Source: Globisporangium splendens (taxonomy: Eukaryota > Oomycota > Peronosporomycetes > Pythiales > Pythiaceae). Taken from it: 64,000 nt of DNA. Of this stretch, positions 1 through 64,000 are shown piece after piece. Numbering within the stretch: the stretch's first letter is position 1; each line of letters opens with the position of its first letter. Both the position numbers and the translations under genes were made by a program. The notes beneath the pieces are model-generated. The model was not told the DNA's origin and ran no database searches. It saw only the letters and a program-made list of their open reading frames with translations. Where the stretch lies: positions 148,540-212,539 of the forward strand of contig VFIW01000050.1 of NCBI GenBank assembly GCA_006386115.1. Reading direction: 5' to 3'.

Positions 1-3000
1 CCCGCCATGTGTGAATCCATTGCGTCTCGCACCAGCAGCACCGCCACAAGCTCCAACAAATGTCGTTGTCGCCAACGACCGACACGATCGAACGGCTCTC
101 AAGGTGAAATGGCAAGCGCCACTGTCGGCAAGCGGAGCCACAATCACGAACTACATCATTGAATACTCGACCGACGCGTTCACGCCAGTGCTGTTGTGTG
201 CAAATTGCGCGCAGTCTCTTTCTCAGACCACACTCACGCTCGGTGCCAACGTGGTCCTCGCCGCGAACCAGCTCCTGGAGTTAAGTAGCTTGACTCCAAA
301 GTGTCTGGTCGTGGCTCAGGGCGTCGCAGCCGCGTGGAATGCTGCCAAGATTGTGTACACAGTGGCTGGAAATCATGGATGCGATGATTTTTCCGCGGGA
401 TCAGTCACGATCAACGCGCTTCACGGCACGGGGAGCGGGTACATTACTGTTGTTCCCAGCGATGTGCAGTTTTCGACGGACGATTCGCCGCCGCAAGTGT
501 GGTTCCGCGCTGTGCTGACAGGATTGACATCCAATACCGTGTACACAGTGCGTGTGCGTGGCCAAAACGCCGAAGGCATGGGCGTCAGCGACGCCTATTT
601 GTGAAGATGGCATCGAAGCCTGCACGGCTGCGTCGGCGATGGGTGCCTCGACGCTCGTGATGCGGCAATTGCCGTCAGCCCCAGTGTTGGAGCTCCCGAC
701 ACAGCTTCTCTCGCAAGGAACCAACACAGTAAACGCGAACGGGTTCACGGAAAACACGCTTTCGGTCTCGTTCCGAGATCCAAGTGCGTGGACAGGACTC
801 GAAGGCGTCGACTGGTACCGCCTCGAGTGGGATCTCCAGCCGGACTTCAAGCCGACGTCCAAGCAGAGTGTGATTGTCCAGGTCGCAACAACGGCCCCGT
901 CGCTGTGGCCAACACTCCAGGTGTGTGCGAGTTGCGCAACAACACTGAGTGGCACGAATGCCGAAACCTTAACCGCGACAAATCCGAACCAGGATCTCGA
1001 TATCCGTGTGAGCGACTACCTTACGCTGAACGCTGGACTGACGTCGGGGATGATTGACCAGCTTACTTGCCAATTCCAGGTAACAGCAATCGATACCACC
1101 GTCGCCTGATGTTATCCTTACAGCGTTGATCCCAGAAGAAAACGGGAATATCGCGCCGGAGGTACGGGTGAGTTTGCTGCAAGTGAGTTTCCTGCAGCCA
1201 ATGATCTTGCTGCCGACGGATTTGAACGGCAATGGTGGCTCTACGATCACGAAGTATCTCGTCGAGTGGTCCGATAAGGACTTTTCTGCGATGCAAAGTC
1301 ACGTCCAAGTCATCTCAACGACCTCGTCGTCGTCGCTCAAGGTCAGCGGCGCATTCAGACTGGCGCTTGACACCACTGGCTGCGCAAATTGCCAGGTCAA
1401 GAGTCTCCACTTGACGTCCGCGATCCCCTTTGACACGACTGCTTTGTCAATGACTAACATCTTGCAGAATTTGCCCAATGTCGGCCAAGTGAGTGTCTCA
1501 CGCGCGCCATGCAGCGCGAACAGCGAATGCACGTGGAAAGTCACGTTTGTATCGGAGGTTGGCGCCGTTCCAGATTTCACTGTCGCGCAAAACCTGCTAT
1601 CGACGGAGAATGGCGTTGTGCGGATTCAGATCTCGTCGCTTGTTGTGAATGGTGGCCAAGTCGGGAACCTCGTGGGCGCTACGTACTGCCCAAGCACGAC
1701 GACAGTGGGCGGTGTCGTGACGTTGAATTCTGGCCCATCAGCGTGTGGCTTTGTGGTGCCAACAGTAGAATCGCCACTTCCGTACAAGTACCTGATCCAA
1801 GGCTTGACACCAGGGACGACATATCTCGTTCGTGTCTCCGCTCTCAATGCACTTGGGTACGGCATTCGACGATTGAGTGCATCGACGTCCATGGCGGTTC
1901 CCTTTGAACCACCGTCGGTACCGCGATTGCTGTTCAATACTCTCGCGTCGCCAGTGTTGACCCTCGCGGGGCCAACGGCGTTGGTCGTCGCGTATGGCCC
2001 GCCAGTGTTTAGTGGCGGCCCGCCTGTGACTGGATACACGATCGAATGGGACCCCAAGCCATCGTTTGACAGTGGCACGAATGGCGACGCATTGGGTCAA
2101 GTCATTCGTACGGGAGGTAGTGGCGGGAAGTATCGGATCGATAAATTGACAACGGCACAGTGGTGGTACGTTCGTGTATACGCCATGAACGCCGAAATAG
2201 GCGCGGGTCTACCTGAATTGACCTCTCCTGAGCGAGAGATGCCACGACAAAAGCCTCTGCCGCCGCGAGATGTCATGATCAGCAACGGCAAGACTTTGCC
2301 TCTCGGGTACTCGTTCAATGTACAATGGCGCGCGCCAAGTGACCTGAAAGACTCATTAACCGCGATCACAGCGTACCAAGTCGAATGGTACTAGAAGGCG
2401 CTGACGGATCCGTTCTTCGGATTGCCTGTGATTCAAGTAGTGCAAACCACTGGTGCGATCGCAAGCGGAAGCTTCACGCTCGCATACGGAGATGGCTCAG
2501 AGCGGTTCCCATATCGTGTGCTCCCAGGAACGTTGGACGTCGTACATGGGCAGAATTATGTCACGACTTCTACAGACCTAACAGGTTTACTAGCCCGTGG
2601 CGATGTGATCGTGATCGACGACGTGACGTACTTGGCCGCGACCACCGGTACATTTTCATCGACGCAGCTTCCGCTCGCAGATGCTACAAATTTCGCCACG
2701 AAGACAGGATCGACGCTCGCAACCACTCGGATAGCGTACTCGGGAACGACCAAATCGAGCATTCCCGCCAAGACACTTTGGAAAACCATTGATATGAGCT
2801 ACGACATTACACCGAGTGCGATGAAAGAAGCTCTTGAGATGCTGCCAACCGTCGGCATCGTGCATGTCGAGCGGTTCCAAGTCGGTGCTGTGGGGAACAA
2901 CAATTTCGAGTGGGATATCACATTCTCCACGCAAGTACCGTCGCCGAGTGCACTGCCAACGTTCACCGTGAATGAGAGAAACCTCGTGGCGACGATCAAT

Positions 3001-6000
3001 AACGCCGATGTGAGTGCTTCAGTGACTCAGTTGAGCCAAGTGCCGCTGGCATTTGGCTTTGCTACGGTATTAGCTACGGCTGATGCATCAGGCGCCGGCA
3101 GTGTGCCATTCTCCTACAACATCACGCAACTCACCAACGGAGTCCCATAATTTGTGCGTGTGGCAGCAGTCAATGATATTGGTATGGGCGATTTGCCTTG
3201 TCAGACAGCAGTCTCGCGCCGACGCGGGCACCGTTGGCCCTCGCTAACGTCAAAATACGCACGCTAAGCGCCACAATGATGGAGTTGACTTACGACCAAA
3301 TCGCAACGTCAGGTGGCGAGCCCGTCGATGGCTACCGCATCGAGTATGACCGTGTGTTCAATTTCAATAGCTCGACCAAACAAGTCTCGACGTCGCCCCA
3401 ACAACCATGTTTCACCGCGTAACCACCGCAGCGCATACAGGTTCATTCACTGCAGGTAGTACGTTCACACTCTCGACGACTGGCTCTTCGACAGGTTTCC
3501 GAGGTGCGTTCTCGCGCCAAGTGGATACCTACGTGAGTGCTTCGGACCTCGGGACGACGAATTTTCTGCTCCGGATTGCGCCGAACGCGCTCAGTGGGTA
3601 TGGAAGCGCCGATTTGAGTCAAGTCTTCTCACGAGGCGAATACGTTCGCGTACGCAACAACGAGGCACGAGTCTGTTTGGATTCCAATATCAAGTACACG
3701 CTTCCAGCCACCACGACGGTCTCTTACGACGCAGCGACAAGCAGTTGACCATCTCGCCTTTGACGGGTAATCTCGTGAACATAGTGGTCGCGGACACAGT
3801 GCTGTCTATCGGTCTGGCAATGGAGTGTCGTGCTACTATTGACACCGTTGTGAGTTCAGCAAAGCTCAAGTTGACGCACACTTGTGCTGTGGCGACTCTT
3901 AGCACGCCTGGACTCGTCATCAATGTGCACTGGGGACCCGCAGTGTTGCCTCTCTGTGGTGTTAAAGATCCATGGAATGTCATGGACACTCCAACATTGA
4001 CGTCGTTTGTCAGCCGCCTAGGCGCTTTCACGGATCCGCTACCGCTGTTCCAACTCGGTACGTCGGCCGGCGTCGCGTTCAATTTGGCGACAGGTGGCCT
4101 CAAGAGCGATGTCGTATCCTTGCAGACGCCACTCACGATCGGGTGCGGGGACTACATTCGACTAGGCGACGTCGCTGAGGATCCGATCTTACGGGTGGGT
4201 GGCAAATGCGACGTCACGGATACCTGCGACTGCGTTCGCGCGACAGCGACGTCGAGCATCCAACTGGGAGCTTCCTGGACTATACGACGCCGATTAGCGT
4301 GTCGCTTGATGCGCTCGCGTACGCGACGCGGGAGATCCAAAGCATCCGCATCGCAACGACCGCTGGCGATCTCACGCACGGAGTTGGAGGCTTCCGCATC
4401 AAATTCGGTGACGAGATCAGCTCAAATACGCTGCGAGGTGGTGACGGCGGTAACCTGAATGACGACATTGGGTGTCTGTTGTGGTCGTCAGGCACGCTGT
4501 CGGCTGACACGATGCGCGATGTGCTCGCACTCGAGGTTGAGCTAGAATCCTTTACTGGGATCGACGACGTGCGCGTGTACCGAACGTTCACGCCGTCGCC
4601 CACGACGATGGTTTACACGATCGAGTTTCTGGGTGTCTCAGTGCGTGGCAAGTTGCCATCCCTTCAGATCCGCGATGTCGGTATTAATGGATGCAGTGGG
4701 TTTGATGGCACACCTGCTGGCACGGTGCCTATTGCGCCGGTCGTTGTGCTGAAGGAGCAGCTCGCTTACGTCACGATCTATCAAGCGCCAACGACGCGAC
4801 CGATTCCGTTTGACGCGACTGACGAAGACGTGAAGGGTGCGCTGGAAGCTCTCTCGAGTCTTCCTAACGTGGATGTGACGAGGAAAGTTGCGAAGTTTGG
4901 CTACGACTGGAAGATCACGTACATCGCGTTTGATGATCCGCGTGCGCCCCCAACGTTTGTCGCGAATGGCTTTGCTTTGCAAGCTGTGCAAGATCCCAAG
5001 GTGACCGTGACGCAGTTTAACTGGAGAAAGCTCGACACGCGTGCGATCAGCGCAGGCGGCGGTGTCTCCATCTTCGTCCGCGTCGCAGCGCATAACAAGA
5101 ATGGCTTTGGAGATAGCTCCGTTCCTGTGCCAGCATCGATTCAGCTTGCGAACCAGTTGCCGAGTGAAGTGCTGTTTCCATACGTGGAGGTTCTATCGAG
5201 TTCGGAGCTTTTGGTGCAGTGGGACTACCCTTGGAACGATGGTGGGGAAGAGGTTACCGAGTACAAAGTGGAATGGTGGAGCTCGACCGTAAACGGCGGC
5301 GTGAAGCAATCGTACGTGCTACACCATCTCGAGTCGCCTCGTCAGATCGCCGACGTAAATACGATCAGTATTTCGGCACCTAGTGCAGGGTCAAACACGT
5401 ACCTCTCTGGTACGTTCCAAGTGGGCTTTGATGGTGAATGGAGCAACGAGCTCCGGTATGATCTGTCTGCTGTCATGATGCAGTCCGTTTTGAAGAATCT
5501 GAGCACTATAGAAGATGTGTCAGTCGATCGTGTGCTGAATACGAACGGATACACGTGGGTGATCACGTTTTATCAGACAAAGTACAAGGGAAACCAGCAC
5601 AAGAAGCACAAGTCGCGCTTGGATCCATCGACGTCCCATAAGCTAAAAGTGTCAGGGACCAACCTACTGCTTGTACAACATCACTTCGGGATACTTGCGT
5701 CCCTAAGCTCGCAAACAGCATCATGCCAAGCATTTCGATCGGCACGCGCCAAGAGATCCAGGCGCTGACGTGCACTGGTACGCCGAGTGCGGCAACAGGC
5801 TTCAAGTTGAACTATATGGGCGCTCAGACGGCTCTGATCCCTTCGAGTGCGGCTGCTGCTGATGTGGAGGCTGCCCTGAAGGATATCCTCGTGGCAGGCG
5901 CGGTCTCCGTGAGCTTTAGTGACCCAGCGCAGATGACGGTTTGTGTCGCAGCGAACGCGGCGCGTCTCCTCATCGAGTTTAACACGGAACTAGGCGATGT

Positions 6001-7366
6001 GAATCTGCTCACGGCATCCAGTGTCAGTGCGGGACTAACGATCCCACCCATTGAAGAGCTGCGCAAAGGCAGAACGCAGGTGACACCTGGGCGAATGCTG
6101 TATTCGTACGTCGTGTCCGGACTCACGACCTCGAATGTGTACAATGTTCGCATTGCAGCATACAACAGTATCGGCTTTGGGCCATTCACGACGGCACAGC
6201 CACTGGGCGGTGTGGTCCCTGTCGCTAAGGTGCCAACAGCTCTGCAATCGCTGACGGTGCAGGCAAGACTGAGCAGTTCGACGCTACTCATGGTCTGGGA
6301 GGAGCCGCTGAGCAACGGCGGATCATCGGTCGACTCGTATCGCGTTGAGTGGGACGTGAATCCGGCGTACACAAGCCAATGCGGTGAGCGATCTGAAGTC
6401 CAGACGCTCGTGTCGACGCACACGTCAACACCTTCTGCAGGAGACAAATACAAGCTTCTAATCGGCACGGACGTCGTTGGTTGCGTCGACTGGCAAGAGA
6501 CAGCCGCAAATTTACAGCTCATGGTCCGCGCGCTCGGTGGAGTGTACGCGAATGCGGAAGTCACGCGGTTTGGCGACGGAACAGCGCGTTGGGACTTTGG
6601 GTACACGTACACGGTCACGTTCGTGAACCCGGTGACGGCAGTGCCGAATGTGTTCCCACTAAACATCCCGCTGTTCAGCATCGACAAAACGGACACGAAC
6701 TGCAACAGCTACCAGGGCAAGGTTCTTCCTAAGCGAGCAACGTTTGGCCCTGGTTTGGATGACAAGTTTGGGCAAGGCAAGATCGATTCGACCAACAATG
6801 AATGCTCGTCCTTGCTGAACGAGCCGATTGCGAAGCAGACGATCACCGAAGCCGTTGCCATGGCGAGCGGTCTGTCGCTCCCGGCGATTCAACTGGCGTT
6901 GGCCACAACGACGACGAGCACACCAGTCGGTGGAACAGCAGCTGGACAAACAACGCTTCTTGGCGCGCACGCCCCTGTTCTCTGCGATTCTTGTGTGCAA
7001 AAATTGGCAGCGAACACGCTCACGATCACTTCTGCCGCGCTGATCGGTGTCATCAACAATGGCGACTACTTCATCGTCGAGGAAGTGCTCGCAGACACAG
7101 TAGCTTCATCGAGTACCTCTCTCCGCAAGTGCGTCATGAAAGCCGCCGCAGCCGCGACGACGACCAGCATTGTAATCGACGCGACGGATGTGACGTTTTT
7201 GAACGGCGGATACCAGCTGCCGACCACGTTCGAGAGCAATGCTTGGACGCTCAAGCGCTTCAACATGTGCGCTCACGTCGTCCAGGACCTCATCGCCGGA
7301 CGAGACTACTCGGTGCGCGTCGTCGCAAAGAACGCTCAGGGCGAGAGTCAAGCGGCCATGGCGTAA
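1..7366 (+). pseudogene. Decayed fibronectin type III repeat protein, 5' end outside window
   Basis: A protein-like reading runs through almost all of this stretch but changes frame repeatedly (near 600, 1110, 3190, 3410, 3745, 4230 and 5720) and meets in-frame stops at 2392-2394 and 3148-3150. Each piece carries FN3-like strands of the form Y-x-V-R-V-x-A-x-N, for example near 540, 1830, 2165, 6140 and 7305. Between them are two other recurring modules: a Cys-x-x-Cys-x-x-x-L segment (near 200, 930, 6980) and a segment ending in W-x-(V/I)-T-F. The last piece ends with a TAA at 7364-7366 just after an FN3 G-strand. Large FN3 proteins of this kind are probably extracellular or surface proteins. 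So many lesions indicate a dead gene; systematic indel error in the assembly is the alternative. Confidence 0.75.
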
Positions 7367-7727
7367 AGTAGAAAGCAATCGGTACAGAGTGACGTCATAT
7401 ATACCCATGAGCGAAAGCTTGTATAAATCTCCACAAACGATATGTACCTGGATGTGCTCTGCTTGAGGTGTTGCCCTGACGAAGACAGTGTTTAGTGAAG
7501 CTTGAACCGCTATCGCTCACACGGTTAGCGTGTCTTTCACAAGACTATTTTCCCAGCGCAGGAACTCATGTGATGTCGCGTGTTTGACTTCTGAATGACG
7601 GAAATGTGATCACGAATGCCCAGGTCATCGTCGAATTAAGTGCGGATGGATACCTTTTCAGGTGGCACAATGCCAAGCAAGACAGTAATGTTTTCTTTCA
7701 TACAACCACCTTTTTGTCACGCAAATG
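7367..7727. other. Intergenic, no feature seen
   Basis: This 361-base stretch separates the FN3 pseudogene from the left arm of the inverted duplication. It has no convincing ORF or promoter motif. The right arm has no matching sequence beyond base 13075, so this is unique flank. Confidence 0.5.
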
Positions 7728-7920
7728 GATACACTTTTCAAAGCAAAAAAATGGGTACAACATGCATAAAAGGGTCAAATTCCATCCAACAGAGCTTCAT
7801 GAGCTCCAAACATCCATTCTCTGTTGATTTTTTTGTTATGGGCGTCAACAGTTTTAAGCGCATGTGCATTCCATAAAGGCACACTCACTCCAACGTTGAT
7901 TGGTGGCCCCATATTGCTAC

Positions 7921-8490
7921 TCAGCAGTAGAAGTAAGTGCCAATGGTGCGCTTGACTTCGCACGCCGTCGGCGCAAGAAGCACGCCGTACAGCTTCCAGT
8001 CCGCGAGTGGGTAGCGCCAGCTCATGCGCGCAGTCATGGCGCGGCTTTTCGGATCCGTGACGTAGTACAGGAACGCATCCCGTGGCATAGGTAGCACTGC
8101 TGCTGCCTTTGACCCAGGTCGCAGGTCTGAAAGGATTGCCTTGTCCCTAGTATCGTCGGTGCCATCCGTGACAGTAGGATCGGGATTCAAGCTCATGCGT
8201 CCGGCGATGATGGCGTCGGCAATGCTCTTGAGAAGAAGCGCCTGGTCGCGTCTCGTGAGCGCGATCTGACTGTCCGTGATGCGAATCGTGTTGTTTGCTG
8301 CGATGATACTCGTTTTGGCGATTGCTTCGGCGAGAGTGGCTTGATCTTTATCGTCTGCCGCAGTGGCTTTGGCCATACTTTTCATGCTCACCTTTGGCAA
8401 ACGCTCGCCCGTTGCCGAGTTCGCCAGCACTTGGCCAACGAGAAGACACCCGAGCAAGACCGCACAGCTGAATTGAGTGATACCACGCAT
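7921..8490 (-). CDS. Small secreted protein, unknown function (left copy)
   Basis: The 189-residue product is identical to that of the gene at 12313-12882, because the gene lies wholly inside the inverted duplication. It starts with a clear signal peptide (basic Met-Arg start, hydrophobic core around residues 8-22, Ala-Asn-Ser cleavage region). The mature part is Ala/Asp/Lys-rich and helical in look, with a C-terminal region rich in Tyr, Trp and Arg that ends in Tyr-Cys. The start at 8490 was chosen over an upstream ATG at 8589 because it gives the signal peptide and follows a good oomycete Inr/FPR site at 8536-8551. I do not recognise the family. Both copies keep their promoter region, so both could be expressed. 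Confidence 0.75.
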   Translation of the reverse strand: MRGITQFSCAVLLGCLLVGQVLANSATGERLPKVSMKSMAKATAADDKDQATLAEAIAKTSIIAANNTIRITDSQIALTRRDQALLLKSIADAIIAGRMSLNPDPTVTDGTDDTRDKAILSDLRPGSKAAAVLPMPRDAFLYYVTDPKSRAMTARMSWRYPLADWKLYGVLLAPTACEVKRTIGTYFYC

Positions 8491-8535
8491 GTTGGTTGAG
8501 AAATTTGTCAAAATTTGGAGTGAAGTGCGCAAAGC

Positions 8536-8551
8536 GAATTGGGAAGTGAGC
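8536..8551 (-). promoter_or_regulatory. Inr/FPR-type core promoter, left copy
   Basis: Mirror image of the site at 12252-12267, reading GCTCACTTCCCAATTC on the minus strand. It lies about 46 bases upstream of the ATG at 8490 and is close to the oomycete consensus GCTCATTYYNCAWTTT. Confidence 0.6.
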
Positions 8552-8848
8552 AAACCTATGGAGCTCGCTTTCTCTAGACTTTTACGCATATATGAGGAAA
8601 CTTGTGGACAAGCGAACTTTGCAGGAAATCTGCTCCGGTATATTCAGGATTTCCTAGCAATTGCGAAGAAATGGCTTTTCAGGTGCCATTGTTTTACTTC
8701 AGCGACTACAATGTGATTGTCAGTGAATCAGTATCAGTTTGACGACAATTCCATCCATCAATCAATCGTTGCTCGAGATCACGAGGATGTATTATCGCGA
8801 AAGGTGCTTAAATAATGTTATGGAATTGGAGTAATACCCAGGTTGTTT

Positions 8849-10034
8849 TCAATGACGGAGTCGTTGGGTGGCGGCCACGGACACTGGTGCCTGTGGCTCC
8901 GTCGTTGGGACTAGCGCGGAGCCGAATGCAGGGTACGCGTAGCTGATGGTTTCGTCGCCGTAGTCGCAGGAGACGCCGTGAGGCATGTGGAAGCACATTT
9001 GGTCCACTGGGCCAAGCAAGAGCACGACTGCATCGGCGACCGAGAGCGAGTCAAAGCCAGGGACAGGGACAACTGGCAGTGAAGTCGCGCTGCTGCTATT
9101 GTTAGAGACCGAAGAGTCCAGACTCGAGCCAGAACCATTGGTTCCATCGTCAAATTCGCCAGAGTTGTCTCCGATAAAACTAGAGTCACTGCTGGACGGT
9201 GGCATGCCCTTCTCGAGATACAGATACTGTAGTCCAGTCGGTGCACTCTCCTCGCTGTCACTCGAAGGAGTCGGGTAGAGAATAGAATCTAAGTGAGTGA
9301 TCGCGGGCTCAACGAGATTATACACGTTCCATGCCTCGACAAAGAAACTGTCTGGCGCCAGAAGACCGTAAATGAGGTCATCACCGCGCACGCATTTCCC
9401 TTCGGTGTAGAGGTCGGAGATCGCCACCGTGACACCTTTGGGTCCAGCCACACGCAGTTGCTGGATGATCGGGTAGTTGCTGACGTGGTCGACAAGGTCA
9501 CTCATCGGTTGGAAGCACGCACCGTAGGATGCCTGCGCCTTACCAGACTTGAACTTGACGGTCTCACCCATCGTGAGAGCAAATTCCTGGCCAGCGACAG
9601 CGCTACACACTTCGCTCGTGGGGATTTGCAGCGCATTGAGGAATGGCTTGATCGCATTCTCGTCGCCACTACTGCTCTCACCGAGGAAAGCCGACGCGAG
9701 CGAGAAGCCACAGGTTTGCTCGACGCCGTCCCCGAGCTTCTCGGACGTGAACGTCTTGACTGAACAGAGCGCGTTGCCCACGAGTTTGAGCAGCGAGTCG
9801 ACAGTTGTGGCCAGGTCAGAGCCAAAGGACTTGACGATCGTGCTTTTGAATTCGCCACAGTAGCCACCTGCGTTGTTCATCGCGGGGAGGATGGCCTCAT
9901 TGATGAGAACGTCGTTGATGCACGGAACAAACGCGTCCTTGTAGCAGGGGCAGAAGAACTCTGTGAACGCGCTGTCAGTAAACTCCTCCTCGGGAGGTGA
10001 CATGACGCTGAGCGCCTTTCTGCACTCGTTGGCC
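8849..10034 (-). pseudogene. 5'-truncated copy of the 493-residue secreted protein gene
   Basis: This is the left-arm copy of the gene at 10473-11954. The duplication starts inside codon 99, so the signal peptide, the N-terminal region and the promoter are missing. From the junction to the stop it reads the same protein as the intact copy. Reading can continue outward from the junction to an ATG at 10075, which would add 14 residues of unrelated sequence and give a 408-residue protein without a signal peptide. It is most likely a dead fragment. A cytoplasmic product from a new start is possible but unsupported. Confidence 0.8.
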
Positions 10035-10768
10035 ATATCTGGAAGATACGCTCTATTCTTGATATTTCTCGTCAATTACTTTCTTTATTCAGAGTCACAA
10101 TGTGCCTGTCGCCCCTCAAAATGGAAATGTGATGCTGTATAAAAAGATGCACTTGTACTCGCGCACTCGAAGCCGCATTGGAGTTGAAGCGGTGAGTCCA
10201 AAGAGATGGAGACAGGTGCTTTAGGCTGGTTGGGAATCTCCGCCCACCGACACGCTCACAGTCTGCTATTTCAGGTTGATGACGTCCCATAGAGCACAAA
10301 TCCAAAATTTGTAGTAAATTCAGCTGCCATATTTGGGGCGCCTCGATCAACGAAATCCAGCATTCCAGCGCGCTGCCCGGGAGCCCTACAAGACACTCGT
10401 ATCATTCTGCAATTGCAGTTCCACGTCTCACATCGCATTCAACCAAGCAGCACACATCAATACAACTCCAAGATGAAGATCCACGTTCCTCGTCCAAGCC
10501 TCGCTCTCACCTCGCTCGCTATCCTCTTTCTCGGCGCGACTACTGTCACCTCGGCGCAAGCCAATGAGGTTAAATGCTTCCAGTTGTTGGACGACCAAAG
10601 CCCGCTCGCGACGTCCCTCGCCGACCTCAAACCCCTGGAACCGCGCCTCGATCTCGACGTTGTGAACCAGGCCATTGCGTCCGTGTCGAGCGCAGTGCCA
10701 GGGTTTTCGCAATGCGCTGCCAACGTCGACATGAAGTCGACCGTGGCGACGGTGCTCACCTCCAAGAG
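10035..10768. other. Unique spacer between the inverted arms
   Basis: These 734 bases are the only single-copy part of the palindromic structure. The right half holds the core promoter and the first 98 codons of the intact secreted-protein gene. The left half (10035-10400) holds no ORF that I can support. Confidence 0.85.
10402..10414 (+). promoter_or_regulatory. Inr/FPR-type core promoter
   Basis: TCATTCTGCAATT matches the oomycete Inr plus flanking-promoter-region consensus TCATTYYNCAWTT at every position. It sits 58 bases upstream of the ATG at 10473. Confidence 0.7.
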
Positions 10769-11954
10769 GGCCAACGAGTGCAGAAAGGCGCTCAGCGTCA
10801 TGTCACCTCCCGAGGAGGAGTTTACTGACAGCGCGTTCACAGAGTTCTTCTGCCCCTGCTACAAGGACGCGTTTGTTCCGTGCATCAACGACGTTCTCAT
10901 CAATGAGGCCATCCTCCCCGCGATGAACAACGCAGGTGGCTACTGTGGCGAATTCAAAAGCACGATCGTCAAGTCCTTTGGCTCTGACCTGGCCACAACT
11001 GTCGACTCGCTGCTCAAACTCGTGGGCAACGCGCTCTGTTCAGTCAAGACGTTCACGTCCGAGAAGCTCGGGGACGGCGTCGAGCAAACCTGTGGCTTCT
11101 CGCTCGCGTCGGCTTTCCTCGGTGAGAGCAGTAGTGGCGACGAGAATGCGATCAAGCCATTCCTCAATGCGCTGCAAATCCCCACGAGCGAAGTGTGTAG
11201 CGCTGTCGCTGGCCAGGAATTTGCTCTCACGATGGGTGAGACCGTCAAGTTCAAGTCTGGTAAGGCGCAGGCATCCTACGGTGCGTGCTTCCAACCGATG
11301 AGTGACCTTGTCGACCACGTCAGCAACTACCCGATCATCCAGCAACTGCGTGTGGCTGGACCCAAAGGTGTCACGGTGGCGATCTCCGACCTCTACACCG
11401 AAGGGAAATGCGTGCGCGGTGATGACCTCATTTACGGTCTTCTGGCGCCAGACAGTTTCTTTGTCGAGGCATGGAACGTGTATAATCTCGTTGAGCCCGC
11501 GATCACTCACTTAGATTCTATTCTCTACCCGACTCCTTCGAGTGACAGCGAGGAGAGTGCACCGACTGGACTACAGTATCTGTATCTCGAGAAGGGCATG
11601 CCACCGTCCAGCAGTGACTCTAGTTTTATCGGAGACAACTCTGGCGAATTTGACGATGGAACCAATGGTTCTGGCTCGAGTCTGGACTCTTCGGTCTCTA
11701 ACAATAGCAGCAGCGCGACTTCACTGCCAGTTGTCCCTGTCCCTGGCTTTGACTCGCTCTCGGTCGCCGATGCAGTCGTGCTCTTGCTTGGCCCAGTGGA
11801 CCAAATGTGCTTCCACATGCCTCACGGCGTCTCCTGCGACTACGGCGACGAAACCATCAGCTACGCGTACCCTGCATTCGGCTCCGCGCTAGTCCCAACG
11901 ACGGAGCCACAGGCACCAGTGTCCGTGGCCGCCACCCAACGACTCCGTCATTGA
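10473..11954 (+). CDS. Secreted Cys-containing protein, unknown function (intact copy)
   Basis: The 493-residue product starts with a signal peptide (Lys-rich start, Leu/Ala core, cleavage probably after a Ser-Ala-Gln-Ala stretch around residue 30). The mature part has more than a dozen cysteines in two blocks, including a Cys-Pro-Cys motif near residue 125. A Ser/Asn/Asp/Gly-rich linker (about residues 370-430) precedes a short C-terminal Cys-containing block. The start at 10473 was preferred to an in-frame ATG at 10413 because only the former begins with a signal peptide and 10413 falls within the core promoter. Codons 99 to the end lie in the inverted duplication; the first 98 codons are unique. 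It may be an apoplastic or surface protein, but I know no family for it and see no elicitin cysteine pattern. Confidence 0.8.
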   Translation: MKIHVPRPSLALTSLAILFLGATTVTSAQANEVKCFQLLDDQSPLATSLADLKPLEPRLDLDVVNQAIASVSSAVPGFSQCAANVDMKSTVATVLTSKRANECRKALSVMSPPEEEFTDSAFTEFFCPCYKDAFVPCINDVLINEAILPAMNNAGGYCGEFKSTIVKSFGSDLATTVDSLLKLVGNALCSVKTFTSEKLGDGVEQTCGFSLASAFLGESSSGDENAIKPFLNALQIPTSEVCSAVAGQEFALTMGETVKFKSGKAQASYGACFQPMSDLVDHVSNYPIIQQLRVAGPKGVTVAISDLYTEGKCVRGDDLIYGLLAPDSFFVEAWNVYNLVEPAITHLDSILYPTPSSDSEESAPTGLQYLYLEKGMPPSSSDSSFIGDNSGEFDDGTNGSGSSLDSSVSNNSSSATSLPVVPVPGFDSLSVADAVVLLLGPVDQMCFHMPHGVSCDYGDETISYAYPAFGSALVPTTEPQAPVSVAATQRLRH

Positions 11955-12251
11955 AAACAACCTGGGTATTACTCCAATTCCATAACATTATTTAAGCACC
12001 TTTCGCGATAATACATCCTCGTGATCTCGAGCAACGATTGATTGATGGATGGAATTGTCGTCAAACTGATACTGATTCACTGACAATCACATTGTAGTCG
12101 CTGAAGTAAAACAATGGCACCTGAAAAGCCATTTCTTCGCAATTGCTAGGAAATCCTGAATATACCGGAGCAGATTTCCTGCAAAGTTCGCTTGTCCACA
12201 AGTTTCCTCATATATGCGTAAAAGTCTAGAGAAAGCGAGCTCCATAGGTTT

Positions 12252-12267
12252 GCTCACTTCCCAATTC
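12252..12267 (+). promoter_or_regulatory. Inr/FPR-type core promoter
   Basis: GCTCACTTCCCAATTC lies 46 bases before the ATG at 12313. A second similar string, TCACTCCAAATTTT (12280-12293), lies closer to the start and could serve instead. Confidence 0.6.
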
Positions 12268-12312
12268 GCTTTGCGCACTTCACTCCAAATTTTGACAAAT
12301 TTCTCAACCAAC

Positions 12313-12882
12313 ATGCGTGGTATCACTCAATTCAGCTGTGCGGTCTTGCTCGGGTGTCTTCTCGTTGGCCAAGTGCTGGCGAACTCGGCAACGGGCGAGC
12401 GTTTGCCAAAGGTGAGCATGAAAAGTATGGCCAAAGCCACTGCGGCAGACGATAAAGATCAAGCCACTCTCGCCGAAGCAATCGCCAAAACGAGTATCAT
12501 CGCAGCAAACAACACGATTCGCATCACGGACAGTCAGATCGCGCTCACGAGACGCGACCAGGCGCTTCTTCTCAAGAGCATTGCCGACGCCATCATCGCC
12601 GGACGCATGAGCTTGAATCCCGATCCTACTGTCACGGATGGCACCGACGATACTAGGGACAAGGCAATCCTTTCAGACCTGCGACCTGGGTCAAAGGCAG
12701 CAGCAGTGCTACCTATGCCACGGGATGCGTTCCTGTACTACGTCACGGATCCGAAAAGCCGCGCCATGACTGCGCGCATGAGCTGGCGCTACCCACTCGC
12801 GGACTGGAAGCTGTACGGCGTGCTTCTTGCGCCGACGGCGTGCGAAGTCAAGCGCACCATTGGCACTTACTTCTACTGCTGA
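12313..12882 (+). CDS. Small secreted protein, unknown function (right copy)
   Basis: Identical in product to the gene at 7921-8490: 189 residues with an N-terminal signal peptide and a Tyr/Arg-rich C-terminus ending in Cys. It follows the 493-residue secreted-protein gene in the same orientation, 358 bases downstream, and has its own core-promoter-like site. The start at 12313 was chosen over one at 12214, since the upstream extension would precede the promoter motif and bury the signal peptide. The role is unknown; secretion is inferred from the leader. Confidence 0.78.
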   Translation: MRGITQFSCAVLLGCLLVGQVLANSATGERLPKVSMKSMAKATAADDKDQATLAEAIAKTSIIAANNTIRITDSQIALTRRDQALLLKSIADAIIAGRMSLNPDPTVTDGTDDTRDKAILSDLRPGSKAAAVLPMPRDAFLYYVTDPKSRAMTARMSWRYPLADWKLYGVLLAPTACEVKRTIGTYFYC

Positions 12883-13195
12883 GTAGCAATATGGGGCCAC
12901 CAATCAACGTTGGAGTGAGTGTGCCTTTATGGAATGCACATGCGCTTAAAACTGTTGACGCCCATAACAAAAAAATCAACAGAGAATGGATGTTTGGAGC
13001 TCATGAAGCTCTGTTGGATGGAATTTGACCCTTTTATGCATGTTGTACCCATTTTTTTGCTTTGAAAAGTGTATCGATGAAGCCAAAGATAAAAATGCTC
13101 TACCATCTTGGTGGTACGCCATGTTGCGTCCGTTTCAACTCAATCATTATCTATTTCTCATCGCGCATTCGCTCCCGTTCGAGACGGAGTATAAC

Positions 13196-15679
13196 ATGCA
13201 CTTGGATCCACCCGCAACATCACAATCTAGGCAGCTTGAGAGACGCAATCGTCGGTGCGAGAAGAAGTTCGATGGTGTGCTCCCAACAGCTATGGAGGCG
13301 CTTAAGCAGCGTCGGAGTGCGCTCCTAGTGCTTCAATGTATTGACACGCTTCTCCGGACGGACGAAGTCGCAACCGAGCGAGGCATTGAGAAGCAACAAA
13401 GTGTGGTGGTGCACGGTCTTGGAGATGAGGTCACACCTGGCCCAGGCACCTACAATCCGAAGCGAGATGCCGTGAACAAGAAACTGCATTTCGTGGCAAG
13501 TTTTGATGCGTTCTCCGGCCGAACTCAGCGCACTTTGCCCTGGGAACTCAAGAAACGACACTCAGTCCCAGGTGAGAAGGACTTTTACATCCAGCAACAA
13601 ACTATATGGTCTGGTAATACTGAAAATTCGTAAATTGCGCTGTACATACTATTAGGGCCTGGTTCATACACGGCGTCTCGAGCCGACTCCATTGTTCGAG
13701 AACGAGTGCTTTCTGCGTCCTTTGTTCAGCAGCCAGTGAGGAACCGGTGTGGCTGCCGCTTTGCAGCTACATGTACGTGCCGCTCACAGCTGCAATCCGA
13801 GTCACAGCAGACTCTGTCGCCTGCTCACGCTGCCCTCAAGGCAGCACAGCAAACCCACATTATTACAAGTCAATCCAAGTCTGGGTTCGTTGGGTACAGG
13901 CCAGTAGCGAAGCCGAATTACCGCACGCTTGATCAGAAGAAGAAGATCCGGTTCATCCTGGCGGCAAGAACGCGGTGGCAGCGCTTTGGTGGGCACTATA
14001 ATGTGAATCACACGATCGTGGAGCGTCAGCTTGGGCGTACGGGGATTGTTCCCATGGCGAAGCAACTTGGTCGGCCTGAGTTTCAATCTAGCATTAAAGG
14101 AGCTCGAGCGAACGAGAAACCCGTGAGTAAAGTGCAGCTGCGACGTCGTCTCCGGGCATGGCAGAGCGCTTCTAAACTCGAAACAACCTCAGATCCGGCC
14201 ACAAAGCCAGCGATTCCACCGCACAAGCAAGTCCGAGATGTATTCAAAGCTACACCGCAATGGCAGCGTGCCCGTGCGCGACAGCTCCTGAAAGAGAAGG
14301 CACTCAAGAAGAAGGTTGGCATTTCAGACAACCAAGAGCGTCTGAAGCCAAGTCACGACCAAAAACCCAATCTCGCACGCCTTCCTGACCCCGACATGAG
14401 CAAACAACGCGGACGCGATATTGTTCATTGTCGCCAGAAACAGCTCAAAGTCGTGACGTATTTCAACGACAGAATTTCCAAAGAACGCGCCAAAAAAGAA
14501 ATGAAACGCGAGTCGGAGCAAGAGCTTGCGTTGAAGAAAGGTGCAAAAGTGCCAGGTATCGTACCATTCGAGAAGCTCACAGGTCGAGACAACGTTCAAG
14601 TCGACGCACGAGGCGTTTATATTCTTGGAAGAGAACAAGACAATGCCGCTGGGGAAGCCAAAGCCTTGGCTCTCGAGTCTATAGATGCCTATCTTCGTCC
14701 CCATGTGCCGGGTGCAATTATCTCGGAGCCGACAGAGGAAGACGAACGGTTCCCAATGACGAAGAAGATTGCAAAAGAACGCGAGCAACTCTCCATACTC
14801 GAGCCAAAGTACAATTTGGTCGAGAAGAGCGTCCAAGGTCATCGACATGTGCACTTTGAGAAGCAAGTGGATCGTCCTGACGTGCTTCAAGGAGCTAACA
14901 ACCAAGAGGATCACGATGCGGACCAACAACTCGTACTTCCGTCCGAGTTTGCAATCCTCGACAAACTGAGATTTCCGGCCACGAGCGCGTTTGTCAACTT
15001 TAATAAGATGCAAGGGCGAGCCACCGACCGAAACCCAGCCTGTGATGACAAATTAACTCTTGAGCCGCAGTATGAGCTCAAGCAAACGCGAGCTCCAGCA
15101 CCTGTGAACATGGCGAAGATGCTTTCCCGCGCATATATCATCCCAGACGACGACAAAGACCAGGTGTTGTGCAAATTGCGCGTGAATCACGAGGAAATTG
15201 AGAACGCGATGAGATTACTCAGCAAGTTCAAACGCCAAGACGTCGGCGCTGTCGACATGAAGAAACACACGACAGCGCGTTTTCCAGAATCAGCTCACCT
15301 CAGTTCGTTTTCGAAGACGACATCTTCTCCTCGTGACTTGAATGTGCTGAGCACCAAGACTTGCGTGAACCAAACCCTCGTCGACATGAGAAAAAGCATT
15401 GGGCGCGGCTGGGAACACCAGAATCCCGCGGTGTCGAATCAAGACACTCATTCGCAAAGCAAGGACGTTCACAAGTCGCTGATCCTGAACGTCCAAGATC
15501 AGATCCTAAGTACATGCAGACGGTCAATTGCCTTCGTCGACATCAAAAAACAGGTACCTCGGTCGATATCCGATCACCCAGCAACCACCACCGCGTCGGC
15601 AACGCTGGCGTTCATGGATCCCACCCGAGATTCGGCTACAACGCGCTTTCTCGTTCGGAAACAACAGCAACGCGCCTAA
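13196..15679 (+). CDS. PG-rich (STPGR/SHIPPO-like) repeat protein, probable flagellar/microtubule protein
   Basis: Two exons, 13196-13613 and 13656-15679, join in frame to give about 813 residues. Exon 1 ends with a Thr-Pro-Gly-Pro-Gly-Thr-Tyr motif; the splice creates a second Gly-Pro-Gly-Ser-Tyr motif across the junction. Both are hallmarks of sperm-tail PG-rich repeats, found in ciliary and flagellar microtubule proteins. The rest is Lys/Arg/Gln-rich and carries eight copies of V-x-(M/F/I)-x-K-x-x-x-R (one with an extra residue), such as VPMAKQLGR, VPFEKLTGR, VNFNKMQGR and VDMRKSIGR. The ATG at 13196 is the last plausible start before the conserved part; upstream reading crosses the duplication boundary at 13075 and is not trusted. 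The role is inferred from motifs only. Confidence 0.72.
13614..13655 (+). other. 42-nt spliceosomal intron
   Basis: It begins GTAATA and ends CTATTAG. Removing it joins Gly at 13613/13656-13657 to Pro-Gly-Ser-Tyr and restores a PG-rich repeat in an open frame. Without splicing the reading stops at 13631-13633. Confidence 0.75.
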
Positions 15680-16044
15680 ATTCGATTTATTTAACGTGTG
15701 GTCTGCAAGAGATGAACATTGTAGTTGTGGAAAAATGTCCTCATCAGCCAGTGGTATAACATGAAAAGTTGCATATCGATGTGAAGATTTTGTACATGCT
15801 CACGAAGTCGCCACTCTGTCTGCTTGTTGATTAAGCTGAGGTGCACACAATTCGGTGGTATCTTCACGTCTTGGTTTCTAGATGGATCATCGCTCAGCGG
15901 AAATTTGAACTTGCAGGGAAAATGCCCAAGCAATTGCCTTTTTGATTACTGCTCTACGAATGAGCAGCAATCATTCGCAAAGCACGCTCTCTAGTTGATT
16001 GGAAGTGGGGTCTGCTCGCGAAGTATGTGCTCTTTTCGCTTTGG
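15680..16044. other. Intergenic between convergent genes
   Basis: This stretch of 365 bases separates two genes that converge on it. It is AT-rich with no convincing ORF; it should hold both 3' UTRs. Confidence 0.5.
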
Positions 16045-17193
16045 CTACTCGACGGTACGTGATGGAACACTTGGTATCTTGCCAGCGTCCTTTTGATCTC
16101 TAGGGTTTGCACCAACATCGTTGTTGGTAGCACTCGAAGAAAAGCAAGCCAAAGATGATGGGGCGCGCGAGTTAAACTTCGGGGATGTAAGAGCTGGAGT
16201 CACCAAATCGAACGGCCAACGAGATGGAGCGTCGAAAGAATCAACATTTGATGTCATGTGGATCCTTCGAGTTTGTAGTACGTTTGGCAAACTTGCACTC
16301 GGAGTCGTGACAGCGCCTCTTTCATAAAGCGCTGATGGCTTGGGTACTGGTGAAGTTGGAGCTGGGAATGCGAACCTGAAAAGCGGGAAGGACAACGAGG
16401 GAGATCCAAAAGGAGAGACATCTCTGGACGAGCTCGTCGAATCGTACCCCTCTCCCGCACTTGAAGTGGACCGTGCACCCGTGCTTGACGTTGTGGGGGA
16501 GCCAAAAAGCGACGATCCATTCGACGAGTTGGACGGCGACCGAGTGCTTCTACCAAAAGCGATGCGACTCGTATCAAAATCAAAAAGCTCAAACTGGCAA
16601 CGTCGAGACTCCGTGTCAGGTCGTGCAGCGACTGCAGTTGGTTGCTGATATTCGTCGGACTTGGGCATGACACAATTCTCGCGCGATGTGAAGCTGGCAC
16701 AAGAGGCACCCATAGGTGAATGCTGCAAAGGCGAGACGGCCATTCCAAATTCGGAGCAGCGGCTGACAGCGCTCACATCCATGTTCTGCATGCTCAGCAA
16801 TCCGTTTTTTGGTCTATTTGCGCTTGCATCACTGGTGCATGCTTCAACATGCGCACTCCTGTCGTGTGAATAAGCTGACACTCCGCTCATTGACTGCGAC
16901 CTTGTCGCTTCTTCCAAATGACTTTGCACGGTAGGATGGAGAACGCTTGTGGCTTGTCTCAAGTTCAAAACAAACCTGAAGTGGTGTCGGCTGCAACAAA
17001 CAAAACCAAAAACAACAAAGCAGAGCGCTTGGCCGACCAAAAGCAAACCTAGTGCCACGCTTGAGACTTCGCTGAAGGCACTCGCGCATGTGAGATGATA
17101 CAAAATAACGAAGCTTCTTGCTATTTTCAGATTCTGAAATGAAGCTTGATGATCAAGACTCTGGTGCATTGCTTCATAGCACACGAACGCCAT
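16045..17193 (-). CDS. Ser-rich protein with one hydrophobic segment, unknown
   Basis: From the first ATG in frame (17193) this gives 382 residues. A hydrophobic stretch near residues 40-70, ending in paired Cys, could be a membrane segment; the remainder is Ser/Thr/Pro-rich and probably disordered. The frame is open upstream to 17283, and a strong 5' splice donor (GTAAGT, 17287-17282) lies just before it, so the first exon may be further upstream (about 17300-17410) with an intron across this region. Bases 16644-17193 are in the 1803-bp inverted duplication and have a broken partner at 26996-27553. Only this copy has the full C-terminal half. I do not recognise the family. Confidence 0.45.
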   Translation of the reverse strand: MAFVCYEAMHQSLDHQASFQNLKIARSFVILYHLTCASAFSEVSSVALGLLLVGQALCFVVFGFVCCSRHHFRFVLNLRQATSVLHPTVQSHLEEATRSQSMSGVSAYSHDRSAHVEACTSDASANRPKNGLLSMQNMDVSAVSRCSEFGMAVSPLQHSPMGASCASFTSRENCVMPKSDEYQQPTAVAARPDTESRRCQFELFDFDTSRIAFGRSTRSPSNSSNGSSLFGSPTTSSTGARSTSSAGEGYDSTSSSRDVSPFGSPSLSFPLFRFAFPAPTSPVPKPSALYERGAVTTPSASLPNVLQTRRIHMTSNVDSFDAPSRWPFDLVTPALTSPKFNSRAPSSLACFSSSATNNDVGANPRDQKDAGKIPSVPSRTVE

Positions 17194-18446
17194 AAAACGT
17201 AACAATCTTCCTTTGCCATGCTCGCTCCAGGGCGTAGAACTGGCATCAAGTTTCTGCCATGGTCGCTTTTTGTAATGGAGCACTTACCTCAAAAATGTAA
17301 ACTTGAAGCTGCAGTAAATGTCTTCGGCATTGCAGACAGTAACTCGTCTACTGGAGAGCGGAACTGCAACCAAGTTGTTGATCAATGCTGCAGGAGCCTC
17401 ACATGACAGACTCGTCGCTTGATCGTGATGCACGATCGATTTCCTTCGCCGTCAATGGACTTTACGCTGCCTCTGGGAGACAATTTTGCATCTTGAGGTA
17501 ATCCTCGTACCGCAGCTGCTCGGGGGACTTGTTTCGATACGCTGGCATGGCACAGATCGAATGATATTTGACCGTACGGTATTCTCCTCCATATGTGTCG
17601 ATGCCCTCGAACACACAGAAACGTGGATATCCCGTTCCGAAAGTTGGCGCATGGTTCTGGAATAACTCGTCAGCACCAAAGTCGCCACTTGGTGCTGGGG
17701 AAGGACCGAAGCCAAACCCATTCGATATAGGCGGCATCACCGGCAGCACCGGCGGCGGCCACAAAATGCCAAACAATGTCGGACTTGTACTCGATGTCGA
17801 TTCACCGCTGCTTTGATCAAACAGAGCAAACGACGTTGCCGTCCCCGCGTTCTTCCTCTTGGTGGAATAGTCTTCGCAGCGCAATTCCTCGGGCGATTTA
17901 CTCGCGTAAGCCGGCATCGCACAGATCGAGACGTAGTACCGTGTGATGCCGTCCAAAACCGCAGTCGCTGGGTCTTCTGCAGTCCTCACGAACGGCGGGC
18001 TCCCCGTTCCAAGCGTCGTCGTGGCTGGGACTGGAGACCAGCGCTCTGCGGCAGCATGTCGACTTGTCGCTGGATTTGCTGGTCCAGCTAGAGTCCAATT
18101 ATTGAAGCCACTGGCACTAGCTGAGACTGGGAATGCGCTGTCAGTGCTCATGTTAACTTCAACACTCGAAGACATTGACGGGGACTTGTCAAATTGGCTG
18201 GGAAGCTGCTGCTGTGACGTCGACGCACTCGGTTCGTTTGCCGTGAAGAGAGCAGCACTGGGGATGGCGACAGGACCAGAGAAGCCAAGTGGGTTGCTGC
18301 TTCTGTCGGTGCTGCTGGGGGTATGCGGCGGTGTGCGAATGAAGCGGCTGTGGTGCGTTCTCCTTGCGAGTGCGCGCTTGCTTGTCCTACCGTGGATCAG
18401 TTCTTGGGTTCAAAAATGCAGGAAAACAACATATTTGCATTTATAG
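16644..18446 (-). repeat. Left arm of 1803-bp inverted duplication
   Basis: Reverse complement of 25743-27545, with equal length (1803 bases), scattered substitutions and no net indel. It contains the 237-residue GLEBS-like gene and the 5' part of its downstream neighbour. The arms are 7.3 kb apart and flank the protease, zinc-finger and phosphatase genes. Confidence 0.9.
17462..18175 (-). CDS. Small FG-containing protein with two GLEBS-like motifs (copy 1)
   Basis: The 237-residue product has two copies of a motif of the form AMPAYxxKSPE(E/Q)LRxEDY, around residues 85-103 and 207-225. This fits the GLEBS sequence by which Nup98-type nucleoporins bind Rae1/Gle2 and by which BubR1/Bub1 bind Bub3. 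The intervening Ser/Pro/Gly-rich region has several FG dipeptides and looks disordered. There is no Nup98 autoproteolytic domain and the protein is far too short to be Nup98. The frame is open upstream of the chosen ATG without another ATG for about 75 codons, so an upstream exon is possible. Binding to Rae1/Bub3-like WD40 proteins is inferred from the motif alone. Confidence 0.7.
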   Translation of the reverse strand: MSSSVEVNMSTDSAFPVSASASGFNNWTLAGPANPATSRHAAAERWSPVPATTTLGTGSPPFVRTAEDPATAVLDGITRYYVSICAMPAYASKSPEELRCEDYSTKRKNAGTATSFALFDQSSGESTSSTSPTLFGILWPPPVLPVMPPISNGFGFGPSPAPSGDFGADELFQNHAPTFGTGYPRFCVFEGIDTYGGEYRTVKYHSICAMPAYRNKSPEQLRYEDYLKMQNCLPEAA

Positions 18447-19150
18447 ACTGTATGTTTATTATAATTTCATGAACAGGTTACACCAAAGTACAGTGACAGT
18501 GACGTTGTTGCGATGAACACTCTCACAAAACAGAAACTGCACAAAAGTTGAAACTCAGGCTAAATATGCAATTGGCGAGGTTCGCTGAAAGTGGCGGTCG
18601 TATTAATTCTCACTGGTCGGAGCGAAAGTTGAAGTATTAGAAGAGTGTTTGTGATCACTTATTTGAGGGTATGAGTTGAAAGAGAGCATAGTAGCAGATT
18701 GAAGCATCGCTGACAAAAGAAAAAAAAAGAGAGAGAAAAGCACGATGCATTTGGACCAGGCACACAAGCTATAATTGTCATCAAGTGACACATTGCGACC
18801 TTCCAGACGCAGCACTGATCCAAATAGGCGAAAGAAACGATCGATTACTCTGTGCGAAGTCGACTGGAAGCGTGCTGGGCGATTTGCTCAAAGCATGGAA
18901 CCGCAGAATCCCAACATATCTTTCCAGGACCTGCACGCGCATTTTCCACCAATCACGAAGCTCCACCTTGACCCATCTCCACACGTCGCAAACACGCAAA
19001 CACGTCACCCAACACGCCAAAACGTATTTTCCGCGAATCAAACCACTTCAGTTCACAATTTCATCCAATCATATGCAAAATGAATTTGGTCTCTGAATTT
19101 GCTGCCCCTTTTCGTCACACAGTGTAACCGTGCCGGACAGGGTTACGTCC
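18447..19150. other. Intergenic, no gene supported
   Basis: AT-rich sequence between two divergently transcribed genes. A purine run at 18717-18740 is the only notable feature. Short overlapping ORFs on both strands show no protein-like composition. Confidence 0.45.
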
Positions 19151-19151
19151 C

Positions 19152-19165
19152 TCACCTTCCCAAAA
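19152..19165 (+). promoter_or_regulatory. Possible Inr/FPR core promoter
   Basis: TCACCTTCCCAAAA resembles the oomycete Inr/FPR consensus with a few mismatches and lies 52 bases upstream of the protease ATG. Confidence 0.4.
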
Positions 19166-19217
19166 GTCCCATCCGCAGCCACAACGAACGAGGAGCTCCA
19201 TACGACAAGCAATCGCC

Positions 19218-20930
19218 ATGGCGCTCGGATGGCGGCGCAGTACACGGCGCGGTGGTGTGTGGACGCTGGTGGCGCTGATGGCACTGAGTGCGACATCGCG
19301 GTCCGTGCTCACGAGCAGCGGGCGGCGTGTGACGACGACGACGTGTGGCGTCAGCGCGACGCGCGACGCACACATCCAAGCGGCGCGCAATGAGGACGCG
19401 TTCGCCACGCGCGATGAGGAGAGCAGGAGTCTACGAATATTAGAAGAAGAATTGCCAGTAGCAGACAGCGACGAGGACGCAGAGGAAGAAGGAGACGATG
19501 TGCAGACGAGCGGTGCGCTGGCGAAGGACCTGGTGCGCATCGAGCTCGAGAACTACGACCAGATGCAGTTTTATGGAACGTTGCATGTGGGCACGCCGCC
19601 GCAGCCGTTCCGCGTGATCTTTGACACGGGCTCGAGCGACATCTGGGTGCCGAGTGAGTCCTGCCGCGCGTGCTCGGGAATTCGACGGTACCATTCGCAT
19701 CGCTCGCGATCGTATGGTATGACGGGTGAGCGCTTCGACGTGCACTACGGCAGCGGCAGGGTTGTGGGCGACGTGATGCACGAGACCATCCACTTGGGCC
19801 AGGGACTCGAGATCCCCCATGTGCGCGTTGGGAATGCAGACAGCCAGGGTGCTGAGATCCAGCGGTTCCAGACCGAGGGCATCGTCGGCCTCGGTCTCGA
19901 CTCGCTCGCGCGCGTGACCAAGCCGAGTTTGTTCCATTTGCTGTCGCAGAACCCCGATTACGACCTCCCGATGGTGTTTTCTCTGTACATCAGCCCGCTG
20001 CCGTCGCACGATCCGCCGTCGCAGCTCATCTTTGGCGGCGTCGACGACACGCTCGCGGGCGAGAACGCGACGTGGTTCCATTTCCCCGTGATCCAGGACC
20101 GTTTCATGAGCTCGTACGGGTTCTGGTCGCTGCATCTGCAGGACGCGTTTATCGGTAACAGAAGATTGGCATCTACGCCACCAAGCACGCGGCCTCAGCA
20201 GCGTGGCCACTTGCATCGCGCGAACGACGTCGCGATCGTCGACTCCGGGACGTCGCTGATCCTGTTGCCGCTTGCGGCGTTCGAGACGGCAGTCGAGGTC
20301 ATGCGCAAGCACATCGGCGATCGGTTCCGAAACACGTCGCTGCGCAGCGGTGGGTACTCGTGCCAGCATTGTGCCCACGAGGACTTTCCAGATCTCGTGT
20401 TTGAGTTTGCGCTGGAGAATGAAAGCACGAACGACGACGATGACCTGTTTGTTGTCAAGACGCAGCAGTTTGTGCTCCAGGGTCAGGATTACGTGCGCTG
20501 CGAGCACCGCGTGTGCACACCGCAGATGGACGCGTCGAGCTCGGAGCTCTTTGTGCTCGGCGATGTGTTCTTACGCACGTACTACACGAGCTTCGACTAC
20601 ACGAATAAGCAGATCGGGTTTGCGTGTCCCCTGGGCAAGTGCTCGGGTGGCCAGAAGCCCGCGCTGCTGCTCAACACGGGCTTCGCGCAGCTCACGTACC
20701 TGAGTCACCTCTATTTCGGCACGTGCGGCTTCCTGGCATTCGTGTTTGTGAGCGTCTGGCTGATGTTAAAGCTCCAGACATGGTGGCGCCTGGCAAGACA
20801 GCGGCGGGTTCGCCATGGCAGCTTTCGGCATCTTCACAGCAGCGTTGCTAGCTCCAAGGACCCTGAGGGAGCATGCCCCGACTCGCTGCCATCCAATATC
20901 GCCGTCTTTGTGCTCTCAAGCGATCACTAA
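19218..20930 (+). CDS. Pepsin-family (A1) aspartic protease with C-terminal membrane anchor
   Basis: The 570-residue product has the two catalytic motifs of family A1: DTGSS at residues 136-140 and DSGTS at 342-346, with the usual tyrosine flap region (HYGSG, about 176-180) between them. The N-terminus has a basic stretch then a hydrophobic segment (about 14-32), acting as a signal peptide or anchor. An acidic propeptide-like region covers about 60-100. After the protease fold a hydrophobic segment at about 497-518 is followed by a basic tail, so it should be a type I membrane protein of the secretory pathway or surface. Extra Cys pairs in the N-lobe and near 382-385 suggest disulfide-bonded insertions. 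Oomycetes are known to carry such anchored aspartic proteases; the substrate cannot be read from sequence. Confidence 0.93.
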   Translation: MALGWRRSTRRGGVWTLVALMALSATSRSVLTSSGRRVTTTTCGVSATRDAHIQAARNEDAFATRDEESRSLRILEEELPVADSDEDAEEEGDDVQTSGALAKDLVRIELENYDQMQFYGTLHVGTPPQPFRVIFDTGSSDIWVPSESCRACSGIRRYHSHRSRSYGMTGERFDVHYGSGRVVGDVMHETIHLGQGLEIPHVRVGNADSQGAEIQRFQTEGIVGLGLDSLARVTKPSLFHLLSQNPDYDLPMVFSLYISPLPSHDPPSQLIFGGVDDTLAGENATWFHFPVIQDRFMSSYGFWSLHLQDAFIGNRRLASTPPSTRPQQRGHLHRANDVAIVDSGTSLILLPLAAFETAVEVMRKHIGDRFRNTSLRSGGYSCQHCAHEDFPDLVFEFALENESTNDDDDLFVVKTQQFVLQGQDYVRCEHRVCTPQMDASSSELFVLGDVFLRTYYTSFDYTNKQIGFACPLGKCSGGQKPALLLNTGFAQLTYLSHLYFGTCGFLAFVFVSVWLMLKLQTWWRLARQRRVRHGSFRHLHSSVASSKDPEGACPDSLPSNIAVFVLSSDH

Positions 20931-21138
20931 TGGCATATGACTCAACAGCAGAGGTAGCAGTAGCAGACCGCAAAGAACAGAACAGAATAGAATTATTTAG
21001 TAAGAACCATCCCACACTTTCCACATTACGGACAGCGTATAATAACAGCAGCAGCATCCTTCATTTCGTTTGCCACGCGCAGCGCTTCTTCCTGCATTCT
21101 TTGTACATAATAGGAGGTCAGCCGGAAGGAGAGCCACC

Positions 21139-23169
21139 TCATTGAGACGCATTGTCCACCGAATCCTTGACCCAGATGCGCAAAGTGTCCAGCTGGAGCA
21201 TCGTCACACCGCCCTTGCCGTCCTCGGCAACCACAGCAGCTGCACCCACCGCCGCGGCCGCAGCCGACGTTGCCTGCACGGGCTGCCACTCGGTGATGAG
21301 CTCAATGTCCTTGCGATACCGCGTGAGCAGATCCGTGAGCAGCCGCACAAACTCGCTGCGTACGTGGGGCTCGATCTGCGAGATCTCGAGCGCGCGAGCT
21401 CGAAGCTCCTTCGTTTGCTTGCACTGCAGCAGATCGGCGATCCACGTGAGGCAAAAGCTGAATTTCTTGAGGTTCGCCTTGCAGATCCCGACGCGGAGCA
21501 GCTTCATGAGCTCACGCTCGCTCGCCAGTCGCGAGCACTTCGAGATCACGATCTCCTCGATGCGCTCAAACAGCGCGTCCTCGTTCTCCTTGCCGTGGAT
21601 GCCCTGGCCGTAGCACTTTTCGCACAACTCGTATTCCTTGTCTTCCATGAGGCGACAGATGCGGCAGACCCACTTGAAGCCCGTAATCGGACCGCGGCCA
21701 CACCCATCGCAGATCGAGTCGTCTTCCTCCAAGGACAGGCTCGTCGTTGTCAACTGCGGCTTGTGCCGGTTCAACCGGTCCATGACGCTACCGAACACTT
21801 TCTTGATCTTCCCATCCTTCACTGCTCCTCCAGATCCGAACGCAGTGCCGCCGCTGCGACGATCGCCGTCACCCAGGTCCGTGATCGAGAGTCCCGATAC
21901 GCCGCTGAACGGCGACGACAGCGACGTGAGCGTCATCGTTCTCGATGAGTCCGTGCTTGTGCTCGCCGTCGAGCCTCTCGTCGGCGTCATTGAGTATCGA
22001 CGACTCGCTGCTGCGGCAGCGCTGCCTGACGACGCACCAGCAGCGGCGCTACCAGTGAGTGGCTTGGAAATATATACGGCCTTGGTTGGATGCAGCTCGC
22101 GTGGCCCATGCGGGATCGGCACCACGTTGCGTTTCTCGCAGTCGATGCAGTCGAACAAGTGCGGCGGCTCGTCGTTCGCAACATCTGTGGAGCTTCTCAG
22201 CGCACTCGAGAACTCGGAGGAAGACGGCGAGGACAGCGGCAGCGCCGAGTTCGAAGACGACGACAGCGAGCGCATGATGTATGAAGGGGGCTTTGCAGTC
22301 GACGCTAGTGACGCAGCGGCTAAGGGCGATGCGCTCGCCGTCGCCATTGCCGTAGGCGACGATGAGGTGGTCTGGACAGGCTGTTTCATAGGTGCTGCTG
22401 CTGTCGCAACGGATGGAGCTGACGACGACACCGCCGCCGATGCTGCGCCAATCGGTTGACACACGATTCGGAAGTCCATCGTCTGCTTGGCGTACGTGCG
22501 CGAGAAACACTGGATCTGGAACCCCGGCGCGTGCTGCTTCTGGTTATCGAGCAGCACTGGCAGCAAATAGATCAGCAAAGTCTTGCTGAGCTCCTCGGAG
22601 ACATCGTCAAACACTTCCTCCCACTGCGTGGCCGCGAGCGCCTCGGCGAATCCGTCCGAGTTGGTGATGGCCGCAAGCATCGGCTTGAGCTTCTCGCGGT
22701 CCGCGAGCGAGAGCGTCTCCATGAGACCCACGGCCTGCTGCACGTTCTTGGCATTACTCGACGTCTTGCTCGTAGACACGATCTTGCTGCTGCCTTTCCA
22801 GAGCTGCCACGGCGCGTTCGCCTTGTCGGTCTCACTCCCAGCATCGCTATTACTGCCCCTAAGCGGCAATGGCAGCGCCGAGTCGTCCTCGTTCGGGTTG
22901 ACGCTCGCACTATCGTCGCGCAGCTCGTCCTTGGCGCCATTAACGCTGACGTCGCGCTGGTTGAGCTGCTGCAGGTACTTGTCCTTCCAGACGGCGACGG
23001 CGCTCTCGAGGTCCTCGAGGCGCTTCTGCATCACGCGGAACTGCTGGTCCTTGAGCTGGATGTAGTTCTCCTTGAGGCACAGGTCCTTCGTCAGCACGCT
23101 GTTCTCGTGCTGCAGCGTCTGCAGCTGCAGCTGGATCGCCGCAAAGTTGTGCTGCGCCATCGACGTCAT
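21139..23169 (-). CDS. Coiled-coil protein with ZZ-type zinc finger
   Basis: 676 residues. Residues about 5-75 form a Leu/Gln/Lys-rich coiled coil. A Ser/Ala-rich, probably disordered middle follows, holding an isolated Cys-x-x-Cys near residue 345. A ZZ-like finger lies around 480-520 with three Cys-x-x-Cys pairs in the order CDGC, CRIC, CEKC and a following His; the second His of the usual pair is not obvious. The C-terminal 130 residues are helical with an Ala-rich stretch near the end. ZZ fingers bind proteins or modified peptides. There is no catalytic domain. It is the only gene on this strand between the protease and the phosphatase. The exact function is unknown. Confidence 0.8.
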   Translation of the reverse strand: MTSMAQHNFAAIQLQLQTLQHENSVLTKDLCLKENYIQLKDQQFRVMQKRLEDLESAVAVWKDKYLQQLNQRDVSVNGAKDELRDDSASVNPNEDDSALPLPLRGSNSDAGSETDKANAPWQLWKGSSKIVSTSKTSSNAKNVQQAVGLMETLSLADREKLKPMLAAITNSDGFAEALAATQWEEVFDDVSEELSKTLLIYLLPVLLDNQKQHAPGFQIQCFSRTYAKQTMDFRIVCQPIGAASAAVSSSAPSVATAAAPMKQPVQTTSSSPTAMATASASPLAAASLASTAKPPSYIMRSLSSSSNSALPLSSPSSSEFSSALRSSTDVANDEPPHLFDCIDCEKRNVVPIPHGPRELHPTKAVYISKPLTGSAAAGASSGSAAAAASRRYSMTPTRGSTASTSTDSSRTMTLTSLSSPFSGVSGLSITDLGDGDRRSGGTAFGSGGAVKDGKIKKVFGSVMDRLNRHKPQLTTTSLSLEEDDSICDGCGRGPITGFKWVCRICRLMEDKEYELCEKCYGQGIHGKENEDALFERIEEIVISKCSRLASERELMKLLRVGICKANLKKFSFCLTWIADLLQCKQTKELRARALEISQIEPHVRSEFVRLLTDLLTRYRKDIELITEWQPVQATSAAAAAVGAAAVVAEDGKGGVTMLQLDTLRIWVKDSVDNASQ

Positions 23170-23765
23170 CGCCGATCGCTACAGGACGCTGTGTGTGTGC
23201 TGCCGTCGTCGACCACGAAGTGCACGAGGAAGATCGCCGGCCGTCGCCCTTCAAGTCGACGTGCGTTTGCTTGAGCTTGCAGGGGGAAATGCGAGTATTG
23301 CTGTCGAGTGTGTGTGTTTTGTGTTCAGTTGCTATAGACGGGGGAGGAGGCGATTAGGAATCAGAATATAAAGATATAGGTTATTTTTAGATTGGGGAAG
23401 AATGGGAGTGCTTTATGTGCGATGTCCTGAAATGACTTCAGTATTAATTTGGGCAGGCGATTCGAAACAGAAGACAGTGACGGGCTTTAACAGTATTTTT
23501 GGCCAATGGCAGGGGAATCGTTATTGTAATAAAGTTGGATTGGATGAAAAACAACCACAGTGCAAATTTATATATAGGGTATATTAATTATACAATTTCA
23601 TAGATACCCTATCAATGTGTTCCCAGTACTTACCCTACTGCCAATATACATTCAGTATTGACTATTGTCACTCAAACAATTACAAACAAATTGTTTCTTT
23701 TTTCTCTTTCAAACATGCATCAACAGATCTCGGACAGACAGACAACTTTGAATCGCACCATGCGC
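23170..23765. other. Intergenic, AT-rich
   Basis: 5' flank of the ZZ gene and 3' flank of the phosphatase gene. Strongly AT-rich between 23350 and 23750, with no ORF or motif that I can support. Confidence 0.5.
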
Positions 23766-24980
23766 TTAGTACCGACGCACGAACGTGATCTCGTCGATCT
23801 CCTGGCCCGTGCTGTTGAACACGTGGTACGTGACCGCCATCGTCTTGTTCACGACGTCGACATCGTAGAGCGCGTAGCCGTACTTCTTCGCGTAAAAGAT
23901 CACGTCGGCTTTGGTGCCTGGACGCACTTCGCCCTCCTTGATATTGCGGCCGCCGCCGCCAAACATAAAGTAGTCCTTGCCGCCAGCGCGCATGTATTGC
24001 ATGTCATGCTCATGGCCGCCGAAGTGAGCCTTCACCTGGGGCGTCGACTGGATGAGCTGGTTGTACGCGACCACGCTCGAGTCGGTGTTGTCGCCACGGC
24101 CGCCAGCCGAGTAGATGTGGTGGTGGCCGGCCGAGAGGACGAACTTGGCGGTCGGATCGTTGAACTCGTGCGTGATCCACGGCGCGTCGTTCGTCCAGTT
24201 CAGCGTCATCGTGTCCGCGATCACGAACTTGAGCTTCTCGCCCGTGTTCACGCGCGCGTCCACGCTGTAGTACTTGCTCGGCATGATCCAGTACTTGGAG
24301 CCGGGGTCACCGCTGAGACCGTACTCGATTTGCGCGTCGATCTTGCCGTAGTGGTCGTGGTTGCCGAGAAACGAGATCCACGGCAGCGTCAGCTCGGTGC
24401 CGACGCGGAAGCGATCGAACCACGTGGTCTTCCACAGGCTGTCGGTCACGTTTTGTACGCCGTTGTCGTAAAAGTTGTCTCCAGCCGAGAGAATGAAGTC
24501 GTAGTTGCCGGTCTTTGCGTCTCGCAAGACGCCATCACGCACCGCGAGCACGCCGAGACTCTCAGTGGTCTCACCCCAGTCACCCAGACCGATGAAGCGG
24601 ATGTGACCCGAGTCACAACGCAGCTTGACCAAGTGGTCGTTTGGGATTTCGAGGCTGCAGCGCTTCGCAGGTCGGGATGGACCCTGTTGATCAGGGTTGC
24701 CCTGTTGCTGGGATGGGTTGCTCGAGGTCGTCGCAGCAAGATTCTTGAGCTGAGCCGCTGCCGCGTACTCCAGGAGCGCCTCCTCCACTTCAGCGAGTGT
24801 GTTGAGGTTCGAATTCTCGGTTGGCGCAGGAGTGGGGCTCGCACTGAGGATACTGCTTTGTCGAGGCTCCGAGAAGGCGACCGGCGCAGTGGCAGTGTCG
24901 ACCTGCCGCAACATATCGGCAGACGCCAGCGTGGCCACGCCAAGCAGCAAGGCGCTAACGAGGGACTTCGTGCCGAGCAT
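23766..24980 (-). CDS. Secreted purple acid phosphatase (TRAP-type metallophosphoesterase)
   Basis: 404 residues from the ATG at 24980, chosen because it opens a signal peptide (MLGTKSLVSALLLG and on). All five metal-binding blocks of purple acid phosphatases are present in order: GDWG (about 131), GDNFYDNG (about 168), GNHDHYG (about 207), AGHHH (about 286) and GGHEHD (about 319). These bind a di-iron type centre that hydrolyses phosphate monoesters at acid pH. The length and single-domain layout match the small, mammalian/TRAP-like class. A Ser/Thr/Gln-rich region (about 35-105) lies between leader and catalytic domain. A role in extracellular or vacuolar phosphate release is inferred from the family. 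Confidence 0.93.
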   Translation of the reverse strand: MLGTKSLVSALLLGVATLASADMLRQVDTATAPVAFSEPRQSSILSASPTPAPTENSNLNTLAEVEEALLEYAAAAQLKNLAATTSSNPSQQQGNPDQQGPSRPAKRCSLEIPNDHLVKLRCDSGHIRFIGLGDWGETTESLGVLAVRDGVLRDAKTGNYDFILSAGDNFYDNGVQNVTDSLWKTTWFDRFRVGTELTLPWISFLGNHDHYGKIDAQIEYGLSGDPGSKYWIMPSKYYSVDARVNTGEKLKFVIADTMTLNWTNDAPWITHEFNDPTAKFVLSAGHHHIYSAGGRGDNTDSSVVAYNQLIQSTPQVKAHFGGHEHDMQYMRAGGKDYFMFGGGGRNIKEGEVRPGTKADVIFYAKKYGYALYDVDVVNKTMAVTYHVFNSTGQEIDEITFVRRY

Positions 24981-25742
24981 AGCTGTGGAAGGGGATACTT
25001 TATCGAGCTCAGGCTTTTGCGGCGTGTGAAGCGAAGAGAGCGAGTTCGAGACTGACGCCTCTTTTTGGCGGTCCAGCGGCCTGGGCTCGAGACAAGAGGG
25101 CGAGCAGGTCTCTTGGTGTATTCGCTCGTGCATGTAGTGTCCGTGGGCACCACAAGTAGCGCGTGATAAAGTTGAAGTCATAGTTGCACTGCCATGGGCA
25201 GAGATTCTGAGGTCCTCCCACCGCCACGCTGCAGAGAACCTGTGACAGTGGGTGCTGAATCAGATGGACAGAAGATTCAGCAGAGGATGATTAGCAACGT
25301 GGTCTCGCACATGGAATGGAATCTTCTCGCGAGGCAGCAAGATTCGATCTGATGGCCTGCATGTAGGCGTCAATTGACGCCAATTGGACCCACAGAACGC
25401 TCGAGTACAGCTTGTTGTCCGAGGCACGACACCTGGGAGTCAAGTCAAACGATAAAGGCTAGCTTAATGCTACTCGCATGGGATGCATAAAGCTGTGCAT
25501 TGATGATCGGCATGCAGGTGGTCCTCGTAATTTGCAAGCAAAGCTGGTTTGGTGTGTTCATCGTTAAACGCGCAGAATTGCGTCAAAACCAATCTTGCGG
25601 TCGAAGGAAGAGATATTAATGGGGTGATTCATTGCTGCTGGGGTTGCACTTGCGTGGTTCGTCGAAATTCATCGAGGCTCATCACAAAAACCTCCACGAA
25701 AACTATCGGAGCCTATTTATGCAATTGCATAAACCTCATACA
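24981..25742. other. Intergenic
   Basis: Region between the divergent phosphatase gene and the right arm of the 1803-bp duplication. Reading upstream from the phosphatase start stays open to 25181 but lacks the signal peptide context. A palindrome-like ATGCAATTGCAT string lies at 25719-25730. Confidence 0.45.
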
Positions 25743-27545
25743 CTATAAATGTAAATATGTTGTTTTCCTGCATTTTTGAACCCAAGAACTGATCCACGGT
25801 AGGACAAGCAAGCGCGCACTCGCAAGGAGAACGCACCACAGCCGCTTCATTCGCACACCGCCGCATACCCCCAGCAGCACCGACAGAAGCAGCAACCCAC
25901 TTGGCTTCTCTGGTCCTGTCGCCATCCCCAGTGCTGCTCTCTTCACGGCAAACGAACCGAGTGCGTCGACGTCACAGCAGCAGCTTCCCAGCCAATTTGA
26001 CAAGTCCCCGTCAATGCCTTCGAGTGTTGAAGTTAACATGAGCACTGACAGCGCATTCCCAGTCTCAGCTAGTGCCAGTGGCTTCAATAATTGGACTCTA
26101 GCCGGACCAGCAAATCCAGCGACAAGTCGACATGCTGCCGCAGAGCGCTGGTCTCCAGTCCCAGCCACGACGACGCTTGGAACGGGGAGCCCGCCGTTCG
26201 TGAGGACTGCAGAAGACCCAGCGAGTGCGATTTTGGACGGCATCACACGGTACTACGTCTCGATCTGTGCGATGCCGGCTTACGCGAGCAAATCGCCCGA
26301 GGAATTGCGCTGCGAAGACTATTCCACCAAGAGGAAGAACGCGGGGACGGCAACGTCGTTTGCTCTGTTTGATCAAAGCAGCGGTGAATCGACATCGAGT
26401 ACAAGTCCGACATTGTTTGGCACTCTGTGGCCGCCGCCGGTACTGCCGGTGATGCCGTCTATACCGAATGGGTTTGGCTTCGGTCCTTCCCCAGCACCAA
26501 GTGGCGACTTTGGTGCTGGCGAGCTATTCCAGAACCATGCGCCAACTTTCGGAACGGGATATCCACGTTTCTGTGTGTTCGAGGGCATCGACACATATGG
26601 AGGAGAATACCGTACGGTCAAATATCATTCGATCTGTGCCATGCCAGCGTATCGAAACAAGTCCCCCGAGCAGCTGCGGTACGAGGATTACCTCAAGATG
26701 CAAAATTGTCTCCTAGAGGCAGCGTAAAGTCCATTGACGGCGAAGGAAATCGATCGTGCATCACGATCAAGCGACGAGTCTGTCATGTGAGGCTCCTGCA
26801 GCATTGATCAACAACTTGGTTGCAGTTCCGCTCTCCAGTAGACGAGTTACTGTCTGCAATGCCGAAGACATTTACTGCAGCTTCAAGTTTACATTTTTGA
26901 GGTAAGTGCTCCATTACAAAAAGCGACCATGGCAGAAACTTGATGCCAGTTCTACGCCCTGGAGCGAGCATGGCAAAGGAAGATTGTTACGTTTTATGGC
27001 GTTCGTGTGCTATGAAGCAATGCGCTAGAGTCTTGATCATCAAGCTTCATTTCAGAATCTGAAAATATCAAGAAGCTTCGTTATTTTGTATCATCTCACA
27101 TGCGCGAGTGCCTTCAGCGGAGTCTCAAGCGTGGCACTAGGTTTGCTTTTGGTCGGCCAAGCGCTCTGCTTTGTTGTTTTTGGTTTTGTTTGTTGCAGCC
27201 GACACCACTTCAGGTTTGTTTTGAACTTGAGACAAGCCACAAGCGTTCTCCATCCTACCGTGCAAAGTCATTTGGAAGAAGCGACAAGGTCGCAGTCAAT
27301 GAGCGGAGTGTCAGCTTATTCACACGACAGGAGTGCGCATGTTGAAGCATGCACCAGTGATGCAAGCGCAAATAGACCAAAAAACGGATTGCTGAGCATG
27401 CAGAACATGGATGTGAGCGCTGTCAGCCGCTGCTCCGAATTTGGAATGGCCGTCTCGCCTTTGCAGCATTCACCTATGGGTGTCTCTTGTGCCAGCTTCA
27501 CATCGCGCGAGAATTGTGTCATGCCCAAGTCCGACGAACATCAGC
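25743..27545 (+). repeat. Right arm of 1803-bp inverted duplication
   Basis: Reverse complement of 16644-18446 with the same length and a low level of substitution. The arm ends exactly where the downstream gene loses its C-terminal half, so the left arm is the likely source of that part. Confidence 0.9.
26014..26727 (+). CDS. Small FG-containing protein with two GLEBS-like motifs (copy 2)
   Basis: 237 residues, differing from copy 1 at eight positions (Ser2Pro, a Thr-Ser and Val-Ile pair before the first motif, and Ile-Thr, Pro-Ser, Ser-Pro, Asp-Gly and Pro-Leu changes later). Both GLEBS-like motifs are unchanged. As in copy 1 the frame is open upstream of the ATG without another ATG, across a protein-like Ser/Pro-rich stretch from about 25780, so an upstream exon or non-AUG start cannot be excluded. 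The third family member aligns from the Met nine codons downstream (26038), which is an alternative start. Function is inferred as for copy 1. Confidence 0.7.
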   Translation: MPSSVEVNMSTDSAFPVSASASGFNNWTLAGPANPATSRHAAAERWSPVPATTTLGTGSPPFVRTAEDPASAILDGITRYYVSICAMPAYASKSPEELRCEDYSTKRKNAGTATSFALFDQSSGESTSSTSPTLFGTLWPPPVLPVMPSIPNGFGFGPSPAPSGDFGAGELFQNHAPTFGTGYPRFCVFEGIDTYGGEYRTVKYHSICAMPAYRNKSPEQLRYEDYLKMQNCLLEAA

Positions 27546-27553
27546 TTTCATAG
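26996..27553 (+). pseudogene. Truncated copy of the Ser-rich gene at 16045-17193
   Basis: Duplicate of the 5' half of the minus-strand Ser-rich gene. It has an in-frame TAG at 27026-27028 (codon 11) and leaves the duplication at 27545, after which it reads only two more residues before a stop. The C-terminal half present in the left copy is absent. Confidence 0.7.
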
Positions 27554-28116
27554 AGAGAGAGAGAAGCTTTTATCATCCCGAACACAAACTCACGAAACGC
27601 ACTTTGACTTGGCAACTCCAGGTCCTAGGTCACCCAAAATGCATTCTCGTACGCTGTTGCCATCGGTTGATGTATTTACCAGAGATCAGAGTGTTGGTGA
27701 GATAATTTGCTTGAGTACCTTTGAATAGCGAAAGGAAACAGAGCACAGAACTTGCAAGTAGTAGATCCCGTTTCCAGCGAAGCTGAGAGCTGTTGCTCAA
27801 AAATTGAGCAGTGCAAACGAAAAGGCAACTGATTCCCGTTGAGTGATGGTTCTTTTGGAACCAAGAGTGAAGGTGCCACCGATGGGTATCAAACCTTGCT
27901 AGGCAATTTTTAACTTGAATATTGTACAATCACACACCCAAAATATGCACCGACATATTGCAGCAATAAGATATGAAGGAATTTTAGCTGGCTCATTTCT
28001 CATTAGACTTTGAATTATGGAGGCTTTATCAGCTACGTTCTTCCGTTTGATATTGCTTTGCTTTCTCTTCGTTCGCCGTCATCGATAACCGAATGCCTCT
28101 CTGAGTCTCACGGCTC
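27554..28116. other. Intergenic
   Basis: 3' flanks of the truncated duplicate and of the convergent proteasome gene. A GA-rich run (GAGAGAGAGA, 27554-27563) marks the duplication edge. No gene supported. Confidence 0.5.
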
Positions 28117-28986
28117 CTAGTACGCTCGGTTGTGATCGTGAAGGTCAACGACGTCTTGGTGCGCCACGTGGCGGAATCCGTCAGGCTTGAAGATGTACAC
28201 GTTACAGATCCCACCACTGTAGGCATCGCGGTGCGTGGCATGATAGATCGCGTCTTTGCCGAGCTTCACGGCTTCGTCGTCGGTCAAATCCCAGCGCCAG
28301 TCGCTGTCCAAGACGCCGTACGCGTAGGTCGAGCCGGAACCGACCGAGAACTTGGGGACTTTGTCGCTTGCACGGAACCGTGAGCCTTCGTCGTCGATGT
28401 AGTACAGAGTCGGCTCGCCATTGTCATACCCCATGAGCATCATACCCAACGACATGCCGTACCGCTTGTAATAGTTGCACGTGTTGGCGATCAGCTTGGA
28501 CGCTGCACGCACCGAGATACGGTGGTGGTTCCGCAACTCGTACAGACGGCACTGGATCGCCAGATTGCGTTGCCAGTACTGGCAATCGGCGCCAGAGCCC
28601 GCCAGAGTTGCGAGCATATAATCGTTGATCGGGTTGACCTTCTTGGCTTGGCCCGAAGCCACAAACGAACCCATCGACGAACGCGAGTCGACAGCGACGA
28701 GAATGCCGCCGTTGTAGATAAACGCGAGCGTGGTCGTGCCTTTCTCGAACTTCAACGTCTGGTCGTTATCTTCGGTATACTTCACTTTGAAATGTGCACG
28801 GGAGTACTCAGCTGGATCGGCCACGGGCGGCAAGAGAAAGCCGCTCTCAAGCGCATTAGGCATGGCAGCCGTCGTGATATTCTGCTGCATTGGCATGTGC
28901 ATATTGGGCATCGCGCCACCGTAACTCATCGTGTTGCCGCGGCTTCCGGAGCGCAGGAAATCCAGCTTGAGCACAGGCGCGCTCAT
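28117..28986 (-). CDS. PSMB5: 20S proteasome subunit beta type-5 (chymotrypsin-like)
   Basis: 289 residues, typical of a beta-5 precursor with an N-terminal propeptide. The mature N-terminus is the Thr after Gly83 in KGTTTLAF, the nucleophile of the chymotrypsin-like site. The matching Asp17 and Lys33 are at residues 100 and 116 of the precursor (VAVDSR and AKKVNP). The S1-pocket region, the GSGSTYAYGVLD block and the C-terminal AYSGG-x-x-N-x-Y block fit beta-5. It works in the 20S core in cytosol and nucleus. A weak Inr-like TCATTTAGCGTT lies about 50 bases upstream of the ATG. No intron is needed. Confidence 0.95.
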   Translation of the reverse strand: MSAPVLKLDFLRSGSRGNTMSYGGAMPNMHMPMQQNITTAAMPNALESGFLLPPVADPAEYSRAHFKVKYTEDNDQTLKFEKGTTTLAFIYNGGILVAVDSRSSMGSFVASGQAKKVNPINDYMLATLAGSGADCQYWQRNLAIQCRLYELRNHHRISVRAASKLIANTCNYYKRYGMSLGMMLMGYDNGEPTLYYIDDEGSRFRASDKVPKFSVGSGSTYAYGVLDSDWRWDLTDDEAVKLGKDAIYHATHRDAYSGGICNVYIFKPDGFRHVAHQDVVDLHDHNRAY

Positions 28987-30102
28987 GTCTATAACAGGCT
29001 TTCCGTTGCTTCTTCACGCAGAGTAAACAACGCTAAATGAAAGGCTGTCTTTGCTAAGCAAGAAAGGATATCTTCATCGTTGCTTGAAGTAGAAGTACCA
29101 AGGTAGCTCGGATCACGACACCGGGTTCGGCTAGGTGCGATTTCGATCACGACACCAGTACCTTCAACTAAGGTTGTTGGCAATAGATTGCCGATTAAAG
29201 CGGAGGCATATTGCACCGTTTGATGCGCAAATCGATTTGTTTGTCAGCAGAGCTGAAAGCGTCCGTGTTTCGGCTTCGTGGTCGATGAGTTGTCCATCCA
29301 GATCAATAATGTTGATGGACACAATTAATTGCACCATATGAATTCCTTGTTTGCATAACTATATTGTGATACACCCATCTTCACGTGACTGGCTCGGATT
29401 ACAACGTAATATAAAACCTGAAACCCGATGAAACCCATCAGCACATCCTTCACGCTGCAGCGTTTAAAGAGATGCAGTAGTCATGCGAGCTCTTTCCATG
29501 GCTCTCACACTGATGAGCACATGTAGATGCACTACATCAACTTCCGCTGTCACCAAACATTGCTATGCGTCGTGTGTAGACGCTCAGTGGACTTCCAAGC
29601 TTGGATCGTCGATTTCGCTCGTCCTACTGCGATCAACACACCTCACCAACCGCTCATGATATTGGTGTTAGCGGCTACAGAAGGATAAAGGCGAAGGATT
29701 CAAACAATTGACGACATCCGAGTAAAAATGCAACAATATTGAAAAATGCTGACCTTATTGTTGAACCTTGACATTTGTCATCCCATTCTCACATTTGGCG
29801 TTTTTTCTTTGTGAACCTGCTGTCGTACTTCCTAGTTTTGTAATTTACGAAGTGGGAACTAGACTTTCTGTAAATACCTGAACATTGCCATTTTGTACCC
29901 ACATCCGTTCCAGAAAGTAGACTTTCTGCCGAGCAAGATCGATTTTTTTACCAGGTCGTTTTCTATCAGTGCCGCTGTCTCCCGTTCAAGGTCTCGCTGG
30001 CACAACCAGCAAGCGATCCGAGTGCAGCAGTCGCTTCCCAGCAGCAGCATAAGCGCAGGCAACGATGAGCTCTAGTCAGTCCCTTCCGGTGTTGTTATTC
30101 GA
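28987..30102. other. Intergenic, with decayed 5' remains of GLEBS gene family
   Basis: Mostly featureless. From about 29940 the plus strand has weak similarity (Ser/Gln-rich reading) to the region upstream of the GLEBS-like genes at 25780-26010, suggesting that the third copy was once a longer duplication. Confidence 0.4.
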
Positions 30103-30963
30103 ATGAACACCAGCAGTGCATCCCCAGTCTCGACCAATACCAGTGGTTTGCACAGAGGCACATTTGAAGGATGAGCGGAAACTGCAAAGCACTGGTATCT
30201 AGCGCGTACAGCGATTGGAACAGGGAATCCGCCGTATGCGAGGACTCCGAAAGAAGATGGTGTGAGTGATGCTCTCGACAGAGCACGCTACTACGTCTCG
30301 ATCTGTGCGATGCCGGCATACGCGAGCAAGTCGCCCGAGGAATTGCGATGCGAAGACTATTTCGTGCGTGATGGCATCCACCATAGTCGCACTGGGACTT
30401 TGTGTTTTAGCCCACTTGCTTTAGCGTCGTCTAAAACATCGGATTGTCGTACCAGCGAATCGACATCAAGTCTTCCAGCAATTGTATGGTCGCTGCCAAC
30501 ACCACCAGCTTTGTCCAATGGTTTTCGCTTCAGTACGTCCCCAACACCAAGGGGCGAAGTTTTCAGCAGTGAGCTATTCAAGAACCATGCGCCTTTCGGA
30601 ACGGGGAATCCGCGTTTCTGCGTATTCGAAGCTACTGAAGGATTTGGTACGGTCAAGTACCATTCAATTTGTGCCATGCCAGCGTATGGAAGCAAGTCTC
30701 TGGAGCAGCTGCGATACGAGGACTACCTCAGGATGCAAAACTGCCTGCCCTCGAGCGACGCGATGCCATCGAGGTGCACGGCGACGACTCCATTGTTGTT
30801 TGGAGTCGCTCCACCTTCGTCCAGGGCTGACGCAGCATCCAGTCCTAGCATCTTCGGTGGTTTTGATCTTGAAGGAAGAGTTGCAGTGCAGCCTGTCGCG
30901 CAGGGTCTGTTCGAGTTTCAGTCTGTGCCCAAGATAGATGGTGATGATGCCCGCTGGACGTAG
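30103..30963 (+). pseudogene. Third GLEBS-like family member, interrupted by one TGA
   Basis: An ATG at 30103 aligns with the internal Met of copies 1 and 2. The reading then follows the family but meets a TGA at 30172-30174 (codon 24). Beyond it the frame is open to 30963 and includes both motifs: AMPAYASKSPEELRCEDY (identical to the other copies) and AMPAYGSKSLEQLRYEDY. The C-terminus is longer than in copies 1 and 2 and ends in a different Ser/Ala-rich tail. Elsewhere it has diverged strongly. The single stop may be a real inactivation, or the protein may start further in, or the base may be miscalled. Conservation of the motifs argues for function until recently. Confidence 0.6.
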
Positions 30964-32838
30964 TGAAGGAGAATTGAGAACCAGGTAGCGAGGTCATCTT
31001 TTGCTTCAGAAGGCTTGTGCGGCTCTTGTATTCGTTGAGATGCAAATAACGGCATTATTATCCACAGGAGCCGTGAAGAATGCTTACGGTGGCTGCTGTC
31101 TCAGAGAACAACTGAGACGTGGAGAATCCTTGGATAGGTCCTCCCAGATGGCTTCGAGTTACAAATGAACACAGCACCTTTTTGAAGCGTATTTATGTCC
31201 GTCTTCGCGTACACGGAGGCACACTGGTGGCCATCTTTTTTTGCTGAAGCTGTTATCTATACGATCCTCCCTCCATACAGCTTGAGGTGGTGCTTCGCTC
31301 CTCTCAACTCAACGAAGCGTGTCAGATTGGCGAAAATCTGCAGAGATCTGCTGCTTCGGACGAACGATTACCCAGAGTCGAGTTGAACTTTCGCGACGTA
31401 TCGGCAATTAAGTGAGATGGCAACCATGACGCAGTAGTGCAAGCACCCACTGTCTTTTCTGCTTGCCCAACACAAAGCCATGGCGGCATCTCCTCCTCGG
31501 TAGTTGCGTTCATGTCATCAGCGGAGCCGTTGTCACGTTGTGCTATTCACGTCCCTAACTCATCTCATCGGATCGCGTTCCAAAATTTACAAAACTGGCG
31601 AAATAAAACTAGTTGAGCCGCAAATCCTTGGCGCACGCTCTCGTTCATTTGCATCCTCCTTGACGAGCTCACCAAAACACTGTCAAAATGGTTCCATGAG
31701 ATCTTGACTGAGTGTCACCGCTAGGCATTAGGCTGATTCTTCGAATGCCACTACTGCTAGGAAACAGGTTGGTTGAGGACCCGGCAACATCAAGCCTCAA
31801 ATGATCTTCCAGCTTGATGCAACAGCCGAGGATTAATGGCCAGCTCACCGCAATTTCCGCCACCAGGTCTTTTCCCAGTGGAGTTGCAATGGATCGCTGG
31901 ATCTCGAAAATCTGATAACTAGAAATCGAAAATAGGAAATGCGTAAAATCGGTATTTTGAGAATGAGCCAAGCTGAAAAAGAGACTGGAGATCTTTTGCG
32001 GCACAGCCTCAAGGAAACGCGTCTTTAGAGCCTTGAAGTTGGCGCTTTTGTAGGTGCTGTCTGCCCCTAGTCCTTGGAGGAGCCGTACCCTGTCGCACGA
32101 CGCCGTCGGGAACGAGTTTAGCCTGCCAGCTGAGTCAAAATGATGCGATGCCTTTCCATCCCCTGCTCCTCCCCAGCTGCTGCGTCAGGGGACTGCTCCG
32201 GAAGCTCTTCGTTTGCTTTGTTTTTATAGGATGCTGCTGAAAAATGCCAAGGTTCTCCCGCGCCTGGTCGTTGTGTAACAAGCGAGCTAAAATGACGCCC
32301 CGCTCTTCACCGTTCCTCTCCTACCGGTATCGTACCCAGCTGTTTGGTCAGACGGCAAGGAGCGTTTGCGTCTCGAATTTCGATTGCTTCGAGTCGAAGC
32401 AATCAAGTGCTTGCAAATCTTCGATTGGGATCACAGTGTTGGATTAATCCACACACATATATAGGTGTGTTGTAATGAATGGTGTGTCCTACCCAAGCAG
32501 TGCTGTCCCCCGACTCTCTCCAAAGTGACGAGTGCTTTCGAGCATGTTGTCGCGGTTGAAGTGGTAATAGGAAGTGATCAATATCAGTCGACCTCTTGCC
32601 GCTGATTTGCTGCCATTCTCAGGAACCTGGGAACATCCAAATGCCAAATATGCCGAAGAATATTGCTGCTATCCCAAGCACCCACCTCACGGCATTGCAG
32701 GAAGCAGAATCCTTTCGCTCAAGCAACTCGATGAATCTCGCATTTTACAACAACAATGTTCCTTTTGGGTTGCCCAGCATAAATATTTATCGCTGCCTAT
32801 CGTTTATAACGAAATCTGCTTGCATGAAGACCACTTGA
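30964..32838. other. Gene-poor stretch
   Basis: Nearly 1.9 kb without a convincing coding region. The plus strand holds a short perfect inverted repeat at 32382-32404 (11-base arms GATTGCTTCGA and TCGAAGCAATC, one-base centre). Short ORFs on both strands lack recognisable motifs. Confidence 0.45.
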
Positions 32839-33636
32839 TTAAAACAGACACTCGAAGAGGTGGTGCAGGTCTTGGTCCGAAAGCACACCACCCGAGGCGG
32901 TCGTGACCTTGTGGTGGATCAACTTTGGGAGCTGGGTCTGATTTAGAGGCTGCGATGGAAACTGGCTGCGTGGGTGGAAGTGATGCGCATGGATCGTTCC
33001 ACTAGGGATAAACACCCCAGACGTCGCAGGAGCCTCGCGGAGGTACTCTTTACTCGGCGGTTCAATCGACGAGGTGGCAGGGAATGAAGATGTAGTCGGG
33101 CTGTTGTTATTCGCGTGGCTCTGCTGACGTCCATAGCGACGGAGCGTGTTTGCCAACCCGTGCTGCGTCTTCATGTGGCGCGTCAAGTTGCCTGCCGTGC
33201 TGAACGTCTTGCCACAGCCAGGCAACACGCAACTGTGCACCGCGCTACCAGCATGCACCTTCTGGTGCTTCGCCAACATCTCCTGACTCGTAAAGATGCG
33301 CGTGCAGCCGGCAACCGGACACTCCATCTTGTGCAACGCATGCAATCGTTTGTGACGAGCCAAGTTTCCCGACGTGCTAAAACGCTTGCCGCACGACTTG
33401 ATCGGACACTGGTGGGGTTGCTCGCCCGTGTGGGTCTTCATGTGCTCATGGAGCGTGAACTTGCGGTGGAAGCGTCCGCCGCAGTTGGCAAACGGGCATA
33501 CAAACGGACGGTCTTGGCTTGGATCTTGGACACGATAGCTATGGTGGCTGTGTCCTCGAACTTGCTGCTGTTCATACTGGAGCGGAAGTTCATGGTGGAA
33601 CAGTTCAGGAAGCGGCGTGGCGATCGAAGAGGTCAT
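32839..33636 (-). CDS. C2H2 zinc-finger protein, four fingers (paralogue A)
   Basis: 265 residues from the ATG at 33636. Four tandem C2H2 fingers cover about residues 42-165; finger 1 is Cys-x4-Cys, and the others follow with a TGEQP linker after finger 1. This arrangement suggests sequence-specific DNA binding in the nucleus, perhaps as a transcription factor. The N-terminus is Ser/Pro/His-rich, the C-terminus Ser/Thr/Pro/His-rich and ends in DLHHLFECLF. A reading further upstream (to 34143) is ignored because a good core promoter sits at 33748-33764. The finger region is almost identical at DNA level to paralogues B and C, while the flanks have diverged. Confidence 0.85.
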   Translation of the reverse strand: MTSSIATPLPELFHHELPLQYEQQQVRGHSHHSYRVQDPSQDRPFVCPFANCGGRFHRKFTLHEHMKTHTGEQPHQCPIKSCGKRFSTSGNLARHKRLHALHKMECPVAGCTRIFTSQEMLAKHQKVHAGSAVHSCVLPGCGKTFSTAGNLTRHMKTQHGLANTLRRYGRQQSHANNNSPTTSSFPATSSIEPPSKEYLREAPATSGVFIPSGTIHAHHFHPRSQFPSQPLNQTQLPKLIHHKVTTASGGVLSDQDLHHLFECLF

Positions 33637-33747
33637 CTTAGTAGATGGGTACTCGAGACAGTGGCTTGTGGGGAGTTCGAGCAGATTCGATAGTGTGGAA
33701 GCAAGAGGAGGAGTTGTCTGTGGCAACTCTGCGTTCTCGGGGTGACG

Positions 33748-33764
33748 CTTTTGAAAAAGTGAGC
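33748..33764 (-). promoter_or_regulatory. Inr/FPR-type core promoter, paralogue A
   Basis: On the minus strand GCTCACTTTTTCAAAAG, 112 bases upstream of the ATG at 33636 and equivalent to sites before paralogues B and C. Confidence 0.6.
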
Positions 33765-35808
33765 TGCAAGTGGTTGCGCACGGGAGGGGGCGGAGTGGGA
33801 TCGGTTTGATTGGGGGTGTGTGTGCCATGGGTGAATCGCTCGCTCGAGTGGCACACGGTGAATTGCTGATTACGATTGCAGACAGGGCAAGGTACAGTGC
33901 CGAAACCGCAGGTTGGCGTGAACGAGCATGTATAATAGTTTTTGTAGATCCCCCATTTCCCCCCAAAAATGTCACCCACAGCCCATTCCACGATTTTACG
34001 AAACAGCGATTACAGTTTTTCGCTTCTGGCTTAAAATCACAAGAACTCCAGGATGCATGCCATGATAGCCCCACAACATGAAGCGAGTCAGCTTCACTGC
34101 TCCGGTTACAACCAATAACCGGGATCTGAAGGCGGCATTGCATCAGCTCGACAAACGAAGTTGTGAAAGAGAATCAGCAAAACCGACAATCTGAGACTCC
34201 ATGAAAATCGAGGTTGCAATGCTATAATTGACAAATGCAAAAGACTATTCATGACGAATCTAGCAAGAGCGACTGCTTCGTTACGCGGTATGGTAGTATG
34301 CAGACGTCCTCCACCGCCTGGGGAGGTGGAATCGTCAAATATGACGCTCATTATTGCAAATGCTAGGAATTCTAGCGTCAATGCACTTTTACATAACCAT
34401 AACAAAATACGGATTTAGACAAATCGAGGTTATTTTGCATCCGCGCCAGTCACTGGAGCAGCAAATGTGCTGGGCATTGAATGACTGCAAATCGCGAAGG
34501 ATAACTGGTTCACGCCTCTCTGTGCAATCACCTCCTCTATTGGTGAAGCGGGTAGCCACGCAGGCTTCATCGCGGGTAAAAACAAACTAATCGCACTCCA
34601 TCGCATTCGTCCGCCCATAGGACGCTGTGCAGTCCACATACACCATCGAATTGGCGGTTGGACATGGATCATCATCTTGAGCAGGCCAGAATGACCCAGG
34701 TCTTGCACCAACTTGCCGTGTTGCAACGGGTTGCGACCATCACTGGCAAATCGCGCATGAAGATAGCTGTCAACTTTTGCAGCACATTTTTGGGGCACAG
34801 GGATAATCTTGTTACTCGCTGAGAAAGTTTTCTCGCTCTCGTTTCCCTATGGTTCTCTTTCACAGATGGCATGGTGCCACATCAGCCCAGGAAATGCACA
34901 GACTGTATATGTGCAGTGAAGATTTGCTGCCGCATCCGTCTTGAGGTGCTTGTGGTGCCGCGGACACAACGATGCGACCTGATGCTGCCATCCTGATTGA
35001 GGCGCGAGTAGAGAAAACGCTGAGCTGCCACAAACAGTCGAATCTGTGAGTCAATTCCTGTTTGCAGTGCACACTTCCCAAATGCTGATCATTCTTAGCC
35101 ACAACGAGAGAGCATGTGCTGATAAAGATCTTTCGACTATCAACTGTCGCTATTGGATATCCATATCCTAAACTGCACATTTCAAGACATGGCTGGAGTG
35201 TCGCTGTGCCAAGGCAGCTGATGGTGAAAAGTCTGATGGCGTTAATGCACGATTGTAGCCTGTCAGAGGACAAAAAGAGAAAAGATGCGTGCCAATAATG
35301 TTTCTTGGTTGACTCTCTTGTTTTCTGCAGTGCTCTCTCGGGTATCCGGTGGCTTGCCAGCCTGTCATCGTTTCAATTAACCCGCTGCCTTTGCTCCACT
35401 TGATCTTTTTTGATAGTATGCAGAATATCCGTGTGTGTTGAAGCACATGGCTCGCCTGCTGCTTCACGACGATCCATCCCCAACGCGAAGCAAGCGCCAG
35501 ATGGACGCGAGTTGACCCGTGTAATGCCTCCCAATTGCGCAAATAAACACGGGCAAAGCTACGATGCGAGGGACGTTCAACAGCAGTTCCCGCGTGCATG
35601 AATCTTTCCCAGCCTGGGTCGACGTCATTCCATCCCCGTTGATGACTCCCACACACGAGATACTTGTGAGATGTACTAAACAACAGCACATAAGTGCATC
35701 GCAAACGCTGGAGAAAATTTTGGGCATATTTGGTTAGGAAGACAAGATCATTTAGAGTAGAACGAGGCAAAGTGAGTTCATTTTCTTGTCCAAAAGTCTA
35801 TCAATAAT
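33765..35808. other. Intergenic
   Basis: About 2 kb between zinc-finger paralogues A and B with no supported gene. Short ORFs on both strands have no motif and no conserved counterpart in the B-C interval. Confidence 0.45.
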
Positions 35809-36651
35809 TTAGAACAGGCATTCAAAAAGGTCGCGAATATCTGCTTGGGTAAGAACATTACCAGTTGGGAACTGGTGGCTCTCTCCTTGAAAAAGCTGCG
35901 TCTGGGCTTGAGTCTGAGGCGGCATGTGGTGCCGGTGGCGCCAATGCGACTCGACATGCGCGACTGGGGCATTGTAAAACAGTTGAAGCATCGGTGGTGG
36001 ACTAATGAACATGACAGGAGGGAACTCGCCATTTGGAGACTCGTTTGGCGAAGACATGGCAGGCGAAGACGGAGCAGTGCCGCAATGGCTGCTCACGCTG
36101 CTCGTTGGACTTGACGACTCGCTGTGATAGTGAGTGAGCTGCATCGGGGGTTGTCCCCTGAAGCGGCGGAACGAACTCGAAAGCCCGTGCTGCGTCTTCA
36201 TGTGGCGCGTCAAGTTGCCTGCCGTGCTGAACGTCTTGCCACAGCCAGGCAACACACAACTGTGCACCGCGCTACCAGCATGCACCTTCTGGTGCTTCGC
36301 CAACATCTCCTGACTCGTAAAGATGCGCGTGCAGCCGGCAACCGGACACTCCATCTTGTGCAACGCATGCAATCGTTTGTGACGAGCCAAGTTTCCCGAC
36401 GTGCTGAAACGCTTGCCGCACGACTTGATCGGACACTGGTGGGGTTGCTCGCCCGTGTGTGTCTTCATGTGCTCATGGAGCGTGAACTTGCGGTGGAAGC
36501 GTCCGCCGCAGTTGGTAAACGGGCACACAAACGGACGGTCTTGGCTTGGCTCGCGGAAGCGGAGACCGCTGCTGGCGAGCTGGTGCTGCGGAGATTGCGT
36601 TGGAGGCTCGAGGTAGAGTTGAGGACGCGGCGTGGTGATCGACGTGGCCAT
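35809..36651 (-). CDS. C2H2 zinc-finger protein, four fingers (paralogue B)
   Basis: 280 residues, with the same four-finger block at about residues 38-160. Compared with A, the block differs at only a few bases. The N-terminus shares the LRFREPSQDRPF segment with paralogue C. After the fingers comes a Ser/Pro-rich region that contains a short P-P-x-M-x-F-I-S/A-P-P stretch similar to C, and the protein ends in DIRDLFECLF. It is likely a nuclear DNA-binding protein. The ATG lies 34 bases after a strong core promoter motif. Confidence 0.87.
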   Translation of the reverse strand: MATSITTPRPQLYLEPPTQSPQHQLASSGLRFREPSQDRPFVCPFTNCGGRFHRKFTLHEHMKTHTGEQPHQCPIKSCGKRFSTSGNLARHKRLHALHKMECPVAGCTRIFTSQEMLAKHQKVHAGSAVHSCVLPGCGKTFSTAGNLTRHMKTQHGLSSSFRRFRGQPPMQLTHYHSESSSPTSSVSSHCGTAPSSPAMSSPNESPNGEFPPVMFISPPPMLQLFYNAPVAHVESHWRHRHHMPPQTQAQTQLFQGESHQFPTGNVLTQADIRDLFECLF

Positions 36652-36684
36652 AGTGGGGCAGCGAGGGTGGTGCTCGTTTCGGCT

Positions 36685-36701
36685 GATTTTGGAAAGTGAG
36701 C
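36685..36701 (-). promoter_or_regulatory. Inr/FPR-type core promoter, paralogue B
   Basis: Minus-strand GCTCACTTTCCAAAATC, close to the oomycete consensus and 34 bases upstream of the ATG at 36651. Confidence 0.65.
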
Positions 36702-37451
36702 TGCTCAGTCCAGGAGGTCAAGTGCACCTTTTCGTTTACTGTGAGCAGCAGAAGTAATAACCACCCTCCACGCAGAAGACGGGGCTATAATTCGAGCATT
36801 GCGCTGTTGTAGGGGCTTTGGCCACAATCTGTTTGTCGCCAAATGCTTTTCTAAATGCCTCTGGAGTCATACATTAAGCGGCACTTTCCCCACAAACTTA
36901 GGAGATCCGTCTCTACCTTACTTTCGCTAGACTGGCTGGCGATTGTAAAGTCTGGAAGTCTGGACTCGGTGGCAATCTGGGTCTACAGATGATGTTCACA
37001 TTTGTCGAAATATCCTTTTTCAAAGTTGCAAGTCCCATCGAGAGGTATAGATATTTCAAATTGAATATCCACACGCTTGCATGGACGTTAACGAGAGGGA
37101 TAAGAGTGTGAAAGCTGACATTTTCTCCATGCTCGTCCTCTTCATTCGCATGAAGCAAGAACTTGTGCGCATCTGTCCGGAGCAAGTCTCCCATGGGATT
37201 GTGCTCTTTAAAATAGTCGCGAGTTTGTCAAGTCCCAATCCTGGTTATTGCATCCTGACCCAGCTTGTCAGCACAAGCCACTGCTCCCTATCAAGAGCCC
37301 ACGTGTCCCAGATCCTCCTTCGTTTCGCCCAGCGCGCTTGCCATTAGTGTGAGTTTTTCCAGCGGATTTGAACACGCACATATAAGTTAGTCGAGCGTGT
37401 ATGCAGTACGTCTGTCCGGGGTCTTAACAGCTCATTTCAGTATCTTTTAAC
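36702..37451. other. Intergenic
   Basis: No supported gene. Just before its end an Inr-like GCTCATTTC (37431-37439) and a TATA-like ACATATAAG (37378-37386) precede the small ORF at 37452. Confidence 0.45.
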
Positions 37452-37823
37452 ATGGGAGAGGCTGCGACATCCGCGCGTTTGATCATTTGCTTGCTTCTGT
37501 TTTCTTGTCTTCAACCCGAATGGTCATACAACGAGCTGTTTGTCCACGTAAGCGTTCGGCTGCTAAACACACGTAGAGGAGGATATGAACTAATTTATGC
37601 ACAAGAACAACAGAATCGGATCGTAAAAGCCAGTCGACGTGCCTTATTATCAGGCAGCCCAGGTGTACAAACTCTTATGAAAACACAAAGTATACAATGG
37701 CGGCTGGGGGCAATGAATCCCACGAAATTTGATGCCACATGCTTTATTTATCGTGGCCTCACTGCCGCCAGACACACTCGACGGTGTGTAGTGTCTTACA
37801 GCAAAGCACTTGCGCAAGTCTAG
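37452..37823 (+). CDS. Possible small secreted protein, unknown
   Basis: A 123-residue ORF with a good-looking signal peptide (short N-region, then LIICLLLFSCL, cleavage possible near residue 26). Its ATG lies 12 bases after GCTCATTTC, an Inr-like string. The mature part is basic and has no RxLR motif, repeat or known domain. Composition is not clearly coding, so it may be a chance ORF. It stands alone between zinc-finger paralogues B and C, on the opposite strand. Confidence 0.35.
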   Translation: MGEAATSARLIICLLLFSCLQPEWSYNELFVHVSVRLLNTRRGGYELIYAQEQQNRIVKASRRALLSGSPGVQTLMKTQSIQWRLGAMNPTKFDATCFIYRGLTAARHTRRCVVSYSKALAQV

Positions 37824-38134
37824 TAGTAAAAGTTGATATCTTCAGCTCACTTTGGTGAACCGTCATAATTCGAAAAAGAAGAGCGGTTTTGCGAGTTTGA
37901 GTCCCACTGGCGCCTAGTTTTGCTTGAAGCAGGAGGGAGTCACGCCATTTAAAGTTTCAGCAATAGAAATCGCGATCAGCATGCAGAAACACGCACCGAA
38001 CTTTTGGTCTCATAAAATGAAGAAATGATAATAAAAACAAAAGCGTATATTTTGTGTCTTTTGCTTGCGCGTGCTTCATAAATAAATAGCTACTCCACAA
38101 TGCGTGGCACATTCGATGCTAAGCAAACAAGCGT

Positions 38135-38992
38135 TTAGAACAGGCATTCAAAGAGGTGCTGCAGATCCGTGTCCGAGAGCACGGCTGCCGTTGGGAACTG
38201 GTGGTGCACGTGCTGCGGGAGGTGCATTTGGACTGGAGGTTGCTGCGGGAAGCGGAGGTGCATCTGATCGAACGGTTGGCGCTCCGAAGGAGGAGCAATG
38301 AACAGCAAACGCTCGTAGTCCACCATTGGAAACTCCTCGTTTGGAGACTCGTTCGAAGACGAAGCAGGCGAGGAGACAGCGGTGTGGTGGCTACTCGTAC
38401 TGTGCGTTGGGCTCAACGATTTGCTGAAGCTCTTCATATCGCCGTGACGAACGTTGTGCGATTGGTGGTGACGGCTCGGACGATGCAGCGAGTTGGACAA
38501 TCCGTGCTGCGTCTTCATGTGGCGCGTCAAGTTGCCTGCCGTGCTGAACGTCTTGCCACAGCCAGGCAACACACAACTGTGCACCGCGCTACCAGCATGC
38601 ACCTTCTGGTGCTTCGCCAACATCTCCTGACTCGTAAAGATGCGCGTGCAGCCGGCAACCGGACACTCCATCTTGTGCAACGCATGCAATCGTTTGTGAC
38701 GAGCCAAGTTTCCCGACGTGCTAAAACGCTTGCCGCACGACTTGATCGGACACTGGTGGGGTTGCTCGCCCGTGTGGGTCTTCATGTGCTCATGGAGCGT
38801 GAACTTGCGGTGGAAGCGTCCGCCGCAGTTGGCAAACGGGCACACAAACGGACGGTCTTGGCTTGGCTCGCGGAAGCGGAGACCGCTGCTGGTGAGACGT
38901 TGCTTGGGCGATTGCGTTGGCTGCGGAGGCTGCTGGTGCAACGGGGACTGATGCAGCAGCTGGGGGATCGACGAGATGACGGACATGGCCAT
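38135..38992 (-). CDS. C2H2 zinc-finger protein, four fingers (paralogue C)
   Basis: 285 residues from the ATG at 38992, aligned with the start of paralogue B; a further ATG two codons on is equally possible. The four-finger block lies at about residues 43-165. The Gln/Pro/His-rich N-terminus and Ser/His-rich C-terminus look disordered, and the last residues are DLQHLFECLF. A near-perfect core promoter (39100-39115) precedes it. It belongs with A and B to a tandem array, all on the minus strand, so they probably arose by tandem duplication. Confidence 0.87.
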   Translation of the reverse strand: MAMSVISSIPQLLHQSPLHQQPPQPTQSPKQRLTSSGLRFREPSQDRPFVCPFANCGGRFHRKFTLHEHMKTHTGEQPHQCPIKSCGKRFSTSGNLARHKRLHALHKMECPVAGCTRIFTSQEMLAKHQKVHAGSAVHSCVLPGCGKTFSTAGNLTRHMKTQHGLSNSLHRPSRHHQSHNVRHGDMKSFSKSLSPTHSTSSHHTAVSSPASSSNESPNEEFPMVDYERLLFIAPPSERQPFDQMHLRFPQQPPVQMHLPQHVHHQFPTAAVLSDTDLQHLFECLF

Positions 38993-39099
38993 GATGATAG
39001 TTGCTGTTGATAAGACTCGAATGCGATTGGGAAATGGACCAAAGTAGTGCAGCAAGGATTTGTAAATACGCTTGCTGACTCCACTGCTCGGGTGGCTTT

Positions 39100-39115
39100 A
39101 ATTTGTGAAATGAGC
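39100..39115 (-). promoter_or_regulatory. Inr/FPR-type core promoter, paralogue C
   Basis: Minus-strand GCTCATTTCACAAATT matches the oomycete consensus GCTCATTYYNCAWTTT at all but one position, 108 bases upstream of the ATG at 38992. Confidence 0.75.
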
Positions 39116-41283
39116 TCTTGACTCTTGCGGGACTGATTTGCTTTTGAGTTGAGTCGAGGGTGCCCTGGGTGATCGATGGGCTTGATCGGTTGTGGCGACG
39201 CAAAGGAGACCGTACGGACTGAACTCAGGATTATGTGCAGATTACGGGTGGGTGTGGTCCAGCCAGCATCCGTAGGAAAGTGGCTGTTTTGTCACCCCTT
39301 CGACGGGTATAGAAAGGACAGGATTCTAGGCGATACTCTCCTGATGAGGGACGTGTCCCAAAATGCCTAATCTCGCATACTGAATCCAAGTCGATCGAGG
39401 CGATGAAACTTTCCGCTCGCCTTGCCAGCAGATTCTGCTTTCGAGCAGCTGAATCACTCCTTTCTGGTCTGACAAACGGTTTTTCACGACCACAGCAGAT
39501 ACCGTGAACGCGGAGAGTCCATACACCTTTGTGACACATGGCGATTCCATACGTATGGAAAATGGGAATGATGCACACAGAGGAAACTCAAATACTCTGG
39601 GAATTAGCACACGCCGCCGTCGAGTCACACACGGTTTTGTCAATAAACAGATGCGGACTGGGGTCAGCTGTCGAACCACGGCACATTGCTGTTTCCTTCA
39701 ACTTGAGGTTGCAGGTGGCTGATCATAACACCGCAGACAGTACGAATCGAGAGGGAGGCGATCTTGCATTATGCACTGTCGGACAACGGCTCGAAAGCTT
39801 GGATTCTCGGTATAAAATCTCGTAACAAAGCACGGTTTTCTGCCATGTGCACAATGCAATACCACGATTTTCAAAGATGTTTATTCAAGAGCGGCACAGA
39901 ACGCACGCCTTTACAAACAACGATTGAACTACGAGAGAAATGAGATAACGCAAACCGTTGGAGACAAGATGGCGGCTGAATGCGGCGTCAATGGGAATTC
40001 GTTGCCACTCTCAGCGCGCGCGTGTCGTGTGATACCTTAGTGCACATTTGCTTGCAAACACTGCTCCGCTGCTGTTGCAGTGGGGGCGGACACAAAGACC
40101 CGAGTGAAATAGTATTTCGCTCGGCGCTATCCAAGTCTTTAAGCAATACAAGCGGCGACGCTCTCTTTTCTCCAGCTGCTGGAGTCATCTTTTGCTTGGT
40201 CACTGATCACCCTGTCTCTGACCCAACGGCAGGCGATGCGTTTCGGCACAAGAACGCGGTTCGGGCTCTCTGTGTAGCCACCTCTTGGCAGAGCCGAGCC
40301 GTAGCACGAGAAGCAACCAATTGCTTATGCGCAACGGAAAGGCCAGCGATCCTCACTCTCTCAGACTTCTGACGAGACACACGAACTGAAATCTCGCGAT
40401 TCTCAGAGAGAAAAACGAAAGGGGACTCATCATCGTCAAACCACAAAAGTCAACAACCAAACAATCGCGCAACACACAAGTGTCAAAAGAATGGAACAGC
40501 AAGACAGGAAACAAGTCAAGTCACGGACTTCGCTTCCTTTTCTGATCTGGAAAAGTCGCTCCTCGAGTTGGAGCTTCGAAGAGTGTGTACGCATGCAAAC
40601 CCAGCATCGAAAATCTGAAATACACTCGATCCGAATAAATCGAAAGATTTGATTCTCTCCACGACAAACAGCAGCAATGCGGGACAAGATCAATCCCAAG
40701 AGATGCGTATTCGAGCTCTACGGTACCCGCACATCGGAAATACAAACGCGCGTGTACTCAGCAATCGACGCACGTGTGCATCGATTTTTCTGCATGTGTC
40801 ATCCAAAAATGTAAAAACTCAAATCCAAGTCTTGGGATATATTGTGAAGGTATCACAACTGTGATGCACTGAGAGATTTTGCGAGCTGACCTGTCCTACA
40901 TCATGATTTGTAGGATTGCGCATGTTCGCAACGATCCGAGCTGCCGTTCTCCTTATGGTTGTTCCGCTTGGAAAGGCTGATTAGTTTTGTTTGCAAATTT
41001 CGTGTTTGCGCCAGGAACGCAAACAAACTAAACAGGTCGGAAAGTCGCACGATTCGAGTTGGGAGGGTTCCAGTTGGCTGCTGGCTCTTCTTTGCATGGA
41101 GCGCGGCAAAGTGATGGCGCGCATGACGTCACATGATCTCTCTATGCACGGTTCTTCAAGCCACGCACGGTACACACGACAGGCCGCGTCGATCCTGCAC
41201 TGCATTTACATTTGCGCAATTGCGTTAGAGGATTACGGTCCCCCTCCTCCACAGACCAAGTCGAAGCGAATAATCAATAAAAC

Positions 41284-41321
41284 CAAGAGAGAGGGTTGAC
41301 ATTGTCAACCTCTCTCTCTTG
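41284..41321. repeat. Near-perfect 38-nt inverted repeat
   Basis: The arm CAAGAGAGAGGGTTGACA (41284-41301) pairs with TGTCAACCTCTCTCTCTTG (41303-41321) with a single extra base. It could form a long hairpin in RNA or a cruciform in DNA. Confidence 0.8.
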
Positions 41322-44049
41322 ACAGTTGGACTCTTCAAAGTGTACCCGTGTTGCTAGTGTACCAATCAGGCTGTGTGACGACTTTTGATGGTTCCCTCGT
41401 CCGACGAAGTTGCTTCTTCAGAGGGAAGGTGCATCCTTTTCGATGTCAACTCAGGGTGAGTCCGAAGAAGAATCCCACACTCGAAAGCCAAAGCGAGTCC
41501 AAGGAGAAAAGAGCGAAGGAGAGATCCGGAAGTTGCGTTGTTGGTGGCGGGATGTAAACGGAGCCCGCCCTTTCTTTGCAGCATAGGCGCGACCAGAGAC
41601 GCTCGGGCATAAACTTGCATGTCCCGTGCCTGTGGCGGATGCTTCACGCCAACAGTGGACACCGATCGGATTCCTTGAAGCGATATGAACCCGTCAGCAA
41701 AAGACGAGTCCAGCGTGGTACCTCGCTCACGAATTGTGTTTGCCATCCGATAAAGCAACAACCGACGTACAGAGGTATCGACTTCCTACAAATGCTCGTA
41801 ATAGAAAGGCAAACGCGCTGCTTGGAGAGGTTTATGGGCTCCACGCAGGGAAGAGACCCACTTTGCCGCGCCGAGATGGCAAGAACCGAGAAAGGGCAGG
41901 AGCAAAGCAAAAATGCTCACAGAAAAGGGACAATCTCAGCCACGAGTGTCGTTGGTGGCTTCTGCAGTGCACACATGCAGGGACTCGACAACCCCTTGCA
42001 AGCGCAAACGGGCCATGCCAACACCACACCATCGGGGGACAACCTTGATCCTTTTTTTCTACAGTCCGTCCTCTCCTTTCCTTGGCTGCTGGTTGGACAA
42101 ACCAAAATCACGATTTTGTGCCGCCAGATGGTCGATGCTGTCGTGGTTTCGCAGCAAGTTTTCGTGTGTATTGCGCTGTGCATCTCTCAGAGCAGTTTGC
42201 AGTGTGCACGTACCACGTCTTGGCGCGTTGCCATCCGCCCGCTTGCCTGCGAGAAGAGAAGAGAACCAACGCATATCAGGAGCCCTGGCTCTTTGCCTGG
42301 GCACAACAACAGGCGGCGGCTCCATTTCTCCGCGTCGGCGACGCCAAAAGGCAAGACATCGGCGGACACTCGCAGGATATCATAGTGTTAATCTGCAGAA
42401 AATGTAAACGTGTGGTATGGGTTCCTTGAGGGTGCTAGGTGAACTACATGTAGCATTGCACAAGATTCGATTGCCTTTGGATTAGTCCCCGCTAACAGAC
42501 AGACTGTCCGTCCAGGACACGTCAACGGCGTAAGCGACCAGCAAGCTCGGGTGAGCACGAGTGGCTGCCTCGTCGGGGTTGCTCACGCACACCTGAAGCT
42601 TGATTGTTGCTCTTGCTTTTCCTCCTCATCGCTTCATCCGCTTGCCATGTTTCTGGCTGCAATCCAGCATGCGTCACGCTCAAGCTAGCATGGAGAGGAT
42701 TTGATCGGAGACGCGTACTGTTGCTCAGTCTCCCCACCTCATGCTGTGACTGTCATGGCGGTTTGATCTGTGCTGTCGGATGGTCGACTCGCTGGGCATG
42801 TTTGGATGATTTTGTGTTGAGATGAGTTGAGATAGGAGCAAAATCGGAATTACCACTCACAGGTGTGGAACTCGAAACATGGTTATACTCAATTTCGAAA
42901 ACTCCAAGCAAACAGATAAAAGTCAAGAGCATGTCGCCAACATGTGCAGCTTCTGGTGGAATAAAAGTGCAACGCAAGGCGCAACCATTCCCATGTCGCC
43001 TCTCGGTGGTGACAGGCAGCCTAATGGCAAGCAGCCTAAATGCATCTCACAGTATGTAGAGACCGCACTTTGATTCGAGTTGAGAGCGGCGACGATTGCA
43101 GCTTATATTAATGTTCCGTTCCACTCATTGAGGCTACCTCTGCATTGTCGATTTTTACTTGGTGTCTAAACTTGGCGCTGGTGACGACAACGAAGATCGC
43201 GAGTCCATACAGTACGCATGTAAAAAGGAAATCACGTTGTCGTATTTGCGCCATAAACAAGAAGAAGAGACCGACGAAATGGCGGTTTTGAAACCGCGTC
43301 ACGTTGAACAAAACGGATATTTTACAGTGATAGTTCGTGCTCTCGGGCACCGCAGTGTCGTTATAAAACTGTAAAAACTGAAACCACAGTCCTCAATCTG
43401 TAGCGCACGTCATGCGCTCGTTTGAAATAGGGGATTGCTCCCAAATGGATCTGGTCGAAGCCTACGTGCAGCGCACGCAAGCCATTCTGCACGCAGACAC
43501 GAGACCGCGCTCGATCACCATGTCTACCGCTAGGTTGACCAGTGCATTGCTGATGCATGCAGTCTGGCGCGAGTCTTTGTGTCGAGGCAAGCGTAGAAAC
43601 TGCAACATCAACCACAGCGGCGTGTCGGATGTCTCGCGGGCGAAAGGTTGCGATTGGTGAGGGGACGTCAAGCTCCTCCCCCAGATTCAAGCGCTCTGTT
43701 TGCTGTGTCCCCTTTCTCTCGCCCTCATTCTCGCGTTTATCCTCGTTTCTGGGCGCCTTCGCAGCACGATCGCCGGGATCACGTTTTGGGCTGGGCAACG
43801 GCAGTCGCAGTCTCTCTCGCACCTGAACCCACCTACGGTGATGAGCCCGAGATTTATTGGATCCCGACGAAGAATCGTCAATCGCCCAATCCACTTTCAA
43901 ACTGTATCCAAGAAGCTGTTCTTTTATTGGGAGGCGCGCTGGTCCAAGTCTCACCGTGATTTCTTGCAGTTTTCTCCATGGCGTCGGCGATCTTTCTTTT
44001 GGCGACATGCTTCAGCAGGCAGTGCGAAGCGAATGTTATCGAGTGAATA

Positions 44050-44104
44050 TTTAGCTACAGTATGGCAGCGTACCACGATGCCTGGAGCCTGTCTGTTGGC
44101 TTGA
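44050..44104 (+). repeat. 55-bp direct repeat, copy 1
   Basis: About 84% identical by eye (9 mismatches in 55) to 44229-44283. The shared core is TGGAGCCTGTCTGTTG. Confidence 0.7.
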
Positions 44105-44228
44105 GCACTGCTTGCCTCGTGATCAAGTTTCGCATTCGTGGTTGAGCTGAAGGTCAAAGTCGTGAGCTCGACAGTCATGTTGAACGCGCAGTTTTTCAAT
44201 TAACGCGCTCGAGTCCACTCGATCGCTG

Positions 44229-44283
44229 TTTAACTACGGTATGCAAGCGCACTACGCTGCGTGGAGCCTGTCTGTTGACTTGA
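44229..44283 (+). repeat. 55-bp direct repeat, copy 2
   Basis: Second copy, offset 179 bases from the first, with no indel between them. Confidence 0.7.
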
Positions 44284-44525
44284 AGTTCACAACAAAGCTG
44301 TCAGGCTCTCAATCCTACGCAACAGCAAAGTGTGGCCACGCCATGAACGAGTTTCAATCTCATCCGAGATGGCTGAGTACGACGTGTTGCCTCGCTTTGT
44401 TCTAAACACTCTTCAACTCACAAGCGCGCAAAAGAAGAAGAAATGATGCTGATGCTTTTTGATTTCGTCTAGTAGCTACTGTAGTTGCTCACCTCAAAAT
44501 TACGCGTTGAATGAGCGTGGTGGGG

Positions 44526-45637
44526 TCAACGCTGCGAGCGCCGACGATGTTGGACTGAGTGTGTTGCAGCCGCGCTGGCGGCGCTTCTGAACCGCGATAG
44601 CCGCGACCCAACGATGGCCACAAGGGCACCGACGGCAGCACCGACTGGGATCCAAGTCGCTATCGAGGCACTCGAACCATCGGACGAAGCACTGGACGGC
44701 GCGTTGGCGACAGTGGAAATGCTGATGCTTTCCTGCGTGGTAGTAGCCTTGACGGCCTGGACTTGATCTTGCGTCTTCGCAGCCTGCTCGATCGTATCGA
44801 CGGCCGTGAGGATCGCGTTCTCCAACGAGTGGCTCACGACGTGGACAAGTGTCTCTGCATTTTCGACCGTCTCGATATCTACGGTGCTGGCGTTCGAACC
44901 GCTGTTACTCGAGCTGTCGATGGTGTTGTTGAGCGACTCCGAGTCGTGGGTGTGGGTACTGGAGTTCTGGAGCGCCGAAAAGGTTACGAAGGTGGCGTTT
45001 TGTGGTGTAGTCTTGCTGCCATTCACTGGACGCGAAGTGTTCAGCGCCGAGGTGTTCGAGTTGGCGAACAGTGACGAGAACGTGATGGTTCCGTTACCAG
45101 GCGCAGTGGCGCTGGCACTGGCATTCTGTGGCTGTTCCGTAATGGTTGCAGTCTTGCTGGTGAACTCGTGGTCGATCAGCGTGTCCAGCTTGAGCTCAAG
45201 CGACTGGATCTGAGAAGTGTTGAGCTGCTGGATCAGTTGATCGGCGGTGAGGTTGCTGAAACCGAAGTCTGGGGAACCGACCGACGCGCTGTCCAGAGTG
45301 ACATTTTCCAATGTGGCGTTCAAGTCGCTGAACGCGCCAAAGACTAAGTTAGCGACCGCATACGCGTGCGAGGCAATCGAAAATTGGCGCCTTCAGTCAC
45401 ATTGAGTGGCGCAGTCGACAGCTCATTGACCGAGATGGAGGCGTTGGCCGACGTCGAGTTCAGCGCAGCAAAACCTGGAAACGTGCTATTTGCGAGCGTG
45501 AAGTTGGCTCCAACGGTGACATTCGAAGTCACTTCCGTCGTGTTTCCCACTGCAGTCGCGTTGGAGGAAAGGACTGGTGTGGCGAGCAGCAGCATGGCCG
45601 TCGCGACGTGGACGCTGGTCTTCATCATCACTGGCAT
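44526..45637 (-). CDS. N-glycosylated Ser/Thr/Asn-rich surface protein, frameshifted
   Basis: The gene reads in two frames, from 45637 and then to 44526. They join if one base is added to the A-run at 45380-45383 (T-run on the coding strand), where the protein changes frame inside a conserved-looking hydrophobic stretch. The restored product would be about 370 residues: a signal peptide (MMKTSVHVATAMLLL and on), about twenty N-x-S/T sequons, an Ala/Gln-rich helical region, and a C-terminal membrane segment (WIPVGAAVGALVAIVG) with a basic tail. It is therefore a type I membrane or cell-surface glycoprotein of unknown role. The lesion is either a homopolymer sequencing error or a recent frameshift. 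As it stands the first frame stops shortly after the run. Confidence 0.6.
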
Positions 45638-46360
45638 TGAATTAGACGTTCGCTTGAGCAGGAGCGCGGAAGGAGCGAGAATCCGCTGCGCTGCACGATC
45701 GAGAATGAACAGCTCGAAGGACGGGAAGGGCAGAGAGTGGTGGCAATACCGCCACACAGCAGCCAGCAAGCCTAGAGATTGTGCGGGATAACATGCCGTC
45801 CACGTGAAGGGTGAAAGGCAGAATTTTCGGGTTGCACTTGGAGCCAATCAAACGGTCTGCTTGGTGCCATTTGGTGAAGCCATCTGGCAAATTGAAGCAT
45901 CCACCATGTGCTTCAGAGATGCAATGGACCCTTTGTCACAGTGTCTCTCGCGATTCTCATTGGATGGCTGCCCAGGTTTGTCAGATCAACGAGGAGCTGC
46001 TGTTGATTTTCTGTGTGGTTGCCAGCGTGAATGACTACACATGATCGCCTTGAAGAAGACTCGAGACGCGGTCTTCGACGTTGTAACCCATCAAACCACG
46101 CCAATCGGCACTTAGGTACAGATAGCCGCCTTGTTTCTTCATGAAGGCTCATGGGCTCATGCACTTAAGCCGTATCTGTTTGAACCGCACAAGATCGTGT
46201 CGAGGCAAGGCAAGGTGCTGAATAATCGGAGCTCGCACATACCCATGAGCTTGGTAGCGACGTCTGCTTAGTTGGAGATAGCCAGAACCGATTCACTTGG
46301 ACGCCAATCCACACAAATTGCTGGAATCGCGTACACTGGAAGATCACGATTCACATGCTG
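45638..46360. other. Intergenic
   Basis: Upstream flank of the glycoprotein gene. An Inr-like TCATTCTCGATC lies about 60 bases before its start on the minus strand. No other gene supported. Confidence 0.45.
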
Positions 46361-46872
46361 TCATCGCTGCTTTTGGCACCTACTTGAGGCAGAAAGTGAG
46401 TGACACTCAAGACTGCAATTGACCTCGACCAAGTGATGAAGCCGCAACGTCTGCCGCATGCATCTTCGTTGTGCAAGAAAGTTGCGAACAGCATGGCGTT
46501 GTAAAATGTCCAGGCGCGGCGTGATTGTCTTTCGACCAGGAGAGCCTTCGCACCACTTGATCGCCAGACACGAAAAAAAGCAAAGCAGCTCGTCTGATTC
46601 CCGGCTCTTCGGTCTCGACTTTCGGAATGCACCAGACTCACGTATGTCAGCATTCAGTTGGTCGATCGGACTCGCTTTTTCGACCTTCGAGCACTTTCGA
46701 ATAATTTCCTCAACGATGGGCAGCATGTTATAATACAAATACGAAAAGCTGATCTTGTTGTAGTGTGCTTTGACGAGGAGCACTGCTTCTCGTGACTCAA
46801 GAAGAACCAGTCGCTCATTCCCCACGCTTTGTGCCAAGATGCCGACACGATTTTCTGCTGGTTAAAATCCAT
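46361..46872 (-). pseudogene. Unclear, possibly decayed coding fragment
   Basis: Two overlapping minus-strand readings (46872 and 46837 starts) look protein-like over about 80 residues, with a Leu/Ile/Lys-rich helical segment around 46690-46800, then become low-quality. One frameshift near 46830 would join them. No family recognised; a transposase or other repeat relic is possible. Confidence 0.25.
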
Positions 46873-47220
46873 GATAAACTGATAGGACGATGCGACGGCT
46901 AGAGGCTGGTACCAGCTTCACGCTGCCACGTTTCCGAAACGCAACACTTGCAAGGCGAGATCGCAGTGCCAGCGCTACGAGCCTCTTGCACGAAGATCCA
47001 ACTGCTTGCTCTCACTCCTTTCTCACTGAATAGTTCAGCTCATGTTTCCACCGGTCCTTTCTCGTCGTCCTGAAAATCACTCCATCTGGACTCTCTTGAG
47101 TACTGATCGAACGGCCACGGTTGTCAAGTACACTGCAGCTCGTACGCCTGTGTGTTGCTGCTATTGCCATCAGCCACCAACACCGTATCGAAAATGCATG
47201 CGTCAGTGCGACTAACCGCG
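46873..47220. other. Intergenic
   Basis: About 350 bases with no supported feature; 3' flank of the Crinkler-like gene. Confidence 0.45.
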
Positions 47221-48510
47221 TCAAGTGCCAGCTTCCTGTCGCTGCTGAATTCTTCGAAGTTTCTTGAGTCGGTTGCGGTGATCTCGCACAAAGCGTGCCG
47301 CTGTTGTCCACATAAGATCGTATCGGCGTTTCCGATTCGTCGGCGTCTTTGAGGCGATCGGCAACTCGGGGGCGACAGCGTTGTACATCAGCGCCGCTTC
47401 GTCGTCCGTCGGGTACTCGATCCAGCAGCCTCGCTCACGCGTTTTCTCTTCAATCGTTGTGCACAGTATCCGAAAGTCGAACCAGCGCTTCTGGTCGTCG
47501 GCCATGGGAAAATGCTTAGCCGACAACAAGCGGAATGGCGGGCACTTCTCGGCTTCGTTTCCGCAACACCAGTACTGCCACGCCGTCTGGATCGAGCCTT
47601 TCGGGAACTCGAACGTATCGGGAAGTCGCGCAAGACCATAGGCGTCCCAATTCACCCACGGGAACGCTTGCTGAGGCGGGATAAGCGGCAGAAGACTGAC
47701 GTGCCCTTGGATCTGGTGTCGCGCGCTCGCCTCGTCGTTGTCGTCACTGAGTCCATGGGTGGCGTGCTCTTCTTCGCCATCCGACACAAACGCGTCGTCT
47801 TCTGTCACGAGCAGAGGGATGATAGAGTACCCACCACCTCGTACCGTCCCGCCGGTAGTGTTTGCTTCATATCTCGTAGTCGACAGCGTCGTGCCAGTGA
47901 ACACGGGAAACACGGACTGACTCGGCGCATCTTGAATTGCATTGCCGTCATGCTGGCCTTCCCCATTCTCTCCATCATCACCAGCTTCCTCCTCATCACT
48001 AGGCAGCATCGAAGCCGACAGCGCTAGGGACTGCACCACTGCGCCTGTTTCATGACCATTACCATGAACGTCCTCATCGTTCTCATCATTCTCATGCGAC
48101 GCTGTGTCCTGGACCAGCGCATTCGCCTTGATCTTCACGACGACGTGGATCACGCCGGGCACGTCGCTGAGCGCTGGAAAGTACGTGTGCAGCGGGTATG
48201 CGGCCGACAGCTTCGTCGCATTCTGCAGCGTGATGGTGCTTGCGAGCTTGCTTCCAGAAATCGACGCGTAGCTGCTCGTTGAGGCCGACGAGGTCTTGTA
48301 GAGGAAAAGGTCTTCGTCCACGACGGACTGCAGCAGGTCCTCCCCCGCGAACAGCTCCAGGTCGGCGTCGTGGCACCGTAGCAGGTCGGCGTTGCGGCGC
48401 TGCAGCAGCTCCTTCAGGTACGCGACCTTGCGGTGCGCGTCGATCTCCACGCACACGACGCGGCTCGCGTCCGCGGCGCACAGGAGCACGCACGTCAAGT
48501 CCAGCGGCAT
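47221..48510 (-). CDS. Crinkler-like N-terminal domain fused to an oomycete-type helical domain
   Basis: 429 residues. Residues 1-125 resemble the ubiquitin-like N-terminus of Crinkler (CRN) proteins: a VEIDAHRKVAYLKELL strand-helix, LELFAGED where CRNs have their LFLAK block, and VIHVVVKI where CRNs have HVLVxxP. There is no signal peptide, as in many CRNs. Residues about 130-275 are acidic, Ser/Asp/Glu-rich and probably disordered. Residues about 285-400 form a helical domain with W-x-x-Y-W-C-C-G, PPFRLLS and R-x-x-x-F-x-x-x-R, a pattern I have seen in oomycete hypothetical proteins. A basic C-terminal helix follows. CRNs are usually intracellular or host-nuclear effectors, but this could equally be a resident nuclear protein. 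The LFLAK motif itself is absent. Confidence 0.6.
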   Translation of the reverse strand: MPLDLTCVLLCAADASRVVCVEIDAHRKVAYLKELLQRRNADLLRCHDADLELFAGEDLLQSVVDEDLFLYKTSSASTSSYASISGSKLASTITLQNATKLSAAYPLHTYFPALSDVPGVIHVVVKIKANALVQDTASHENDENDEDVHGNGHETGAVVQSLALSASMLPSDEEEAGDDGENGEGQHDGNAIQDAPSQSVFPVFTGTTLSTTRYEANTTGGTVRGGGYSIIPLLVTEDDAFVSDGEEEHATHGLSDDNDEASARHQIQGHVSLLPLIPPQQAFPWVNWDAYGLARLPDTFEFPKGSIQTAWQYWCCGNEAEKCPPFRLLSAKHFPMADDQKRWFDFRILCTTIEEKTRERGCWIEYPTDDEAALMYNAVAPELPIASKTPTNRKRRYDLMWTTAARFVRDHRNRLKKLRRIQQRQEAGT

Positions 48511-48890
48511 GTTCCCAGTGTCAGAAGCAAGAACGCATTTTGACGGGAGACCTTGTTTGAGGTGGCCACACTAATTTGATGGTTGCCAAATGGAGGGGAA
48601 CCACAACATTCGAGAGAGATGAGAGACCTGGTTGAAGCTGCAGTACTAATTTAGGTGAGACCACGACTTGGTTGGAGTGCGTGTGGGTGCATATGGACTG
48701 GATAGCGAGCCCACTGGAGCAAGTAACCACTGCAGAGATTGGTTGGCCAGGAAAGTGTTCACAAGCGCGCGAACCCAGTAGATCACTCACAGGATAATGT
48801 ACTTTATCTGCAATCTGTCACCGTTCGGATCGCCGACGTTTTTATTGGCTGATACGTTTTTGATTTTCATTGGCTGAAAATATGACTTCT
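48511..48890. other. Intergenic
   Basis: 5' flank of the Crinkler-like gene. No clear core promoter and no ORF supported. Confidence 0.45.
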
Positions 48891-48913
48891 GTTGTATATT
48901 ACTGGATGAAATA

Positions 48914-49414
48914 ATGATGGAGGAGGGGGATTCGAAGAAAACACCATTTGCGGCATCGAGAGAACAAACCAACATCATGGAGGCTCTCGCAGATGCTGGC
49001 TTGAAGTCCACGAGCGCGAAGACAGAGCAGCTCAACACTGCAGCGGGGCACTTTAACGCATTCTTGCGATCCCATGGTGATGTTGATGCGTCCAGTAGTA
49101 CCATGCATTCAATTGGGCATGCGTGCGTAACGGCTGAGCTTATTGGGCGATTCGGAACGTATCTCTTCATGAACGTGAAAATACTGAATGCTGCTCACTC
49201 CTACATGTCTCAAGTCAAGTCGTTCTTTGCGCGCAAATGGCAAGGGTGTTCGGAGTGATCTCTCCACCCGGGCAACGTCAGCGACATGTGGCACAGCGAT
49301 CTGCGCAGCGGGATGAAAAAGATGTATCTGAACAAAGCCACATAAGACGGAGTATCCATGGTCGATCATGCGCTGTAATGGACCTTGCTGCCACCACATG
49401 CAAGGTGGCTCTTG
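48914..49414 (+). pseudogene. N-terminal relic of a Crypton-like tyrosine recombinase
   Basis: The plus-strand reading from 48914 has the look of a core-binding (SAM-like) domain of tyrosine recombinases: a first helix region (about residues 20-50), then GRFGTYLFMNVK, SYMSQVKSFFARKW and, after a TGA at 49256-49258, LHPGNVSDMWHSDLRSGMKK. Stops follow at TAA/TGA positions downstream (around 49341 and 49377). The reading is cut at about 49415 by the LTR at 49417, so the catalytic R-H-R-Y domain is missing. Cryptons are DNA transposons known in oomycetes that use such recombinases. The assignment rests on pattern similarity only. Confidence 0.5.
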
Positions 49415-49416
49415 TG

Positions 49417-49968
49417 TGTGTCACACGCCGCCTGATACGCTCATTGTGGGTGCAAAGATATTGGGTGAAACACACAAAAGTGATCCCCAGATGCGCAGGT
49501 GACGTCATCGTCTGACGTCAGAGCAATCTGTGTCTGAGTTGAGTGTTGGTCGCTCGCAATCATTGAGATTCGGCGTGATTACGCACAATAGCACTCTAGA
49601 CGTAAAGGTAATGGTTCCTGATTGGGATCAAGTCGGTGGCGACGGCGACATGTCACTAGCACTTGATGTGAGTGGCTTCATCCAAGCACATCACGGAGAA
49701 TCTTCCAGAACGTTCTCTTCAAGATTCTCAAGCGTCGTCTGATTTAACCTCACCAAGTGTACCCAAGGTTAAAATGTGCATATTGTAGGTTTATTTTGCA
49801 TGTGTAATGCATAAAACCTCTAGGAACCCAAGTGGTGTTTCACATGCAGTGTCAGGAACCATAAGCTCATTTCAATTCAGTTGAAATTTTGCCAAGTTCC
49901 TCTCAAGCCTTCCTCTCAAGCGCAAGCGTGCGTGCTGTGTTTGAGGCTGTCTCGGATAGCCTCTTACA
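49417..49968 (-). mobile_element. Solo LTR of a Ty3/gypsy family
   Basis: About 552 bases starting TGTGTCACAC and ending CTTACA on the plus strand. It is a diverged relative of the internal LTR at 58216-58813, sharing the GTGACGTCATC block, the CAAG-GTGTACCCAAGGTT block, the GTCAGGAACCATAAGC-like block and both ends. No second copy or internal region adjoins it, and I found no clear target duplication. Confidence 0.65.
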
Positions 49969-50514
49969 GTACATCGAAAGCACGCTTCTCTGTTTGCGAC
50001 ATCACTGAACAAAGAGCTGTCTCGCTGTTCGACTCAGGGTGGATACCCAACCGGTTCGTGCGTCGACTTTTTAAATTCTGATTTGTTTCCCTCTGCGTGG
50101 GTACTCAGGATCAATGTACGATTCCTGAATTTCGTTCATGGTAAATGTAATACACGAACCCATGTAGCAAAGTACTGTCCGCACCTCAACTCTGCCTTGT
50201 CAAGTGCTCGATAGGCATGCAAAACACAAGTACAGGCACACCCTCGTACTGCGATCGACGCCGCGCCTCTCCGATCTCTCGTTGTCGTTGATCCCTGACA
50301 CTGGACATGCACGTTACACAACAGCATTTAACAAACGCATGTGAGAAAAATATCACAGCCTTCCATTACCTTCTTGTATCACTGCCGCGATACAAGCGAC
50401 TTTCTTCGGTCGGCGATCGGGATTTATTGCTGTTGGTTGGTCCGTGGTGTGAATGGGGGGGAACAGGACTAGTTAATGCTGTTTTATCCAACCAAATGCA
50501 CGGTGACCAGCTCT
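49969..50514. other. Intergenic
   Basis: Unique sequence between the solo LTR and the full retrotransposon; no gene supported. Confidence 0.45.
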
Positions 50515-50519
50515 AAAAT
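50515..50519. repeat. Target site duplication AAAAT, left
   Basis: Matches 59726-59730 exactly, immediately outside the two LTRs. Confidence 0.85.
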
Positions 50520-51067
50520 TGTAACCGGACACTTCCGAGTTACGCAGCACGGTACGTGTGTGAGGAAGCGTGTGCACGACTTCTCTCAAGGACTCTGTTC
50601 CAAGAACTGTTGCCTGCTTCCTGCAGTGCAACGATCGGTTACCTATAGGTCTCTATAGAGTAACCGTCAATAACTAAAGGCTTAGTCAGAGGTAAAAATG
50701 GAACTGTTTATTTGTAGGGGGTTGCCCTCTGCAGGACACCCTGAGTTATCTTTAGTTCACTATCTAGCATAGTGAACTTCCGCTTATTTCAATGTGGACA
50801 TAAGTGAATGGGTCTGAATTGCCGTGTTATTCAATTGGTCTAAAAGCATATAGTTTTAGCCTATGAGAGTCGTGTCTGTGACCGGCCTCTAATCAGAGTA
50901 GCTTGGCTACCTTTGTGGTTCGAGTAAGTGCGGCGAACCTAATTGATCGGCTGCTTTGGTGTTTCTCGTAGCTAAGTACGGAAACTTTAGTTGCATGCGG
51001 ACTTAGTCCAATGCCAACAGATTGAGCTAAGTTGCTGCGGTGCAACTTAGCGTGTGACCCCGTTACA
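50520..51067 (-). repeat. 3' LTR
   Basis: 548 bases, about 98% identical by eye to 59178-59725. Begins TGTAACCGG and ends CCGTTACA on the plus strand. Confidence 0.95.
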
Positions 51068-51080
51068 CCACCCCCCCACC
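51068..51080 (-). promoter_or_regulatory. Polypurine tract
   Basis: On the minus strand GGTGGGGGGGTGG directly abuts the 3' LTR, as expected for the primer of plus-strand DNA synthesis. It fixes the element's orientation. Confidence 0.75.
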
Positions 51081-51233
51081 TAAAGTGCGAAACACGGGAG
51101 TGGTTTCGAAAGAGTGGTGGCCACGCTACGACGCACGAAGTCGTGGTCAGAATTCTTCTGGAGAGGCACTGCGAACACGCGTGCAAATCTCTCCGAAAAG
51201 CATCGCAACATCACAAGTGTGAACGCACACGTG

Positions 51234-52763
51234 ATGGCGACGAACAAATCGGTGCGCGGAAAGATCACCCGAAGCGCGAGCGGTCCTGCAGAAGGACTCG
51301 TTCAAAGACTGCAGAAGCTCGACGCTGAGAAGCGCGAGGCGGCAAGCGCAAAACAACGCGCTGCCGCTGCGGTCACGTCTGCCACGGAAGACGTGAGAAT
51401 GAGCGACGACGAGTCGACTCAATCGAAGACTGCTCCTGACGGTGTCAGTGAGCTGCAATTTGGCGATCTCCCTGTCATCAAGCCGATGAGCAGGGCAAGC
51501 GACGCCGATGACGACACGGCAGTCGACTACCAAGAGTACTCACCCGAGGAAGGGGAGGAAGGCATCACCGTGAGGCGCGACTCCATCGACGAGTGGGTCG
51601 AGTATGAGGAGCTGCGTTACGCGAGCGGTAGCCCCGAACTGCACGAGTTGGAGCGAAATCCCTCGGCAGACGTCTCGATTTATCGGACGGAGGAAGAGAA
51701 TGACGTCGCAAAGACTGTCAATGAAAGGGAGAAGGGGGAGGTCATCATTACTAACAATGAGACCGGACTGGAACCACCACCAAAAGGTTCCGTCCATTTT
51801 TCGCTTCCCATTATGCCGCCGCCAAAGGAATGGCCGACAGCGAAAACCCCGGCAAATTTGCTTGCACGGGCGCGGGTTCCACTCGAGAGGTATGACTCCG
51901 AGTTCGCACGATGGCGCGAAGCCGATCTGCGAGGACGTGATGGGGCACTGCGCGTGCACCCGATCCCTGTTATCCTTTACGAAGGTGAGACCGAGGATCA
52001 ATACGAAACCGCGTTCTTGGCATCAAGAACCGGTGTGAAACGCTTTGGGGCTGCGCGTACATTGGCCACCGATCCTGGGGCGCAACGTAGCCAGCGCATG
52101 CATTTCGCTGTGCAGCGCGTACGAAAGTACCGCGAAGCAACAAAGAGTGATGACCGTGCTCGCACGAGTCTCGGTATCAACAAGCGACAGATGGACGAGT
52201 CTCACTCGCCATCAAAGCACGCTCGAAAGCGGCGACCATGTCGGGAACGTCCTCGAGGAGGCGCTCAGCAGGCTCCCATGTGCTCTGCGACAAATCGTAT
52301 CCACGCCACTTCACAAGGTAGTGGGTATTCCCCTTGCGCCGCTGCACACGCAGCAGGCGCTCGACATGGCAGTGGCGCTGTCCCTGCTTATCAATCAGCG
52401 GGACCGGTGGCGCCCTGCCGCGCTTCAGCATCGGTGGTTGCACCAGATGCGATGGTTCAGATGGTTCACGCGAACGCAACGTCTTTGGGGGCGCTACAGC
52501 AAGACGTCCGTGCCCTTCGCCAGCAATATCTGGACGAGACCTCGCTGTTAAAGCAGAGGGTGACGGCGCTTGAGACGGAGCTGAGGGAAGCTCGTCAGAT
52601 GCTGGAGGAGTACCATGTCCGCGGGAAGAACTTCCACGCATGGTACGCTCCGCGAGTGAAGACGCTTTGGGAGAGGCACAACGCGCTCGTGTCTCGATGG
52701 GCGGCGTCTGAGCCCCCTGATGAGACCGACGTGCTCCCGCACTGGGATAAGAATCCGCAGTAG
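51234..52763 (+). CDS. Antisense ORF of the retrotransposon, coiled-coil protein of unknown role
   Basis: 509 codons on the strand opposite to gag and pol, between the 3' LTR and pol. The ATG at 51234 follows a protein-poor 5' stretch. The N-terminal third is Ala/Arg then acidic (EYSPEEGEEG region); the middle (about 210-320) is mixed and protein-like with FARWREADLRGRDG and FAVQRVRKYRE; the C-terminal 100 residues form a clear coiled coil (TSLLKQRVTALETELREA and on), then a W/H-rich end. The last 587 bases overlap pol in antisense, opposite the chromodomain and the low-complexity linker before it. Antisense extra ORFs at this place are known in some plant gypsy groups. No enzyme motif is seen. 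It may be structural or regulatory. Confidence 0.65.
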   Translation: MATNKSVRGKITRSASGPAEGLVQRLQKLDAEKREAASAKQRAAAAVTSATEDVRMSDDESTQSKTAPDGVSELQFGDLPVIKPMSRASDADDDTAVDYQEYSPEEGEEGITVRRDSIDEWVEYEELRYASGSPELHELERNPSADVSIYRTEEENDVAKTVNEREKGEVIITNNETGLEPPPKGSVHFSLPIMPPPKEWPTAKTPANLLARARVPLERYDSEFARWREADLRGRDGALRVHPIPVILYEGETEDQYETAFLASRTGVKRFGAARTLATDPGAQRSQRMHFAVQRVRKYREATKSDDRARTSLGINKRQMDESHSPSKHARKRRPCRERPRGGAQQAPMCSATNRIHATSQGSGYSPCAAAHAAGARHGSGAVPAYQSAGPVAPCRASASVVAPDAMVQMVHANATSLGALQQDVRALRQQYLDETSLLKQRVTALETELREARQMLEEYHVRGKNFHAWYAPRVKTLWERHNALVSRWAASEPPDETDVLPHWDKNPQ

Positions 52764-55700
52764 CGTCATGGTAGTGTTTCAGCAAACCCACGTAAAACAC
52801 GGGGTGCGTTGCCATTCGCGTTGGGAGATCGAGCTTGTAATTCAAGTCTCCAATCTTCTCCACAACCGTGTACGGCCCGGTGAACCGTGGCAACAACTTA
52901 CTCCCGCTGGGGAGCGTTGTGACTGCATCGTTTGGTAGGTTTTTAATGCTCAAAAGCACTTTATCACCCACACAAAACGTTTGTTTGTTCTTTCTACCCG
53001 ATTTATCGGCGTAGAGCTTCTGCTTGTCTTGCGCAGCAGCTAGTTGGTCGCGTACGCGACGCAACAATGCTGCGCGCTCATCGACAAATTGCCGCGCTGC
53101 CGCGACGGCTTTGTCTTGCTTTTTCGTTGCTCTCGCAGCGCGTGCTGCAGAGAGATCTATTTCTGCGCCGGTGGGTGACACCGCGCGCCCTCCCTTTCGT
53201 GGCTGACGCTCGCACGAGCAGTCGCCTGATTCTGTCTGAGACTGGCTATTTTTGGCACGAGTACCGTAACTCGGTACCGTGGGAGATCGATCTATAGGGA
53301 CACGAGTACCGTAACTCGGTACCGTGGAAGATCGATCTATAGGGACACGAGTACCGTAACTCAGTACCGTGTTTTTCTCTCCAAATGTGGAACGCGTGCC
53401 GTCCGGTAAGACCGTGACAGATTCGAAGTGCGACCGCACAGGCGGCGCGTTTCGCGCGTCCACGTGAGCGGTTAACGCCACGTCTGGTGACGGAGGTCGC
53501 GCACTCGCATCGAGCGCAGCGAGTTGCCCTCCCACCGCAGAATATTCGACGCCCTCAAACAGAGTGGCGGGTACGCGCGGGTGCCGCAGCGAGGTAAAAT
53601 AGAACGGAGTCACGGCCGTAGAGGCGTGCTCGCTGCTATTTATAGCAAACTCGGCGTACGGCAGCCAGCGGCTCCAGTCGCGGGGATGATCGACAGCGAT
53701 GCTGCGAAGAATATCCTCGACGACACGGTTTACGCGCTCGGTTTGCCCGTCTGTCTCGGGATGATCGGCAGTGGACATCGCCAGATCTGTGCCGAGCAGG
53801 CGGAAGAGTTCGCGCCAAAAGGCAGCGGTGAAACGCGGGTCCCGGTCTGATACAATAGACTCGGGCAAGCCGTGATAGCGGAACACGTGCTCTAAAAATA
53901 GGCACGCCGTCTCTTGGGCAGTGACATGCTTGCGCACAGGCGCAACATGCACCATTTTGCTCAGTCGGTCGACGAACACGACGACGCCTGTGTTGCGCGC
54001 CTTGTCTTCCTGGAAACCGAAGACGAAATCCATGCTGACCGACTTCCAGCAATCTTGCGGAATCGGCAGCGGATGCAGCGGCGCTTTGTTCTTGCCCGCA
54101 GGCTTCACGCGCTGGCACTGTTCGCATGAACGTACATAATTGGCCACCCATTTGTACTGGTGTGGCCACCAAAACACATTGGACACTTGCAAGAAGGTCT
54201 TTTCACGCCCGAGATGCCCACTCGCTGGCGCATCGTGAAACTCATGAAGGATCGAAAGTTTCAGATCCTGGTCATGCGGTACATACACACGTGGGTAATC
54301 GAAGTTGGACAGTCGATGCCACAACAACCCGTCGTGGTAACTAAACCGAGCAAGCTTTGACTCGAGTTTGGCAGGCAATGACTCTTTGGACGAGCCGTCA
54401 AAGTGAGCAATCAACAAGCGACATTCATCGTCCTTTGGATAAAGCGACTGAATGTTGTCCTTGAGCTTTGTTTGCACTCGACTGATGCTCAGATGCATGA
54501 GATCAGGAGTGCGCTCCAAACACAGGGCGTCAGAGCTGCTGTCAGCGCTCGACTTGTAATCTGGACGGCGCGAGAGCGCGTCCGCCAGAACATTTTCCTT
54601 TCCCGGCTTGTATTCGACCCGAAAGTTGAACTCGGAGAAGAATGCAAGCCATCGCGCCATTCGCTGCGATAAATGGGGGGAATTAATCGCGGTCCGCAAG
54701 GACGCGTGATCCGTGTACACAACGAACGGTGTCGCACCCAAAAGGTGGACCCTGAACTTCAAGAGAGCGTACTTGATCGCAAGCAGCTCCTTGTCGTGCA
54801 CAGGATAGTTCTTTTCAGCTGCTTTAAGCAGTCTGCTTTGGTATGATACGACGCGCTCATGGCCGTCATCATCCTTCTGCATCAGCGCACAGCCGATTGC
54901 AAAATCGCTGGCATCGCACACGACACTGAAAGTTTTCGTGTGGTCCAGCAACGCCAGGACAGGAGCGCGAACAAGCGACTCCTTCACGTCAATGAACGCA
55001 TTCATGTCATCGTTGGTCCAGTCCCATTCGACATCCTTTTTCAAGAGATGTGTGAGCGGACGGACTCTCGCCGCGTAGTTGTGGCTGTACTTGCGCAAAT
55101 AGTTTGCCAAGCCAAGCCACTTGCGCAAATCCTTGACGTTCTTTGGGATCGGCCAGTCGGCGATCGCCTTGATCTTCTCTGGGTCCGCGCGGACTCCAGC
55201 CTTGCCAACATAGCAGCCCAGGATCGGAATCTCTGAGGCGCCAAAGATGCACTTCTTCAGGTTGCAATACAGACTGTTGTCTCGTAAGCACTGCAACACT
55301 GAGCGCAAATGTCTCTTGTGCACGTCAACGGCGCTGAGATCTCCTTCGGCACGGCTGTGCACGAAGATGTCATCGAAGTAGCTCGGTGCGTACGCACGAT
55401 GAGGACGCAGAAGATGCGTTACCAGACGATTGAACGTCGCTGGTGCATTCTTCAGACCTTGCGGCATAACGAGCCACTCCCACAGCATTCCGCTGGGTGT
55501 GCTTACTGCCGTCAAGGGAACGTCACTCTCTCGCATGAGGATCTGATAGAACCCATCCATCAGATCCAATGCTGAGAACACAGTTGAGCCGCCCATGGAG
55601 TCGATCAAGACATCCTTTCTTGGGATCGGCGTTTGTGCCGGAATGGTGGCGGCGTTCAGCTTGTTGAAAGCGTGAACAATGCGCCAGCCACCAGTCGCTT

Positions 55701-57228
55701 TCCGCACACAAAACGTGGGTGAGCTATGTGGAGATTTGCTTTCTCTCACATGACCGGCGAGGGCTCGTTTCGCGAAGAACTCGTCGATAGCCTCAACCTG
55801 CTCGCGGGGCAGCGGCCATTGTCTGGTCACGCAATATTTGCTCCCGGGCTCGAGATCGATCTCGTGCCGTACGCCACGGTCAACGGGCAGGGCACTTGGC
55901 ACTTTGTCGGGGAACACATCTTTGAACTCCCACAACAAGTCAAAGTATGGACTGCCTTTCACGGCGTCCCAGTCCTGAGCAGCAAACCGCCTCTGTTTGT
56001 CTGACTCCAAAACACTCTCATCCGCAGTGGACGAGGTGCACAGTTCGCTACGCGTAAACGCGGTAGGAACGACGATCTCGCGGATCTGATCACGCTCTAG
56101 ATCCGTAAGAAAGAGCTCGAAGCTCATTTCTTCGAGGGATACGATCGCCTCAACGGTACTCGGCAGCTCATGGAGCGCCGCAAATTCAGCGAAGAACACT
56201 TCGTCTGATGCGTTTGCTTCCGGACTGCGCTTCGCACGTCTGAGCGCCACGTCAACGTGAGCGCGATCTATCGACGGATCCGAGATCCTGTCAAAGGCGC
56301 GCAGCGAAGCTGCAGCTGCGTCGAGAGATGGGGCAATCGTGTGCGAGGCGGCCGTTTCCTCGGCAACAGATGCCAATGCACTGTCTCTCTTGCGAGCTGA
56401 CAACTTGCGTCGCCCTCGTCGGTTGATGCGAACACGCGACCTCGCGGTTCTGAGCTCCAGTACTGCACCGTCAGGGTGGTACGAGCTGGTTGACGCGTGT
56501 ATACCTGTACTGTCGCTGCCACTTGCGGGGGCTGGCTCGGATGCTCTGGAGCCGCACACTTGCGCACCAGTGTCCACGTCTGGACTTTCTGGCGCTTCCG
56601 CACAAACTGGGCTACCTGCCGCAGTGTATCGCTTCGCTGGGCTACCTGCCTCAGCGCATCTTCTTGCTCGGCTCTCTGCCGCAGCGTGTGTGTTTGAAGC
56701 GGGGCTGCCTGCCGCCGCGTGTCTTCCAGCTGGGCTCCCTGCCGCAGCGTGTTCAACGCTCACATCCATAGCGTGGAAATATTCCCGCAATCTTCGCTCT
56801 TCACTAGAGGAAGGGGTGGAGCTCCCGATTGTGCGTGCTCGCCAATCGATCCAAGGCTGATGTTTCGCCAGCCAAGGCATTCCTAGGATGAGGTCGTACT
56901 TCGACCCCATCGCTAGTACTACGAATGTTTCTTTGCAGACAAAGTCGCAAAACCTGAAAGAGAGTTCAACTCGAACTCCTTCAGTGTGTACTGTCGACCC
57001 ATCGGCCAGACGTACGATCATCTTCTCGCGCTTGCCAGTGTGGACAAGTCGCTCATACGCTTGCAGACTCTGTTTCAGAGCTGACTTAGAGACGAAGTTC
57101 TGTGACGCACCGCAGTCAACAAGAACCGTCATTTTCTTCTCACAGCCCTTCACATCGGCGCTATATACCAACATCTCACTCGGAGCCTTGTTGCCAAGAG
57201 CTCCTGGGACTAAGCTTCCCATCTGCAC
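52177..57228 (-). CDS. pol: Retrotransposon Pol polyprotein (protease, RT, RNase H, integrase, chromodomain)
   Basis: 1683 codons without interruption. In order: retropepsin-like aspartic protease with VLVDCGAS (about residue 38); a repetitive Ala/Gly/Ser/Pro linker (about 155-210); reverse transcriptase with LDLMDGFYQI and the YFDD active site (about 615); RNase H with CDASDF (about 771), KELLA, YTDHASL and LADALSRRPD; integrase with an HHCC zinc site (about 1000-1040) and the D-D-E residues in SMDF, SDRDPRF and PETDGQTE (about 1065-1160); a GPY/F-like region; and a chromodomain (HYLVKWRGY...STWEP, about 1635-1665). The frame is open upstream to the slippery site at 57303-57309, so it is probably made as a Gag-Pol fusion by -1 frameshifting. 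Chromodomains steer integration to marked chromatin. Confidence 0.95.
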   Translation of the reverse strand: MQMGSLVPGALGNKAPSEMLVYSADVKGCEKKMTVLVDCGASQNFVSKSALKQSLQAYERLVHTGKREKMIVRLADGSTVHTEGVRVELSFRFCDFVCKETFVVLAMGSKYDLILGMPWLAKHQPWIDWRARTIGSSTPSSSEERRLREYFHAMDVSVEHAAAGSPAGRHAAAGSPASNTHAAAESRARRCAEAGSPAKRYTAAGSPVCAEAPESPDVDTGAQVCGSRASEPAPASGSDSTGIHASTSSYHPDGAVLELRTARSRVRINRRGRRKLSARKRDSALASVAEETAASHTIAPSLDAAAASLRAFDRISDPSIDRAHVDVALRRAKRSPEANASDEVFFAEFAALHELPSTVEAIVSLEEMSFELFLTDLERDQIREIVVPTAFTRSELCTSSTADESVLESDKQRRFAAQDWDAVKGSPYFDLLWEFKDVFPDKVPSALPVDRGVRHEIDLEPGSKYCVTRQWPLPREQVEAIDEFFAKRALAGHVRESKSPHSSPTFCVRKATGGWRIVHAFNKLNAATIPAQTPIPRKDVLIDSMGGSTVFSALDLMDGFYQILMRESDVPLTAVSTPSGMLWEWLVMPQGLKNAPATFNRLVTHLLRPHRAYAPSYFDDIFVHSRAEGDLSAVDVHKRHLRSVLQCLRDNSLYCNLKKCIFGASEIPILGCYVGKAGVRADPEKIKAIADWPIPKNVKDLRKWLGLANYLRKYSHNYAARVRPLTHLLKKDVEWDWTNDDMNAFIDVKESLVRAPVLALLDHTKTFSVVCDASDFAIGCALMQKDDDGHERVVSYQSRLLKAAEKNYPVHDKELLAIKYALLKFRVHLLGATPFVVYTDHASLRTAINSPHLSQRMARWLAFFSEFNFRVEYKPGKENVLADALSRRPDYKSSADSSSDALCLERTPDLMHLSISRVQTKLKDNIQSLYPKDDECRLLIAHFDGSSKESLPAKLESKLARFSYHDGLLWHRLSNFDYPRVYVPHDQDLKLSILHEFHDAPASGHLGREKTFLQVSNVFWWPHQYKWVANYVRSCEQCQRVKPAGKNKAPLHPLPIPQDCWKSVSMDFVFGFQEDKARNTGVVVFVDRLSKMVHVAPVRKHVTAQETACLFLEHVFRYHGLPESIVSDRDPRFTAAFWRELFRLLGTDLAMSTADHPETDGQTERVNRVVEDILRSIAVDHPRDWSRWLPYAEFAINSSEHASTAVTPFYFTSLRHPRVPATLFEGVEYSAVGGQLAALDASARPPSPDVALTAHVDARNAPPVRSHFESVTVLPDGTRSTFGEKNTVLSYGTRVPIDRSSTVPSYGTRVPIDRSPTVPSYGTRAKNSQSQTESGDCSCERQPRKGGRAVSPTGAEIDLSAARAARATKKQDKAVAAARQFVDERAALLRRVRDQLAAAQDKQKLYADKSGRKNKQTFCVGDKVLLSIKNLPNDAVTTLPSGSKLLPRFTGPYTVVEKIGDLNYKLDLPTRMATHPVFYVGLLKHYHDATADSYPSAGARRSHQGAQTPPIETRARCASPKASSLAERTMRGSSSRGHGTPPASDELPSAPSQAPSPSALTARSRPDIAGEGHGRLAVAPPKTLRSREPSEPSHLVQPPMLKRGRAPPVPLIDKQGQRHCHVERLLRVQRRKGNTHYLVKWRGYDLSQSTWEPAERLLEDVPDMVAAFERALMASETRPSVAC
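53256..53371 (-). repeat. 45-bp tandem repeat inside pol
   Basis: Two full units and part of a third starting at 53256, 53301 and 53346. Each encodes 15 residues (VPIDRSSTVPSYGTR type) in the linker after the integrase core. The period is a multiple of three, so the frame is kept. Confidence 0.9.
56590..56765 (-). repeat. Degenerate tandem repeat inside pol (Ala-Gly-Ser-Pro units)
   Basis: Six or so imperfect units of roughly 27-36 bases encode (H/R/C)-A-A-A-G-S-P-A type segments between protease and RT. All are in frame. Confidence 0.75.
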
Positions 57229-57264
57229 GACTCTAGTAGTCGGCGACGCCGAAGCTATAGAGTC

Positions 57265-57309
57265 CGTCTCAGTAGAGCGTCCCGCTTCTACTGAGACGTT
57301 CCGTTTCCC
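57265..57309 (-). promoter_or_regulatory. Programmed -1 ribosomal frameshift signal between gag and pol
   Basis: On the minus strand the heptamer GGGAAAC (57309-57303) lies in the gag frame as G-GGA-AAC. Four bases later a perfect 12-bp stem begins: CGTCTCAGTAGA (57298-57287) pairs with TCTACTGAGACG (57276-57265). The 10-nt loop AGCGGGACGC can add three more pairs (GCG/CGC) after one bulged A. The gag stop TAG (57290-57288) lies inside the stem. Slipping back one base leads into the pol frame, which is open from 57303 onward. Confidence 0.85.
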
Positions 57310-58184
57310 TTTCTTGCCGCAGCGGATCTGCCACCTCGATGAGCGTGGTTACCGCGCGGCGGTTGGTAGTCTCTCGCCTGATTTCCAGTGCGAGGAGCGG
57401 ACTGCCTTGGAGCGGGACACTTCGACTGATAGTGTCCTCGCTTGCCACAATTGAAGCAGACCACTTCGGCGCTGCTAAGATCCATTGGCATCGGGCCATG
57501 GAAGCGCTGGCTGTTCGTGACTGCTCGGTGGCTGGTATGCGCACCATTGTGGCGGCCAGCGTTCCAATCAGGTCGACTGACTCTGAATGATTGCTGCTCA
57601 ACGAGCGCAATGCGGATCGCATCTTCCATCGTGGCCGGCAAGCGTCGGTACAGCTCCTGACGCGCTGGTCCACTGTTGAGGCCGTTGAGAAACGCAGGCA
57701 CTTTCACAGACTCAGGCAAAGGGCTGATCGTGATCGCCGCGCATAGACTTCTCATCTCCTGGATGTACCGTTCCAGCGAGAGCTTCCCTTGTCTCAAGGA
57801 GAAGAAACGACCTTGCAACAGCACTTCGTTGTTCGGAGGCTGATACATGGCGGTGATTTTCGCACGGAAAATATCCCACGTGTCGAACGCACACTCATCG
57901 GCGAGCAACGTCGAGAATGCCCATTCCGACGCTCGACCGCGCAGGTTCGAGATGGCGAAAGACACCATCTGCTCGTTGCTGTCGATGAGCTGAGCCTTGG
58001 CGCAACGCTCCACGGCGAGTAGCCAGTGGATGAGCTTGTCGCCATCCGCACCATCGAATTTCGGAGCGTCAATCTTGACAGCTCTTGGGCGGGGGGTTTG
58101 GGACGTGGGTGTCTGAGGCGCAGCAGCCGCACTCGACAAAGACGTGGCTGCACCAGCAACCTGTAATGGGTTATACTTAGCCAT
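57288..58184 (-). CDS. gag: Retrotransposon Gag with zinc knuckle
   Basis: 298 residues. The central part (about 35-165) fits the retrotransposon Gag capsid domain, with conserved-looking W, helix and YIQEMRSL segments. A CCHC zinc knuckle, CFNCGKRGHYQSKC (C-x2-C-x4-H-x4-C), is near residue 245, followed by a basic, Arg/Gly-rich tail for nucleic acid binding. It forms virus-like particles that package the element's RNA. The ATG lies only 31 bases inside the orphan LTR at 58216-58813. Gag ends at the frameshift hairpin; pol follows in the -1 frame. Confidence 0.92.
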   Translation of the reverse strand: MAKYNPLQVAGAATSLSSAAAAPQTPTSQTPRPRAVKIDAPKFDGADGDKLIHWLLAVERCAKAQLIDSNEQMVSFAISNLRGRASEWAFSTLLADECAFDTWDIFRAKITAMYQPPNNEVLLQGRFFSLRQGKLSLERYIQEMRSLCAAITISPLPESVKVPAFLNGLNSGPARQELYRRLPATMEDAIRIALVEQQSFRVSRPDWNAGRHNGAHTSHRAVTNSQRFHGPMPMDLSSAEVVCFNCGKRGHYQSKCPAPRQSAPRTGNQARDYQPPRGNHAHRGGRSAAARKGNGTSQ

Positions 58185-58215
58185 TACATGAAGGTGGATC
58201 TGTTCCCAGATCTAG

Positions 58216-58813
58216 TGTGCCACACACCACCTTCAGTGTGCATTGTGGAGAGACAATTAACAAAGGGATTACAGTACGACAGTCCCCACGTGCACATGTG
58301 ACGTCATCCCATGACGTCACGAGCGCTCTCTGTGCTGATCAGTGCAGAATGTTGTTCACATGTACTAATCAGTGCAGAGTGATGACATCCATGTACTAAT
58401 CAAGTACTGAGTGATGGTTCCTACTTGGGAAACTGCACAGGTGATGAGACCAACGTGTCTCTGCCACCTGAAGTGAGTGGCTGTAGCCAATCACTTTGCA
58501 GGGAATTTTCCACGGGACTTCAAGTTCAAGCTTCTCGAAGATCTCGTGGGTTCAACCTCAGTGTACCCAAGGTTTTATATATCATATTCATAGGTTTTAT
58601 TGTGTATGTTTAGGTTTTAGTTATAAAACGTGTAGGATCCCTTGGGGTTCATTTACATGTAGCGACAGGAACCATAAGCATTTTAATTCAGTTGCAAATT
58701 TTCCTTCAAGTACTCAAGTCGTTCTTCCTCCCTCCAAGTCGGGAGATCGCTTCCTCGTCGCACAAGCGTGTGTGCTGTGTTTTGGGGACTGTTGTGAACA
58801 GCGCCCCATTACA
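58216..58813 (-). repeat. Orphan internal LTR of a second gypsy family
   Basis: About 598 bases, TGTAATGGGGCGC...TGTGGCACA on the minus strand, directly upstream of the intact gag. It is unrelated to the outer LTRs but related to the solo LTR at 49417-49968. It has no partner downstream of pol. It interrupts the outer element's gag at 58813. Confidence 0.8.
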
Positions 58814-59105
58814 CAACCACAGATACCACTCGCTCGAGCGCTTCACGCGACTCGGCAGCTGAGCGCAGCATCTCTGCGGTCAAGCTTGCGGTGGCTTGCA
58901 TTTGTGCTTGCGCACTTCGCTCTCCTTCGAGGCGCTGAGCGTTCGAGAAGTTCTCGAACTGCTCGAGTCGAAAGATTTGCTGCTCCGGCGACGCCGAGAG
59001 CAACTCTAGCGCGACTTGATCGCCTAGAGCTTGTGCCATTCGGGTCAGCACACTCCGGTGTTCAGCCGAGAGGTGCGGGAACTGCGCAGGGTCAACTGAC
59101 GCCAT
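58809..59105 (-). pseudogene. Truncated N-terminus of the outer element's own gag
   Basis: 98 codons beginning MASVDPAQFPHLSAEHRSV, in the right place after the 5' LTR and primer-binding site. It is a helical, Gln/Glu/Ala-rich N-terminal Gag region cut off where the orphan LTR starts, leaving a stop two codons in. The capsid and zinc-knuckle parts are missing. Confidence 0.75.
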
Positions 59106-59163
59106 GGTGAATCCTTGAGGAAGCGATTCAGGCAGTCACCTCTGCCGGGTCGTAGATTGACTA

Positions 59164-59175
59164 CGAGTGCTACCA
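59164..59175 (-). promoter_or_regulatory. Primer-binding site
   Basis: TGGTAGCACTCG on the minus strand, two bases inside the 5' LTR. It would pair with a tRNA ending in ...CGAGTGCTACCA; the tRNA is not identified. Confidence 0.65.
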
Positions 59176-59177
59176 GT

Positions 59178-59725
59178 TGTAACCGGACACTTCCGAGTTA
59201 CGCAGCACGGTACGTGTGTGAGGAAGCGTGTGCACGACTTCTCTCAAGGACTCTGTTCCAAGAGCTGTTGCCTGCTTCCTGCAGTGCAACGATCGGTTAC
59301 CTATAGGTCTCTATAGAGTAACCGTCAATAACTAAAGGCTTAGTCAGAGGTAAAAATGGAACTGTTTATTTGTTGGGGGTTGCCCTCTGCAGGACACCCT
59401 GAGTTATCTTTAGTTCGCTATCTAGCATAGTGAACTTCCGCTTATTTCAATGTGGACATAAGTGAATGGCTCTGAATTGCCGTGTTATTCAATTGGTCTA
59501 AAAGCATATAGTTTTAGCCTATGAGAGTCGTGTCTGTGACCGACCTCTAATCAGAGCAGCTTGGCTACCTTTGTGGTTCGAGTAAGTGCGGCGAACCTAA
59601 TGGCTCGGCTGCTTTGATGTTTCTCGTAGCTAGGTACGGAAACTTTAGTTGCATGCGGACTTAGTCCAATGTCAACAGATTGAGCTAAGTTGCTGCGGTG
59701 CAACTTAGCGTGTGACCCCGTTACA
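59178..59725 (-). repeat. 5' LTR
   Basis: 548 bases, partner of 50520-51067, followed directly by the AAAAT target duplication. Confidence 0.95.
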
Positions 59726-59730
59726 AAAAT
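59726..59730. repeat. Target site duplication AAAAT, right
   Basis: Identical to 50515-50519. Confidence 0.85.
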
Positions 59731-61219
59731 AACGCTGGTTTGTTTTGCGTTACTTATGGGAACTATCACTTCCGTATTATACGACTTATTTCACTGATGA
59801 CAACAATAATAATTGGTTTTATTGGACCAATCAAAATTCCAAGATCTGGTGAAAAACGGTGAAAAAAATGCATAGTATCTAATGATCATCACTCACATTG
59901 CTCGCTGAAGTAAAGCGAGAACCTTATTCCGATATCGAGCGAAGAGTGAAGTGGCGCACATGGCAAATTACGACACCAAGTAACAAACTGAATCCAAGAG
60001 ACTCACACATTAAATACACAATCATTATTGCGCGACGAAAAAGCGTACGTCGGACTGGCCGAGCCGTGAGAGCTGGTCTTTTCAAAGCGCACAATCGCAC
60101 CTGATGTCTCGATCTCTGCGAGCGCGATCCGTAGTATTTTGCGCGGTCGCGACTCGTAAGCACAATGGCCGCATCTCTAAATACTCCGCAACAGCAAATG
60201 CGATTACCAAACACGCACACAAGCGACCGAAATGCAATAACCAAAACCACTACAAACCTTTTCCGCGAGCCATTACGTGCTCTTGGTGAGGTCTGAGAGA
60301 GAAATCATCACGGGCAGCGTAACAAGAGGCATGGCCGCTGTCCAGTAAGTGTCGGAACTGCTTGATTATTGCGCGCAGTGCTGGAAACGTTGGCGGTTGG
60401 CTGCCGACGGCAATGGCTTGGCGCTCGAGCGCACGTGCAGCACACAGTCCTCACGAAATTGCAGCAGCGGCAGTTCCAGCTGCACGTAGTCGTTTTTCGA
60501 ATTCCCCTCCCCCCTTGCTCACAAATCGACAGCACAATGAAAAAGCGTGCCATCCACCAGGTCTCTGAGATCGACACTGTTAAAGACAGCTCGGTCGCAT
60601 TTCAAAAGCGGCAACGAATTTGCTTGGACAGCATGGTTTGCGTGGACGAGTACACGTGATCAGTCTCGCAGCTGAACCAGCGCAGCAACGTGTTCCAGCT
60701 CGACCGAGCATGCCGGCGATTGTTTGCGCTGCAGAAACGTGACACAACGGATAAGTGAATATAGCAGCGTAGCTCGAAAGCCAATCTATATTATTATCTC
60801 TAATGGCCATAAAACATGTCATTCCTCAGAAAGATTGGACTGTTAGACATTGTCTTAATGAAGCAAATGGTGAATCAAATTAACTGCTTATGAAATACAA
60901 CAGGCAGGCAGCATTCGTATTCGCACACTTTGGACCAGCAGCTGCTACAACTACAACTACAGTTCACTGTGCATCCTATCCGTTAAGTGCGCTCGACGCA
61001 AGCCGATGAGAAGTGGTCAAACGGTCATCCAGTGATGTCATACGTTCGGTGCGCCTCAGAATGGATCATTCTACGCGCAGCAATGCTCGAGCTAGCGGAT
61101 CGCAGAGGTTTACACATGGTGTCTCGATATCTAGCGGGTCTTGCGCATGGCGGGTACTGTGCTGTTTGTTGCAGTTGTATCCGTTTGATAGAATCCATAG
61201 CTGGGCTGTGGCTCATCGG
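59731..61219. other. Intergenic
   Basis: About 1.5 kb without a supported gene. A reading in frame with the RNase H relic extends back to about 61013 but is not protein-like before 61220. Confidence 0.45.
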
Positions 61220-61912
61220 ATGAGAACGCTCAAAGGAGAAAAGATCAAGGCAACTTGCCTGAGCCAACTGCTCAGCGTACTGGAGAGACAAGACTTGTCG
61301 CGCCAACTGGAAGCATGGGCGACGGCGCGTCTGTATTTCGATGGAGGTGCACGCGGCGACTCAGGTCCAGGAGGCAGCAGTTGGGCACTCGTCCTCCTGA
61401 ATGAACGCAGCACTCGATGGGAACTCAAAGCATGCGGCTGTGCGTACATGGGACCGGAAGTCACGGACAACTGATGCGAATACAGCGCACTGAAAGACGG
61501 CCTGGCATTCAGTGCACACTACCTACAGCACTGTGAAGTCAAGTTGGAAGTCTTCGGAGACAGCCAAATGATTATCGCAGCCCAGAACGGGTTCGCCTCA
61601 ATACGCCAGACCAAGTTGCAGCCTCTAGCAGTTCGGGTAAATCAAATCATCGCCAGCTTTGCGTGGACCTCCTGGAATCACACAAAACGAGAACAAAACA
61701 AGATGGCCGATCTTCTCGCCAACATGGCTGTGAACTCCAAGAATGCGAAGATACTCACCGACGAATCGCGGGGAGATGATCAAGTTGTTATGTCCCAAGT
61801 CGCAGCTCTACTCGACAGCGATATCGGTGCCACACCGTCAAAACTTAGAAACACCTCACTCTCAGCAGTGTTAATGAGACTCAGGAGTTCTTCAACCGTA
61901 TGTAGGTCATGA
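61220..61912 (+). pseudogene. RNase H-like gene with one in-frame TGA
   Basis: One frame runs from the ATG at 61220 to 61912 with a single TGA at 61472-61474. All parts of an RNase HI fold are visible: YFDGGARGDSGPGG (first catalytic Asp), CEYSALKDGL just after the stop (catalytic Glu), VFGDSQMIIA (second Asp), and WNHTKREQNKMADLLANMA (basic handle and last acidic residue). The stop falls at the usual Asn-x-x-Glu-Tyr junction, exactly before the catalytic Glu. Such proteins degrade RNA in RNA/DNA hybrids; stand-alone copies in oomycetes may derive from retroelements. The short N-terminal part is not recognised. It is probably recently inactivated or miscalled. Confidence 0.75.
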
Positions 61913-63537
61913 GTTAAATAGAATGACCTTCTCTCTCTCGATAGAATCCACAGCTTCACTGTGCAGGCACAGCATTTTTACTTTGCAATTAATTGCACTA
62001 TGATATTGCGTAACTTACTGATAATTACTTCCCAACCATGTAAAAATTCAGCATTTTTTAAAGTTCAGACAGAGCACACGTTTCAGAAGGATTCAAATTG
62101 CCGGTCTAGCCACAAAACGATGCTCGATGCAGTCGGTCGTTCGGTTGTCGTGGTGTTATTTTGCGATCAATCTTTCAGAGCGAGAGCCCTTCTTGTTACG
62201 ACATCCCGATGCCACCACTCTCGAGTAGGATATACGAACAAAGCATCAACTTTACCTCACTTGTGCAAGTAGTTTGCTGCACTGTAGGGCCAACCGTGTG
62301 CAGCGCAACTTGACGCTACAACAGAGAATATTTGCTGCCAACCATTTGAAACGGCGAGGCTGGAAGGAAATATCCAAACCGCTGCTGGCTCCGGATCTCT
62401 GTCTTTTCTGGGGAGATCTGTTTTTTTCTTTTTTGTTGCCTTGCACAAACACTGAAACAGCTGAACCTGTTTTCTGAACCCAAGAGTGCGCCTCTCTATG
62501 GCAATGGTGGTGCAGGATGCCACCCTTCTGTGCACTTGCCAGTTGGACACTCGGTTTTGCTCCTGACATCTGGTAATTTGATTCTCATGTGAACACCACA
62601 GACGCAGTTTTTGTCTCTGTCTGTCATGAATAACAGGTGTGATCAGCTGCGTAAACTATCCCCTCAGCTGTTGCAAGGCATAGCCGCGCATTTTTCAGTT
62701 TATGTTGGGCAGGCAGATTGTGTATTCATTGTCGATGTCCTGGGCATTACCCAATATATCCTCAAGCTCATCCATGTCAACTGTCGCTGAGAATCGTGTC
62801 GTGTACTAGTCGTGTGGACAGTTTGTATCAAGAAAAAGAAAAATAGAGCACGCTGGGGTCTTTTGAGTGGCACTCACAAACTTGGGTGGGGTAGCTTACG
62901 ATGTCGTTTTGTAAAGGCGCAGACAGCATGAGACGAGTTGTTGCAGTTGCGAGCCATGTACCCATCGTGATGACAACACCTATTTGGCATGATGCTGCGT
63001 CTCATCGTTCCATCACCAAGTTGATGATCATTGACAGAAATGTATCAGCTTTTGTTTCGTCAAGCCTGAAGTGAGAGCCCCAGATCTTTTTCTTGAGCAA
63101 AGTTACGATTCGCTTTGCTTAGCATCCACAAGCTGCCTTCATGTGTGGCGTCTGGTTATAATTCTCGCGCACCGTTTCAGGAGACTAGTACGTCAAGAAC
63201 AGAGCTCCTGTCCAATCTCGTTACGCATGGGTGATAAAAACACAAAACGATCTATTTGACCGAAGGATTCAGTGCTTCGAACTATATGGTGATGATGTGG
63301 AGAACCATCGTCACAAGTAACATTTTGTCTTCCAAAGTTTATGATCAAAACACAGTAAACCTTCTGAGGCTTACCAAACGATGGTGGGTATGAATCGCTC
63401 ACTAGCTTACGATATCAACTTCCTTTCTCTCAAATAATGACGCTTGGCATACGACTTCATAATGACGCCTTTTGCTCGTAATGCAGTCAGCGCGCGAGAG
63501 TTTCGCTGCCGAAGGTGACATTTTTGCGTGAAGTGAC
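61913..63537. other. Intergenic
   Basis: About 1.6 kb, AT-rich, with no supported gene; contains the 3' flank of the mucin-like gene. Confidence 0.45.
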
Positions 63538-64000
63538 TTACTTGTGGGTAGGTTTGTGCTTTGGCGCTAGCTTAGTCATCGTGGGCTTTGGGGCTGCGGT
63601 CGGGTGCACTGGAGTAGGAGCACGGGTCTTCGGTGTCTTTGCAGGTACCACAACAGGAACAGCAATTGTCCGAGCAGGAGTTGGAGTCGCAGGTACAGCG
63701 GTAGAACGTGCTGGCGTCGCCGTTGTTGGAACTGGAGTGGTTGGCGCTGCAGTGGTAGGCGCTGGCGTCTCTGGAGTCGCCGTTGTTGGTGCTGGAGTGG
63801 TTGGGACAGGAGTAGTTGGAGCTGGCGTCTCTGGAGTCGCCGTTGTTGGAACTGGAGTGGTTGGCGCTGCAGTGGTAGGCGCTGGCGTCTCTGGAGTCGC
63901 CGTTGTTGGTGCTGGAGTGGTTGGCGCTGCAGTGGTAGGCGCTGGCGTCTCCGGCGTCGCCGTTGTTGGAACTGGAGTGGTTGGGACAGGAGTAGTTGGA
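63538..64000 (-). CDS. Mucin-like Thr/Pro/Ala repeat protein, 3' end only
   Basis: The minus strand is open from the window edge to a TAA at 63540-63538. The repeat part reads 20-residue units of the type TPETPAPTTAAPTTPVPTTA; the C-terminal 60 residues are less regular and end in a Lys/His/Pro-rich tail without a membrane segment. Thr/Pro repeats like these are heavily O-glycosylated in mucin-like proteins; in oomycetes, acidic or Thr-rich repeat proteins are known as cyst-coat adhesins. The N-terminus, and hence any signal peptide, lies outside the window. Confidence 0.75.
   Translation of the reverse strand, partial: PTTPVPTTPVPTTATPETPAPTTAAPTTPAPTTATPETPAPTTAAPTTPVPTTATPETPAPTTPVPTTPAPTTATPETPAPTTAAPTTPVPTTATPARSTAVPATPTPARTIAVPVVVPAKTPKTRAPTPVHPTAAPKPTMTKLAPKHKPTHK
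63717..64000. repeat. 60-bp tandem repeat
   Basis: Units start with GTCGCCGTTGTTGG at 63717, 63777, 63837, 63897 and 63957, in exact 60-base register, with small variants (GGCGCTGCAGTGG or GGGACAGGAGTAG in the middle). It continues beyond the window. Confidence 0.95.

What the first reader, a model, noticed from the sequence alone, without database searches (positions are those of the whole stretch)
17462..30963. A family of short proteins with two GLEBS-like motifs each
Seen: three local genes encode proteins of about 230-290 residues with a motif AMPAYxxKSPE(E/Q)LRxEDY twice, about 120 residues apart, in a disordered FG-containing background. Known: GLEBS motifs of Nup98, Bub1 and BubR1 bind the WD40 proteins Rae1/Gle2 and Bub3. 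A normal Nup98 has one GLEBS in a much larger protein. Inference: these are free-standing double ligands that could titrate or cross-link Rae1/Bub3, affecting mRNA export or the spindle checkpoint, in the pathogen or possibly in a host.
Basis: partly seen in the sequence, partly recalled or inferred. Interest (0 to 1): 0.75.

Follow-up and report, generated by a model that had tools for sequence, protein, structure and literature searches.

The report
Short double-GLEBS proteins in Globisporangium
A plant-pathogenic water mould carries three neighbouring genes for small, apparently unstructured proteins that each hold two copies of the nuclear-pore motif known to grip the mRNA-export factor Rae1, apart from its ordinary nuclear-pore protein Nup98; what they do is not yet tested.

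Summary
Three ORFs of a Globisporangium splendens window each encode two Nup98-type GLEBS segments (PF21240, E about 1e-12). Two lie in a 98% inverted duplication, and a second contig, read as the other haplotype, carries the same arrangement. They are not pieces of Nup98, which lies on another contig with one GLEBS, a dense FG domain and an autopeptidase. The GLEBS segments change less than the rest (omega about 0.19 against 0.6-0.7). G. ultimum has a double-motif relative.

Rae1 is the likelier partner: the motif is Nup98-type and the genome's Rae1 keeps both key arginines. GLEBS1 keeps the EE pair; GLEBS2 is EQ in all copies seen and scores just below the Pfam cut-off alone in two of the three genes, so two equal ligands are doubtful. 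Nothing supports a host target. The third copy lacks an in-frame start before GLEBS1.

Best reading: a Nup98-derived free-standing GLEBS family acting inside the oomycete as Rae1 adaptor or competitor. Binding and expression are inferred. New variant of a known kind.

The parts
17462..18175 (-). Double-GLEBS gene, copy 1 (237 aa from the ATG; Met9 is the first Met shared with the other contig)
   Evidence: two PF21240 stretches
17867..18010 (-). GLEBS1 of copy 1 (EE pair intact)
   Evidence: 25 of 49 positions identical to this species' Nup98 GLEBS
17498..17638 (-). GLEBS2 of copy 1 (EQ instead of EE)
   Evidence: 24 of 48 identical to this species' Nup98 GLEBS; 26.2 bits alone, cut-off 27
26014..26727 (+). 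Double-GLEBS gene, copy 2 (237 aa; agrees with GenBank FI667_g10668 from this Met on)
26179..26322 (+). GLEBS1 of copy 2 (EE)
26551..26691 (+). GLEBS2 of copy 2 (EQ)
   Evidence: 26.2 bits alone
30175..30963 (+). Diverged third copy: 262-codon open frame, no in-frame Met before GLEBS1; needs an upstream exon or is 5'-degenerate
30217..30360 (+). GLEBS1 of copy 3 (EE)
30598..30726 (+). GLEBS2 of copy 3 (EQ)
16644..18477 (-). Left arm of a 1834-nt inverted duplication holding copy 1
   Evidence: 98% complementary to the right arm
25712..27545 (+). Right arm of the inverted duplication, holding copy 2
   Evidence: both arms also present on contig C42

Best explanation
These genes are a small family derived from the FG/GLEBS part of Nup98. 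The protein has no autopeptidase anchor and few FG dipeptides, so it would be a mobile, disordered protein whose best conserved parts are two GLEBS segments. GLEBS1 (EE intact) most likely folds onto the top of the oomycete's own Rae1/Gle2 propeller as Nup98's GLEBS does; GLEBS2 (EQ) is probably a weaker or specialised second site. By holding Rae1 away from, or in addition to, Nup98 it would tune export of mRNA or pre-60S subunits. Shown here: GLEBS identity, separation from Nup98, the arrangement on two contigs, lower amino-acid divergence in the motifs, a relative with both motifs in G. ultimum, and a Rae1 locus with the matching arginines. Inferred: expression, Rae1 binding, nuclear role, effect on export.
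For: PF21240 with two stretches in 3 of 3 proteins; Nup98 GLEBS chains 4owr, 7byf, 3mmy, 7vpg rank first in PDB, E 0.0067-0.017. Each of 4 GLEBS segments tested resembles this species' Nup98 GLEBS above all of 1000 shuffles (z 10.5-14.7). Nup98 lies elsewhere (C132) with one GLEBS core and 71 FG in 736 aa. Against G. ultimum P0002 the like motifs are closer (GLEBS1 70%, GLEBS2 82%) than the unlike ones (59% and 53%). dN/dS copy 1 v copy 3: GLEBS 0.19, rest 0.59; Fisher p 0.004 on rounded counts, GLEBS1 core 0 amino-acid and 5 synonymous changes in 25 codons. The Rae1 locus on C34 keeps human R172 and R216, reported to salt-bridge with E201/E202 of Nup98 (PMC3783196, passages). The same passages: overexpressed Nup98 GLEBS mislocalises Rae1 and makes poly(A)+ RNA accumulate in the nucleus in HeLa cells, a precedent for a free GLEBS as competitor.
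Against: No binding, expression or localisation data. GLEBS2 is EQ in all copies seen, and in genes 1 and 2 it scores 25.7-26.2 bits alone on both contigs, below the cut-off of 27. In G. ultimum both motifs carry further changes (CVMLAY, CAIPVY) and Pfam counts one stretch only. The third copy has no in-frame start before GLEBS1. Between copies 1 and 2 dN/dS is about 0.5 on 13 differences. The low synonymous divergence of the GLEBS1 core would also fit past exchange between copies. A two-motif relative was found in one other named oomycete only; both profile searches were capped at 7,993 candidates. AlphaFold2 without a partner gives mean pLDDT 38, uninformative.
Confidence: 0.55

Rival explanations
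1. Leftovers: a duplicated Nup98-fragment family that is decaying and makes no functional protein.
For: Third copy has no in-frame start before GLEBS1 and one TGA in its alignment to copy 1 on both contigs; the first ATG of copies 1 and 2 is not conserved on the other contig; poor conservation outside the motifs.
Against: Open frames of 308-315 codons in 4 of 4 copies of genes 1 and 2 and of 262 codons in 2 of 2 copies of gene 3; GLEBS segments change less than the rest; both motifs recognisable in G. ultimum.
Confidence: 0.2
2. Spindle-checkpoint ligand: the motifs bind Bub3 rather than Rae1.
For: Rae1 and Bub3 are related propellers (family knowledge); the locus read as Bub3 keeps the Arg that corresponds to Rae1 R216.
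Against: The segments are Nup98-type over 43-48 residues; the Mad3/Bub1 locus shows a different site, SFEEVRAQVY (that it is this gene's Bub3-binding site is by eye and recall); the Bub3 locus has Lys at the R172 position.
Confidence: 0.07
3. Extra nuclear-pore component: an FG nucleoporin that adds Rae1 docking sites at the pore.
For: Relatives P0004, P0011 and P0022 have more FG (2.4-3.7 per 100 aa) and one GLEBS core; P0022 also hits Nucleoporin_FG, at 29.4 bits under its cut-off of 32.2.
Against: 1.5-2.1 FG per 100 aa in the window's proteins against 9.6 in this species' Nup98; no autopeptidase hit in the ORFs.
Confidence: 0.13
4. Host-directed effector that captures plant Rae1.
For: The organism is a plant pathogen (PMC7163027, read whole); Rae1 and Nup98 are targets of unrelated viral and bacterial proteins (titles and abstract starts in the listing).
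Against: ORF starts and the GenBank model's start show no hydrophobic signal-peptide-like stretch by eye; similarity is to the pathogen's own Nup98. No secretion predictor was run.
Confidence: 0.04

Closest known systems
Nup98 (Nup98-Nup96 precursor), GLEBS segment; yeast Nup116
   Same: GLEBS with GTGxPPY-like start and AMPxYxxKSxEELRxEDY-like core
   Different: Nup98 of this genome has one GLEBS core in a long FG domain and an autopeptidase domain; these have two GLEBS, few FG, no autopeptidase, 217-323 aa by ORF or GenBank model
Bub1/BubR1/Mad3 GLEBS
   Same: Short peptide that binds the top of a related propeller, with an EE pair (family knowledge; local site seen)
   Different: Sequence type differs; PF08311 is not found in the window's genes
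BuGZ/ZNF207 (recalled; a ZNF207 paper appears only in the listing)
   Same: A GLEBS in a protein other than Nup98
   Different: By recall it has zinc fingers, binds Bub3 and has a single GLEBS
Proteins P0005, P0006, P0007, P0010, P0016, P0021
   Same: Two or three GLEBS-like cores by pattern in one protein of 151-457 aa
   Different: All their cores are EE; Pfam counts two stretches only in P0007, and P0021 is below the cut-off; LRR_5 in P0010; source organism not shown except Schizophyllum commune for P0021; common descent of the architecture not tested

Membership tests
Nup98 (nucleoporin) | GLEBS (PF21240) segment | tested here: met
   3 of 3 proteins above cut-off
Nup98 (nucleoporin) | Long FG-repeat domain | tested here: not met
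   4-5 FG, 1.5-2.1 per 100 aa; Nup98 of the same genome 71 FG in 736 aa
Nup98 (nucleoporin) | C-terminal autopeptidase domain (PF04096) | tested here: not met
   Genome search with PF04096 gives 2 places, both on C132; no PF04096 hit in 3 of 3 proteins at E up to 1
GLEBS peptide that binds Rae1/Gle2 | EE pair facing two Arg of Rae1 | tested here: inconclusive
   GLEBS1 EE in 3 of 3 genes, GLEBS2 EQ in 3 of 3; both Arg present in this genome's Rae1 locus
GLEBS peptide that binds Rae1/Gle2 | Measured binding to Rae1 | not testable with these tools
   No complex prediction or assay
Bub1/BubR1/Mad3 | Mad3_BUB1_I domain (PF08311) in the same protein | tested here: not met
   Genome search: 1 of 4 places above cut-off, on C78; none on C144 or C42
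Secreted oomycete effector | N-terminal signal peptide | tested here: inconclusive
   None apparent by eye; start codon uncertain, no predictor available

The most novel reading that the evidence does not exclude
Eukaryotes repeatedly evolve free-standing multi-GLEBS proteins, detached from Nup98, as soluble multivalent Rae1 regulators; in Globisporangium the pair of motifs is a tuned one (one strong EE site, one weak EQ site) that bridges or sequesters Rae1 and gates mRNA export.
Probability: 0.15. Interest if true: 0.7.

Novelty: new variant of a known kind. Interest (0 to 1): 0.45.

Why it matters
Rae1 docking is usually described through one GLEBS in Nup98, and its inhibition through viral or bacterial proteins. 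A cell-encoded protein that is little more than two GLEBS segments would be an endogenous competitor or adaptor for Rae1, testable with peptides, and would show that GLEBS can be freed from the pore. The EE-to-EQ difference between the two motifs, seen in two species, gives a built-in comparison of binding strength.

Tried and rejected
Piece of Nup98: rejected, Nup98-Nup96 lies on C132 with its own GLEBS core and autopeptidase. Assembly artefact: the inverted pair and the third gene recur, collinear in blocks of 94.0-98.1% identity, on a second contig, C42, so the inverted duplication is taken as real. Phage or viral-contig origin: no match in the phage collection by tblastn, and none of 64 pattern matches in viral contigs encodes a relative. 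Structure: AlphaFold2 on the 8-row alignment A3 gave mean pLDDT 38.2, pTM 0.17; it placed short helices at both SPE(E/Q)LR sites and a strand pair in GLEBS2, all at low confidence, so no fold search was made. More family members: the second profile search (A2) listed only 3 proteins and missed P0004, which was in the query alignment and within the length range, so the candidate cap loses true members. PDB look-alikes below the Nup98 chains (beta-lactamase, rusticyanin; E 0.05-0.41) were taken as chance. In one search the row for the species' own Nup98 was computed on a segment cut too short; one search replaces it. Papers, listings unless said: 0 papers hold any of 'two GLEBS', 'GLEBS repeats', 'multiple GLEBS', 'double GLEBS', 'second GLEBS', 'GLEBS-containing proteins'. 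In the titles and abstract starts listed (30 of 78; 20 of 7,795; 20 of 29; 20 of 26; 1 of 1; PMC5204127, passages, on Bub1/BubR1; 9 of 9; 10 of 95) I saw none on free-standing multi-GLEBS or oomycete GLEBS proteins. The library lacks most subscription journals. PMC8790125 was seen in passages and not used for a claim.
Full report
What is there. The window is G000:C144:148540-212539 in an assembly of 53,310,241 bases and 195 contigs. A window protein is 97% identical to FI667_g10668 of Globisporangium splendens, which is listed on a contig of 572,562 bases, the length of C144, and the assembly size fits the published draft of strain rgcb-1 (53.3 Mb; PMC7163027, read whole). I take the window to be from that species. 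Three ORFs each encode two motifs. The pattern A[MI]PxYxxKSxE[EQ]LRxEDY occurs 6 times in the window and 0 times in 20 simulated windows. Pfam Nup98_GLEBS (PF21240) reaches 47.1, 47.0 and 46.3 bits in the three proteins against a cut-off of 27, with two stretches each. Searched motif by motif in the genome, GLEBS2 of genes 1 and 2 reaches only 25.7-26.2 bits on the two contigs, under the cut-off. phmmer of copy 1 against PDB chains ranks four Nup98 GLEBS chains first (4owr_B, 7byf_B, 3mmy_B, 7vpg_B; E 0.0067-0.017), all aligned at GLEBS1.

GLEBS over its length. Each segment begins GTGxPxF/Y and ends LRxEDY, as does the GLEBS of this species' own Nup98. Global alignment to that Nup98 segment gives 25 of 49, 24 of 48, 23 of 49 and 25 of 44 identical positions for the two motifs of copy 1 and of copy 3, z 10.5-14.7 and above all of 1000 shuffles.

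Not Nup98 pieces. PF04096 finds two places in the genome, both on C132. One belongs to a Nup98-Nup96 type frame (2100 codons open) with 71 FG in 736 residues and one GLEBS core. The other is a 779-aa paralogue with the autopeptidase, 6 FG and no GLEBS core by pattern. A genome search with PF21240 at E up to 10 gives 14 places: 12 are the motifs of the three genes on C144 and C42, one is Nup98 on C132, and one is a weak match on C128 (15 bits).

Arrangement and haplotypes. Copies 1 and 2 sit in a 1834-nt, 98% inverted duplication with 7234 nt between the arms. Contig C42 carries all three genes in the same order, reversed, in collinear blocks of 94.0-98.1% identity, inverted arms included. I read this as the other haplotype. 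The third gene's 789-nt open frame is identical on both contigs. The first ATG of copies 1 and 2 is Ile on C42; the next Met, residue 9, is shared by all four. The GenBank model's first exon lies outside the repeat (25319), and the same peptide was not found near copy 1 or in the C42 stretch held. The third gene has no Met before the one in GLEBS1 and one TGA in its alignment to copy 1 on both contigs. Whether it is spliced or decayed is open.

Selection. Between copy 1 and copy 3, dS is 0.89 and dN 0.36. In the GLEBS segments omega is 0.19, elsewhere 0.59; copy 2 against copy 3, and the C42 pair B1 against B3, give 0.20/0.68 and 0.19/0.67; these three comparisons are not independent. Treating the counted changes, rounded, as a 2x2 table gives Fisher p 0.004; the rest of the protein aligns poorly, which inflates its dN. 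The GLEBS1 core has 5 synonymous and 0 amino-acid codon changes in 25; its low synonymous divergence would also fit past exchange between copies. The GLEBS2 core has 10 synonymous and 4 amino-acid codon changes in 33. Copies 1 and 2 differ by 5 synonymous and 8 non-synonymous changes (omega about 0.5), too few to judge.

Relatives. One search (single sequence) listed 5 proteins at E up to 1, two of them (P0001, P0003) this genome's own. P0002 is from G. ultimum (187 aa; two cores by pattern; one Pfam stretch). Like motifs match better than unlike ones: copy 1 GLEBS1 to G. ultimum GLEBS1 70% and GLEBS2 to GLEBS2 82%, against 59% and 53% crosswise; within one protein the two motifs share 66% (copy 1) or 53% (copy 3, G. 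ultimum). This suggests that the second motif predates the split of the two species. P0004, P0011 and P0022 (organism not shown) hold one GLEBS core (P0004 under the Pfam cut-off), more FG, and a shared N-terminal stretch GRVxxxx(D/E)LFAxNAPS; a stretch like ELFxNHAP lies just before GLEBS2 in the window's proteins. A profile search listed 21 proteins at E up to 10. Thirteen of the 22 proteins fetched, with the three window proteins, were given to the core count; among them P0005, P0006, P0007, P0010, P0016 and P0021 show two or three GLEBS-like cores. Pfam counts two stretches only in P0007 of these six, and P0021 stays below the cut-off. P0005 breaks off inside its second core. Multi-GLEBS architecture may therefore recur, but the cores are short and common descent was not tested.

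The EQ change. One search lists 31 cores in 16 proteins; 26 are EE, and the 5 with EQ are the second motifs of copies 1-3, P0001 (the same as copy 2 there) and P0002. The C42 copies are EQ too. Of the nine proteins not given, eight show one EE core each, and P0003 is a part of copy 3. The two Glu are those reported to salt-bridge with R216 and R172 of human Rae1 (E201, E202); [quoted passage not shown] The effect of Gln at one of them is not stated in what I read, nor which Glu faces which Arg. The genome's Rae1 locus (C34, several exons) keeps Arg at both places; the locus read as Bub3 (C129) has Lys and Arg. The Mad3/Bub1 locus (C78) shows SFEEVRAQVY downstream of its PF08311 match; that this belongs to the same gene is inferred, as exons were not joined.

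How it most likely works. A disordered, unanchored protein whose best conserved parts are two GLEBS would bind Rae1 through GLEBS1 and perhaps more weakly through GLEBS2, competing with or adding to Nup98. A precedent for competition is that overexpressed Nup98 GLEBS mislocalises Rae1 and causes nuclear poly(A)+ RNA accumulation in HeLa cells (PMC3783196, passage). Binding, expression and localisation were not tested; disorder rests on composition and on an AlphaFold2 model of low confidence. A published survey describes canonical Nup98 as carrying an embedded GLEBS in the FG domain, with a median of 9 FG per 100 residues (PMC4283134, passages), which these proteins do not approach.

Novelty. 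GLEBS and its function are known; a small protein with two of them, apart from Nup98, I did not find described (listings, of which most were capped). The copy 2 gene is in GenBank as a hypothetical protein, and the protein collection tags it with PF21240, so the sequence is known and the architecture apparently unremarked.

Noticed in passing
window 7725-10034 and 10769-13078: A 2310-nt inverted repeat with 100% complementary arms and a 734-nt centre. The stretch of C42 fetched aligns collinearly with one arm only and holds a 178-nt inverted piece elsewhere; could be an assembly artefact or a palindrome of one haplotype.
   Followed up: partly
window 32839-34143, 35809-36651, 38135-38992 (-): Three C2H2 zinc-finger-like ORFs in a row sharing a 300-nt stretch at 97% identity (Pfam run on the third only).
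   Followed up: no
window 47221-48510 (-): ORF with a Crinkler N-terminal domain (PF20147, E 7.5e-8).
   Followed up: no
L023 3855-6200 (C132, + strand): Second Nup98-type gene, convergent with Nup98-Nup96: autopeptidase domain, 6 FG in 779 aa, no GLEBS core by pattern. The genome thus has an autopeptidase paralogue without GLEBS and a GLEBS family without autopeptidase.
   Followed up: partly
window 30175-30963 and C42: The third gene's open frame shows 0 differences in 789 nt between the two contigs, while the aligned block that holds it is 97.8% identical.
   Followed up: no
P0010: A 457-aa protein (organism not shown) with BspA-type leucine-rich repeats and two GLEBS-like cores near its C-terminus.
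   Followed up: no
P0016 and P0021: Proteins of 254 and 391 aa (P0021 from Schizophyllum commune) with three GLEBS-like cores each by pattern, the first of the SFEE(V/L)R type.
   Followed up: no
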